Positions 1 through 64,000 of a stretch of DNA of 64,000 nt are shown piece after piece. Each line of letters opens with the position of its first letter. Position 1 is the stretch's first letter. The stretch spans positions 12,839,181 to 12,903,180 of the forward strand of contig CAIIXF020000010.1 in assembly GCA_903813345.2 (NCBI GenBank). Direction: 5' to 3'. Position numbers and translations under genes: made by a program. Below the pieces are notes generated by a model that saw nothing but the letters and a program-made list of their open reading frames with translations, had not been told where the DNA came from and ran no database searches. The DNA is from Owenia fusiformis (taxonomy: Eukaryota; Annelida; Polychaeta; Sabellida; Oweniidae).

Positions 1-580
1 TGAGTTCAGAGATTTATTGAAAACTGAGAGTTTTTTATATAGACTATCCCAAATATCGGAAGACTAGAAAGATTTGTGAAATCTTTCTGTTTCTTCATAT
101 TTTTCAAACATCTGGAATTAAAAAGATTTATTTTGATGTCTTACTATTTAATTAGAAAAGAAGTCAGAGAAATGATAAAATAATTGAAAATAAGATTATG
201 AAAATACCCCTGTATTAAAACATCTTGTTATTGATTTGTAGCTTAATGTAACAAGGGATGTTTCCTATCATTAGTAATTCCTGTTTGACACTTAAGTACA
301 ACTGGTTTAGATATTTATACATGTCATTTATTGTATAATTGTATTATTTTTACATCATAAAATGTTGTTCATTAATTAATGTGTGTTGACAACAGAATTA
401 TTCTCTCATACTTGTAGTAACATCGTTTTATGTCATACATAATACTGTACCAGATTTTCTCTTAACAAGGCCACTGGCTTCAACATGAATTCAAAGGCAT
501 TTTTAATTTTAATGTTTTCCCTTGGAATTAAAGGCACATGTGGCTTTCAGAAAACATCCACTTGGGATTTATTTGAAAAA

Positions 581-764
581 CAGACAAAAGCCAGCATGGA
601 ACAGTTGCCAAGGGGTCACATTTTAAAAAATCTAAGGGGATCATGTTTGACAACTTTGATCCAAAAATGGCCAAAACCACTTAAAAGTGCTCAGAATGGT
701 AAAGAAACTGCTTGATTTTGAAAGAATTTTTGGCCAGGGAACCTCCCTGACTATCATGGGCCTG
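581..764. mobile_element. CAGGCCCGTAGCCAGG MITE, diverged copy
   Basis: Shares the inner sequence (TTGCCAAGGGG, AAAAGTGCTCAGAATGGT, TTTTGAAAGAATTTTTGGCC) and the right end CATGGGCCTG with the better copies at 3075 and 62764. The left end is eroded and its exact position is uncertain. Confidence 0.65.
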
Positions 765-1832
765 ACTTACTATCTAGCAAATATGCAGCATTGAATGAAT
801 GTTGTGGATTGTGGATGGCCAAAACAAAAATAGGGACAGATCTTTGAACAGTTCCTCACTGAACAGGCTTGATGACTGAAAAATTGCTAATCATCCTTGG
901 GCAGTATTATTATGGCAAGCACATTTAACCATCTAATGAGCCGGCCTTATTATGAGAAATCCTGGTACTAATGATACGATACATAGTGAGTATTATAATA
1001 ATTTACATTTAACAGCACATACTAAATTATTATGTACAGTGAATTTGTACATCATGTGCCTAATATCGACTACATCATATATTTTTACACTTGGAGTGTT
1101 AAAGTTGTACATATTTATTGAGAATAACGAGAATATATCTACATTTAAGTGCTAATTATAATGAAATGAGTATTTACTTATGATTTTTAAGGTAATATAA
1201 AATAACTGGTGATACACGATGTCGACTCTCATAGAAAACAACTAACCTTTCGAAAATATTCAGTTAATTGTAAAAGAAGACTTCCTCAAGTGTGAAACTT
1301 TAAATAGAATATATCTGTCCATACTGTATTTTGGATTTAAACCTACTGCAAAATATGTATATTTTTAATTTTAAAAAGAGATTGTAAATACCCTGAACTG
1401 AGTTAAACCTCAGATGCCCTAAGACATACACCAACATGAGGTGTTCTCTCCATTCATTTACATGTACATGTACCTAATTTGTGCATTCGAGTCTATGGCT
1501 CTTTAACCTCTTGAATCCTAGGCCCTAAAATCATTTGAAATCAGAGAATTTTTCATTTTTGTCACCACTTGACATGCTACTACATACCTATACAACTTTA
1601 GATACTCAACTTAGTATTATTACACGGCAGAGATCATTTCTACAATTTTTAAAACAATTTTTGTGTAAATTGAATTAATGAAAATTGTTCAAATGAGAGT
1701 AATTTTAGTGGAAAATTTGTGACCGTCACTATGGGTTTCAAGGTCATTTCTGAGGTGACAAGAAATCCGTCACTCCAGGTAGTCAAGAGGTTAATCATAT
1801 TGATGAAACTTTAATAAGTCCCTACCACAATT

Positions 1833-1838
1833 TTTATT
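1833..1838 (-). terminator. Candidate AATAAA polyadenylation signal for the Rh gene
   Basis: The minus strand reads AATAAA 51 bases after the exon 10b stop codon. Position and orientation suit a poly(A) signal, but such hexamers are common in AT-rich DNA. Confidence 0.4.
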
Positions 1839-1888
1839 TGTTATGGTTCAGTAGTTTTTGCCAATATTTCCTTAAACTGATTTTTAAC

Positions 1889-2050
1889 CTATAGGGCCTG
1901 GTTGTCATCATAGGCCTCATTTACATGTTGAGTTGCCTTGGGGGTCTCTGCCGCCTTTGAGGTCTTTGTGGTTTGAAGTTCAGGGGGTGCTTCAGGGTTC
2001 AGCTTATAATCAACCTTTTCACTCATGCCTCTGAAGTTGGTCCACAGGTC
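1889..2050 (-). CDS. Rh transporter alternative last exon 10b
   Basis: Follows a good acceptor (GCTTTTCCAG) in phase 0 and reads [53 protein letters not shown], then TAG at 1889-1891. This is a 53-residue hydrophilic tail, Pro/Thr/Lys-rich. A candidate AATAAA polyadenylation signal (minus strand) is at 1833-1838. Whether 10a or 10b is used in a given transcript cannot be read from DNA; both have intact acceptors, phase and stops. Confidence 0.72.
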   Translation of the reverse strand, partial: DLWTNFRGMSEKVDYKLNPEAPPELQTTKTSKAAETPKATQHVNEAYDDNQAL

Positions 2051-5000
2051 CTGGAAAAGCATCATCAATAAAACCGAGATTGGCAGTATATCCAGGAACT
2101 ATTTCTTTGCTTAATGATTAAGATAATATAAAAATGAAATAATCTAAATTCGAACCCTTTGGTATTAAAAGCTAAGGATCAGAATTGTATTTTTATGGAT
2201 TCCACTTATTGTTAAATTACATAACATTACACGGTGGCTCAAAAAACTGCCCAAATTGTAATAATTTCTTAACATACATTGCATATTCAATTACCCTGAT
2301 TTTTTGTTGGATTCTTTTTTGGATCTCCCTGGATATATCTTTGAGGTTTCAATTAGATACCCCCCTATTATTATAGGTTATGCTATCACAAAATCTATCA
2401 CAAGCTTCCATAACAGCCATAACTTTTGGCCAATCATATTATAGAGCTTCCCCTCATTTTTTGTGTCTCGTGTAAGATATTTTCTAAATTCGTTGAATAT
2501 TATACTATAAGAACATGTAATTTCTCTTTCACACAAGGGATATATGGCCATAACAGCTTGATCAAGCTTATGTTAAATGCAAAGCTAAGCCATTTGTTAT
2601 CTACATTCAATTTAAAAAAGACAAATATGGATGCATAAATGTTACAAAAATCTTTGCATGACCATAGAACATTCACTTTAAGACCTGCAGAGATTTGTCC
2701 AATGTACATGTATTTTTGGTACTATAGCAGCCAAATATTAAGCAATGAAATATACAGGTACATGTATATAAATAGTGAACAATTAAATCTTTACATTAAT
2801 ATCCACCATTGATTAAATCCACTGGTCTTCATTGACATTTGTTGCTGATGTAGCAGTGCTGTTCATATTGCCATTGGTGTCATGGACAGTTTCTTTCATA
2901 TTGTGCCCATCCTTTTTACTTGATTGTTTAAAGTCATCCCATAATTCCTGTGAATGGAGTGAATGCAAAGCTATTTTAGTTTTAACCAGGTGTATATTTT
3001 ACATTGGTAGTCCTGCATCAAGTCTCTAAGGTTGCCCCTCCCCCATTTTATCATACCTGAATAAGGTATGATATCAGGCCCGTAGCCAGGATTTGCCAAG
3101 GGGGGGGGGGTTCAGTTTTCAAAAATTTCCAGGGGGGGTTCACATTTGACAATTTTGGCCCAAATATGGCTAAAATCACATGAGAAGTGCTCAAAATGGT
3201 GAAAAACTGCATGATTTTGAAAGAAATTTTGGCCAGGGGGGGGGGGTTCGCCCGAACCCTGCGAACCCCCCCTGGCTACGGGCCTGGATATTGTTGTCAT
3301 ATTGTTGTAAATAGCAGGCAGTGTGGTGGCATCATAGCTTCTTTGTACAGTATGTGCATTTCCAAATCTGATTTGATCACTTTTCTTAGAAAAAATCTGA
3401 GTAGTTTTTTTAGCATCCTTGGGGGCTATATTTTTAGGGATGCTGATCAAAATTTGGGGGTATGATGTTACCTTGTCTCTCTGAAGTTCACTTTAGGGGA
3501 ATACAATTGTGGGATTGGAGACTTGATGATACAGTAGACTACTAGCCTGTCTTAGTCATGTATGTTAATTAGCATAGGTAGTTTTCATTTTCAATTAAAA
3601 AGCAATATTAAAGGCAATACTAGTATACAAAAATATTTAACGCCAGGCTATACTACAGTATATAATGTACAAAAAATTGACCCATTTTAGTATTGCTAGG
3701 GTTGATTAGTAAATATTTAGGACTATTCTATACATAAAAAAATTAATATATGCTATACTAATACATATCACTATCCAGTAGTGAGTAAACTAATGGTAAG
3801 CAGTTACTGCAGTTGTTAGAGAGACCTACCCTGTTAGATTTAATCTGTATTCCTGTATAATCTTCTGGTAGCACCCACATCTGGTCATCATCGAATAAAT
3901 GTTCCCCATGAGGTTGGTTCCAGATTGGAAGACGTAGTATGAACCCTGTAAGGAAGAAAACCCTCTTATTATACTATAATAGCACATTCTACATAGAATG
4001 AGCGATGTAAGGAGTAAAACGCTGTTATATTGTACTAGCTCCTTGTAAATAATATAAACCCTGCAAGGAGTAAAACGTTGTTATACATGTATTATACTGC
4101 ACAATATGCATAGTATGAACCCTGCAAGGAGTAAAACCCTGTTATACAATACTACACTGTAGGTATTATGAGCGCGGCATGAGTAAAACCCAGTTATTAC
4201 ACTATACTTTCACATTGTACATAATATGAACCCTGCAAGGAGTAAACCCCTGTTATACTGTAAAACATCATTATACTAGTATCAAGATTTCAAAAAGCAT
4301 GACTAGGACTTAGTTTAGTGATTGGCTGATATCTGTAATATCGATATGGATCACTTGGTTTTACATACCTACAAGAATACCACTGACAACAGCTATAACT
4401 AATGTACACATTAGAGCTGCCATTTGGTACCCTCCTTGTGTGCCTGCACTACGGCCATAGCCAGGATCGATTCCCAAGTGGTCTAGATTTAACCCTGTGA
4501 GGTTTGTGGGAGTTCTGGCTGGGAATGTCTTGTACAAGCTGGAAAATATGAGAGGGGATTATCATGGAAAATAAAGAGAGTTTTGACACAATGCAGGAAA
4601 ATGTAATAAGGGTTTGGCATAATGCAGGAAAATATAGAAAGAGTTTTGTCATAATGCAGGAAAATGTAGAAAGGGTTCTGTCATAAGATAGGAAAATATA
4701 GAAGGGTTTGTTTAAGACATGATAATAGAGAAAAGAATTTGTCACCAAACAGGAAAAGGATTTTGACATTAGTCAAGAAAATGTAGAAGTCGTAATGCAG
4801 GAAAATATAGAAGGGTAAAGGTAAAGAGAGTTGTCATAATGTGAGGAAATAATGTAGGGTTTATAATGCAGGGAAATATGTGTGGCTTGAGAAGGCTTGA
4901 AAATATTGGTACTCCAACTGTTTCTGCTTATACATATACCTGTACTCCTAGTTAGTGAAAATGTACCTTTCTTCTCCATAGATGTCTGGAGTTGCTAGAG

Positions 5001-8000
5001 CTGCCATTATTGCCCCTACAATTCCTGCTATCAGGCCAGGCATGCCATGGAGGTTGTTCACCCCACACGTGTCGTGGGTCTTCATCCTGACGGCTAGGAA
5101 TGGCTGCAATAACATCATATAAAGCTTATGATTAGTTACACATACATTATTAGAGCGAAGATTGTCATGAGCTGATTAAGTGGGTATCTACTACCTTGGT
5201 CAACCAATGTCTTATTTACTATTCCAAATATAGATAGTAGTTTCTCCAAAGTAATAAATGTGATACTGACATTAATTTCAATATGCTTTTATATCAGAAA
5301 TGTTGGGTATTTTTAGGAAATATGTTTTAATATGATACTGAAGAGAAAAAATCTGAATATGGACACAATTTTCAAAATGATGCTTCACTATCTCTATTTA
5401 TACTACACAAAAGTTATAACTTAACAAAACATGCATATATTATCATGCACGATGCATGTACATGTTAGCATGCATGGTGCATGTACATGTTAGAATGCAT
5501 GGTGCATGCAAGTGTTAGCATGCATGGTACATGTACATGTTGTAATGCATTGTGCATGTAGATGTTAGAATGCACGATGCATGTACATGTTAGAATGCAT
5601 GGTGCATGTACATGTTAGAATACATGGTGCATGTACATGTTAGAATGCATGGTGCATGTAGATTACATGTTAGAATAAATTGTGTATGTACATGTTAGAA
5701 TACATGCATAGTGCATGTACATGTTAGAATACATGCTGCATGTACATGTTAGAATGCATGGTACATGCAAGTGTTAGCATGCATGGTGCATGTAGAGTAC
5801 ATGTTAGAATACATTGTGCTTGCACATGTTAGAATACATTGTGCATGTACATGTTAGAATGCATAGTGCATGTACATGTTAGATTGCATGGTGCATATAC
5901 ATTTTAGCATGTGTCGTGCATGTATATGTTAGACGAGGTTTCTTATGTTACACGGCTAAAAAGTTGCTAAATATGACATTGCCATGTCATGAAGGGTCTT
6001 TAAATACACGAGCTTGTATTTTTTATGTTATGTATCGAAACAACTCATGTCAAAAGAAGTAAAGGGTTTCCAAATATTACGCTGCCCTCATCGATTAAGA
6101 AGCATCGAGGATATGTTTGTTTAGAAGTGATACCTCGAGGTATTTCAGTCCCAATGTTGCTACTGCTCCCGCTACACACCCTACGAGAATAGAGCCATAT
6201 GGGTGGAGCATCAAATCTGCCGAGGTTCCCACTGCGACACCAGCCGCAATCGTTGCGTTTTGTATGTGGTCCTGAACAAAACAATCGTGTACAAGACATT
6301 CAAGGGTCGTGCTTTGAGAAATAGTAGAGTATCGCTCATGTCAATATGATGTATTTTAAGTTAAATGTATCGAATTGTGGCATGGGTTACTTGTGTTTCC
6401 TAAAAATGAAACCGTTGATTTCCCTTGTGAAAGGTTGAGAAAAAGAAGACCACTTTTATTTTCCTCGAGAGACGTGTTATACATGTTACATATTATATAT
6501 AAGATTATACAACACGAGCCCCGAGGTGCAATATACACCCCGTGCAACACACACCATCTGTGATGGGAACAAAGCAGTTTCCCATGTGAAGGCTGCATTT
6601 TTGCAAGTGTGATAGACATAGAAAAATTCTGTGAAGTTGATATCATTCCTTTCGTCGTGGGGTCAATATCTGCAATCTGTGTGCTTCAAATCATTAACCA
6701 TTTATGGGTGCAACCTCTCTGTGATGTGTCTAAATACTTTACCCCATGAAGGAACTTAATTCCAAGTGTGGCGACACACCCTGCCACTGCACCTACTAAT
6801 ACAGCCCCATAAGGGTGGAGCATCATGTCGGCTGGTGTGCCAACTGCAACGCCCGCTGCTATCGTACAGTTCTGGACATGTCCCTTAACACCGATATCAA
6901 TAATCATTTACAATAACCTGATAACACCGCGAATTAATGGCGTTTCGATTGAAGGTTAAGAGTATAATAACCATCTTATTGAAACATTTTTGGTTTATAT
7001 CGTGGTCGCCAAATGAATACTGAACATTTACGTGAATATAAAACGTCGTGTTTAATCGTACTGCGCCTTAATCTGCTGCGGAGACTGATCGGCCATCTCA
7101 AGTACGTTGTCAAATCAGGCCTACTTGAAAAATTATACAGTAAAACCTGTCTTAATGAACACCTCTGTCGAGTGAACACCTGTTTCTCGTGGACACCCTT
7201 TCTTCGCACAAACTCTACTGACTTCTGCATAGATAACATCCCTCCCCCTCCTCCCTGTAATGAACACGTACCAACACTTGTCACTGTACTCGAACGTTTT
7301 TTCACGGCAAGAAAATGTTCAACACACAGGTTTTACTGTATACATAAAGAATAATAATTAATATTTTTGATATGATATGTTACAACCATGTCAGTCCCAC
7401 CTGGAATTATAAAAAGAAAACATTATGAATATAATGATAAATATGTTATTTAAATCTAATATGAAAAGAAATAAGCCAATCTCTAGCTTGTCTATTCAAA
7501 AAGTTACACTATAGCGTCGCACATAACTTTGTACACATATAACTCATATTTTTTGTTGACATTTGGGGAAAATATAACTTACAATTTCAAACCTGCTTTT
7601 CTTATCAACGAGGGATGAGACTGCGAACGACATGATGACCCCAGCAGAGAGGGCAAAGTATGTGTTGATGACAGCCCTGTAGCGTCCATCGTCAGTGGCC
7701 GACACAACGCTGTTGAAACTAGGCCAGAACACCCAAAGGAACAGGGTCCCTAGATGAAGAAGAAATGATTTCCATTCGTATGTGACTTGGTGATATCTGT
7801 AAAGGGTATACAGTAGTTGTGCCATCTACTGTAATTGTTAACTACAATTTTTCCAACTCAATATCCATCCAATCTTTGACGTAAGAACCCATATTTTAGT
7901 CAAATTCTGGTCATTGCTGTTTCCAGGATACTGAACTGAGTTTCAGTTTTTGGCCAATTTTTCCCATGTGTGATTTGAACCATGATACTTGGTAAATTAA

Positions 8001-11000
8001 TGTAACTTTGGAATAGCTTTAAAATGATATATGACACATATTATGGAGACATCGGTATATGTCTGCCTAGGAGGGAGATCCCATACTTTCGGTACACCCT
8101 TTTATTCTATTCTACATATTAAACTATTATAAGGGAATAAGTTTGTGAATATGAACTCAAAGTTCGCTAGTGTTAACCACTGTAAGGTATCTGTCCTTTT
8201 CACAGAGGAACAACTCCAAGGGTAATGTCATAGTGTAATACTGTACCTATCATTGAGAAATGGTCGGAGTGGTAGCAAGGGGCCCATTTGTGATGATCAT
8301 GAATCTCATCGTGAAGCTCGTCGTTGTACAATACACGTGCAACAGCAATACCAAAGTAAGCCCCGAATGCGTGGACGAACATGGATCCTCCAACATCAGT
8401 TACCTGAACAGAATACCATGAGAAACTCAATACACATGTATAGTTAGAGGATGTATCTTCCGAGAAATGGTATTTTCTATGTATCATTTTATTATTTAAA
8501 GACTCGGGGGCATCTAGCCTTGCCTTAGTCTGTATTTTCTTTTACTCATTTCGAATTCAATACCATTGTTTATCAATGATATAACACGTATATGGGAAGT
8601 TGTTAACGTTATGTCCAACATGTCCATCTTAACCGAATCTGAGGCAAATCCTATCCAAATGGATCATGCTTAAATACTCACCTTGAAGACTTTAAGCCCC
8701 AGATATTCGTTGGCCTGGAAAACTACTATTTCAAAGAAGGCCATGATGATAGCCTGCACCAAGCTGACTTTGCCTAGCACTGCACCAAATGAGATCAGCA
8801 CAGCAGCTGCCGCGAAATCAGCTGTTAATAAACTGAAGTAAAGATGTACATTTTCAGTTTACTGATCATCAGGTCATACAGTAAGAGATGTGTTTGGTTT
8901 CTTGTTTCTTACTGATGTTTGTTGAGGATGCATCGCTTTCAATGAATGCACCAATAAGACATATATCAAGAATAAAACTCAAACTCAAAAACATTGATTT
9001 AGCTCAAATTGCGTTTGGCTTACAAACTCCAGTTTCAAGGTCCATTAAATGTTAAAAGATAAAACAACATTGAGATAAGACTTACGTTTCCATGTTGACT
9101 ACGATCATGTTCCTCTCGTTAAGATGAAAGAATCCAATGATGAGGGTGGCCCATTGTAGGACAAACGCTGCCACCAACATATTCAACCCAACGGCGCTAT
9201 AGCCATAACGCTTCAAGAACGTCATCAAGAAGCCGAAGCCAATGAATATCATAACGTGGACATCTTGGAACACTGGAATAAAAACGAACAATTTCTATCT
9301 CGGATTTGTAGGCTATTATCACAGGTCATGAAAGTCATTCCCGAATCAAATCCAAAATTGATTAGGACACACACATGACTGTACATCTAATGGCTGTACA
9401 TCATGTGGGCTATAACAGCCCTCGGAAATCAGGTTCTCATTTGGCGCTTGGGCGCTGGTGGTCTTGATCGGAATCCCATCCACAAGTTGCTTCGCTCTTA
9501 TCAAGACCTAATAGTTGTAAAGTAGATGCATCCCAATCTATCAAGGTATTAAGCAATACACTCGATGATGAATGAATAACAAATATCATGAGATTAGAGT
9601 TGAAAGCCCATGCAAATATCAAAGAACAAATACAAACATCAAAGAACATAGAAGGTGAGTTGATCTGCATTTTAAAAACGGTCGAGGCAATTAATATATA
9701 TGTTCAACCCAGAGGCCTGATGAAAGCTCCACAAGCCTGCGCAATATATGCAACCCACTGCGGTACCGCTATTTCCAATTCACAAAGGGACCGCCCCAAG
9801 GGGACCACAAAGTCAGCATCACCGCAGATATCTTGTGGTACCGCGGAAATTACGTCATTATCGTGCGGTACCTCTGTACTAACCGCAAGTCACTCTCTGA
9901 ATGAAACTAGCATAAGTTTCATCAAGGAAGGGAAACTCAAAACTGCAAACACCCTAAAACCACAACCCAAGTCAAACATTCATGTACAAGTTGTAAGTCT
10001 GCAAAAAATGTCACTTATTTATTTTTTAAGTTTAGTTTGGATCAAAATTGATTTAAAAATACAATGTATTTTATATCAAAATCAAAAGATGTACGTAATG
10101 TTGATAGCTTGCGAAGATATTTTCGTGATTAATATTAAAGGGTATAATGGCATTTGGTATAACGCCTTCGGTACAATGCGCGTCGGTATAATGGGTTTCG
10201 GTATAATGCGTGTCGGTATAATGGGTTTCGGTATAATGCGCGGACCCCGTGGATAGTACGAGTTTCTCCAAGGAAAAATGATGTTTAGATATTTTTTGAA
10301 GATTGCAATCTTCACGAGTTATTGGCCACTGGCGGATCAGGGGGGGGGGGGGGATGCGTATGCATTACCAAAACAGGACCTTAAAATTCTAACAACTTTT
10401 GGTTTTAAGGTTTATTAACTTTTTAAATGTATTCTAATGATTACTCTCACAATTGGATCTCTATCACTCTGCCGCATTGATAACTTTCATGTTCCACTGT
10501 CCTAAATAGTGAGAGCAAACAAATTAGTAAATGAAATAAATATATTAGATAATACGTATTGCAATGTGTTTAATATGTTTATTCTTAGAACTCACACTGG
10601 TTCTCAGTTATCGGTGTTAACATAATAGTTTTGGTCTATCTCAAGTGGTATACATAGATAGCAAATGGTAATATATCTCTTTGAAGTTGTACACCTGCAG
10701 GCCGCACGATGCGCTTGTTTGTCTGACGCGGAAGGTCAAGCGTTCGGTACGGTTAAAGAAATGCACTCCGTCAGTCTGTCCGTCTTGATTGTAACCCAAG
10801 CATCAGTGGGCCGATTTTGCTCTTGTATTTGATGGAAATGCCTTATCGTGCGACGTGATATTATTATAAATGGGGAAATTTATCCTCTTGGAATATTGCA
10901 TTTAGTGTAGTATTATATTATGTTGCATTTTGTCTGCAAATTCAATCGAAAGTAATGCTTTTAGGCCGACATTAAGAAAACATTCTTTAAAGGCCCCATG

Positions 11001-14000
11001 TAAAGGTCAAACCACTTTGGCTTGTATTGTACATAGTAACAAAATGTTTCAATTTCAAAATGTTGTTTTCTGGACTTTTTTCGAAAAGTTCGAAAATGCT
11101 GGTTGTCACACATACTGATATGCAATAGTTTACACCAAGGCAAAGCGTCTATTCTAATTTATTTTGAGTTAGAAAAATAAAGATGATTTGATGAAAATTA
11201 AGAGAGATATTAACTCACAATCGCAGCAAAGTAAAGGCATTTTGAAGTTTGGGTTTTCATTAAAAGCAATGGTACAGAAATGAAAGCACAAGAACACTTC
11301 TTTTCAGCTTAGGAAGACGATGGATACCAGATAAAGTATTATTTTATTTTGGTATAAAGAAAAGATTCATACAAGAAAAATTATGAATTTTGAAAATTAC
11401 GCACCTTATATGAACCTCAGATGAACTTAAACAAGTAGAAATAAATGTTTTCAACTCAACCGGAAAAAAGCTTCAAACTAATCATATTTACAATAAGCAT
11501 TTATTTTAGATTGAATTATTATTGTATCATCCTTCATTCAAAGGACTTCATTTATTACTCAATTATGGAAAGAAGTGAAATACCCTTGGACCAAGGATGT
11601 TGTTGTATCGCCTTCATCAACTGGATATGCTACTCCGTTGCGTTGCCATTGTCCCGTTATTGTAAACATTTTATTTGATTATTGATAACCATTTATTAAG
11701 TAATAACAATTGACCATTCCAAATTGCCTTTAATTGTTTCAAAATTATCTCTTTCTCTAATACGGGCTTCCGTTCCATAAGAATTGCTCAAACACAGCTG
11801 GGCATTCAAGATTGTTTATAACATTAATGTATCTATAATGCAGATAATTACTATTTGATATCTAGACACTTTGATTAAAATGATGAGCCCAGGTGCAAAG
11901 GATTTGAGTGTGTATTATGTTGATCACTGTCCCTTGTAGCTCTGTAACCGTCCGGGGGTCAATGACCACCGGGGACAAAATCCAAGTACCCGCTAGCCAT
12001 TGCTGCCAATAAGCCATAAATATAGAAAATATTTTTCCTCAGTTAGCTTAACATCTTGCAGTTAGCTTTTTATGTACGGTATAATGTGCAATAAAGTGCG
12101 TCCTCTTTTTGTGAGAGTTTCAGCAATCTTAATTTTTAAACGATCCTTCAAAAATTAGATTTAGAAGAGCATCAATATACAGACAATTAACATAGGCTTA
12201 GCCAAATTCAATTAACGCAACGTGTACAAAGTTTTGTTTTCTTAATTATTTTGTATTTTTTTCTATTTGGAATTGGACTGCGGTTTATGATTAAATTAAA
12301 AACAATCCCCAATAAAATGTTGATATTCTAGACGAAATGATTTATTATTACTATTGAAGTTGACATCTTCCTTAAATCCTAGAATCTGACTACTTCCTAA
12401 AATTTTAAAAGTATTTGAGATTATGGCATTGATAAAGGGCACTTTAGTTCAACATTAGCATTGTTTATCACAAAGCGGCTTATGACTTCTAATCTCAGTT
12501 CTTCGAAATACATGATAATTCAGAGTGACATCCTGTCTACAACTGTATATAAATCGAAGTGCCAGATTAAAGAGTGTCACAACAGCGACAGACGATCTGA
12601 ACCAAAGAACACTCTGCAGCAAAAACAAACGCAGCGATTTATCGAACGTGACAATTCAAGATCCCGACGCTCACGGACGCAACATCCAGTATGGGGTCCA
12701 TAACTTTTGCAGTGTGTCTTATTGTCATTCAGCAAGGTAAGCAAACGTTGGTCATTCAACTGTAATGATATTGTCAATTATGCGACGTAATCATTTTGTT
12801 TTGATGTTGAACCTTTGAATCATTACTTGAAACAACTGTTATATCTTCTATACTAGTACAGAAATTACTACAACTATTGTCAATGGCAAAAATGAATATT
12901 TATTTTACTTTGTTCTTCATATAAGGTCAAGTGGTTTAGATATTTCCTGAATGGTATAGAAGAAGTATAATCCGTCATTTCTTCACACTCATGGGATACA
13001 TTTTGGAATATTTGGGGTTTGTTTTACCTTTGAATGATTATTGTCTTTAATGTTTCTTTTATTGTTTTTTTTTTGATATTCTTTATTTATTCGCTACTTG
13101 TTGTTGGGCGTCATTGGTATAGCGCATTCTTTGGTACAATGATAAGTTTCTCCGCTTACTTTTGTCCTACTTTGAGTCTGGCATTTTGACAAGTGTGTCA
13201 AATATTTAAGTAACTATTAATAACGATATTCTATATACGTAAGATGTGTACAATTTAACATAGTATGTTACTTATCTGCATTGTATCCATTAATGTCTTA
13301 AATGTGATTTGTTGTATGTACTACTGCACTGAATTTTTTCCATTGTGGCACTGTTTAAAAAGTGACAAATAAATAAACAATAATTAATAAACAAACAAAA
13401 TTAAATTAGCATCCCAACCGGAGCCATGGGAATCGACTGTGAGAACATCGGTTTAAATCAGTGCAAATAATCTACATGATACAGCAAGTAACTTACATTT
13501 ATAGTGTATGGTTATCCGTAGTTACAATTGACTTCAAAGTAGAAACCAACGTTCTTCACATGTAAGTGAAGTAAACAATGCCTTCAGATCAAGAACCTTT
13601 CATAAAACTCGTACAGCGAGTGTCGAAATGTAAATTCATTAATAGTGTTTTTTAAATGAATTTCTCGGACCCGCATTGGAGTGGTGTAAAAACTGTTTCC
13701 AAAACAGTGTAATAGCTTTATAATAAACAATATTCTATATTCCAGTAATTGCACAATGTCCTCCTCGTGTACCAGAATACTCGAAGCCCGAGGAAAACAA
13801 ACTGTGGAGAATTAATACTCCCATGTATGACCTGATAATCTATGGTACAAAGCCTGGAGAAGAACTCATGCCATCAAAAGAATACAATGGTAAGTCATTC
13901 AGTTTGCCTATTTGGACAAGGTTTCAAATGGCACCCAGGTCATTGCCTGGGATGTTAAAAGTTTGTTCATTTCTCTCATTCTGATTATTCTTCTGAAAGT

Positions 14001-17000
14001 TCCTTTATAAGGCCAATGAAATGACGGGAATTGATTATACAAGTTGAAAACATATCTGTTGCACTAGATTGTGGTATTAAAAACAGAATTGGGATAATCT
14101 AATCGACATATAATATATTGAAAACTGATGATTTAAAATGCAACAATGTTCAAATTCATTGAAAATAAGAAAGCAAATGACCATATTCATTGTCAAATAT
14201 AGGTGACTTTCAAATCGGGGAATTATCATGAAATAAAGTAAAAACTGTTGTACATGATAGATTCGAATGACCTGTAATGATGACGACAAAAACACCGAAG
14301 ACAGTGATAATGCTAATATGTTCTTATCAAATATACTTGATATATGTTTGTGTAAAGGGCCTGGGATTATTGCTTTATGTTAAAAATATACATTTTGCAC
14401 TTAACTTACGTTGTATATTTGTAGTTGCTGTTAGATCTCTTAACCCAAAGAAGTCTTTCCTGAAATTTCGACTGGTCTCCGAGTCCGAAGATGAAGTTTG
14501 TGGTTTCGGCAATTTCCGCCAAAAGCCGTATGACAAGTATCAAATATTGGATGAATGTCCTTTTATGATTACAAATCGAGTTGATAATAAAAAGCCAATT
14601 TCCAAAATAACAATTAGATGGACGACTCCTGAGTGTGGATGTGTCAGATTAAGGTATTAAAAATGTACAAATTTTTACAATATTTTCATGAAACATTTCA
14701 TATGAAAATAATTTTAATTTTCATATATTTTAGATTGATAATTCTAGTACTTGAAAAAGTTAATATTATTTTCATTGAGTGTGATATGTTGTATGCTATC
14801 TCCATTTATCCATCGATCAGTAATAAATAATGCCAATTTCTTTGAATATGATCTCATACAGTATTTATCTCCATGATGTTTGATTTCAGCGCTGTTATTA
14901 TCTCAGACGATGAGACCAGTCACATTGCCAACGATGACCATTTAACAAAGAGAGTATGTATACAAGGTAAAAAATAATACGATTACTTTATCGAACATTT
15001 ATTTTTTCTCCACAATCTAAAGCTATATTTTATCTATACAGCTTCATCCTTTTCAAAATTATACATGGTCTTGCGGGCTATAAAGTAATTCAAATTCTTA
15101 ATTGAGTAGTAATTTGGCTCCAGGATTTAATTCATGCATCGCCATTATCTGCCATGTCATTGCAATGTCATTTCTGTATTGTTTTCAAAGAGATACTCTT
15201 TCATATAATATGCAGATTTTAATACAAATAATTTTGCCCATCATTTCTATCAATATTATTTATAAACATCATTTCTTCACTGCTGGAACTAAGGTACATT
15301 TTGCCGAAAGAAATAAATTCATATCCAACGCATTTTATATCGCAGGTGAGCCCAAAATACCAGAGAAATCTGTCAGTCATGTTGTACCGTCTCCGATGAC
15401 TGATGATGTCAGCGACCCAGATGTACAGAGTGATGAAAAGGAAATGATTGGCCTTGAAGATGAGGAATCACATTATGGCGACGTGGATGATGATGAGGAT
15501 GCAATGGTTAACAAAACAGCTGAAACACATTTAGACAATGCAAAGGGTACGATAAAAAGGACTGGTAATGGCAACCCTGGTGGAATTAGGAGAAATATAG
15601 AACGGGGTATACAGGCAGTCAAAAGGGTCTTTAAACCAGATATGGGAAGATTGCAACCACACAGGGGACAAAGAATGAGACAAGGACACAGACACCATGA
15701 GGTACATATCAAAATAATAATCAATCTGTCTGATGTATGTAAGTAAACCTATGAAAATTAAGTATTTTGTAGACATTTGAGCAACGTGGTTATTATGTTG
15801 ATGAGGTATCTTGCAAGACATTGATGAATGGCTGGTTCAAAAAATTGTTTCTGCTCATTGATTTGATATAATCATATACATTGTAATATTAATTTTAGAG
15901 AAGCAAAGACTGGAGTGAAAGAGTGGAGCACATGTGTTCAAAGATTAAAGAAGAACGTGACATAGAGATGGGTACCTTAAATCGATGGGGATGGAAAGTC
16001 ATGTGGCACCGTATTGAACAGTTCTGGGCAAAGTTAAATGGGGATGAAGCGACAGACATTGACGAGATAGCTCAGGAAAATCTGAATGCAACCCAAAAAT
16101 GTTGTACTCAGGTATGTGGTGTTATAACTAAAGATAAAGAACCTTACATGTAAACTTATGTACTGACTTGTTGATTGTATATAATAAGTGAACAACGGTC
16201 ATTTTATTTCATCTTTTAAAATAAATCACACGATTCACTTTAAAACATTAATGGACATTAATATATGATGTTGTAGGCTGATGATGCACGACTAGATTGT
16301 TTCCAAGGTCTAAAGGAACGGAGGGTAGACATGATGTGCGAGAAGGGACTACCTACAAATAGTGGAAGATGGATCAAGCCCAGCCTAAATATTGCTATTG
16401 AAAAATGCTGTGATTTTAAAGGTAAAATAGTTAGTAGTACTTGCTTACTATCTAGGGAATACACCCAACTAAATACCCTGGCTTAACCAATTGTAAACGA
16501 GACCAAAAGTATTTCTAACAAGGCACAATTTTCTAAGTAGGTTTGTATATTCATGTTATAAACAGAATACACATGAACGTGTCTTGAATTATCCATTTGT
16601 CCAGGTGAGGATCGTTATGACTGCTTCAATAACACCAAACAAGAATGGAAGGCTAACGCTAAAATGACTAACACTCGATGGAGAAAGGAGAGTTCTGATA
16701 AGTACTCGAAAGAATCTGAAGACACACTAACATCCAGATCATCATCAAGGTCATCATCAGCAGAATCCTCATCAGAAATATCAGCAATCTCCGACGAAGA
16801 ACTTGATAATGCCATTGACGTAGTGGTGGATGATATTGATGAACTGGAATTCTCCGAGGATGAACTAACGATAGATGATTTAAAAGAAGCAGAATATGAC
16901 ACAGTTGATGAACTTGATGAGAGTGTTGAGGTCACTGATGGTGTCAGCGAGGATTCCAGTGACGAAGTGAAGAATCCACAGGGCATGAGACGAAAACATA

Positions 17001-20000
17001 ATCACCACCCAAGACATAGAGGAAGAGGAATGGGTGAGCAGGTTCAATTCAAAAATAAAAAAGTTAAGGTTGCATTTTAAGTGTAAGTTGACAAATCAAA
17101 AACAAGAGTAAGAAACTTAAAGTGCAATTAAAATGAAAAATAAGATCATGCTTCGGGAAATATGACATAATATAATTACATAAATTGATATTTATTTCAG
17201 CAAAGATATTGAAGCATTACTGCTGCAGAGCAGGATTTATCACAGCAAAGAAGAGCAAAAGAACTGTAGTGTGCAAGAACAGAGCCAAGGGTTTTGACAT
17301 GAAGTTGCGAAGGTTAACAGGAATGGCCAAGAGAATCTGTTTCGTATCATTCAATAAATGCTGCAGCAAAATTTCAACACCAAAGTAAGCCTTGGTATTT
17401 TAAATTTGATAATAGTTTTTTGACACTTAACTGATATAATTTATTTCTGTTTGGAAATGCTGTTTGTAAGGTTAAATTTTACCATTATTAGGCTAATCAT
17501 TACAGATTATTTAACCATTTCTTATCATGTCTAGTTATATGTAAAGTAAAGCCTCTCAATAAACTAGACGCTTCTCAACAATATTACCATAGTTAATCTT
17601 AAATAAAAACAATTGAATTTTATTTTTCACAGGCCTACAACAATAACAGTTAATCCATCAAACACAGCAACTGCAATCTACAAGACTACAACAGAGGTAA
17701 AGTGTATTGATATAAAACAGAATCTTAAGATGTTCTGGACAAATCATTTGATTCTGGACTTGTCATATTTTTTTCAACGAAATCACATCCAAGGGTTGAA
17801 TTCAACCAGTCCAGAATCAAATGATTTGTCCAGAACCTCTTAAGATCCTGTTATAAGATAAAATATAATTCATTTCATCTATGAGCAAATGAGTTTTACA
17901 ATCATTACCCATCAAGGTTGGATTTTATTCAGCGAGCCAGACAACAACAGGAATTAATTACAGTGGAACAGTCTTTCTATCATTACGTAATTCGAATTAG
18001 CCTTTTTTTAATTCATTTCAAATTTAAAGCCCATTTAGACAGTTGCATTTTCTTTAAATTAGGAAGAAGATTTAGAGGAAGTTGCCAATGAAATCTCTGA
18101 AATAGAGTTCTCCGGAGGTGAGATCAGTGATGCCGATATAGAGCAAGCAGAAAGGGAAAGTGTTGCAGAGCTGGAAGCTGATGACACAGATGATGAACAG
18201 GAAGAGAGAAAAATACAGAAAGATACTAGACGACCAATTAAAGGTGAACATAAGAAAGAACACCATCGTGGACGTAAAGGAAAAAGTAAGTGTTTGAAAG
18301 GATAACAATTTAATCAAGAAATAACAATAATTAAAAATATGTCATTTAACACACAGTGTCAGTCAAACAGACAAGCATTAATGTTGTGATGATTTTGGAG
18401 GAATTAAAATAAAAAAACGATAGAATGTAAGCAAGTTTAATGGCATAACAAATCTCCAGTGATTGAAAGGTACAGTTCAGTGAAACGTATAGTAACTGTT
18501 TCTGATATTATCCTAGAATATAGTGTTATATAGGTCTCACTCAATGAATAATATTTTGTATTACAGAAATACCTATGCTGAAAAGAAAATGTTGTAGAGC
18601 AGGACGCATGCAGGCTAGAAAGGAGAATATAAGCGAGATAGCGGTCTGCAAGAGTGATGCATTTGGCTTCTTGAAGAGACTAAAGAGAGTTGGACCATTC
18701 GCAAAGAGGATTTGTTTCTTCAGCTTCAAAAAATGTTGTAGTTATGAACCTAGGTGGGTCTAATTTTGGAATTGTTGTAACTTAGGATTTAGTGTCAAGT
18801 TATGAACTAAAAGCAGAGATTTTTTCTAAGAATTGTTAGCTACAGTGTAAAAATCGACCCCAGATCTAATTTGAGGGAATATGGATATACTAATATTTTT
18901 TAAGTCAAGCTCCTTATTCAGTTTTCATTGTTCAACTGTTTGAAATAGTTCGAACTTTCAGTAGGACCTGCCTATTGAACTATCTATCAGCATTTCTTGA
19001 GTCGCTTCAGTTCTTCATGTATCAACTATCTTCACTCTTAAAGTGATTCCTTGACAATTTCAGGACAACAACAACTACTACACCTTCTACCCATAAGCCT
19101 ACAACTACAACTACATCAGAATCCTCACCAGACATATCCTTATCAGCCTCTAACGAAGAACTAGATAATTTCATTAACATTATGATGAATGAAATTAATG
19201 AACTGGAATTCACAGAGGATGAACTAACAATAGATGATCTAAAAGAAGCAGAAGACGACACAGTTGATGAGCTTGATGAGAGTGTCGAAATCACTGATAT
19301 TGACAGCGATGAAGATGACCTCAGTGAGGACACTGAGAAACCATCGGGCATGAGACGAAAACATAAAAACCACCCAAGATACAGAGGAATGGGAAGAGGT
19401 GAGCAGGATCAACTTTAACAAATCAAAAAAACTAATCAATAAGTTGCTTATTCGGAAAGGTCATGTTAAAACATTAAGTGTAAGATCCACAAATCAGAAA
19501 CAATAATTGAAGACTTATAATGCCATTATAAACAATAGTAATACGTTTCAAATGGTGATGAAATATGACACAATATAATTATATACATTTATTTTTATTT
19601 CAGCAAAAACATTGAAGAATTTCTGCTGTAGAGCAGGATTCATCATAGCAAAGATAAGCAACAAAACCGCAGTATGCAGGAACAGAGCCAAACATTTTGT
19701 CATGAAATTCAGAAGGTTGGCAGGAATGGCCAGGAGAATTTGTTTCATATCATTCAATAAATGCTGCAGTAAAATGTCACCTCCAAAGTAAGCTTTGATA
19801 CTTTATATTAATTATCATTTTTAGGTCACCAAAATGATGTGTGAATATTATCTCCCAGTTTAGGAAACAACATAAATAGCAAACAGCAAAACAAAACAAT
19901 TGTGTCAATTTTAACCCTCTATATGTTGGAAAACGTATTGAAATCTATCTTACTCAGTAAGAATACCTTTGCTCAGCCTGATCTTGTCCAATAGGTCACT

Positions 20001-23000
20001 CTTTCAGTAGAACCAATGCATTTAGCTATGTATCAGAATTTCCCGAGTCGTTTCAGTTCATGTATCATTGTCACGTATTATTGTCGTGTTTAAAGTGATT
20101 CCTTGACAATTTCAGGACAACAACACCTACTTCGTCTCCTACTCATATGCCTCCAACTGTTATGACATCAGAATCCTCATCAGAAATACCCTTATCAGGC
20201 TCCAACGAAGAACTTGATAATGCCATTGACGTTGTGGTGGATGATATTGATGAACTGGAATTCTCAGAGGATGAACTAACGATAGATGATTTAAAAGAAG
20301 CAGAAGATGACACAGTTGATGAACTTGATGAGAGAGTTGGGGCCACCCATGGTGACAGCGATAATGCTGACTCTAGTGAGGAAGTGAAGAAACCACAGGG
20401 CATGATACGAAAACATAATCACCACCCAAGACAAAGAGGAAGAGGAATGGGTGAGCAGGTTCAATTCAAAAAATGAAAAAATAAAAGTTGCATTTTAAGT
20501 GTAAGTTGACAAATCATTAACAAGAGTAAGAAACTTAAAGTGCAATTAAAATGAAAAATAAGAATTTGCTATAATTACATTAATTAATATTTATTTCAGC
20601 AAAGATATTGAAGCATTACTGCTGCAGAGCAGGATTTATCACAGCAAAGAAGAGCAAGAGAACTGTAGTGTGCAAGAACAGAGCCAAGGGTTTTGACATG
20701 AAGTTGCGAAGGTTAACAGGAATGGCCAAGAGAATCTGTTTCGTATCATTCAATAAATGCTGCAGCAAAATTTCACCACCAAAGTAAGCCTTGGTATTTT
20801 AAATTTGATAATGATTTTTTGTCACTAAACTGATAAAATTTATTTCTCAATTTGGAAAGGCTGTTTGTAAGGTTAAATTTTACCATTATTAGGCTAATCA
20901 TTACAGATTATTTAACCATTTCTTATCATGTCTAATTATATGTAAAGTAAAGCCTCTCAATAAACTAGACGCTTCTCGACAATCTTACCATAGTTTATCT
21001 TAAATAAAAATAATTGAATTTTAATTTTCACAGGCCTACAACAATAACAGTTAATCCATCAATCATAGCAACTGCAATCTACAAGACTTCAACAGAGGTA
21101 AAGTGAATTGATATAATATATAATTCATTTCACCTATGAACAAATGAGTTTTGCAATCATTACCAATCAAGGTTAGATTGTATTCAGCCAGCCAGACAAC
21201 AACAGGAATTAATTAGAATGGAACAGTCCTTCTAGCATTACATAATTCGAATTAGCCTTTTTTAAATTCATTTGAAATTTTAAAGCCCATTTAGACAGTT
21301 GCATTTTCTTTTATTTAGGAAGGAGATTTAGAAGAAGTTGCCAACGAAATCTCTGAAATAGAGTTCTCCGGAGGTGAGATCAGTGATGCCGATATAGAGC
21401 AAGCAGAAAGGGAAAGTGTTGCAGAGCTGGAAGCTGATGGCACAGATGATGAACAGGAAGAGAGAAAAATACAGAAAGATACTAGACGACCAATTAAGGG
21501 TGAATATAAGAAAGAACACCATCGAGGACGTAAAGGAAAAAGTAAGTGTTTGAAAGGATAACAATTCAATCAAGAAATAACAATAATTAAAAATATGTCA
21601 TTTAACACACAGTGTCAGTCGAACAGACAAGCATTAATGTTGTGATGATTTTGGAGGAATTAAAATAAAAAAACGATAGAAAGTAAGCAAGTTTAATGGC
21701 ATAACAAATCTCCAGTGATTGAAAGGTACAGTTCAGTGAAACGGATAGTAACTGTTTCTGATATTATCCTAGAATATTGTGTTATATAGGTCTGACTCAA
21801 TGAATAATATTTTGTATTACAGAAATACCTATGCTGAAAGGAAAATGTTGTAGAGCAGGACGCATGCAGGCTAGAAAGGAGAATACCAGCGAGATAGCAG
21901 TCTGCAAGAATGATGCATTTGGCTTCTTGAAGAGACTAAAGAGAGTTGGACCATTCGCAAAGAGGATTTGTTTCTTCAGCTTCAAAAAATGTTGTAGTTA
22001 TGAACCTAGGTATGAACTAAAAGCAGAGATTTTTTCTAAGAATTGTTAGCTACAGTGTAAAAATCGACCCCAGATCTGATTTGAGGAAATATAGATATAC
22101 TAATATTTTTAAAGTCAAGTTCCTTATGTTGAAGAATGAGAGCACTTTAGCTAAGCCTGATCTTTTGATGGATCTTATTCAGTTTTCATTGTTCAACTGT
22201 TTGAAATAGTTCTATGTGTCAGCATTTCTTGAGTCGCTTCAGTTCTTCATGTATCAACTATCTTCACTCTTAAAGTGATTCCTTGACAATTTTCAGGAGA
22301 ACAACAACTACTACACCTTCTACCCATAAGCCTACAACTACAACTACATCAGAATCCTCACCAGACATATCCTTATCAGCCTCTAACGAAGAACTAGATA
22401 ATTCCATTGACATTGTGATGAATAAAATTGATGAACTAGATTTCTCCGAGGATGATCTAACAATAGATGATCTAAAAGAAGCGGAAGACGACACAGTTGA
22501 TGAGCTTGATGAGAGTGTCGAGATCACTGATATTGACAGCACTGAAGATGACCTCAGTGAGGACATGAAGAAACCATCGGGCATGAGACAAAAACATAAA
22601 AACCACCCAAGATACAGAGGAAGGGGAAGAGGTGAGCAAGATCAACTTTAAAAAATAAGAAAAACTAATCAATAAGTTACTTATTTGAAAAGGTCATGTT
22701 AAAACATTTAGTGTAAGATCGACAAATCAAAAACAATAATTGAAAATTTATAATGCAATTATAAACAATAGTAATACGTTTCAAATGGTGATGAAATATG
22801 ACACAATATAATTATAAACATTTATTCTTATTTCAGCAAAGATATTGAAGAATTTCTGCTGTAGAGCAGGATTCATCATAGCAAAGATAAGCAACAAAAC
22901 CGCAGAATGCAGGAACAGAGCCAATCATTTTGTTATGAAGTTCAGAAGGTTGGCAGGAATGGCCAAGAGAATTTGTTTCATATCATTCAATAAATGCTGC

Positions 23001-26000
23001 AGTAAAATGTCACCTCCAAAGTAAGTTTGATATTTTAAATTAATTATCATTCTTAGGTCACCGAAATGATGTCTGAAATCATTTCCAGGCTCGGGAAACA
23101 ACATAAATAGCAAACAGCAAAACGAAACAATCGTGTCAATTTAAACATCTATATGTTGGAAAAAGTATTGATATCTATCTTACTTAGTTAGAGTACCTTT
23201 GCTCAGCCTGATCTTGTAAAATAGTTCACACTTTCAGGAGGACCAATGTATTTAGCTATGTATCAGAATTTCTTGAGTCGTTTCAGTTCTTCACGTGTCA
23301 ATTATTTTCACTTTTTAAATGATTCCTTGACAATTTCAGGGCAACAACAACTTCATCTACTACCCATAAGCCTACAACTACAACCACATCAGAATCCTCA
23401 TCAGATATAGCCCTATCAGCTTCCAACGAAGAATTATATAATTCCATTGACATTGTTATGGGTGGAATTGCTGAACTAGAATTCTCCGAGGATGAACTGA
23501 CGATAGATGATCTAAAAGAAGCTGAAGATGACACAGTTGATGAACTTAATGAGAGAGTTGAGGCCACCCATGGTGACAGCGATAATGCTGACTCTAGTGA
23601 GGAAGTGAAGAAACCACGGGGCATGATACAAAAACATAAAAACCATCCAAGACACAGAGGAAGAGGGAGAGGTGAGCAAGCTCAATTTAGAAAATCAAAA
23701 ACCTATTTTAATAAGTAGCTTTTTGCTTGAAAAGTTCATGTTAAAACATTAAGGTTAGATTGATAAATCATAGACAAGAGTTGAATACTTATAACGCAAT
23801 TAAAATGAATAATGATAACATGTTTCAAAGGTGAGGAAATATGACACAACATAACTGTATTCATTCATAATTACATATTTCCCCAGGGAAATAAACAGGG
23901 AATAGAATTGATTAACTCAAAATCCATATCAGGTGAGGCCATATATTGACACGTGGGCTGTCGCCCTGTCAATATGATATTCTCCTTGACCAATATCACA
24001 TTTCCCTTAAAATTCATATTCCATCACTCTGATTTAATGAACTTTATATACTCGTATTCATTTCAGCAAAGATATTGAAGCATTACTGCTGCAGAGCAGG
24101 ATTCATCATTGCAAAGAAGAGCAAGAGGACTTCAGTGTGTAGGAACAGATCCAAAGATTTTGTCATGAAGTTCAGAAAGTTGGCAGGAATGGCCAGGAGA
24201 ATCTGTTTCGTATCATTCAATAAATGCTGCAGCAAAATTTCTCCTCCAAGGTAAGCTTTATTATTTTGAACTCGATAATGTTTTTATCACCAAAATGATG
24301 CACGAATATTATTTCCCAATTTGGAAAACAAAATAACAGTATTAGGAAGCAATTTTGTAAATTTTGGGCCCCTCTATCCTATTAAAAAAACTTAGAACTT
24401 CTTCCCGATAAATGTAAAGAATCACTAAAATGATATAAACTTGGCATATTAGTGAGAAGAAAATCATCATTTGGGAATTTGTTTGCAATGTTGAAATTAA
24501 CGATTTTCAGGCTTATTATTGCAAATTATTTAACCATTTCTTATCACGTAGAACATGTAATATGGAGAGGAAAGCCTTACAATAAACATAATGTTTCTGT
24601 GCAACCCTCTTATACTAAATCTTCAATAAAAAGGTTTAATTTTATTTTTACAGACTACCGACAACAACAGTTAAACCAGCCACCACCACAACGGCAATGT
24701 ACAAGACTACCACAGAGGTAAGGTGTATTGATATAAAATACATTTATGTAAATAATATAGTCATCATAACCACCAAGGAAGAATTGCATTCAATGAACTA
24801 GACGACATCACTTCTTCAAGCATTACATATCATTCATATTATTCAATTTGAAAAAGTCATTTTGTTAAAGGCCCCGTGTAAAGTTTAAACCACTTTGGCT
24901 TATATTGTAGTCTTACCCAATGTTATCAAAGTGTGATATGTGAAACTTTTTTTTTAAATTTCAAAAAGTGGTTTTTGATAGACTTTTTGTTCCAAAATTT
25001 GTGAATTTATTTAAAACCAACTTTTAGAGGTCACTCATATCTTCTAATTAGCCACAATTCATACCAATGCATAGCATTCATCCTCCCATGTTTTTTGCCG
25101 AAAAAATTAAGAAAATTGGTTGATAAACAAGCGAGAAATGAACTTATCAGTGCATGAAAATGGTTCTGAGAAAAGTGCATTTCAAAATTTTAGTTCTCAT
25201 AGAAACAAATGGTACAATGATATCTAAAACATAATTTATTCTTCCTTTTAACCTGGTTAGACAATCAACATTGGTTTTTTATGAAAGTCTAGCATATTTA
25301 GAAAAGATTGACATCGAAAAAAAAAATTTTTTGTTACCTTAGTGACATCACTAATGTTTCAAAATATTTTTGATAAGCTAAAACATTGAAGTGGCCCATT
25401 AAATATGACATTTTATTATTGAAATAGTGTGTCTTTTGTTCAATCTTTGCATTGGTGTTAAAAAGATAATCTTTTTCGAAATGCATTAAGAGATATTTGA
25501 TGATTAAGAAATTTCAACTTTTTAAAAAAAATGGCGGGAAATTTGAATATTTGAGAAATGAAATGCTCACAACTTTTTTTTCCAAAATTTTTTTTTGTTC
25601 AAAAATCTCTAAAATCACTTTTTAAGTCCTAACAAATAGTAAATGAATTATAAAAAAATATTTTCAAACTTTAGACGGGGACTTTAATGAAAGCCCATTT
25701 AGACATTTGCAATTTCTTTTAATTAGGAAGAAGATTTAGAGGAAGTTGCCAATGAAATCTCTGAAATAGAGTTCTCCGGAGGTGAGATCAGTGATGCCGA
25801 TATAGAGCAGGCAGAAAAGGAAAGTGTTGCTGAGCTGGAAGCTAATGACACAGATGATGAACAGGAGGGTGAGAGAATACAGAAAAACACGAGACAACAA
25901 ATAAAGTGCACACATAAGAAAGAACACCATCGTGGACGTAAAGGAAAAAGTAAGTGTATGAAAGAATGATACACCAATCAAGAAGTGAAGATAATTCATA

Positions 26001-29000
26001 ATAGGACATATTGTCAGTCTGACAGACAAACACTAATAAAATGACTACTTTCGAGAAATTCGAATCAAGAAATAATAGAATGTAAGCCGTTTAATGACAG
26101 AGGAAATCATCACTGGTTGAAACACAATTGCCATTGAACTGTTGAAACATATTGTGTACAATATCCGATGTAATACAAGAATGGAATACTATTCAGGTCT
26201 TTCAATCAATGAACAATAATTTATATTACAGAAATACCTCTGCTGAAGAGAAAATGTTGTAGAGCAGGACGCATGCAGGCCAGAAAGGAGAATACCAGCG
26301 AGATAGCAGTCTGCAAGAGTAATGCAATGGGCTTCTTGAAGAGACTAAAGAGAGTTGGACCATTCGCAAAGAGGATTTGTTTCTTCAGCTTTAAAAAATG
26401 TTGTAGTTACGAACCAAGGTAAGTAAAAAAGAACTAGCGTTGGTCTATTTTGGAATTGTCGTAACTAAGCATTTAGTAGCACGTCATTGTTGAACCAAAA
26501 GCCGAGATTTGTTTTCTCAGAATTGATAGCTATACATTTCAAAATCAGAGGAAATATTGATACACTAATAGCTTTGAAATGTCATGAAAGTGGCTTCTTA
26601 TATTACCGAAAAGATTGCATTTAATTGGTAAGCCTAATCCGTTGGTGGACCTTATTTAGTTTTCATTGTTCATTTTCTTGAAATCACCAGACGGTACACA
26701 GTTCAATAAATTTGTTTCACTGAAAGTGTCCAGCATTTTTGAGCACTTTCAGTTGTTCATACATCGACGATATCGATCTTAAAGTGTGCTCCCTTGTCAA
26801 TTTCAGGACAACAACAACTGCTGCAACTACAACCCCCGAGCCTACAACTATAACTGCAGATGACTACTCATATGAGGACATGGATGACCTGAGTGAAGAG
26901 AATTATTAAGAATATATCTGACACCATCATACAAATCTGAGATGAAGTAAAACCTTTGTGAATTGAACATCTCCACGATATCTAAATAGTGCTCCACTTT
27001 ACAGGCATCATGATAAACCATGACATCTCAATTCTTCTCAGCCCTGAAATATAATGAGCTTGATTTGGCCGATCCAGGAGAGCCCAAAATTGAGGATTTT
27101 TGAGATCTTTTTCATCCCAGCTCATATTTCATCTAATTTGGGGTCATAAAACTTGTGTAAATGTACCTGTGCTAATATCTGCTGTTAAATACAATGCCTA
27201 TTATGGAATTTATTGACATTAGGTAAATGATTAAATTAATATTGATAAAAATCAACCTGAAAATGTATTCATAATGTTATGCATTCATTAAGTTATGCAT
27301 TCATAATCGTAATGTCTTCAAAAGATAAATACTTGTACATACAAAACAATTTGGATGTTTTATTAAGAAAACATTCAAAAACATGAACTTGCCTGAAGAC
27401 TAATTTTGATATATCCCATTGCTTTAAGTATTATGTAATATAGTGTAAATAACAAGTGTTTGTACATAATGTCTTTGTAAAATGATTGCATAGTTTAGTG
27501 CAGTGTAGCTAGCTTTATTTTTGTTCTTGACTTTTATGTCATGCCATGACATCTAATGAGTCAATAAAAGATATAATTGTACAGTAGTTTTTAATATCAA
27601 TGTATAAACAATGCAACTGCATAATTATAGATAATTATGAGACTTTGTGCAAATTATCCCATCACAGACAATCAATAACAATGTGAACTGTATATCAGTC
27701 GTTATATTATGTACATATCTATGTCCTGCCGAAGCATGTATAAAGTAAAGCGATAAAATATAATGTTAAATAAAATATTGAAACTTAAATATAGCTGTTA
27801 GATTTGTTCAATTACCCTGAATTTCATAAAATATCTTATTGTTCGCATTAGCAATTGTAGACAAAATACCTACACGTGCAATTAATTAGCCCTAAATTTA
27901 AAGGGAATGTCTATAGTTTGTTTATATCTTGCAATATCAGAGTTGTGATCCAAAATTATCCCTTCAATAAGAGGGGTAAATACCCATGACTTCATAGATG
28001 AACTGACTTCCATGATAAGATTAAAAGCGGAATATCAGTGAAGATTGGACACCCTGTACATATTTCACCGGCTAAAGTACTGTTTTATTATATACATTAT
28101 ACATCGCGATGGTATGTTTTCTCAAGGTCCTCTTTATAACGCATTTTATGTTCAGGTGATCTCGAATAATAGGAATGACAAGTCATATATCAAACATTCA
28201 TGTTTATTTTGAAAGCTTTGGAAATGACCCAATTATTTTATCTCAGTAATTACAGTATTATACTATCCTATACTTAAAATAATCTCTAAGTTCTAACAGA
28301 TTTTTTACTATAGTTCACTTGGGAATCGTTTTCAAAAGCATGAAGTACCGTACTTGATGAACACCTATTATTAAGTCTATTTCTAAAGGTTCGGAGGTTA
28401 AAATACAAGGTATGATAAAGTTATATTGTTTTCCGTGACTGAAACCAGCAAGTGCTCTGATCATATGTGGTATAAAATATATATCTTATGGAATAATATA
28501 TTATCTTATATATTATATATTATATTATTATTATATATTATATTACCATATTATATATATTATTATTATATATTATATTATTATATTATATATATATTAT
28601 TATTATATTATATATTATATTATATATTATCTTATATATATATATCTATATCTTATGGAATATATATATTATTGACTAGGTTTTCGAGACGTGTGTCCGA
28701 ATGACAAGCAGCTGATTTAAACGACCTTTAAGTTCGGTTGTGTAGGACCCACCTCCAAATATCAACCAACGGCACTGAACTCCGACTGATTACAACGCTA
28801 GTCAAATGAAGCTTTTGAACCCAGCAAAATACAAAACGAAGGATTTTCAAACCAGTCATTTCAGAACTGGATTACAGTTTTTTTCTTTCCAAAAGGGACT
28901 GTATCACGTGTACTTTAACTCAATTTGTAATTTAAAGTCTAGATTTATCATTGGCAGCGATTGAGATGAAGCAAATATAAAATACTTGAACTCCGCCACG

Positions 29001-32000
29001 CTCATTGAATACCACGAATCGTAGCCAAAATATAAACGTATGTAATTGCCAAATTATTGCTTGGACATTTTTGCATTTTTGGACAAGTTTTTTTGCCCTG
29101 ATCTCATCCTGGACGATTCTCATTCTGGCATGTCTGGTAGAGATAGTGATGGGCCAATCACTAAACTGACTAATGATACTACACTTCAAACGCCGGTCAG
29201 ATTATCATACTAGAATTGAAATTTTATACAATTTTTTAAATATGCTATCCAAAAAACTTCAAAGGCATCGTACAAAATTTGAATTGATTTTTATTCTAGT
29301 TATTAATATTAATGTTAAATAAATAATAAAAATGTTGCTTATACATTTCTTGCGTCGACTCTTGGTAACCACCACCACTTGGTAACCCCCCTCCTTTCCA
29401 AGATTTTTTAGATTTGAAACCGAGTCTAGAATTGAAAGCTCTTGAGAGCTTATTAAAGTCAAAGCGTAGTAAATTATACGACAGAAATGACAATATGTCA
29501 TTATCTACTCTACATCTGGAGATGGCCATCAGAGACCGATAGGAGCTAACATTCCTGAGAATGTCACACATGGGAAGTTAATAAATGCTTAATTTGCCTA
29601 TTGATACCATGTAACAATTTGGCTATTAATGTCAAAAAGGACACAGCCAATTGCAAGGATAATATTGTTTTTAAAAAAAGTCTACTCTACGATCAAGCAT
29701 AGAAGATCTCATTTCTTATATTATATTTAATTCTATTACCATAGTTTCTCAGGAACCCATACGGTATGTTAAATACTTTGAAGAAAAAGTGGAAATGTAT
29801 ATTTTAGTTAAATTCAATCAATTTTTTTAGTCACAGTCAAGAACACAATTTTTGGGATATGTTCAGAATACACGAGAGAGGGTTTAAATTTGAAAATTTT
29901 ATGGGGGCATGCCCCCCGATCCTTCACGCACAACCCATCCATATCCATAAGTCGCCAATTTCCTTGGCAAATCTTTCTGACGCCCAGGCCATGGATAACA
30001 ATTACTCAAGTTTTTTAAGCATGTTGCTCAGCTTTTGAATTTCCCCGTGACATTGACCTTTCCAACCAGAAAAATCTGGCAACAAAACCCCGGTTGGCTC
30101 AAGAGGGGGAGAAACCCCAGGGTTCAAAGATGACATACACATATAATATAAATCTGTATTGAGATGACATCGTCGCTGGTTGGTTTAGCGAGTCGATCGT
30201 TGATTGGTTTAAAACTAGGTCAATTTGAAAACTTTGAAAACCAAGATAGAGGGAAGTATAAATATAGGTACTTCCGGGAAAGGAGGTGCGCGAAGGAGGA
30301 TATCGTATATGTCATCAATTGAATCATGGGGTTTTCCCTCCTCTTGGTTGGCTCATAGCCGATTTGACAGTGTGAATAGTAGTACTGAATACCCTCACAT
30401 ACCATAACCTTCTAGTTTGGTATTACATACAATGCTAAAACAAGGCATAGCATTAACACGAGAAATTGTTACATTTAGGTTGCAATTACAAAAGTGTAAC
30501 CACTGGTTAATGAGGCTCAACGTCAAAACGCTGGCCACGAAAATGTTGCCTGTACAGTTTTTTCACTCAATGGTAAAGGAGTGGTATCGACATGGTGAAC
30601 TTTTTGAACACGCGTTTCTCTTAAACCAGACATTAAAACATTCTGAAAAATTTACACATCGTCAATTTAATGGTCATATTTTGGATGGTAACATTATAAT
30701 TTGAAATATATTTATATACTTTTCTCTATATTGTTTTAGAAAACACATAAGACACTTCTTTTGTTCTTGGTATCATATGTCCGGAATGAAATGAAACACT
30801 ATCCGAACCTCATTGGACCAAAATGACATACACACAACGTGTTTGGGTCTCTCAATATTGTAATTATACAAAGGAAAGTTTGGTTGATTTTAAAAAGTAT
30901 CTTGTTAATGAAATAAAAGGGTTATCTTAATTTTCATCTATTTTGGGGGGTTTTGTTTTAAGTTTTTGCATACTTTTTATGAAATCAACCAAAATTTCCT
31001 TTGTATAAGTATTATATTGAGAGGTCTAAGAAAATGTTGTATATGCTATTTTGTTCCAACAAGGTTAGGAAAGACATTTTATTTCATTCTCAAGAATTGG
31101 TAGAAAGAAACAAAAATCAATAACCCAGATGCGAGTAGAAATAATCTTGATTTACGTCATTAAAAATTCAAAATTCAGTCAAAGTAATATCATATTTGAA
31201 ATCTACATGTAAAATTACATCTAGAAATGTGGTTTTAAAAAGTGTTTATCAACTTTGAAAAATTGATTTTTTTTGAAAATGTGACTTCTAGCTCGGGGAG
31301 ATTCCCCATAGACCCCATGCTATAAAATCACAAAAAATGAAATATCTTTTCTTTTAGTGGACCGATAATATTTTGCTTTACTGGACATATTTTCATTAGT
31401 ATAAGTATCAGGCACATAAGGATTATATGAAAATTGAGCCACTCAAATTGATAATATTCAAGTTTGAGGGAACTTTCTTATATACCTGCCATGTTAATTG
31501 ACCCGAATCAGCCACCTGGTGGTGAAACTGGTAACTACCTACTCGCATTTGGGTAATTGCACTAAACAACAAAAAATGTTAACAAAAACAGTTATATAAA
31601 ATATCTATAAATAATTTTTGCATTAAATTGTTGCCAATCAGTCAACATTACATAAAAGACCGTGTTTTTTACAGATTGTTATCAATAATTGGTTTAAGAG
31701 AAAAGAATTGTTGAATTCAGTTCACCATATCGATACCTATCCTTTTCGGGTCCGTTAATGCCATATCAATGTAACGTGTTGAGGAAGAAAAACACCCCCT
31801 GACACACCTACAAAAATAGTCGTTTAATGAAGACGGTGACCCGATATACTCCAGCCTATCTACCGAGTCTACCTGTCACCGTGCGATATTATAATCATTA
31901 TGATAAATACACGAATATAAATATTTTATGCATATCTTTTTCCATTCATAATTTGGCAAATGTAAATGCCGCCGCAGGCCGCGTAAGGTCATTAGATGTT

Positions 32001-32604
32001 ACCGCTTTCATTAAAAGTCACATCTTGTCCTGATAAATGAAAACACTGCATTTATATTCATTCAGGACTCGCCTCCTTCATGAAGGTTACGTATACTGTT
32101 ACGAGGAGATGGGTGACTTATATACCCCTTTTGCAATGAGGAGACATTTTCTCGAGATCGTAATGTGTCTTCAGATAAGCATGAATAAACAGGATTAATC
32201 AACATTATTAATAATAAGACCATTGAATTAAACCCGAATGAGTGATAATTTTAAAACAACATATGTGAACAAAACTCTGATGAATATAATATAATAGCAA
32301 CTGATGCACAAGGGCAACATTTGAAATAATAGTTACATAGATATATTACATATGTCTATGTAATGTATTGTTATACTTTCTTACAAGGAAGTATTGTCAT
32401 CTGAAAAAAGTAGAAAGACTCATACATACTTCCGTAGGTTGGTCCCGTAGACAACGGCAGGCTATCATGCCCTCTGGAGCCATGTTTAGGCTGAGCATCG
32501 CTGTCATATTCAACAAATATTCCAAACAGAATCACAAATAAAATCTGGAACAATGAGAGTATTGTAAAAGTCTTTCCTCTTGTCCACCTATCTTCGAAAG
32601 CCAT
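1889..32604 (-). CDS. Rh-type ammonium transporter (Rhesus glycoprotein family), 10 coding exons with alternative exons
   Basis: Polytopic membrane channel of the Amt/Mep/Rh superfamily, which moves NH3/NH4+ (possibly CO2) across the plasma membrane. Exons in transcript order: 32430-32604, 9086-9272, 8682-8832, 8247-8403, 7583-7749, then 6134-6271 or 6743-6883, 4967-5103, 4369-4538, 3830-3945, then 2813-2947 or 1889-2050. All joins keep frame, giving 510 aa with exons 6a and 10a or 519 aa with 6a and 10b. Family signatures seen: [20 protein letters not shown] (exon 2), [20 protein letters not shown] (exon 3), [14 protein letters not shown] (exon 4), [14 protein letters not shown] (exon 5), [16 protein letters not shown] (exon 6a), [17 protein letters not shown] (exon 7). 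The His in FVHAF and the His in NLHGMPG match the twin pore histidines known in Rh proteins. Intron 1 is about 23 kb and contains a whole gene on the other strand. Which vertebrate Rh paralogue is closest cannot be decided by eye. Confidence 0.93.
2813..2947 (-). CDS. Rh transporter alternative last exon 10a
   Basis: Follows a CAG acceptor in phase 0 and reads [17 protein letters not shown], then a hydrophilic Asn/Thr-rich stretch, ending in NVNEDQWI and TAA at 2813-2815. It forms a cytoplasmic C-terminal tail of 44 residues. The opening ELWDDF resembles DLWTNF of exon 10b, so the two tails look like diverged duplicates. Using 10a as the last exon gives a 510-aa protein. Confidence 0.75.
   Translation of the reverse strand, partial: ELWDDFKQSSKKDGHNMKETVHDTNGNMNSTATSATNVNEDQWI
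3075..3286. mobile_element. CAGGCCCGTAGCCAGG MITE, best copy
   Basis: Terminal inverted repeats CAGGCCCGTAGCCAGG and CCTGGCTACGGGCCTG, flanked on both sides by GATAT (3070-3074 and 3287-3291), a 5-bp target duplication. Several G and C runs inside. hAT-like ends are suggested by the CAGG start, but no transposase is present. It lies between Rh exons 9 and 10a. Confidence 0.88.
3830..5103 (-). CDS. Rh transporter exons 7-9 (second pore histidine to cytoplasmic tail)
   Basis: Exon 7 (4967-5103) contains [20 protein letters not shown] with the second pore histidine. Exon 8 (4369-4538) encodes the last membrane segment ([19 protein letters not shown]) preceded by a hydrophilic loop of about 35 residues. 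Exon 9 (3830-3945) encodes [30 protein letters not shown] and the start of the tail, matching the family's LPIWG...FDDE..W..PE. Exon 9 ends in phase 0 at GTAGGT, which lets either terminal exon follow. Confidence 0.9.
3936..4265. repeat. About 60-bp tandem repeat that includes the exon 9 splice acceptor
   Basis: Six copies of a 52-61 bp unit start near 3936, 3994, 4049, 4111, 4164 and 4222. The first spans the real exon 9 acceptor and about 10 bases of exon. Copies near 4049, 4111 and 4222 keep CCTTGCAG|GGTT on the minus strand, so they look like duplicate 3' splice sites in front of the real one. Confidence 0.8.
4545..4880. repeat. Degenerate about 32-bp tandem repeat in Rh intron 7
   Basis: Repeats of the form CATAATGCAGGAAAATATAG followed by AAGRGTTTTG run through the intron between Rh exons 7 and 8, starting close to the exon 8 acceptor. 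Small open frames on the minus strand here are products of the repeat. Confidence 0.7.
5435..5935. repeat. About 25-bp minisatellite in Rh intron 6
   Basis: About 20 imperfect copies of a unit near GCATGGTGCATGTACATGTTAGAAT. The unit itself contains the palindromes GCATGTACATG and TGCATGCA, so the array could form cruciforms. There is no coding potential. Confidence 0.85.
6134..6271 (-). CDS. Rh transporter exon 6a (canonical exon 6)
   Basis: Codes for [18 protein letters not shown], then [17 protein letters not shown], then [11 protein letters not shown] (46 codons). It has a strong acceptor (TTTTGTTCAG) and donor GTATCA, both in phase 0. The join to exon 7 gives KYLEPFLAV, exactly the family spacing at this position. 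I treat it as the default version because its splice sites and spacing fit the family best. Confidence 0.88.
6743..6883 (-). CDS. Rh transporter exon 6b (second, alternative copy of exon 6)
   Basis: Codes for [18 protein letters not shown], then [17 protein letters not shown], then [12 protein letters not shown] (47 codons), the same membrane segment as exon 6a. By eye 34 of 46 aligned residues are identical and there is no stop. The start is in phase 0 after an AAG-type acceptor with a weak pyrimidine tract; the end is in phase 0 at donor GTAAAG and gives one extra Gly before PFLAV in exon 7. The duplicate is closest to exon 5. Both versions start and end in phase 0, so including both would add a whole extra membrane segment. 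Mutually exclusive use is therefore the likely arrangement, though a non-functional leftover copy is possible. Confidence 0.75.
7138..7338. mobile_element. CAGTAAAACCTG MITE (pogo/mariner-like), copy 1
   Basis: Ends CAGTAAAACCTGT and ACAGGTTTTACTG flanked by TA on both sides. The inside has repeated GAACACCT/GGACACCC words. Sits between Rh exons 5 and 6b. Confidence 0.88.
7583..7749 (-). CDS. Rh transporter exon 5
   Basis: Encodes about residues 224-279, beginning with the highly conserved [18 protein letters not shown] and continuing through [20 protein letters not shown] to KKSRFEI. The acceptor is TAG and the donor is GTAAGT after a complete codon (phase 0). This phase allows either version of exon 6 to follow without changing frame. 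Confidence 0.9.
8247..9272 (-). CDS. Rh transporter exons 2-4 (TM2 to the first pore histidine)
   Basis: Exon 2 (9086-9272) encodes about residues 59-121, exon 3 (8682-8832) 121-171 and exon 4 (8247-8403) 172-223. All have good AG acceptors and GT donors (GTAAGT, GTGAGT, GTACAG). Exon 4 carries [18 protein letters not shown], whose His corresponds to the first of the twin pore histidines. It ends in a His/Asp/Glu-rich loop ([14 protein letters not shown]) before [10 protein letters not shown]. That loop sits where other Rh proteins have a variable loop and is unusually His-rich here. Confidence 0.9.
10138..10252. repeat. 15-bp tandem repeat GGTATAATGSGTKTC
   Basis: About seven copies of a 15-bp unit alternating GGTATAATGGGTTTC and GGTATAATGCGTGTC. 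Because 15 is divisible by 3 it stays open in several frames on both strands, producing false small proteins. Confidence 0.85.
10987..11130. mobile_element. 5' fragment of the TTAA-flanked (piggyBac-like) MITE
   Basis: TTAAAGGCCCCATGTAAAGG and the following bases match the left end of the complete element at 24865-25687, including CCACTTTGGCTT and TATTGTA. Similarity fades after about 150 bases, and I could not find the right end. Confidence 0.6.
12546..12553 (+). promoter_or_regulatory. Candidate TATA box of the Reeler/anaphylatoxin-like gene
   Basis: TATATAAA lies 138 bases before the ATG at 12691. A transcript starting about 30 bases downstream would have a 5' UTR of about 115 bases. The position is typical, but no start site is proven. 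Confidence 0.5.
12691..14966 (+). CDS. Exons 1-4: signal peptide and Reeler domain
   Basis: [18 protein letters not shown] is a typical signal peptide with likely cleavage before QCPP. The Reeler domain follows: [36 protein letters not shown], then [17 protein letters not shown] and SAVIISDD, with a final Cys in RVCIQ. The late W-T-x-P-x-(x)GCVxxR block is the best mark of the family (reelin/spondin N-terminus; also insect noduler-type immune proteins). Exons are short (46, 144, 229, 77 nt) with phases 1, 1, 2, 1. Confidence 0.8.
12691..26909 (+). CDS. Secreted multidomain protein: Reeler domain plus eight cationic anaphylatoxin-like modules (27 exons)
   Basis: Exons: 12691-12736, 13746-13889, 14425-14653, 14890-14966, 15346-15701, 15899-16111, 16277-16421, 16605-17033, 17201-17384, 17633-17696, 18063-18285, 18567-18753, 19064-19398, 19604-19787, 20116-20450, 20600-20783, 21034-21097, 21319-21541, 21823-22009, 22297-22631, 22837-23020, 23340-23671, 24067-24250, 24654-24717, 25727-25949, 26232-26418, 26807-26909. 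They sum to 5421 nt, an exact open frame of 1806 codons plus TAA. Domains: signal peptide (1-18), Reeler (about 19-165), acidic segment (166-284), CC-rich segment (285-420), then eight repeats of an Asp/Glu-rich spacer and a Lys/Arg-rich domain with pattern CC-x15/17-C-x21-C-x6-CC, ending in an acidic tail. The Cys pattern resembles anaphylatoxin domains of C3a/C4a/C5a and fibulins but with wider spacing. Function unknown: immune effector precursor or acidic extracellular matrix protein are both possible. The gene lies wholly inside an intron of the Rh gene on the opposite strand. Confidence 0.85.
15346..15701 (+). CDS. Exon 5: acidic then basic linker
   Basis: 118 codons. The first half is very acidic ([34 protein letters not shown]). 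The second half is basic and Arg/His-rich ([18 protein letters not shown] to [18 protein letters not shown]). One N-glycosylation sequon, NKT, is present. The acidic-then-basic layout is the same scheme used later in every repeated spacer. No known domain recognised. Confidence 0.8.
15899..16639 (+). CDS. Exons 6-8 start: double-cysteine (CC..C) segment
   Basis: Exon 6 (15899-16111), exon 7 (16277-16421) and the first part of exon 8 encode two copies of KCC-x9-[21 protein letters not shown] and [18 protein letters not shown]. Single cysteines are also present ([18 protein letters not shown]). The CC-x(7-10)-C spacing recalls the double-loop pattern of albumin-like proteins and ECM1. This is a motif-level resemblance only. 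Sequons NAT and NNT are present. Confidence 0.6.
16605..17384 (+). CDS. Module 1 (type A): exon 8 acidic spacer and exon 9 anaphylatoxin-like domain
   Basis: Exon 8 (16605-17033) is Ser-rich, then strongly acidic with the recurring block [19 protein letters not shown], then a His/Arg-rich end ([15 protein letters not shown]). Exon 9 (17201-17384) encodes [20 protein letters not shown], then [14 protein letters not shown], then [14 protein letters not shown]: six cysteines and net charge about +17 over 61 residues by eye count. Phases 1 in and 2 out around exon 9. Confidence 0.82.
17633..18753 (+). CDS. Module 2 (type B): exons 10-12
   Basis: Exon 10 (17633-17696) is a Thr-rich linker ([18 protein letters not shown]). 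Exon 11 (18063-18285) is an acidic spacer of a second type ([20 protein letters not shown]) ending in [11 protein letters not shown]. Exon 12 (18567-18753) is the type B domain: [21 protein letters not shown], then [18 protein letters not shown], net charge about +14. The B spacer aligns with the A spacer around the shared EFS..E(L/I)..D(L/I) core, so the two types are old paralogues. Confidence 0.82.
17712..17857. mobile_element. Small hairpin element (MITE) in intron 10
   Basis: Long inverted repeat: ATCTTAAGATGTTCTGGACA and AAATCATTTGATTCTGGACT on the left, mirrored by AGTCCAGAATCAAATGATTT and GTCCAGAACCTCTTAAGAT on the right, with about 45 bases between. The sister intron 17 lacks it and runs directly from TTGATATAATATA, giving an empty site. 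Confidence 0.85.
19064..19787 (+). CDS. Module 3 (type A): exons 13-14
   Basis: Exon 13 (19064-19398) opens with a Thr/Pro-rich stretch ([20 protein letters not shown]) suited to O-glycosylation, then the acidic [19 protein letters not shown] block and a basic end ([15 protein letters not shown]). Exon 14 (19604-19787) is the domain: [19 protein letters not shown] with a sequon NKT, ending [14 protein letters not shown]. Confidence 0.82.
20116..20783 (+). CDS. Module 4 (type A): exons 15-16
   Basis: Exon 15 (20116-20450) has the acidic block [19 protein letters not shown] and a His-rich basic end. Exon 16 (20600-20783) differs from exon 9 at only two bases by eye (an AAA/GAG-type difference in SKRT to SKRT region and ACA to CCA near the end), so modules 1 and 4 share a very recent origin or are kept alike by gene conversion. 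Confidence 0.82.
21034..22009 (+). CDS. Module 5 (type B): exons 17-19
   Basis: Exons 21034-21097, 21319-21541 and 21823-22009 repeat module 2 almost exactly, including the intron after exon 18. Amino-acid changes are few (for example KRKCC to KGKCC, SDAFG to NDAFG). Intron 17 is shorter than intron 10 because a hairpin element is absent. Confidence 0.82.
22297..23020 (+). CDS. Module 6 (type A): exons 20-21
   Basis: Repeats module 3 with small changes. Exon 20 (22297-22631) opens [13 protein letters not shown] and holds [19 protein letters not shown]. Exon 21 (22837-23020) keeps all six cysteines, with [17 protein letters not shown] in place of AVCR: the third cysteine position reads AEC, so the Cys is kept. 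Confidence 0.8.
23340..24250 (+). CDS. Module 7 (type A): exons 22-23
   Basis: Exon 22 (23340-23671) is one codon shorter than the other A spacers and carries [19 protein letters not shown]. Exon 23 (24067-24250) is the domain [20 protein letters not shown]. The intron between them holds extra sequence, about 190 bases (near 23865-24050), including a TATTGACA/TGTCAATA hairpin not seen in sister introns. Confidence 0.8.
24654..26418 (+). CDS. Module 8 (type B): exons 24-26
   Basis: Exon 24 (24654-24717) is a Thr/Pro linker, exon 25 (25727-25949) the B acidic spacer, exon 26 (26232-26418) the B domain with [18 protein letters not shown] and all six cysteines. It is more diverged than modules 2 and 5. 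The intron between exons 24 and 25 is lengthened by an 815-bp TTAA-flanked element. Confidence 0.8.
24865..25687. mobile_element. TTAA-flanked piggyBac-like MITE in intron 24
   Basis: Flanked by TTAA at 24865-24868 and 25684-25687. The ends AGGCCCCGTGTAAAGTTT and (reverse) AGTCCCCGTCTAAAGTTT form imperfect terminal inverted repeats. The sister intron 17 lacks the element. There is no transposase frame. TTAA target choice points to the piggyBac or Kolobok superfamilies. Confidence 0.8.
26807..26909 (+). CDS. Exon 27: acidic Tyr-rich C-terminus
   Basis: Opens [18 protein letters not shown] like the type A spacers, then ends [17 protein letters not shown] and TAA at 26907-26909. It looks like a type A spacer cut short by the stop. 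Asp/Glu/Tyr clusters of this kind are potential tyrosine-sulphation sites. Confidence 0.82.
27563..27774 (+). terminator. Candidate polyadenylation signals of the nested gene
   Basis: AATAAA occurs at 27563-27568 and again at 27769-27774, about 650 and 860 bases after the stop. Either could end the transcript. Confidence 0.45.
28490..28680. repeat. AT-rich TATATTA/TATTAT simple repeat
   Basis: Nearly pure A/T tract of TATATTATA-type units, flanked by two copies of TATCTTATGGAATA. It gives false hydrophobic Tyr/Ile-rich frames. Confidence 0.85.
30848..31027. mobile_element. MITE with about 45-bp terminal inverted repeats
   Basis: Left end TCTCTCAATATTGTAATTAT then ACAAAGGAAAGTTTGGTTGA; right end is the reverse complement with a few changes (TCAACCAAAATTTCCTTTGT then ATAAGTATTATATTGAGAGG). 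About 90 bases lie between. No frame. Confidence 0.7.
32430..32604 (-). CDS. Rh transporter exon 1 (N-terminus, TM1)
   Basis: The ATG lies at 32602-32604 and is followed by a short basic leader and a hydrophobic helix ([21 protein letters not shown]) that matches TM1 of Rh proteins, including the conserved FVEYD ending. A hydrophilic extracellular loop (about residues 34-57) follows. The donor is GTATGT, in phase 1, and joins exon 2 23 kb away to give the family motif around FQDVHVMIF. The join is supported by frame and by the expected order TM1, loop, FQDVHVM, although no transcript is available. Confidence 0.85.
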
Positions 32605-32844
32605 TGTGATGTACTGATGTTTCCAACCTCACCACCTCAGATCTAGAGTTTGCCGTTGCCGTTGCGCGTTTCTTATTCCAAACGCTGATGTATTTTACCT
32701 GGCTGCGTCCCAACCCAACTTCCAAAACATTCGATAAATATTTCAGCTGATATCTTAGCTCTGAATAACTGGCTCCTCTCGCATTGACAGGGAATGTATG
32801 ATGACCTCGTATGCTCGACCAATTGTGACTTCTACGCCTTCAAG

Positions 32845-32852
32845 TTTATATA
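32845..32852 (-). promoter_or_regulatory. Candidate TATA box of the Rh gene
   Basis: The minus strand reads TATATAAA about 240 bases before the Rh ATG, with a CCAAT-like motif (reverse ATTGG) just downstream. This is the only well-placed TATA motif seen there. No start site can be confirmed from DNA. Confidence 0.35.
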
Positions 32853-33559
32853 TTCTCTTTTTTTGTAGTAAAGCATTACTTTCACCCTTCGTAGTACGGG
32901 GTGACACAAAAATACCACACGTTTATTTTGGAATAACTCATGAAGATAGAGAATAACTCGTGAAGATAGAGTGTTCAATGAAAGAGAGATTGATATGGTT
33001 GTATAGCATCAACAACTTGGAAATTAAGATATGGTATGGTATCTCATTTTCTGCGGAGGCATGCTCTAACTCAAAAACATGTAAATTAGAAGATATGTCA
33101 TTTTAAAATTTACCCAATAAGCGAGTCAGTTCATCGTTTAAGAAAAATACGTAGATATCTCATATTATTGGTAATACTTCTGAAAGCAATCTAGAAATGA
33201 CAAAAATAATGACTCAAATCCCAATTTCAGAAAATTGTATTTTTGACCATTTTTTGACGATTTCACCGAGAGCATACCGAGACGGAAAACGTGATATATC
33301 TAAATAGAGAAGGCAAACTATGTTCAACATTTAATGAGGATTACAAGAGGGAAACGAATTTTATTACAAAATGTACCGACATGTTTTCAAGATCAATTTA
33401 TACAATTTTTTATTTTCTAGTCACGACTTTAACTCACCCAGTAAAGATGTTACAAAGACTGGTGCCAGATTGTTAAAAATATTTTCATTCTCAAAATTCC
33501 ACATCAGATATAATATACCATGCCCGGCTATTTTCTATAAAATGGCCAATAGGTGTGTA

Positions 33560-36500
33560 GTATAGTAGGAACAAGGGGTTCCCATGCACCCATAAGGTGT
33601 GAATAAGTTACATACATTTTTGTAATCCCTAGGGTGTCTATTTAATGAATTCATTTGTTAACATTGCCAACTAATGTCCCATAGTACTTTTATGGCGGCA
33701 TTCAGTTACCATGGTTACGCATCTTTAGACATCTTACCTTGGTATCTTAAATCATTTGTAGCTCTGTCATTATTTGGTCTATAGAAATGATATTGGTACC
33801 AAATTAAACCTCGTTAAATTTCCAATAAATTTATCGTATTCAATTATGCAAATTATCTAATTTGCATAAATTATGACGTCATCAATCTATTTTTGGTTCA
33901 GAATTTCCAACTATAGCAACGTATCTATTAGAACTGAGGCCGTATGGCAAAATTTCTGAAAGGTTTTGTCCTTTATTCTATTAGTAGAAGGTATAAGCAA
34001 CATAAAAGTGAAAACAGATTCAAAATTGAATCAGTATTACGAAAGTTATGTAACTTTCGAGGCAGCTATCGTGAATGTCATTATTTGACAATAATATACA
34101 TACGTCTTACCTTGGAGTCTTGAATCAATGTAGCTTCGCCATTATTTGGTCTATAGAGATGATATTGGTATCTGATTAAACCTTATTAAATTTACTATAT
34201 GGTTACAATATTCAGTTATGCAAATTAGCTAATTTGCATTAATTGTGACGTCATCAATCCATTTTTGGTTCAGAATATCCTAGTATAGCAACATATCTAT
34301 TAGAACTGAGGCCGTATGACAGAATGTGTGCATAGTTTTGTCCCTTATTTGATGAGTGGAAGATATAAGCAACATTAAAGAGACAACAAATCTTCAAAAT
34401 TGGATCAGAATTAACAAAATTATCCAGCTTTGGAGGCGGTTACTGTGAACGTCATTGTTTGACAATTATAAAAAGAATATTAAATTAACAAAAAAAGTAA
34501 CAACCATAGTTGTTTCAATCTTATTGAGTAAAAATGTGCATGTATTGAACTGAACTAATAAGTATGTGGAAAGGTTACATGTTCTTTGACTATCATTCAC
34601 AGGGGTCAAAACGGTTATCTCGACGCTGTATATTAAAGATCCAATCTTATAATTTACCATGCACTTTCAATGATTCATATAAATAGTATACATATAGTCT
34701 GCTTTTCATCATATTCTTCATATTCTTGATTCTTAAAGCATCTGAAGTATATAGCATGATTAGAAGTGAAGATGATTCATCATATGGTTTATGTAATATT
34801 TCATATATTTCAGATGCTATGGTAACATCACTTGATAATGAGGTTTTTACATTTCACGTTCTTAATGAGTTAAAAGGAAGTTATTCTCCCTTTGCTTTAG
34901 AGATAAATAGTCGCATGAATTTGTTTAGAAAAATTATAACTTAATTAATTTAACCCCCCCCCCTGACAGCCCCATATATGAAGATTTTGGTGAAACCTGG
35001 CAAAATACATTAATTATTAGGTTCCAGAAGCCCCCAGAAGCTATATGATGGCCCCCAGTGTCCCAAAGAATCTATACAGGGGCCCCAAGTGGCCCCCAGA
35101 AGCTATACTGTGCTCCCCAGAAGCTATATGTTGGCCCCCAGAAGCTGAATAGTGGCCCCCAGGAGCTATACGGTGGCTCCCAGAAGCTATACAGGAAACC
35201 CTGTGGCCCCCAGGAGCTATACAGTGGCGCCCAGAAGCTATACAGGGGCCCCCAGTGGCCCCAAAAAGCTATACGGTGGCCCCCAGAAGCTATACGGGGC
35301 CCCCAGAAGCTATACAAGGGCCCCCAGAAACTATACTATGGTTTCCAGAAGCTATTTGGTGGCCCCCAGTGGCCCTCGGAAGCTATATGATGGCCTCCAG
35401 AAGCTAATTAGTGGCCCCCAGGAGCTATACGGTGGCTCCCACAAGCTATACAGGGGACCCCAGTGGCCCCAAGAAGCTAAACGATGGCCCCTAGAAGCTA
35501 TACAGGAGCCCCAAAAAGCTACATGAAGGCTCCCAGAATCTATATGATGGCCCCCAATGGCTCCCAGAAGATGTGAAGGGCCCCCAGTAGCCCCTAGAAG
35601 CTATACGGTGGCCCTCATAGGCTATATGATGGCCCCCAGAAGCTAAATAGTGACCCTCAGGAACTATATGGTGGTTCCCAGAAGCTACACAATGGCCCCC
35701 AGAATCTATGTGGTGGCCCCAAATGGCTCCCAGAAGCTATAAAGGGCCCCCCAGTAGCCCCTAGAAGCTATACGGTGGCCCCCAGTGGCCCCAAAAGCTA
35801 TATAGTGGCCCCCAGAAGCTATAAAGGGGGCCACAGTGGCTCCCAGAAGCTATACGATGGCCCACAGAAGCTATACAAGGGCCTGCAGAAACTGTACTGT
35901 AGCCCCCAGAAGCTATACAGGGGCCCCCATTGGCTCCCAGAAGCTATACGATGGCCCCCAGAAGCTATGCAAGGGCCCGCAGAAACTATATGGTAGCCCC
36001 CATAAGCTATACAATGGCCTCCAGAAGCTATACAGTGTCCCCCAATGGGCCACCATATAGCTTTGGGGGCCACCGTATAGCTTCTAGGGGCTACTGGGGG
36101 CCCTGTATAGCTTCTGGGAGCCATTGGGGGCCATCATATAGATTCTGGGGGCCATCGTGTAGCTTCTGGGGGCTGCTGTATAGCTTCTGGGGGCCATCGA
36201 ATAGCTTCTTGGGGCCACTTGGGTTCCCTGTATAGCTTCTGGGTGCCACCGTATAGCTCCTGGGGTCCACTAATTAGCTTCTGGGGGCCATCATATAGCT
36301 TCTGAGGGCCACTGGGGGTCACCATATAGCTTCTGGAGACCACAGTATAGTTTCTGTGGGCCCTTGTATAGCTTCTGGGGGCCATCGTATACCTTCTGGG
36401 GGCCACGTGGGGCCCCTGTATAGATTCTTGGGGCCACTTGGGGCCATCGTATAGCTTCTGGGGGCTTCTGGAACCTAATAATTAATGTATTTTGCCAGGT

Positions 36501-37939
36501 TTCACCAAAATCTTCAAATATGGGGGCTGTCAGGAGGGGGTTAAATTAAGTTATAATTTTTTTAAACAAATTCATGTGACTATTTATCTCTAAAGCAAAG
36601 GGAGAATAACTTTCTTTTAACTCATTAAGAACGTGAAATGTAAAAACCTCATTATCAAGTGATGTTACCATAGCATCTGAAATGTTAGAAATATTACATA
36701 AACCATATGATGAATCATCTTCACTTCTAATCATGCTTTATACTTCAGATGCTTTAAGAATCAAGAATATGAAGAATATGATGAATATGATGAAAATCAG
36801 ACTATATGTATACTATTTATATGAATCATTGAAAGTGCATGGTAAATTATAAAATTGGATCTTTAATATACAGCGTCGAGATAACCGTTTTGACCCCTGT
36901 GAATGATAGTCAAAAAACATGTAACCTTTCCACATACTTATTAGTTCAGTTCAATACATGCACATTTTTACTCAATAAGATTGAAACAACTATGGTTGTT
37001 ACTTTTTTTGTTAATTTAATATTCTTTTTATAATTGTCAAACAATGACGTTCACAGTAGCCGCCTCCAAAGCTGGATAATTTTGTTAATTCTGATCCAAT
37101 TTTGAAGATTTGTTGTCTCTTTAATGTTGCTTATATCTTCCACTCATCAAATAAGGGACAAAACTATGCACACATTCTGTCATACGGCCTCAGTTTTAAT
37201 AGATATGTTGCTATACCAGGATATTCTGAACCAAAAATGGATTGATGACGTCACAATTAATGCAAATTAGCTAATTTGCATAACTGAATATTGTAACCAT
37301 ATAGTAAATTTAATAAAGTTTAATCAGATACCAATATCATCTCTATAGACCAAATAATGGCGAAGCTACATTGATTCAAGACTCCAAGGTAAGACGTATG
37401 TATATTATTGTCAAATAATGACATTCACGATAGCTGCCTCGAAAGTTACATTACTTTCGTAATACTGATTCAATTTTGAATCTGTTTTCACTTTTATGTT
37501 GCTTATACCTTCTACTAATAGAATAAAGGACAAAACCTTTCAGAAATTTTGCCATACGGCCTCAGTTCTAATAGATACGTTGCTATAGTTGGAAATTCTG
37601 AACCAAAAATAGATTGATGACGTCATAATTTATGCAAATTAGATAATTTGCATAATTGAATATCATAAATTTATTGGAAATTTAACGAGGTTTAATTTGG
37701 TACCAATATCATTTCTATAGACCAAATAATGACAGAGCTACAAATGATTTAAGATACAAAGGTAAGATGTCTAAAGATGCGTAACCATGGTAACTGAATG
37801 CCGCCATAAAAGTACTATGGGACATTAGTTGGCAATGTTAACAAATGAATTCATTAAATAGACACCCTAGGGATTACAAAAATGTATGTAACTTATTCAC
37901 ACCTTATGGGTGCATGGGAACCCCTTGTTCCTACTATAC
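33560..37939. mobile_element. 4.38-kb foldback (near-palindromic) transposon
   Basis: The left end GTATAGTAGGAACAAGGGGT and the right end are exact reverse complements, and the arms match over about 1.5 kb each (33560 to about 35060; about 36440 to 37939). TA is present just outside each end (33558-33559, 37940-37941). The centre is a GC-rich array of a CCCCAGAAGCTATA unit that turns over to its reverse complement near 36045. No transposase frame was found; mirrored short frames at 34466-34660 and 36839-37033 are copies of the same arm sequence. TA target and long inverted arms suggest a non-autonomous foldback element of the Tc1/mariner type or similar. Confidence 0.88.
35030..36470. repeat. 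CCCCAGAAGCTATA tandem array inside the foldback element
   Basis: Dozens of units of about 15-24 bp (GGCCCCCAGAAGCTATACGG and variants) run in one direction to about 36045 and then in the opposite direction. GC content jumps well above the surroundings. Several open frames here (LYGGPQK-type) are products of the repeat. Confidence 0.9.
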
Positions 37940-37941
37940 TA

Positions 37942-39611
37942 GTGTCCCTGTCATGATACTGGTGATCTGGAAATAATTTTGGATAAGAAAGTCGAGGCCC
38001 TTTTTGGAATTTAAATGAGTTTATGCTCCTTCAATCTTTAGTAGCTCCCATATCAGATTTTTCAATTTCCTTTTTTGGATTATAAACTTTGGATTCTTGT
38101 AAGAATGGGAATCATTGACATATTTTTTTAAACATTGCTTCCGTTTTTTCTCCCTATATTCTCTGCTAAAAAGAAACGACTGTATAGTCAAGGACTTCAT
38201 TTTGAACATTGTAAGTGACAGTTTTATAACCTCACCATGTAACAGAACAATAAATTATAAAACATCTTAGCAAATGTAAGGTCATACATTCAAAAAGAAA
38301 CATAGCCAAATATCTATTTCAATAAAATTCACAGCCCAGAAAAGTACTTTGAGTTCATCATTAATCTTTGAAGTCGAAAAGCCCAAAAATGGGCCCAAAT
38401 TTGAAAAATTGACCCAAAAAAGGCCAAATTGGGGTGTCTTATTCTTATTTGGAGAGCACTCTCCTACACTTCAACATGGGGAATCAAAATATTTTCTAGC
38501 TGAAGTCAAAGAATAATGTTGATATGAAATAATATGCACTTTGTTCTGCACTTACAATATGACAATACACACCTGTCATAATATAACCTTCAATAGCTGA
38601 TAAATGGACCACATATACTCAAATTACATTTTTTGCAGAAAACTTTATTACACATATATACAATATAAACTATAATAACAAAAATAAATCAAAGATGTAT
38701 ATTTATATAACCATCTGTCATGGCACCTATTGGTCACTGATAGTTATTTTGATTTATTAATACTTAAAGTAAACAAATAAAAACAAAATATAAACATATA
38801 GCTTTTCTAATACTAGTACCACAGACTTATATGACTTCAAAGTCCATGGTAATACACTAATACTGAGCGTTGACTAATTTAACAATATTTATGGAATGGT
38901 ATTCTTCGGGGCACATCATCATGACCCCCTTGTTGAACATTCATGGAATGTGTATTTATATCTGATATATCAGACCTGTATCTTTATAAAACTGTTAAGT
39001 GGAACGAATATGCTCACTGATATGAACTTAACAAGATCTTAACAAGATCTGAATTTACATGTTCTGAACATACAGGATCTGAACCTTCAGCACCTGAGCT
39101 TACAAGATCTGAAGTTTCATCGTCATGCCGATCTCCCATAAAGCGGATTTATTATGAGCCAATTTTGAAATAGTATCTCACTAGAACATTCCACACTCTT
39201 GTTCTGCAAATCCACATCTAACACATATCCACAGAAATGACAGACAGTAACACTCAAATTGGCCACCTCTGCAAGTGGCACACTTCAGAATCCTACGACA
39301 CTTTATGTTAAATGAACCTCTGTAAGTGGAACACTTCTCCCGAATGGAACAATTTGAAGAGTTACCAAAGGTGTTCCATGTACACAGGTGTTATACTTCT
39401 ATATATGTTTATCCAACATATACTCACATATACATGTATGTCTTGTATATAGAATCAAGATCTTTTTGATTTTTGATTTTCACTCAATAATCGTGGCCAT
39501 CTGTATAAGAGATCAGTCCACAAAAAGTCACCATTTACAATTTTGATTGCAACAAAGTTATATGACACACATATATGTCTGCTGGCCAGCCATAAAGCAT
39601 TCTTCCATGGT
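37942..39611. other. Spacer / probable 3' UTR of the Rab11-FIP-like gene
   Basis: AT-rich sequence with no supported exon. Part of it is likely the 3' untranslated region of the minus-strand gene ending at 39612; a minus-strand AATAAA reading lies near 38644. Confidence 0.5.
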
Positions 39612-40573
39612 TTAGTTCTCCCTAGAATATCTGTGATTGTGTGATGTTGCCTCCAAAGCCCCTGGACACAAGACTAGCACGCGAGACAGTACATCATCTA
39701 TGTACTTCTTCAACTTTGAGTTCTCATCACGTAGATCTGAAACAGAAACATTCTCATTAATATTCCCAAACATAGTTACACTTCAGATTGATTCATTTCC
39801 TGCATCAATGATTGGTATAGGTGTTGACCATATATGCCATCTATTAATTTAAATGTAAGTTAAACTCACAATTGTGAAGAATGCACACATCGCAAATGAT
39901 CTCTGAATTTCTCTTGCTTTTTTTGTGTTTTCTGTTTTCTTGCTGCTTTTTTTGTATGCGAGTGTATTTTTGAAAGTATAAATACAAGGATATTTAATGG
40001 ATAAGTGAAATACCTTGGTTCTCAATTCGAAGATGTTTTACTTCTCCTATAAGTTTCTCCATCTCTTGATCTGCAAAAATAAATACTCAATCGTATTAGT
40101 GAATGTTTCAAAATATTGTATAAACTGGGAAGGGGGGGGGGGGGGGGCTTGGATATTTTGTACTATGGGGACATGAAATATACTTAAATGGCGACATGTA
40201 TCGGACATTGACTTCATGAAGGATTGATTCTTTTTTGCATATCATGCAATACATTCTGGCCAACCATTATACCATCATGATTTACAGTCACTTTTTTATT
40301 GACCTCACCTTATATTTAAAGATGACCAAATATGAAAATATTAAGATTTGTTTATATGTTCACGTATGTAAAGAAAGTCTCATGTTGGGATATCCCATCG
40401 TCAAGAACATTATTTGAAACCTAATGTGAACATCTCTAAATATAAAATCTTTTAACTAGTTGTCACAATGTTCATTAAGAGGTTTTACAGTACGTACATT
40501 TATCAAAATTACCTCTATTGATTGCATTCTCCTTTTTACCAGTAATAGAGCCTTTCAGCTTTTGTACCAGTCC
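39612..40573 (-). CDS. Rab11-FIP-like exons 5-7 (coiled coil and Rab11-binding domain)
   Basis: Exon 5 (40513-40573) reads GLVQKLKGSITGKKENAINR; exon 6 (40014-40070) reads DQEMEKLIGEVKHLRIENQ; exon 7 (39612-39736) reads DLRDENSKLKKYIDDVLSRV, then LVLCPGALEA and a short polar end with TAA at 39612-39614. Heptad spacing of Leu/Ile is clear. YID-x-x-L-x-RV matches the known YID..L.R(V/I) core of FIP Rab11-binding domains. Confidence 0.85.
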
Positions 40574-43500
40574 CTGGAAAGTAAATGCAAATGTTCATTT
40601 CTCATGAATTAAAATTATTTAAATGGTGTCTATAAGGCTGATGCTTGATAATTTTTTTGATCTTAAGCATGTTTTTTAAGTTTTTTATTCCTCCTTTCTA
40701 CCAACTTTCTTTGAAAATACTATAACCAAATAAAATTGTATATCCTTTGAAAATATGAAATAAAAGTACAAAACATTTAAGAAAATATATGTGACCTCTA
40801 TGTGTGACATTTGAACTCACTAAAAACCTTGATTAAAACAAACTTATTGCTGACCTTTGCTTCTTGGTATTAATCTTATACAACTTCAATCTTTATTTCA
40901 ACTCTGCCATGTTTATTCAAACATACTTCACTGCAGATGTTACCTGATTGAGTATTTAGTAAGCCCCACTACATTTTATCAGCATTGATGAAACAATAAA
41001 CATAAATGCACGAAACAAAGCATCTCAAATGTATAGTAAAAATAAGAATGATAAAACAAGATACATATACCTATTTACTACAAACAACACGCAACATCGA
41101 GTACAAGCAAACCACACCATCAAAGTAAAAAGGTACAATAAGTTTTACAAAAAAATCTCAAAACGAATGTGATAACTATGTACAAAGCACAAATTATACC
41201 TTCTTTCTAGGCCTACTCTGCAGCATGTAACAGTCATAGTAATGATTAAACATAAAGATGATGATTTGAGCAAAGTCAAGGATCCAATGGAAACTGTACT
41301 CAACAACCATTGATGACACAGATATTGCATCTTTCTCGACAATGGACTCGCTCAAACTGAGTTCACTTTTTGAATCGTATGATAAGCTACTATCAATGTT
41401 CTGAGAATCTTCAATAATTTTAAATGAATCTTTATTCCTTGTATTACGATCCATGATTATCAATATTTTCCTTGTTTTGCATAGGATGTAACACTGCACC
41501 TAATAACCCCAGAACTTACTTCAAAACACATCATCAATATTCAACAGATCCATCAACTCCTTTCAGGTTGAAAGTTCATTTCATTTGGAAGCTTTGATTT
41601 CTGATTGGGTGCAAGTGAACTTTGTTTGGATCAGTCTAGTGCACAGGGTTCAGAAAGTATGGCAGGTTAGATGGTTGTGAATTGTATATGCTTTAAATTG
41701 AGCTAGTTATTGAAGTTGTCTAGTGGACTGTAATGATTAGGAATTACATTCTCAATTTACTCAATGTTTATTCCTGTAAAGTTATTAAGCCACAAATGAT
41801 TAGTTTGATTTCCAAATGTTTTCAGTAATTGCCAATTAAGGGAATTTAACCATGCAATCCTGAAACATTTGTGTAAGCTAATGGGGGGGGGGGGGGGGTA
41901 TTAAGAGGTTCTTGAAGGTCAAATCTAATCCATTTCATGAAACAATGCACTCAGAAGCTTTAACAAAAAACCGCATGATTGCATGCTTATTGCTTATCAC
42001 AGCATGCAGTGAGTTCATTTACTCAAACTTTTCCTCAAACATGTGTGTTTCTGGTACAGTTCAGTGAAACACAGTGTAAAATAATGCCCCAAGGAAGCCA
42101 CATGTGGCATAATATACCATTTTAAAGGGTCATATTATTCTTTCTTGATTTATACACCCCAGTGAGCAGAAACGAGATACCACTAAAGAAATTTGTATGT
42201 ATTGTTATGTGTTCTTAGTTGTTGCTCCAGCTACATTTACCCTGTTGTCATGTTGCCATAGTTACATGAAGACAATTATGTTATTGGTTGATTTTTTCCC
42301 TTATTTTCACTCAAAATGTAACAAGTATAAAGGGGGAGATTGAAGCCAAATATGAACAATATTCATCAAATGATAAAAAGGCATTAACTGACCAAATGCC
42401 AACTGCCAAACACCAACTTTTGTCAACACTTCTGGTTGTGACATAGAATTTGAATAAACTGCACAGAACGTTTGGATCAACCCTCCCAAAACTTACATCA
42501 CAACAGGTTTCATCAGCATCCACTAGTTCTTCCTGTACATGCGGTTCATCTTTTACCTGTTGTACATCCAGTTTGGGTTCAACCACCATTGCGTCTGGCA
42601 TCACTGGCTGCAGGGGGTCCTCATTAAGGTAAGAGAATGCCACCCTAGAGATACCTCGTCCTCCATATTGAGTGACCACTACAATTTCTCCAGGGCCAGG
42701 ACGTCCAGGGAGGCTTAGACAAAATATCTTAGTAGGGGACTCATACTCCAGTGTGTTTAAACAATTCACCCCACAAACATATAATCCTGTTATATCTGAG
42801 GCACCGTTCCCAAGATTATAACCTCTGATTGTTAATTTTGTACCACCTGATGCTGGGCCTTCTTTGGGGGAAATACCTGTCACTTCGGGAGCAGAGGTTT
42901 CAGGGAGCATAGTGTTTTCTGTTACATTCCCATGTTGTGCAGTGTTCTCTGTAACGGTAACCAATTCTGAACTGCTCCCTGCCTTTGGTACTATTGCAAA
43001 GTCAACTTGCATGGGAGACAAATCTTGACAGGACCGAGAGAGTTGTCTAGACACGCCCAAGCTTGTTGGCCTCAGGGTTGATGGTTCAATAAACTCAGGT
43101 GTCTCTGAATAAAATGTTGAAGATGAAGATAATGAATTCATACTTTCTGCTCGAGATTTTCTCTGTAGTTTTGGAGACACTGATAAATACCTACATGTAT
43201 CCTTGAATCTTGATATAGGTTTACTGTTGGTGAAGACATTTTTAATCCTTTGACGTTTACTCATGGGGCTTCCCTTGGGTTTGAACTTTGAGATTTGGCA
43301 TTCAAAGAAGAGCCAACCCTGGGGGTCGGGGGATTTCTTTGTGGCCTCGAGGGGGCACGAGAGTCTGATTCCTGATTTAGTAGATAGCTGGGATAGTGGA
43401 AGGGTCACTTTACCAAGCACGTCATTGGTGTCCGTAACTTCAAATACAATTGGACGATCTTGACTGTAAACATTACTGAAATACAATGTGAGAAAACGAT

Positions 43501-46500
43501 AAGTATTGATTTGTACATGTATAAGAAAGTAGACGTAATAGTGTTTGGAACTTTAGACCTTCACAAATAAAATATCAAACATTCTTTGTCAAACATTCTT
43601 TGTGCGATTTTAACAATGTTCATTTTGAAGTGTACATTAGGAAAATGGAGTAAAAGCTAAATAATTAATAAAAAAAATTACAATTCTAGATTAAATCATG
43701 AAATTTAAAACAGGCACAAACAAATGAGGACAATCCTACAGAGATAACTTCACATGTTGTTGCTATGGAGATTTGATAATGACATTACCTGTGTCTTACA
43801 CGTATGAAGACAAACAAACTGGCTATGAGTATTGTACACAAACTTGATAAATTCCAGACAGTGTAGCATATGACACACACATACACTGTACTTCAAATAC
43901 ATGCCTAATAGACCCGACACAGCTCCAGAAACATTCAATACTCACAAGAACAACAGATACATGCCAAAAACATAAAACAAAATGTGACTCACAATAGACA
44001 CCAAATCACAAGACATATGACATACCTACAATGTAGCAACACATGCCATAGTCACTGACACACAATCCGGACACATGCCATATACGCTGACACATGCCAT
44101 AGACACTGACACATGCTCCAGACACATGCCATAGTCACTGACACATTCCCCAGACACATGCTAAAGACACCAACATACTCCCAAGACACATACAATAGAC
44201 ACAACTTCACAAAACATGCCACAGACAAAGAAATATGGCTCTTACAGACTGAGTCACAGACACATGATTCAGATATTGACACACATAAACATGTCCATAC
44301 TTACACAGTAGATTCCTCATTCCAGTGTGGACTGCCTTCCTCACTGGTGACAAACTTAGTTCTGTATCTATGAGACGCAATACCAAATATCACAGAGAAG
44401 CTGCATTCACCTACAATTTTTTTTACATTAATCTGTTTTATTTGATTATATCATAATAGTTAAATACAAGTGTAGTTAGAAGTATGAGTGACAAATTGCT
44501 TAGAAAAATTAGCATTATGGGTACTGACACAGATACTGACACCTACAATTAAGGTGTTGATATATACTACAAGGTACAGGACATTAACATGGCTGCAATC
44601 ACAAAAAATATGTACCAATTTGTTAGAGATGCTGATACCAAAATCTGTCATCACATAAATAAACTTATAACAATATATTGGCTATTTATGTTCGGTGGAG
44701 CGTAGCGACTTTAGAACATAAATGCTTTCTATTGGCTGAACGATGAGTTCAGTTCAATGTAGAGTTATGTGAGTGAGTGGATGTTTTCGTGGTGAAGGTA
44801 GAGTGTATAGAAAGACATTCTGAGCTTTGTCACCGTGTAGTCAACACATACACTTCGTTTTATTCAATAAACCAACAGATTAGACAACTTTTGTCGAATT
44901 TAATTCGAAAGTTCAAGACACATTTGAAGAAACCTCCATATTACTGGTTACTACATAATTGAAACAGCTGACTTAGCACAGTCATATGAGGAGAATATTA
45001 CAAAAGTTCTGGATGTCCTACAGTATGTACCACTAGACTCAAGAGGTCGCAACTTGTTTTACGACAACAATAGTATCGGGCAGTGCCGGGGTGAGCATGA
45101 TTACCAATGATGACCGATGTCTGGTTTCAATGCGGCGAAGCTGGGCCATATCAAGGTCATTTTGGGAGCAATGAGCTCAACGACTACTGCAATCACGAAT
45201 AAGTTAAGTAGCCAATTAAATTATTATGTTTTCTTATGTTATTGTTTGAAATGCTAGATATCTCTTCAGGGATTTACATTACTGACAGTAGTTCGGTGCT
45301 TACAAGATTTGTTTAGAGGTCTTCTTCGTAGATTTCAATCTATGTACGTACAAGTACTTGTACCAACATGTTATAGTGTTTCCTCAATTGGGAGGCCTTT
45401 ACAAGTTCTTTTCGTATTTTATGTTCTTTTCCTCGGTATTAGAACTGAGAGATTGATATTCAAAAGTGATAGGTTTGTTTCACAATAGCTATTTTAGATG
45501 AACCGATTCGTTTAAAAAATAAAGGGTATTACTATATAAAGCAGGCAGTAAAAAGAAATAATTTGTAGAAAGATCAAATTTAGTGGTCAATGTTCAGAAT
45601 TTCAACTTGATAACAAGTAATGACATATTAGATTTTCAAATAAATACAGGTTTCAGAAAAGATCAAACACGTTTAAACGTATAGGAGTTAGTTAAAAACG
45701 TTAATCAAAGACTCGACATGTTTTACTAACTCGTAAACACAGAGGCTTGATTGGGAAAACGCGTTTTGGCTAGATAATCAGTTATTTAATGACTTTACAA
45801 GATGGTGATGATGATGTTTGATAGTGCTTGCACAGGCGTTATTTTCAAATGTGAGTTTTCTCACAGTAATTGTTCAGAAAAAGAAAGCAAAATATTTCAA
45901 TGTAGAAAGAGTTACACGTATAAAGTAGTTTTATAAGCTTACTTGAAATATCTTCAAAACTAGAATTGTGGTTGACAGATTATCAAAACTTAATACGAAG
46001 GCATTTGGATGTGCCCAATTTTAAAAATGTTATAGGTTAATATAGAGTTGAGATTAGAGTTTATTCCAGGGTAGACAATCGTAAAGCATTTTTGTAGATC
46101 TAGATGACAGGACAGTGAAGCTTGATTTCGAACTACTACTTACATCAAGAAGGTTGTTCATTAATTTTAAAACGTAATGCAATGAGAACTTTAGCGTTGC
46201 AAAAGCTTAACATTTTGACTTTAGGCTTTTAAAATCATAAAAAGAGGCGTTTTCAAACAATCCTTTTGTGGAACAAGACCCGGGTAAAGTCAGAGTAGTT
46301 AGTTTAATTCACACGTTTTGGTGGTAAAAGTTAACATGTATTTGCTTTAAGATTTAGGATTCATTTTAAAGTTACAGTATAATCAGGCACAGGCTAAATA
46401 GTTAAAGCAATGGTTTATTTGACATAGATATTAGTTTGTTGATATAACACATTGAAGATAATGTGCACGCTTATATTAGCAAATGCATGTATTGCGCATT

Positions 46501-49500
46501 TAGCACAATTGCTATACAGACAAGCACACTGGGTTGTGTAAGAACATTCATTAACATCTTATACAGCTTAGCATATTCGAATGAACAGGTAATGACGTGC
46601 AAGAAAGCACGCCATGATATGCAGGTAAGCACATCACTAAGTGCAGGTAAGCATATCAAGATACTTTTCTGTGGAGGTAAACAGTGATATTCAGGTAAGA
46701 ATAACGTGGTGTACAAGATAACACATTGTGATCTACATGTAAGCACTGTAATGCTCATACAATCAAATTGCGATGAAGAGGTACTCTCACTGGGATGTGC
46801 ATGAAAGCACATTGTTATATATAGGCTAGCACAATGGGATTTGCAGATCGTACACACTGATTTACAGGTGACCACACTGTGATGCATGCATAGGTAAGCA
46901 TATTATTGTGACATGCAACGTGATGTGAATGTTAGCACACCGTAATATAAAGGCAGGCATACCATTACGTGCAGGTTAGCACACTGATAGTTGAACGTAA
47001 GCAGACCATTATATGCAGGTAAACACACTGTGATATACAGATAAATTAAAACGGGACGTGTATGTATGCATAACATGGCACGTACAGGTAAGCCACTGTG
47101 ATGTGTACGTAAACACACTGTGATATGAAGGTTAACCAACTGAGATATGTAAGTAAGCACAAAGTTATGTGATTGGTAGCACATTTTATTGTGTAGGTTA
47201 GCACGCCGTGACATGCAGGTTAGCACACTGTGATGTGCAGGGTAGCACACTGTGATGTGCAGGTTAGTACAGTGTGATATGTATATAAGCACGCTGTGAC
47301 GTGAAGGCTAGCACACTGTGATGTGCAGGTTAGCACAACGTTATGTGCAGGGTAACACAGTGTGATGTGTATATGAGCACGCCGTGACGTGCAGGCTAGC
47401 ACACCGTGATGTGCAGGTTAGCACACCGTGATGTGCAGGGTAACACAGTGTGATGTGTATATTAGCACGCCGTGGCGTGCAGGCTGGCACACCGTGATGT
47501 GCAGGGTAGCACACTGTGATGTGCAGATTAGCACACCGTGATGTGCAGGGTAACACAGTGTGATGTGTATATGAGCACGCCGTGACGTGCAGGCTAGCAC
47601 ACCGTGACGCTGCAACGTGCAGGCTAGCTCACCGTGATGTGCAGGGTAACACACTGTGATGTGCAGGTAAGCACACTGTAATGTGCAGAGTAGCACACAG
47701 CGATGTGCAGGGTAGCATACCGTGATATGCAGGGTAACACAACGTGATGTACAGGGTAGCATACTTTGATGAGCAGGTAAGCACGTCATGATGTGCAGGG
47801 TATCAGTGATGTGCAGGTAAGCACAGCGAGATGTGCAGGTAAGCACACTGTAATGTGTAGGTAAGCACACTGTAATGTGTAGGTAAGCACATTGTAATGT
47901 GTAGGTAAGCACCCTGTGATGTACAGGTAAGCACATCGTGATGTGCAGGTAAGTAAATAGTGGTGTGTAGGTAAGCACACTGTAATGTGTAGGCAAGCAC
48001 ATTGTAATGTGTAGGCAAGCACATTGTAATGTGTAGGCAAGCACATTGTAATGTGTAGGTAAGCACCCTGTGATGTGCAGGTAAGCACATCGTGATGTAC
48101 AGGTAAGTACACAGTGATGTGTAGGTAAGCACATCTTGATGTGTAGATATGCACACCATGGTTGCAGTTAATCACAATATGATGTGAAGGTAAGCACACT
48201 GTGGTTTGAAGGTTAGCAAACTGTAATGCGCGGGCAAGAAAACTGGAAAATCCTTGAAACATACGGGATATACAGATGTAATGTGATGTGTATGTAAACA
48301 CATTGAAATGTATAGGCAAAAACATTGGGATGTTCAGGTAAACATTGAGATGTTTAGGTAAACTCGCAGAGATATTCAGATAAGCATATTGAGAAATGCA
48401 CGTGAATACACCAGGTTATACATGATAGTGCACAAAATGAGAATTGCTAACGACATTTCTATATATGTGAGATATATATGAGTTTATAGTTTAGACGTGT
48501 GTAATGTACCACTGCATAAGAATTACAATTCACAGGTAAACATGTCATGATACGCAATATACAACCTGATGATTTCTATATGTATTTCATTGGTCAATTA
48601 CTTTTCAGGTATTTTGATCTGGATGGTGTCCATTTATATTGAACAATTTTCTTTAGATATTGCTGAATTGCAGATGAGCTGTTGGAAAATCAGTGATCGT
48701 TCACGAATAGATTTATTGTTCAAGATATTGTTGTAATTATACATTTAAAATTTGTTAATGGATATATTTCCAGGCTGGTAGAGCAGTAATTAAAGTAAAG
48801 TGATGTTTATATGCCGAACTAAGGGATTTTGGCACAGATGTTGCAAGCACCGTTGTGCTAAAGGGCTGATCAACACAACTGAAAGAATGTACATTTGCCT
48901 TGTGACAAATATGTTGTCAAATCTGACATAGGATGGATATACGTCATATGGACTTCATAACATTTGTGATTCAACATCAGTCAAATATATCAGCGATGGG
49001 ACATTTGAACTGATATTCAAACAATCGCAGACGGAGCCAGTTACAGCATTGTTTGTTATGATTCTTCCTAACACGAAGCGATCATTGAACTTTATACCTC
49101 TTGGAGACATTGCAATGTGTAACTTAGGGTTTGCTGCTTTTTGCTTTACATTGAGATGACATTATATTTTAGCATTGGTTCAGTGTAAAATAATTCAAAT
49201 ACTGACCGACATTTAAAGACAGGATTGTTGAATAAGTATTTCTGCCGAAGACTGATACTTTTATCTATAACGTGTTGGTATCTAGAATCTGTGGATTCAA
49301 ATTGACATAATCAATTTATTGTTCTATATCTTTCCCGTTCTTTAGATTTTCTGTGTGCCAAGTGCTCTCATTCCTTGAAACTGAAAGTTGGTGTTATGTT
49401 GAACGACGGGTAGTGATGAGAGAATAGAATGGCTATTTATGTTCGGTGGAGCGTAGCAACTTTAGAACATAAATGCTTTCTATTGGCTGAACGATGAGTT

Positions 49501-50783
49501 CAGTTCAATGTAGAGTTATGTGAGTGAGTGGATGTTTTCGTGGTGAAGGTAGAGTGTATAGAAAGACATTCTGAGCTTTGTCACCGTGTAGTCAACACAT
49601 ACACTTCGTTTTAATATTCACATTACAGTGTTGTATTCGTAAATTTCAAACATTATGTATCAACTCTTGTAAGAGTATTGTTCAGTAATAATATACATGT
49701 AGATAGTGGTTTTGATTGACATACCTTTTCATCTCCAAAGAAACCTCAGTTTAGATGAAGATGGTTTCTTTTTAAAGCTTTTAAGGAGTCCTCGGTCTCT
49801 CATAATAAGAGTAGAGGTTTTAATGGTGCCAATCAGATTCACTTTATACGTATTAATAGTTCTAGGATTCACTGAGATATCATTATACTTTATATAGGCT
49901 TGATTATTAACGTTAATTTGATCTGTATACATACATTTTACGCACAATGAGTCCTCGATAATCGAACAAACATTTGTGTCTTGTCAACCCCGTATTGGGG
50001 GATAACGCTACTAATAAACACGGGTGCCAAGTGCTCTCATTCCTTGAAACTGAAAGTTGGTGTTATGTTGAATGACGGGTAGTGATGAGAGAATAGAACA
50101 GTAATTCTTTGTGGTGATATTTAAATGATTTTTCATTTCAGTCCAACTCCTTCAAAATGTTGAAATAATCGTATGAGAAATAACACATGGGAATAACTAG
50201 AAATCAATGACATCACAAATGGAAAGGACATTGAAACACTGATCCACAAACCAAATGAATTATATTTTTTGAAAGACATCAGTCCCATCAGTGTCCTAAA
50301 TTCAACTTATAGTTCAAGACTGCATTAATTTATACAAGGTCCTTGATTTATACTACTACTTGGGAAAATCAATGAGGCCTTTATGACAGCCATTCCAGAT
50401 CTGAAAGTATCCAACTCGCTACTAGTGTAAGAGATGTTATTCAGTAAAGTACACATGCATGTCTTACCTGGTTTCTTTCCCTTTAAGCCTCGACCATGGC
50501 ATACTGGAAGACAAATACATTTTCAATGACCTAATTTTGCAACATCCATATAACTTATTAGGGTAAAACTTACATCAAACTTCTGTTGATTGTATTGTAT
50601 TGTATTGTATTGTATTGTATCCTTTATTACCACAAATATATTGTGAGAAAAAAGATAATCTCATGTTTCATTTTACATGTTTTACAAAACAAGGTTAAAA
50701 ATAACAACGCATGACAAAACAAACTTACCTAAAATCCTAACTTCATCTGGTTCAAGTGCTGGAGTCACCCCACCAGTTGCCAT
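39612..50783 (-). CDS. Class I Rab11 family-interacting protein-like: C2 - TIG/IPT - Rab11-binding domain
   Basis: Exons in transcript order: 50729-50783, 50468-50503, 44305-44410, 42497-43475, possibly 41200-41217, 40513-40573, 40014-40070, 39612-39736. Frame closes exactly (472 aa, or 478 aa with the 18-nt microexon). Domains: C2 at about residues 13-135 (CHGRGLKGKKPGECSFSVI, HRYRTKFVTSEEGSPHWNEE, FEVTDTNDVLGKVTLPLSQL); Ser-rich linker; TIG/IPT at about 262-349 (GISPKEGPASGGTKLTIRG, GLYVCGVNCL, GGRGISRVAFSYL), closest to that of EXOC2/Sec5; coiled coil and FIP-type Rab11-binding domain at the C-terminus (NSKLKKYIDDVLSRVLV). Class I FIPs link Rab11 to recycling-endosome membranes through the C2 domain. 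A TIG domain in a FIP is not something I know from the human members. Start chosen as the first ATG joining the C2 frame. Confidence 0.85.
40132..40147. repeat. G16 homopolymer
   Basis: Run of 16 G in the intron just upstream of exon 6 of the FIP-like gene. A similar 16-base run is at 41883-41898. Both could form G-quadruplexes and are prone to sequencing error. Confidence 0.9.
41200..41217 (-). CDS. Possible 18-nt microexon SRPRKK
   Basis: Between a CTGCAG acceptor and a GTATAA donor, in phase 0 on both sides, is a frame for SRPRKK. The pyrimidine tract is weak. The same frame is open upstream to an ATG at 41449-41451, so this could instead be the end of an alternative first exon. Optional in the model. 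Confidence 0.35.
41883..41898. repeat. G16 homopolymer
   Basis: Run of 16 G in the intron after the large exon of the FIP-like gene; same remarks as the run at 40132. Confidence 0.9.
42497..43475 (-). CDS. Rab11-FIP-like exon 4 (end of C2, linker, TIG domain)
   Basis: 979-nt exon. It completes the C2 domain (PQGWLFFECQISKFKPK), then a basic Ser-rich linker (SRAESMNSLSSSSTFYSE), then the TIG domain, then an acidic stretch ending ELVDADETCCD at donor GTAAGT. Its size and the Ser-rich linker resemble the long linker exons of class I FIPs. Confidence 0.88.
43850..44280. repeat. About 19-bp minisatellite GACACATGCCATAGACACT
   Basis: Degenerate repeats of a CA-rich unit in the intron between FIP-like exons 3 and 4. 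Small Cys-rich frames on the minus strand come from the repeat. Confidence 0.7.
44305..50783 (-). CDS. Rab11-FIP-like exons 1-3 (start and first half of C2)
   Basis: Exon 1 (50729-50783) reads MATGGVTPALEPDEVRIL; exon 2 (50468-50503) is only 36 nt and supplies VCHGRGLKGKKPG across its borders; exon 3 (44305-44410) supplies ECSFSVIFGIASHRYRTK and SPHWNEEST. Each has AG/GT borders and the phases (1, 1, 2) fit. Together they form the N-terminal half of a C2 domain. Intron 2 is about 6 kb and is filled by repeats. Confidence 0.85.
44679..49429. mobile_element. Non-autonomous element E1 (4.75 kb) containing a 22-bp minisatellite
   Basis: Bounded by segment A (184 bp, 44679-44862, starting TGGCTATTTATGTTCGGTGG) and segment B (75 bp, 49355-49429, ending GATGAGAGAATAGAA). 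The same two segments bound the adjoining element E2. No transposase, reverse transcriptase or replicase frame is seen. There are no terminal inverted repeats and no clear target duplication, so the class is unsure. Confidence 0.65.
46600..48400. repeat. 22-bp minisatellite (unit TGTRATGTGCAGGTAAGCACAC)
   Basis: About 80 imperfect copies inside element E1, with local variants. Subtypes cluster: GTGCAGGGTARCACAC near 47220-47800 and GTGTAGGTAAGCACAC near 47820-48120. The minus-strand open frame of 238 codons (47418-48134) is a by-product of the repeat. Confidence 0.92.
49430..50098. mobile_element. Non-autonomous element E2 (669 bp), head-to-tail with E1
   Basis: Begins with segment A (49430-49613, one base different from the E1 copy by eye) and ends with segment B (50024-50098, one base different). 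Its interior shares nothing obvious with E1. The junction with E1 has no spacer: B of E1 runs straight into A of E2. Confidence 0.7.
50589..50620. repeat. (ATTGT)6 microsatellite
   Basis: Pentanucleotide run followed by CCTTTATTACCACAAATATA. It may be the tail of a non-LTR retroelement lying on the minus strand, but no body could be identified. Confidence 0.7.
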
Positions 50784-53700
50784 ATTAGCCTTTTATTTTT
50801 ATCTGGTCCATCCAGATACTGTAGAACTAAAGCTTGAATACTGTTAGACGATGTTGCCAAGTCAATGTTCTTTAGGTCCAATACATGACCCGATATACTG
50901 CAAGGCCATTTTCACACTGTAATTGATAAAACTGGAGCTCATATCTTCAATTAGATAGTAGTATTTGTTATTGATCATGAATATTATTTAGCAAAGAGGT
51001 TATCAGAAGTTAAAGTGTGACTGTACCACTTATCTCTCAAGTATTTGAAGTTAATAGCATTTACAACTTATTCTATCTTTTCAAAAGGTCCAGTCAGAAA
51101 AAACAGATAATGTTCAAGTCATCATTTTACGATAAAATAACAGAGAGTCATGATGATTGTTATGAAGTAAGTTGACAATAATTGTAATATATTACATGAT
51201 TATTTAAAAGCTTAATAAAATATTTTTCTGTCTGGTAGCAAATATGTCAATTAAGTTGTTGATCTTTATGGTCGTTATATACTTGTTGACTTAAATTGCA
51301 CTTATAAATAACTCTGCAAGAATCACTATTTTAATGAATTAGGGCAAGATATAAAAGATGTACCTTTGGATAAAAGCTAAATACAGAATAACCCCCTAAT
51401 ATTTTGGTATTAAACAATGTAAAACAAGTTTGTCTTCCTACTTACCATGCAACGTCGAGAATTCTAAAAATCTTTAATGGTATCAATTTGATGATTGTTC
51501 AAAGACAGTAATTTTTGAATGGCTGGTAGTAGTACATGTAGTAGTGTCTCTAGATAACATAAAGGGGGGGGGGACTCCTGTGCATAAAGATATCACTTCA
51601 GGGAAAATATAATTTTTTCTCACCTCAAACTGCCTTATTATTGGTCAGATAATGAACCAAATCGGAGAATTCAGAATTGATCCTCGCTCTGCCTGTTGTG
51701 AGTGAATAGGCCGATCTAAAGGATGTCGTAATTACAAATTATAATGCCACCATTTTGAATATTTTTCCCACTTCGGATTTTGAAATGCCAGATTTGGTCT
51801 TATTCCATAACAAAAAAAGTTCAAAACACATAAGAGGTAATCGAGATATTTGTATAAACCTTTCAGCAGTGCTGCATGATAGCCAGTTGTAATGCCAGTG
51901 AATAACGACATCTCAGGGCTGACGCCAGTTTTTCCTGATTCAAGATGCCTAGCAACCTACTTTTTCATCCATTGGAATACATGTTAAATTGACAAAGTTC
52001 AAATCATAATTTCTCAAATCCCAGCCCATCGAATACTCGCATCCATTCAGATCATGTAGTCCTATTCAAAAACTTCCCATTCAGTTATATGGTAAGAAAA
52101 ATATCCCATGAACGAAACAAGATTTTGCTACATTTATAAGCGAGCATTGATTTTTGGGTCTGTAAAAAGCATGTAGGACCTGATTATACCATTGATTTAC
52201 TGAGACCGCCCAAAATATAATTCAATTTGGTTCAAAATTATAATCTGTCAGCGGTCCCTGACACTCCTACTAGCTATTACCAAACATTAATTGCCAATAC
52301 ATGTACAGATATACGTGCCATACATCTACAAAGTAGTGAACTAGTGTTTTAAGTACTACTTTTCCTATACGATTAACAAAACAAATCTCAAGTAGGTTGT
52401 ATTGACCCACTGTAGATTCTTGTGGGCGATAATAAAGTTACGCGCAAGTTATAGCTTTCACAAAGTTACTTGCCGATCATAAAGGTGAACAACTATAACC
52501 ACAAGAAGAAGAAATAACAAATCTTTTCAAATTATCTACATATATGAATCTAACTGGGATATTACCTGATATATGTGCCAAAATATCATCGGCTGCAAAT
52601 ATATTTTTTTACTTGGCAACTGAAGAATGAACGCATTAGTGCTATCACAAAATAATGTGGGGATTCACAAAATATTTCTGGATTACAGTGCGTGCAATAT
52701 CCCCTTTATCATGGATTGTGAATCTCATATCGTAAATAACAATTTATCATAATTATTTTGCATTACAAGAAAAGGTTGGCAATTTTATTAATGAAGGTTT
52801 TACTTGCTTATACATCAGTATCACAAGTTCACAACTGAGTGTAAATGTCTCAGGTAAAACTGAACACCAACCTTTCAGACCATAATTTAAGCAGTCAAAA
52901 AGATGGCAGGATACTACCAGCCAGTCATATCTTCTCTTCAGTTTGCTAATCACCTCGCTATGTGAACCTAGTCCTTATTGTCTGGACTATATCCCACCCA
53001 CAGGTACGAAACTAGGTAAATACATAGATGGCAGAAATTATCTTCTCATAATTTTCAGAAAACTGAAACCACTCATCCATTAATTTTCTTGAAAGAAAAT
53101 GTACAGACTGTATGGACTAAATGATGCTAAACATTATTTGAAAGTGTGAAAGGATGGGTAAATTGCTGGTTTGTTTAGAAAATTGAATATAAATATTTCT
53201 TACTGTCACTAATTTTGTGTTGAAGAGAGATATTTGTTGAAATTCCTAACTTGCGAATAACAAGTAGATCTAATGCTATTGATAATTTAAAGGGCTTTTA
53301 TACAGAAACTATTGTAAATGAAATCCTGTTGCTGGAAGACATTGATTACTTTGTCCTTATTTAAGGAGGTACAAAAATGCAAACATAAAATATTTGTTTG
53401 GATTATAATATAAGACGACTGTGGTACTATACTTAACTCTTCTCATGTTTATATTTCAATATACAATGTTTATTATAACAGAAGTCTATATCATTTTAGT
53501 TTATTAATTTATTTATTCTTAATGTTAAACTATTTGTCTACACATTTGCAGAATTTTGCTTAAAATTATAGGTATGTAAATCACAAATTTGTGTATACAT
53601 CCTTCATTCCATAAAAGAAAAATATAAATAAATAAAATTCTATTTTCAATAAATTTAATAATGTGACTCAAATTCATTGTTTATTTTAAAATGTAAACAT

Positions 53701-53989
53701 GGTTAACCCCCATGATGCAAATAATACAATATCAAAACAATAAAAACCAAATAAAAGAAAAAATTGTTGGCATTAAAATTAAATTGAAAATTTGTGATTG
53801 TGCGTAGAAAAATAAGTGTAAACATAATATATGTGTACAGTGTATGATAATGTATCATACATCAGATATCTATTATTATCATTAAGGGAGTATGCGCTGC
53901 TGGTCAAGTTTGGCAACTAAAATATATTCCTTTTCACAATGTATTTTACATGAAACTAAAATCCAAAACAGGCCTTCTGAATATGTGTA

Positions 53990-54162
53990 CAGTAAAACTT
54001 GTGATTGTGAACACCTCTCTCTTGTGAACACCTGTCTCTGTGGACACCCTTCCTCCACACATACTTTACAGACATCTGTATAAATAACCCTCTCTGTAGT
54101 GAACACCTGCCAACATTGAACTTTTTCTTGACAATTAGTGTTCTTATACACAGGTTTTACTG
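53990..54162. mobile_element. CAGTAAAACCTG MITE, copy 2
   Basis: Ends CAGTAAAACTTGT and ACAGGTTTTACTG with flanking TA. Same GAACACCTSTCTC words inside as copy 1. Confidence 0.85.
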
Positions 54163-56084
54163 TATTTGCATCTGAAAATTAGTAAACAGTGTATTTAGTA
54201 TGATCTTGACAGTGACTATTCCAAAAGACAGAAAACCAAACTTCAAGCCACACCAGCTAACTCCCTTAAATTATAGTTCATAATAGCAAATTAGTATTAT
54301 GAAAAGCACATTATAAAACAATATTGAACTAAGCCATAGTGCTATATAATACATGTATAGCAAGCAAAGTTACTGCAACAAATAGGCCAACTGACATCTT
54401 ATCAATTTTCATTTACCTTTTTTATTAAGATTTATTGAATGATTTTTATGCTTGAGAAACTTGTATCGATAAACTATATTGTACTTTATAGTAGCTACCA
54501 AGGAGAGTCTAAAAAGAGCAAAACCCAATAATGGGAATGACAACAATAAATTCTCTAATCATGGTGCTTCCAAGACTCAGCAAAATTTCCGTCATTGCTT
54601 TAATTAAGATCTCTAAATATCACCATAATTATATAATATTTTTTAAATTACTCATCTCTGGGTGTTTGCAATACAAAGGTTTAACTCTTCTACAAGTGAA
54701 CTACACTAGTATATACTATCAGATTAGCCCTCTAAGCTCTAAGAATAAGATACAGTTACATATTGAGTTACCAGGTTCTCTCAGCACGGAAAGGGCATCA
54801 TGGTGTGGCCTACCACAATGCATGAGTAAAATCACTGGTGTTCAACCTCTTGAATAACAGAGCATCTTTACATGTTTTGCTTATTTTGCCATAAATTTAT
54901 CTTTAATGTACAATGTTTGTGGCTCATTTTGCTGAACCCCAAAAAAACTACACACATTTAAATGCATATTATGAACAAAATGTGTCATAGAGCAATCTTA
55001 GTGAAAAATTTTGTTACTGATGTATATATCCATCACTCTGAGTTTTCAAGAGTTTAACAGAACAGTTTAGATTTGTTAATTATGCATTCAGCTTCATAAG
55101 AGTAAAAAGCAAGCTATAATATAGTAAATGTAATAAATGTCACTCATCCATGTAAAATCATCACCAACGACAGAGCGAAGGGCCATGTTTTGTTTCTAAA
55201 ATATCCAGGGCATATTTCTAGAAAAGATTATTTCCCCTATTATGGTTCTTAGTGAATGTTGTTAATATGGTGATGTTACCATTTACATGATTGAATGACA
55301 CATTCGTGTTTATGCATTTATATGTCCTATGTTTGAAGACAATACAAATTCAGTAGTCTTGCATCAAATCTCTGAAACTTAAACCTTCACATCCTTGTCT
55401 AGATCAGGCGTGTAAGGGAATAACAAGGGCTTGAAGCAAGACTACAATTTCAGATCCTTTAATAATTAACCACTTCTCTAAATGAACAATGACTGACAAG
55501 TATAGAAGTTAAGATTAGAAACTATCTAAACACATCACAGACACAGATGATATCTTCATTTTATGAAGACAATCATAATTCTACTTTAAATTACTAACAA
55601 TGTTTCTTCAATAGTACATGTGTCCCATCTACAAAGGACTGACTATCAACCGAAAACAATTTAATTCTCTTTCACACATCATATGTAGTATGTACATTAT
55701 CTTAATATTTGATATTGTGTACAATAGTACATACAGTATACTAAACTATGTATTCTAAAACTCTTTTAGAGAATTGTTTATCCTAATAAATTTAGTGAGA
55801 GATGTAACTATGCCCTATATAGGCTATATCTTATAAGGTCTTGGACCATTTTAAAATAAATTAAACACAATTTCTCATTTTATCTGATCTAGTGACTAGT
55901 CTATGATCAACAAATTTTATAATTCAAACAATGACGAACATACAATCATGTTACCGCTCAACACTGTTACAGTATAAGACAGAATGTTGTTGAACTTAAA
56001 ATGTATGTACATCTCATATATTCTCCATCATAACACTAGATTTACTGATGGTATAGTGCATAAAGAATGTGCTAAATAGAAGTA

Positions 56085-56242
56085 CAGTAAAACCTGTCTT
56101 AGTGAGCACCTCTCTCTAGTACACAACCTTACTCTCTGCACAAACTCAACTGACTTCTGTATATATTACCCTCTGTAGTTCCTTATATTTTTTCCTTATA
56201 TATTATGGCTCCATAGGTGTTCATTGTATACAGGTTTTACAG
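56085..56242. mobile_element. CAGTAAAACCTG MITE, copy 3
   Basis: Ends CAGTAAAACCTGTC and ACAGGTTTTACAG with flanking TA. Shortened interior. Confidence 0.83.
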
Positions 56243-56779
56243 TACCTTATGTAAAAGCAAGCTAAAAGCCAGATACTAATTGTTTCACAGATTTCACTTT
56301 TCATACTGTGTGAAACTACATGTCTGTGTGCATACATATTAAACATATGTTATATTCAAGGTTTTAATCGTTGTATATTTAATTTGATTGCCTAGATCAT
56401 AAGGTGCTGCCACCTATAATGACAATGATATTGCTAAACCTGTACATAATTTTTATGTGCAAAATCCATGGAATTATTAGCAATTACAGTTGTTATCTGA
56501 CATATTATAAAATGTGAGGCAAAATTCAAATTTTGTTTTATAAATATACAATTTAAGAAACGGTCAATTTATTGTGGTTGTAATATACAGTAAGTCATAT
56601 TTGCATCAGTTACTGTCGGGGTTCACAACTTAATTTGAAAAGATAATCTAACAAATTGATGTTCAGATTTTCCAAGTTAATCGCCAAGAGGGAAGCTCTG
56701 AGATTTGAACCCTGGTCACTGTGAAAATAGACATTCTGTAGCAGTAATCTTTGAATCCTGGCTATAATTATGATCGTCA

Positions 56780-57165
56780 TGAAGTAGACTATTCTTAATT
56801 GTACAAGTCAAGCATTTTGTAATCTGACTATTCTTAATTGTACAAGTCGAGCATGTAGTAATCTGACTATTCTTAATTGTACAAGTCAAGCATGTAGTAA
56901 TCTGACTATTCTTAATTGTACAAGACGAGCATGTATTAATCTGACTATTCTTAATTGTACAAGACGAGCATGTTATAATCTGACTATTCTTAATTGTACA
57001 AGACGAGCATGTAGTAATCTGACTATTCTTAATTGTACAAGTCAAGCATGTAGTCATCTGGCTATTCTTAATTGTACAAGTCGAGCATGTAGTAATCTGA
57101 CTATTCTTAATTGTACAAGTCGAGCATGTAATAATCTGACTATTCTTAATTGTACTAGTCTAGCA
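56780..57165. repeat. 39-bp minisatellite
   Basis: About ten copies of TAATCTGACTATTCTTAATT plus GTACAAGTCGAGCATGTAG. As 39 is a multiple of 3, one minus-strand frame stays open and gives a false 113-aa protein of TIKNSQITTCSSC repeats. Confidence 0.92.
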
Positions 57166-57514
57166 AAATATCATTGTCAACAATACTGAATAAATTCTTA
57201 TTTGGTTTCACATGCAACATACATTTTCCTTTGCGTAGTTTTTAAATAAATACATATCCTGACAAAACAATACAGAACATATCTATCAGAGTTTCAGGTC
57301 TGAGAGGGCGTTCTCTAGGGATTATATGCCAAAAGGCGACTAAGCACCCTAGAGTACCCACCCCCTTAAAAGTGTCACATAGTCATAAAATACAGAAAGA
57401 TTTACACCAAGGCAAGGTACCCTCTGGCACCATATAGGCTTATATACATACAGCCCTCTCTCTGAATGAATCACAAAATGAATCCACCATGTCTTTCAAT
57501 TGGCTCGCTCAGAT

Positions 57515-60449
57515 TTACTTAAGAGCCTCTCTTAGGGACTCATAGAAGCTGACAATGTTGGAAGGAAGCGCAGACTCAACTAGAGATGTAGGTAACATGC
57601 CTCCTATATCTGCTTGGCAGAAGTGGATTAACTTGGTTTTGTCCCTGAAATAACAACAAATGGACCATTAAACATTATAGATGTCTCAAATTGTAGTGGT
57701 CTGATTGGCACATCTGGCATTGAGGCAATAGTCAGACAGCTACACAGCCAATATGATTTGACGCCGTAAAATTCGGCACTGTTCCGGCACCGTTCATGCA
57801 CCGAAACCTTTCAACACTAAAATTTGCTACCGGACTAGTCAGTCCATTTGGTGCCGAAACGGCACCGAAATTTGGCACCGAAACGGCGTCGAAAATCAGA
57901 TTGCATTTTGGGAGTGTATATGTCTCCTCTCTCCATTATTACACTACTTCACATTCTTAAACAACTCAGCTTTGTGTTTTGTGGTAATTAAATTGCAAAA
58001 TGCAAGTCAATTGCAAATGGAGTCCACATGCAAATCAGACAGCAACACTAATGTAAATAAATTTGACAATAAATATTCAGTAAAACCTGTACACAGCGAA
58101 CACCCAGTAGTAGACTATGTGTGAAGAAAGGGTGTTCACTAAAGGCAGGTGTTTACTAGAGAGAGATGTTCACTAAGCCAGGTTTTACTGTAGTCATTAT
58201 TGTTTAATAGGCCATGTCTACCAAAACAAAGTCTTTCATAATTAATTATGGGCTCCAACCAAGGAAGATTAGCTCCCAGAAATTTTGTATCACGACATGC
58301 CCATCTCTGGGACAGAATATCGATGTTGCACTCTGGGAGTCAATCCTCCTTGGGCTCCAACGGTGTGTGTAAATCATTTATTATTAACAATAGTTTAGTT
58401 TTCTAATAATACCAGGTATTCTCAGTATTTGAATGCACCTTTTGCATTGAACCATGGTCAATAATAGATGCAGGGGTGACGCATTGTTGTAGGCGATATC
58501 TATTAACTGAACCAACAATTGTCACTACTTTAACAATGAATCAGTATTAAAGCCTTGTGAACTTTACCATGTTTTACCAATCAAAGCATGTTAATTATTG
58601 CATCTAGCATAAAGCTTTGTTTAATCTGGTGTTTAATTTCTATTTAAGTTATGTTATCATATTCAGTGAGGTACCGAAGCTGTGAAAATTATTTCTCTTC
58701 TCGACAGTCAATATCTACCCTTTCTAGGAGCTTGAGGTTTACATCTTCTCTTTGAATCTGAGATAATCCTTTGATCTAGCTTAACCAATCAGAATATGTC
58801 AATCAAAAACAGCAACTAAATCAGAATTGCAACTTCAGAATTTAAAGCCTTCATAAGCAGCTGGGATTAATGTCATACTTTTATCAACATCACTGTATAT
58901 TCATTTGTCTTATTCAGATGTAGTAATAGGCTCTGGGACTCTGTATTTAACAGCCACTCTTAATATTATAACTTGTATCCATGGAAACATACCTGTATCC
59001 ATGGAAACAAAGGCTTAAATAAAAACAGAACAAGCCAGAACAGTCAGGCCCATAGTCGGCTTTTGCCAGTGGGGGTCCACTTTTCAAAATGTTCAAGGGG
59101 GTTCACACTTTGCAACTTTGGCCCAAAATCACTTGTAAAGTGCCTAGAAGGGTGAAAAATTGCATGATTTCGAAAGAATTTTTGGCTAGGAGGGGGGATG
59201 TTCGCTCGAACCGCAAAACCCACCCCCGCTGGCTATACGGACCTGACAGAATAGTGTGTAAAATTATATATATATATCTTTATGTATTACATCTTCTAGT
59301 ACCTGATCCTCAGGGGTGTGAATGTACTCAATAAATATTCTAAATTCCCCTCCCAAAGTTTTAAAGTGAGATTTATATTTTGCTAAAAATACAATGGGCT
59401 TTCAATTAGCTAGTTGTATGTAAGCCCATGAAAATACAGACACTGGCACTTTAATCCAATTGGTGTCAGTCTAGTGTATTCTATATATGTTTAATTTCCT
59501 TAAGTTCCTTAAATAACTTTGTGGGAGATCTGAACAATCAAAAGATTGATGTAATTTCAGGAACTTGACCCTTGTTTGATTTTTTGTTGTAGTCAGTGTG
59601 AGCTCAAGTCATTTCATTATTAATGTCGTTGAAGTTTGTTGTTGGTGTGGTGTGGAGGGAGGGGGTAAAAATCATGAAAAAATCAGCTTTTTTATGTTAT
59701 CTTTCAAGAATTTTGTGATAACTTCCAGAAACTGAAACCACTTTAAAAGATAATAAAATTTCTGAAACATATAAGTTTATTTGGGCTTTGGTAGGGAGAT
59801 GGTTGTTAAGAATTTTCAGTCAAAGTTCAGTATTTTCTGTGTTTATTAATATCATTAAAGAATTTCCTTCCTTGAAATTGTTGACATCTCAAGCTGAGAA
59901 TTTGATAGAATCTGCGTGTCAGCATTCCTGCTTGGATTACTCTCTCTATACTGATTGAAGAGACAAATTAATCATTCCTCTGTACACTTAAAATGTAAAT
60001 CAATTAGATGTAAAGTTCATTGTGACATTTCGCCAGTATATGGAATTGTGCTATTGCATATATTTTGAAAGGGAAACTTTTATGTAACATACAGTATAAA
60101 ATCTACAGTATAAAATCCCCATAAAGTGGACTTTTGTGACCGAGTAAAACTGTGTGGGGGTGCAAAGGTGCAGGTAAATTAAACATTGGAATCAATTAGA
60201 TGAATTACCAGTGGATCCCTTGAATTGTTCATTTCATCACTTTAAACAAGCTTTGTGTGAAAAAAACTGACTACAAAAGGCTGTATTAGCCAAATACAAT
60301 CATTAAACAAGGTAACTGCTAACAATGATTACACAAATTTAACATTGAACATACATACCCTTCTGGTCTACATATAAGTCCACATGGGTGATTGGTCCCC
60401 CGTACAACTCCACTCTCCTCTGGACAGTTACTGTGCGTTACACTCTGGG
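57515..60449 (-). CDS. STARD5-like START-domain protein, last two coding exons (5' part outside the window)
   Basis: Exon n-1 (60359-60449) reads QSVTHSNCPEESGVVRGTN then HPCGLICRPEG. The last exon (57515-57644) reads DKTKLIHFCQADIGGMLPTS, then LVESALPSNIVSFYESLREA, then LK and TAA at 57515-57517. Acceptors (TTTCAG, TTTCAG) and donor GTATGT fit and the join is phase 2. The RG.NHPCG block and the DLxGxLP..V(V/E)...P....FY..L..A ending are typical of STARD4/5/6 and fit STARD5 best. These proteins carry sterols or bile acids in the cytosol. The earlier exons were not found between 60450 and 64000 and probably lie upstream of the window. Confidence 0.8.
57746..57906. mobile_element. Small terminal-inverted-repeat element rich in CGGCACCG
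   Basis: Left CCAATATGATTTGACGCCGT is mirrored by ACGGCGTCGAAAATCAGATT on the right. Inside are several GGCACCG/CGGTGCC words including GGTGCCGAAACGGCACCG, a near-perfect hairpin. CpG-rich island in AT-rich DNA. Confidence 0.65.
58078..58190. mobile_element. CAGTAAAACCTG MITE, copy 4
   Basis: Ends CAGTAAAACCTGT and CCAGGTTTTACTG; right flank TA, left flank TT. The shortest copy (113 bp). Confidence 0.8.
58254..58370. mobile_element. Small hairpin element with CCAAGGARGATT ends
   Basis: CCAAGGAAGATTAGCTCCCA on the left mirrors TGGGAGTCAATCCTCCTTGG on the right, and GGGCTCCAAC appears just outside or at both ends in direct orientation. About 60 bases between. No frame. Confidence 0.55.
59045..59245. 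mobile_element. CAGGCCCGTAGCCAGG MITE copy
   Basis: Ends CAGGCCCATAGTCGG and CTGGCTATACGGACCTG, flanked by ACAGT and ACAGA. Same inner sequence and orientation as the other copies. Lies in the last intron of the START gene. Confidence 0.8.
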
Positions 60450-60459
60450 CTGAAATACA

Positions 60460-60980
60460 AAAAATGGAAGGTAACTTTGTGCTAAACTTGGGCTAAAATT
60501 CAAAAATGTAAGGGCACTTTGTGTTACACTCCAGGCTGAAACACAAAAACTGAACAGCTATTGCATGTCACACTTTGGGTTAAAATACACAAACTGGAGA
60601 GCTATTGTGTGTCACACTTTGGGTTGAAAGACACAAATTGGACAAATATTTTGTGTCATGCTTTGGGTTAAAAGACACAAACTGGACATTTATTGTGTGT
60701 CACACTTTGGGTGAAAATACACAAACTGGAAAGCTATTGTATGTCACACTTTGGGAAACACACAAAATGGACAGATATTTTGTGTCAAGCTTTGGGTTGA
60801 AAGACACTAATTGGACATTTATTGTGTGTCACACTTTGGGTTGAAATACACAAACTGGACAGATATTGTATGTCACACTTTTGGCTGAAATACAAAAATG
60901 AACAAATACTTTGTGTCACACTCTGGACTCAAATACAAAATATAAACATCTACTGAATGTCACACTTTAGGCTGAAATAA
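60460..60980. repeat. About 44-60 bp tandem repeat beside the START exon acceptor
   Basis: About nine copies of CACACTTTGGGTTGAAATAC then ACAAACTGGACAGATATTGT. The first unit overlaps the 5' end of the START exon (CACTCTGGGCTGAAATACAA includes the acceptor), so the array seems to have grown from the splice site. Confidence 0.8.
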
Positions 60981-61541
60981 ACAAAAACAATCAGCTGTTA
61001 CATAATAAACATTGACAAGGACAACTGTAATCTTTGCTTCCCTCTTGATCCTAACTACTTTCAGTATGCCAACCCAGAGAGAGGGGAGGGAATGGAACAG
61101 CTGAAAAGACACAATGCAAAACTAAAGCTTTCAGTTTTTTCTTCTGTTACCAGGTTACATTGAACTATTTTGCGATTACATCATATCCAGGCATATTATC
61201 AATATTTATTCATGAATCACAAACTCTAGTAAATTCTTCAAATCTATACATAGATATTAGTCAAACAACAGTATTGCAACTGCTCTGTTGGTGAATTGAC
61301 ACATATGTGAATATTATTAGAAATATCACGTTCAAGTCATTTGATGATATGCCAAATTCACCAAAGGCATCATGGAAATTTTAGAAAATCATACCTCTAA
61401 TTAACAACAATTATATCAGGTACATTGGTGCACAAACAATTATTTAAATGAGATACAAACAAGGGAATAATACAAAAATGAAATCCCAAAAACATCTTTT
61501 TAAATTCTTTATATTATGACTATTACCAAAGAGTACATATA

Positions 61542-62036
61542 CAGTGATACCTGTACATTCGAACACCTGGCTACTCCAAACACCTCCAAATCTGAATGAT
61601 TTTTTCCCATCCCATTTTTTCCTACCATTGACTGATATGTTAAAAGAACCCCCTTGAAATGTGAAAACCACCCAATTTGAACACTGACTGATCAAATTTG
61701 AAAAATTAACCTGTCTCATCTGACCACTTTTCACAAAATATCATGTTTCTTACAAAATTGCTCAATTATTTCAATTTAACACTGAATTGTTATGATATCA
61801 AACTTTCATGGAATGGTTTCAATCATAATTGGTCTTTCTAGCATGACAAAATCCATTTGAATTGAATTTTCATGTAACTGGAATGCCATGAAGCTAGACA
61901 GAACTAAATATCAATTGAAAATGTGTTCACATTTCTTAAAGATCCCGATAAATGCAAAATCCAAAAATGTGAACACCTGCTAATCCAAACGCTTTTAGGT
62001 GATCCCAATGGCATTTGGATTAGACAGGTTTTACTG
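61542..62036. mobile_element. CAGTAAAACCTG family, longer 495-bp copy
   Basis: Ends CAGTGATACCTGTACATTCG and AGACAGGTTTTACTG with flanking TA. Interior different from the short copies; GAACACC words still present. May be closer to the parent element, but no transposase frame remains. Confidence 0.7.
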
Positions 62037-62763
62037 TATATGTACAAGGTGGGCCAAAAAACGCCATTTTTTTCAAAATGCTATAACTTTTTTAATTTTT
62101 GGTACAAAATCATAATTTGCATACCAAATGAAACTTGAAGTTGTTATCTAGCCATGGATCATGAATTGTACACTTTTAATTGAATAAAATATATCAGCAG
62201 CGTCTCACTTAAACATGTGGTGTGCCATGAGAAATAAGAATAATTTGCAAAATGTTCCTATCGCCTGATGACCGCCAAGCGGTATAGGGTTTGGGAAGGT
62301 CCCCACGAGATTGTATGAAGGCACCAAATCTAAAAAATTGCTCAACTAAAGCTGGCAATTAAGACATGTTGAAAAATTTATATAGCTAACATTCCATTGA
62401 TACTGCTATATCAGCAAGGCGACTAAAACTAAAATATATCATCAAATAGGGTGGCAGACCAATTGAACTCCTCTTTTAGATACATTGTTACATTATATTA
62501 TTACTAAGAACCCCTGGCACTATATAAGTGCAAAGTTTGGGGTATGTAGGTTAGAAAATAAAAAGTTATAGTGTCTTTAAAAAAAGTGGCGTGTTTTGGC
62601 CTGCCCTGTATATACATCCCCATGGCATTATATTTGGCATGATAACAATTAAGATTGATTATGCAGTAGATGGACTTCTCCTGGGCTACAAATTTAATCA
62701 ATGTCAGTGTGAACTATTGCAGAGAGACAATGGGCCAGGATATAATAAGAAGTACACATATAC

Positions 62764-62936
62764 CAAGCCCGCAGCCAGGATTTGCTAAGGGGGTTCACTT
62801 TTTAAAAATTCCAGGGGGGCTCGCTTTTGACAACTTTGTCTAAAAAATGGCCTAAATCACTTGAAAAGTGCCCAGAATAGTGAAAAACTGCATGATTTTG
62901 TAAGAATTTTTGAAAAAAACCCTGGCTATGGGCCAG
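62764..62936. mobile_element. CAGGCCCGTAGCCAGG MITE copy
   Basis: Ends CAAGCCCGCAGCCAGG and CCTGGCTATGGGCCAG, flanked by TATAC on both sides (62759-62763, 62937-62941), confirming a 5-bp target duplication for the family. Confidence 0.85.
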
Positions 62937-64000
62937 TATACTATAAATTGTTTTCATCACAACTATTATTTCATATTTCTGTCACTTTAAACCATGCCCT
63001 TTTTGAGTTCAACATCCTAACTATTCATCATTCTCTGTGGCCAATCAATATAAATGGTATTTATATTAGATTGAGGTGACTAACAATAGCTATTAGAAGT
63101 GCACATGTACTTTAAACTACAACTATCACAATAACGTGGGGATGAATCAATGAGTCCCACACTCATTTACTATGTTTTCTTTGGAGATATCAGAAGCAAT
63201 ATGATGGAATTGTTCAATTCATGTAAATTATTGAAACCTTATATGCCACTGACCCAAATGCTGAAAATAACGGAATGAATAAAAGTAGGTGAATAATTCA
63301 CTTTGAACAAAGGTTTTCTATTTTTCTCCCCCATATCATAAATAATATATGGCTTTCAGACATGACACTGAAGAATCCCATATGGAACCTATAATATACA
63401 CTAATCAACAATCAATCCTAGAAGAGCTAATTTCACTTGACAATTGTAAAAATCCAATTTAATGATAAGTGAATGAATCAGATGCCTTATCACAAATACA
63501 ATACCAGTCTATGAATCAAGATACCATATTGTTTTTAATCACTGGAAAATTAGTGTGACACTCAAGATGCTAATGGTTTGGTTTTTGAAAATCATGAATG
63601 GGTGAATGGGACAAAAACATCACAATCGCAGAATTTAAATGACAGGTTATCAATTTTACTATTTATTGCTGTTTATTCATGCTGATATTGATATTCACTC
63701 ATGGATAAAAATAATGCCCCTCATATATCACAATGTTCTCTCAAGAGAACTTTCTCAACTGGGTGCAAAATTCTAATTGTTTTTTTTATAAAATATCCAA
63801 AAACTGGTCAGATTTTTCATGATTTATTTAAAATTTATCAATAACATGCCAATGGATTCTTAACCCAATTTGCTATTGTTAGATGGGTCATGATTTTTGG
63901 ACCGCAACCAAAGATGGCAGAAGATACTTCAAGTAATTTGATTGGTTCCTTAAAGCATCGTCAACTCTCATCTTTGGTTGTGGTGCTCTCCCATTGTATA

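Follow-up and report, generated by a model that had tools for sequence, protein, structure and literature searches.

In the annelid Owenia fusiformis, we identified one predicted gene whose product may be a secreted, mostly uncleaved, charge-balanced multivalent scaffold that combines a Reeler domain, an albumin-type half-domain and eight cationic modules, a reading that we favor tentatively. In protein order, the Reeler domain would be followed by the half-domain and then by the eight disulfide-rich modules, each with an acidic spacer before it and joined by Thr-rich linkers. We speculate that such a scaffold would reside in extracellular matrix, mucus or a body fluid, where microbial surfaces, glycosaminoglycans, nucleic acid or mineral precursors would be the polyanions bound by its cationic modules. 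Masking by the acidic spacers, which would also maintain solubility, would last until the modules meet a stronger polyanion or Ca2+, and the Reeler head would anchor the protein to matrix or microbes. We infer the binding partners, the tissue and the uncleaved state.

The gene lies within a window of 64 kb, the whole stretch of DNA that was analyzed. A splice-path script reproduced the complete frame reported in the initial annotation, 27 exons and 1806 codons at 12691-26909, with GT-AG boundaries at 26 of 26 introns. The start ATG is at 12691, the stop codon ends at 26909 and the product has 1806 aa. The features are as follows.

12546..12552, + strand: TATATAA, possible core promoter, 145 nt 5' of the ATG (pattern match only)
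12691..12736, + strand: exon 1, start codon and putative signal peptide (splice path; hydrophobic N-terminus judged by eye)
13746..13889, + strand: exon 2, end of the putative signal peptide and Reeler domain start (splice path, Pfam scan)
14425..14653, + strand: exon 3, Reeler domain core (PF02014 E 3.4e-7, protein residues 53-147)
14890..14966, + strand: exon 4, Reeler domain end (splice path)
15346..15701, + strand: exon 5, linker, acidic then basic (splice path; frame open 82 codons upstream)
15899..16111, + strand: exon 6, albumin-like segment, Cys 1-3 (PF00273 E 7e-6, 26.3 bits; cut-off 34.4)
16277..16421, + strand: exon 7, albumin-like segment, Cys 4-7 (PF00273 match, cysteine spacing)
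16605..17033, + strand: exon 8, last Cys of albumin-like segment, first acidic spacer and basic tail
17201..17384, + strand: exon 9, module 1, type A1 (splice path)
17633..17696, + strand: exon 10, Thr-rich linker of B spacer (splice path)
18063..18285, + strand: exon 11, acidic B spacer with basic tail (splice path)
18567..18753, + strand: exon 12, module 2, type B (splice path)
19064..19398, + strand: exon 13, Thr-rich linker and acidic A spacer (splice path)
19604..19787, + strand: exon 14, module 3, type A2 (splice path)
20116..20450, + strand: exon 15, acidic A spacer, opens second higher-order unit (splice path)
20600..20783, + strand: exon 16, module 4, type A1 (splice path)
21034..21097, + strand: exon 17, Thr-rich linker (splice path)
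21319..21541, + strand: exon 18, acidic B spacer (splice path)
21823..22009, + strand: exon 19, module 5, type B (splice path)
22297..22631, + strand: exon 20, acidic A spacer (splice path)
22837..23020, + strand: exon 21, module 6, type A2 (splice path)
23340..23671, + strand: exon 22, acidic A spacer, opens third (partial) unit (splice path)
24067..24250, + strand: exon 23, module 7, type A1 (splice path)
24654..24717, + strand: exon 24, Thr-rich linker (splice path)
25727..25949, + strand: exon 25, acidic B spacer bearing an additional Cys (residue 1697)
26232..26418, + strand: exon 26, module 8, type B (splice path)
26807..26909, + strand: exon 27, Thr-rich linker, acidic tail and stop (splice path)

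The frame is plainly present and its coding sequence is constrained. In leave-one-out scoring, 21 of the 26 donors, and as many of the 26 acceptors, ranked first among nearby GT or AG dinucleotides, and an AATAAA lies at 27563, 3' of exon 27 (pattern match). We infer that all exons are spliced into one message, within which the join of the Reeler exons to the repeats rests on predicted splice sites. The albumin-like segment is tied to the repeats because its end and the first spacer meet within exon 8. By tblastn, the window contained no additional copy of the Reeler domain or of a module (one search had a single match outside the gene, at E 8.3, and another had none at E ≤ 1 away from the exons), and neither an Rfam family at gathering score nor a tRNA was found in the window.

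The protein is headed by a Reeler domain, as had been annotated: two cuts of the N-terminus matched PF02014 at 31.3 and 32.0 bits, exceeding the cut-off of 21, although the match went unreported when a 778-aa piece was scanned. Against PDB sequences, the Reeler region matched that of spondin-1 (E 7.4e-4). The domain follows a hydrophobic leader, a putative signal peptide (20 residues) judged by eye. A search of genome contigs for relatives of the Reeler part gave 22 pattern matches and 0 confirmed, and a search of viral contigs by module alignment gave 40 and 0; these results say little, since the two collections consist of viral or prokaryote genomes. According to an excerpt of PMC12113285, Reeler proteins act in arthropod antibacterial immunity; these proteins, including Noduler, resemble ours in having an N-terminal Reeler domain behind a likely signal peptide, but in that excerpt the domain spans nearly the whole protein, whereas here it heads 1806 aa with repeats. 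The gastropod shell-matrix protein CfSMP1 likewise joins a Reeler domain to a disordered region; its disordered tail is Gly/Gln-rich and the excerpted description (PMC9365450) mentions no cysteine modules, in contrast to the protein found here. Among the matches listed from the open-licence PMC literature, none describes a Reeler domain joined with albumin or anaphylatoxin domains.

The segment encoded by exons 6-8 had previously been described as CC-x9-C; that motif is present, but its likeness to albumin had been overlooked. It matches PF00273 at E 7e-6 (26.3 bits, below the curated cut-off of 34.4), with ECM1 as the second Pfam match (E 0.038). Comparison with human albumin domains II and III revealed the half-domain cysteine framework C-CC-C-C-CC-C, and the cysteine spacing (54,0,9,12,22,0,9) is nearly that of human domain III (44,0,9,12,14,0,9). 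These likenesses to the serum albumin family and ECM1 support albumin-like homology of the segment. Serum albumin consists of three homologous full domains, whereas the protein here has a single half-domain with eight cysteines; we found no second albumin-type set, since the profile matched a single stretch within residues 1-778 and the eight cysteines do not recur in the whole-protein list. Among cysteine-fixed shuffles of the segment, 1 of 30 matched PF00273 (at 0.081). The pairwise score against human domain III was reached by 0/1000 free and 61/1000 cysteine-fixed shuffles, and that against domain II by 483/1000 and 830/1000, respectively; pairwise similarity to human albumin thus does not clearly extend beyond the cysteine framework. 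The segment had no match to PDB sequences at E ≤ 1.

A regular expression recovered eight modules of the form CC-x14..18-C-x21-C-x6-CC, whose cysteine positions place x15 in the first loop of five (type A) and x17 in that of three (type B). This confirms the eight cationic six-cysteine repeats (CC-x15/17-C-x21-C-x6-CC), each with an acidic spacer, of the initial annotation, which had also called them anaphylatoxin-like. Kinship of this kind is suggested, though not established. The ANATO domains of C3, C4 and C5 resemble the modules in cysteine order (CC..C..C-x6-CC), cationic character and the three-helix model described below, and CCxxG and C-x3-F-x2-CC, which we take to be ANATO marks, are invariant in 8/8 modules. 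ANATO domains, which also occur in fibulins, have disulfides paired 1-4, 2-5 and 3-6 and loops of about 12 and 12 residues, whereas the loops here are x15/17 and x21 and the modules stand in eight copies with acidic spacers. Within HMMER filters, and with E values as high as 10 admitted, none of the eight intact modules matched ANATO (PF01821). With the two long loops shortened to ANATO length, type A modules matched in 14/16 trims (best E 0.0017) and type B modules in 3/16 (best 0.26), the trims being non-independent; trims given with bits scored 15.2-15.3 (cut-off 21.4). Matches also arose in 2/60 cysteine-fixed module shuffles (best 0.0034), in 0/8 of another set and in 1/30 shuffles of the albumin-like segment (0.036). 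We regard the anaphylatoxin label as plausible yet unproven. ANATO domains can differ in length: that of one sea bream C3 is 81 aa longer, according to an excerpt of PMC7768046.

The modules are probably helical. In a tentative structure model of type A (pLDDT 70), three helices bear CC, C and C-x6-CC; the type B model failed (pLDDT 48.5) and was left out of the fold search. The type A model matched no PDB fold at E ≤ 0.001, with weak rows at E 7.4-8.8 (PDCD5-TRiC, saposin C and leptin); C3a and C5a were absent, which proves nothing. It also had no match at E ≤ 0.001 in a viral structure library (36 rows at E ≤ 10). Against PDB sequences, a single A module had no match and the module profile returned nothing useful (two cyanovirin rows, E 0.54-0.64), and an NCBIfam scan gave weak rows only (E 0.077 and 0.22). 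Pfam matches to Ribonuclease_P in 2/8 modules (best 0.005) and to DUF7505 in B trims (0.015-0.02) were taken as chance. A strongly amphipathic antimicrobial helix in the C3-C4 stretch was unsupported beyond composition (shuffle p 0.06-0.2).

Charge alternates along the array. Over the eight units, the spacers carry a net charge of -123 and the modules +121, with each module at +13 to +17 within 62-64 residues; the whole protein is at -19 (302 K+R, 321 D+E). It is conceivable, if doubtful, that an animal lineage combined three ancient parts, a Reeler domain, an albumin-type half-domain and anaphylatoxin-type modules with extended loops, into a new kind of extracellular polyampholyte, providing each cationic module with its own acidic counter-charge. 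If so, a single protein would contain both the albumin and the ANATO cysteine-helix folds, in keeping with a shared origin of the two. The albumin family is regarded as vertebrate; its domains would then extend beyond vertebrate plasma proteins, and their joining to a Reeler domain outside plasma albumins would bear on the origin of the family. Moreover, this would be a natural protein in which acidic spacers electrically balance cationic disulfide modules unit by unit, and would offer a design, open to testing, by which cationic effectors might be stored or displayed or charged matrices built.

The modules are arranged as a higher-order unit, A1-B-A2, with 2.67 repeats, and are under purifying selection. 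Values of dN/dS for paralogous modules include 0.08/0.31 (type A, exons 16 and 23), 0.14/0.49 (type A, exons 9 and 14) and 0.035/0.23 (type B, exons 12 and 26), and the ratios calculated from the tabulated dN and dS span 0.15-0.36 over 13 pairs. In unit 3, introns are 52-74% identical to their counterparts and exons 73-94% identical and in frame. Because dN is well below dS and the unit 3 exons are kept in frame, the repeat array is more than chance. A-type spacers (0.44-0.94, 6 pairs) change faster than modules, yet are still acidic. B-type spacers (0.17-0.28, 3 pairs) are as constrained as modules, suggesting that some spacers are unlike loose tethers, which counts against the scaffold that we favor.

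The initial annotation offered a polyprotein releasing C3a-like peptides, or a matrix protein. The former would be an immune precursor in which cuts at basic junctions and at terminal K/R free eight cationic, C3a-like peptides of their acidic pro-pieces, to kill microbes or attract cells; we consider it somewhat unlikely. The strongly cationic modules amid acidic spacers would fit such a precursor, as would the presumed ANATO marks in all eight modules and the ANATO matches of trimmed A modules. Every module (8/8) ends in K or R just before the Thr-rich linker, with RR in module 5, and RGRKGKK occurs at 3/3 B borders; these features would suit protease release and argue against an uncleaved protein. 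However, RX[KR]R is confined to the inside of the three B modules and absent from borders, in 3/8 modules P or LP comes directly after the terminal K/R, and intact modules lack an ANATO match. Dibasic pairs are present in 5/5 A spacer tails (RR/RK in three, KK in three) but at differing places, and no dibasic or furin-type site occupies a shared place in the five tails. Since the A borders have no cleavage site in common, an uncleaved multivalent matrix or surface-defence protein is favored over the polyprotein, for which support is weak; the matrix alternative is as good or better. C3a is directly antimicrobial as stated in an excerpt of PMC8913944, although the fish C3a of that study itself bound to bacteria but did not kill them. 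A narrower possibility, a biomineral or adhesive matrix protein in which acidic blocks alternating with basic ones would undergo coacervation or bind Ca2+ and mineral, strikes us as quite improbable: the polyampholyte composition with Asp/Glu-rich spacers would suit it, and a Reeler protein is among gastropod shell matrix proteins (PMC9365450, in excerpt), but the constraint on the six-Cys modules is of the kind expected of folded domains.

Two further alternatives concern the single gene that the scaffold presupposes. The locus could hold two transcription units, or one with two starts, yielding, with intron 4 retained, a stand-alone Reeler protein of 168 aa and, from a start 5' of exon 5, a separate secreted repeat protein; this we judge unlikely. 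Read-through of intron 4 does give a Reeler-only product that stops after 168 aa, with an AATAAA at 15312, and Noduler is a Reeler protein of 168 aa (PMC12113285, in excerpt). Exon 5 is preceded by 82 in-frame open codons, the longest such run of 26 (next, 52 and 28), with hydrophobic stretches after possible ATGs, so that a separate start without the Reeler domain is possible. An open run of at least 81 codons arose from 1 of 6146 intronic start points (0.00016) and nowhere outside intron 4. The AATAAA means little, however, because AATAAA or ATTAAA occurs 14 times in 12737-17200; the intron 4 donor ranks 1/12 and its acceptor 1/15 in leave-one-out scoring, with fitting phases, and an additional start is compatible with a joined message. 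It is highly improbable that the repeat number is partly an assembly artefact, with units 1 and 2 representing two haplotypes assembled one after the other. Identity is 98.9% between exons 9 and 16 and 85-98% between the introns of unit 1 and those of unit 2, as might be seen between haplotypes, but unit 3, with its divergent introns, is clearly older, indicating that tandem duplication is a real habit of this locus. A palindromic insertion in intron 10 is absent from intron 17, although haplotypes could differ likewise.

A script that selects splice sites by reading frame and consensus recovered a predicted plus-strand gene of 27 exons that opens with an ATG at 12691, closes with a stop codon ending at 26909 and would encode 1806 residues, with GT-AG boundaries at all 26 introns. 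This is exactly the exon path described in the initial annotation. Because exons were first placed approximately by hand from six-frame open reading frames (ORFs), the result is a checked hand model and not a blind prediction. In leave-one-out splice-site scoring, 21 of the 26 donors and 21 of the 26 acceptors ranked first among nearby candidates; GC content was 0.348. Two other coding features were found in the window:

4951-8541, minus strand: exons of the flanking gene, an Rh-type ammonium transporter (PF00909 in four ORFs; PDB matches to Rh types A and C for one ORF)
42314-43552, minus strand: long 413-codon ORF containing an IPT/TIG domain (E = 7.7e-14), farther downstream

By eye, the stretch ahead of the TIG domain is C2-like in appearance. 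Together with the domain content, these neighbouring genes suggest that the DNA is of animal origin.

Beside its domain order, the most distinctive feature of the protein is its charge balance. Counted with a 7-residue flank around each, the eight six-cysteine modules carry charges of +17, +13, +16, +17, +13, +14, +17 and +14 (sum +121), and the spacers preceding them -19, -12, -21, -20, -10, -18, -13 and -10 (sum -123). Each spacer closes with a basic, His-containing tail of 22 residues (+7 to +9), and the whole protein contains 302 K+R and 321 D+E. The last B spacer (25727-25949) has one extra cysteine, residue 1697, the sole spacer cysteine besides an albumin-like one in exon 8; it could form an intermolecular disulphide.

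The module order A1 B A2 / A1 B A2 / A1 B amounts to 2.67 copies of a three-module unit. Between units 1 and 2, identity is 93-99% in exons and 85-98% in introns, and unit 3 matches its counterparts at 73-94% and 52-74%, respectively; judged by these identities, the first two units arose by recent copying and unit 3 is older. Ratios derived from tabulated dN and dS indicate that the module protein is conserved (dN/dS 0.15-0.36, 13 pairs), with B-type acidic spacers as tight (0.17-0.28, 3 pairs) and A-type spacers looser (0.44-0.94, 6 pairs). Twenty-two alignment columns are invariant across the eight modules, including the six cysteines, CCRAG and RICFxSFxKCCS. N-glycosylation sequons occur in six of the eight (exons 12, 14, 19, 21, 23 and 26; residues 724, 897, 1228, 1401, 1580 and 1731). 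A palindromic insertion of ~140 nt in intron 10 (17705-17855), of which 138 nt align with their own reverse complement at 75% identity, is absent from the paralogous intron 17; the insertion looks like a MITE.

The modules had initially been described as anaphylatoxin-like. None of the eight matched ANATO in Pfam when intact, and a module profile gave no match by sequence to the C3a or C5a structures. When both long loops in an A module were trimmed, to 12 and 12 residues, ANATO was matched at 14 of 16 cut positions (best E = 0.0017); the first A trims covered profile positions 1-36 of 36 at 15.2-15.3 bits, below the cut-off of 21.4. A trimmed B module matched in 3 of 16 (best E = 0.26). Among cysteine-fixed shuffles at the same spacing, 2 of 60 matched (best E = 0.0034; 0 of 8 in a first trial), as did one among 30 shuffled versions of the albumin-like segment (E = 0.036). 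Overlap makes the trims non-independent, and this evidence is therefore suggestive, at roughly the level of a few per cent; the initial description is plausible as a kinship. An ANATO core would require three helices carrying CC, C and C-x6-CC. The AlphaFold model of the A module (pLDDT 70) has three helices bearing these elements; a Foldseek search with it returned no significant match, and the B-module model failed. Longer ANATO loops are conceivable, since the domain of one sea bream C3 is reportedly 81 aa longer (PMC7768046).

The segment encoded by exons 6-8 had been noted only for its CC-x9-C motif. That motif is present, and the segment also matches Serum_albumin (PF00273; E = 7e-6, 26.3 bits, under the cut-off of 34.4), with ECM1 as the second Pfam match (0.038). 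One of 30 cysteine-fixed shuffles matched PF00273, at E = 0.081. The eight-cysteine spacing of the segment is 54,0,9,12,22,0,9; human albumin has 44,0,9,12,14,0,9 (domain III) and 44,0,6,11,12,0,9 (domain II). Pairwise scores to human albumin were not clearly above those of cysteine-fixed shuffles (domain III reached by 61 of 1000, domain II by 830 of 1000). An albumin-type half-domain is likely but not certain.

The N-terminal Reeler domain, also reported initially, passed the Pfam cut-off when scanned alone (31.3 and 32.0 bits against 21), and its best PDB match was the spondin-1 Reeler (E = 7.4e-4). A weak point of the model is the join at intron 4 between Reeler and repeats, which is predicted from splice sites. 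Retention of this intron would, over 14967-14977, complete the split codon and add two codons and a stop, yielding a 168-aa Reeler-only protein, the length given for insect Noduler in PMC12113285. Moreover, the exon 5 frame stays open for 82 codons upstream (15102-15345), with hydrophobic runs following possible ATGs; a run this long arose from 1 of 6146 intronic start points, unusual for these introns, and the stretch may be an alternative first exon. Two units or starts, a stand-alone Reeler protein and a repeat protein beginning upstream of exon 5, nevertheless seem improbable, as the intron 4 donor (1 of 12) and acceptor (1 of 15) rank first locally and their phases fit. Exon 8 links the albumin-like segment with the repeats regardless of upstream structure.

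Release of the modules from a polyprotein would be consistent with the K or R that ends all eight ahead of a Thr-rich linker (as RR in module 5), and with RGRKGKK preceding all three B modules. However, no position is common to the dibasic pairs of the five A-type tails (RR or RK in three tails, KK in three), RX[KR]R is confined to the interior of B modules, and Pro or Leu-Pro comes directly after the terminal K/R in three modules. We therefore regard cleavage as rather unlikely and tentatively prefer a protein that would act as an uncleaved scaffold. Biomineral or adhesive use would be a special case, by itself quite improbable. Reeler proteins are described from an immune setting (PMC12113285) and a shell-matrix setting (PMC9365450).

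Several minisatellites also occur in the window. An array of ~21 bp repeats (GTGGCCCCCAGAAGCTATACA type) at 35036-36465 switches strand near 36060, so that its halves are arranged as one large inverted repeat. A 22-bp minisatellite of ~52 copies occupies 47085-48228, and further arrays lie at 5445-5933, 56787-57165 and 60537-60985.
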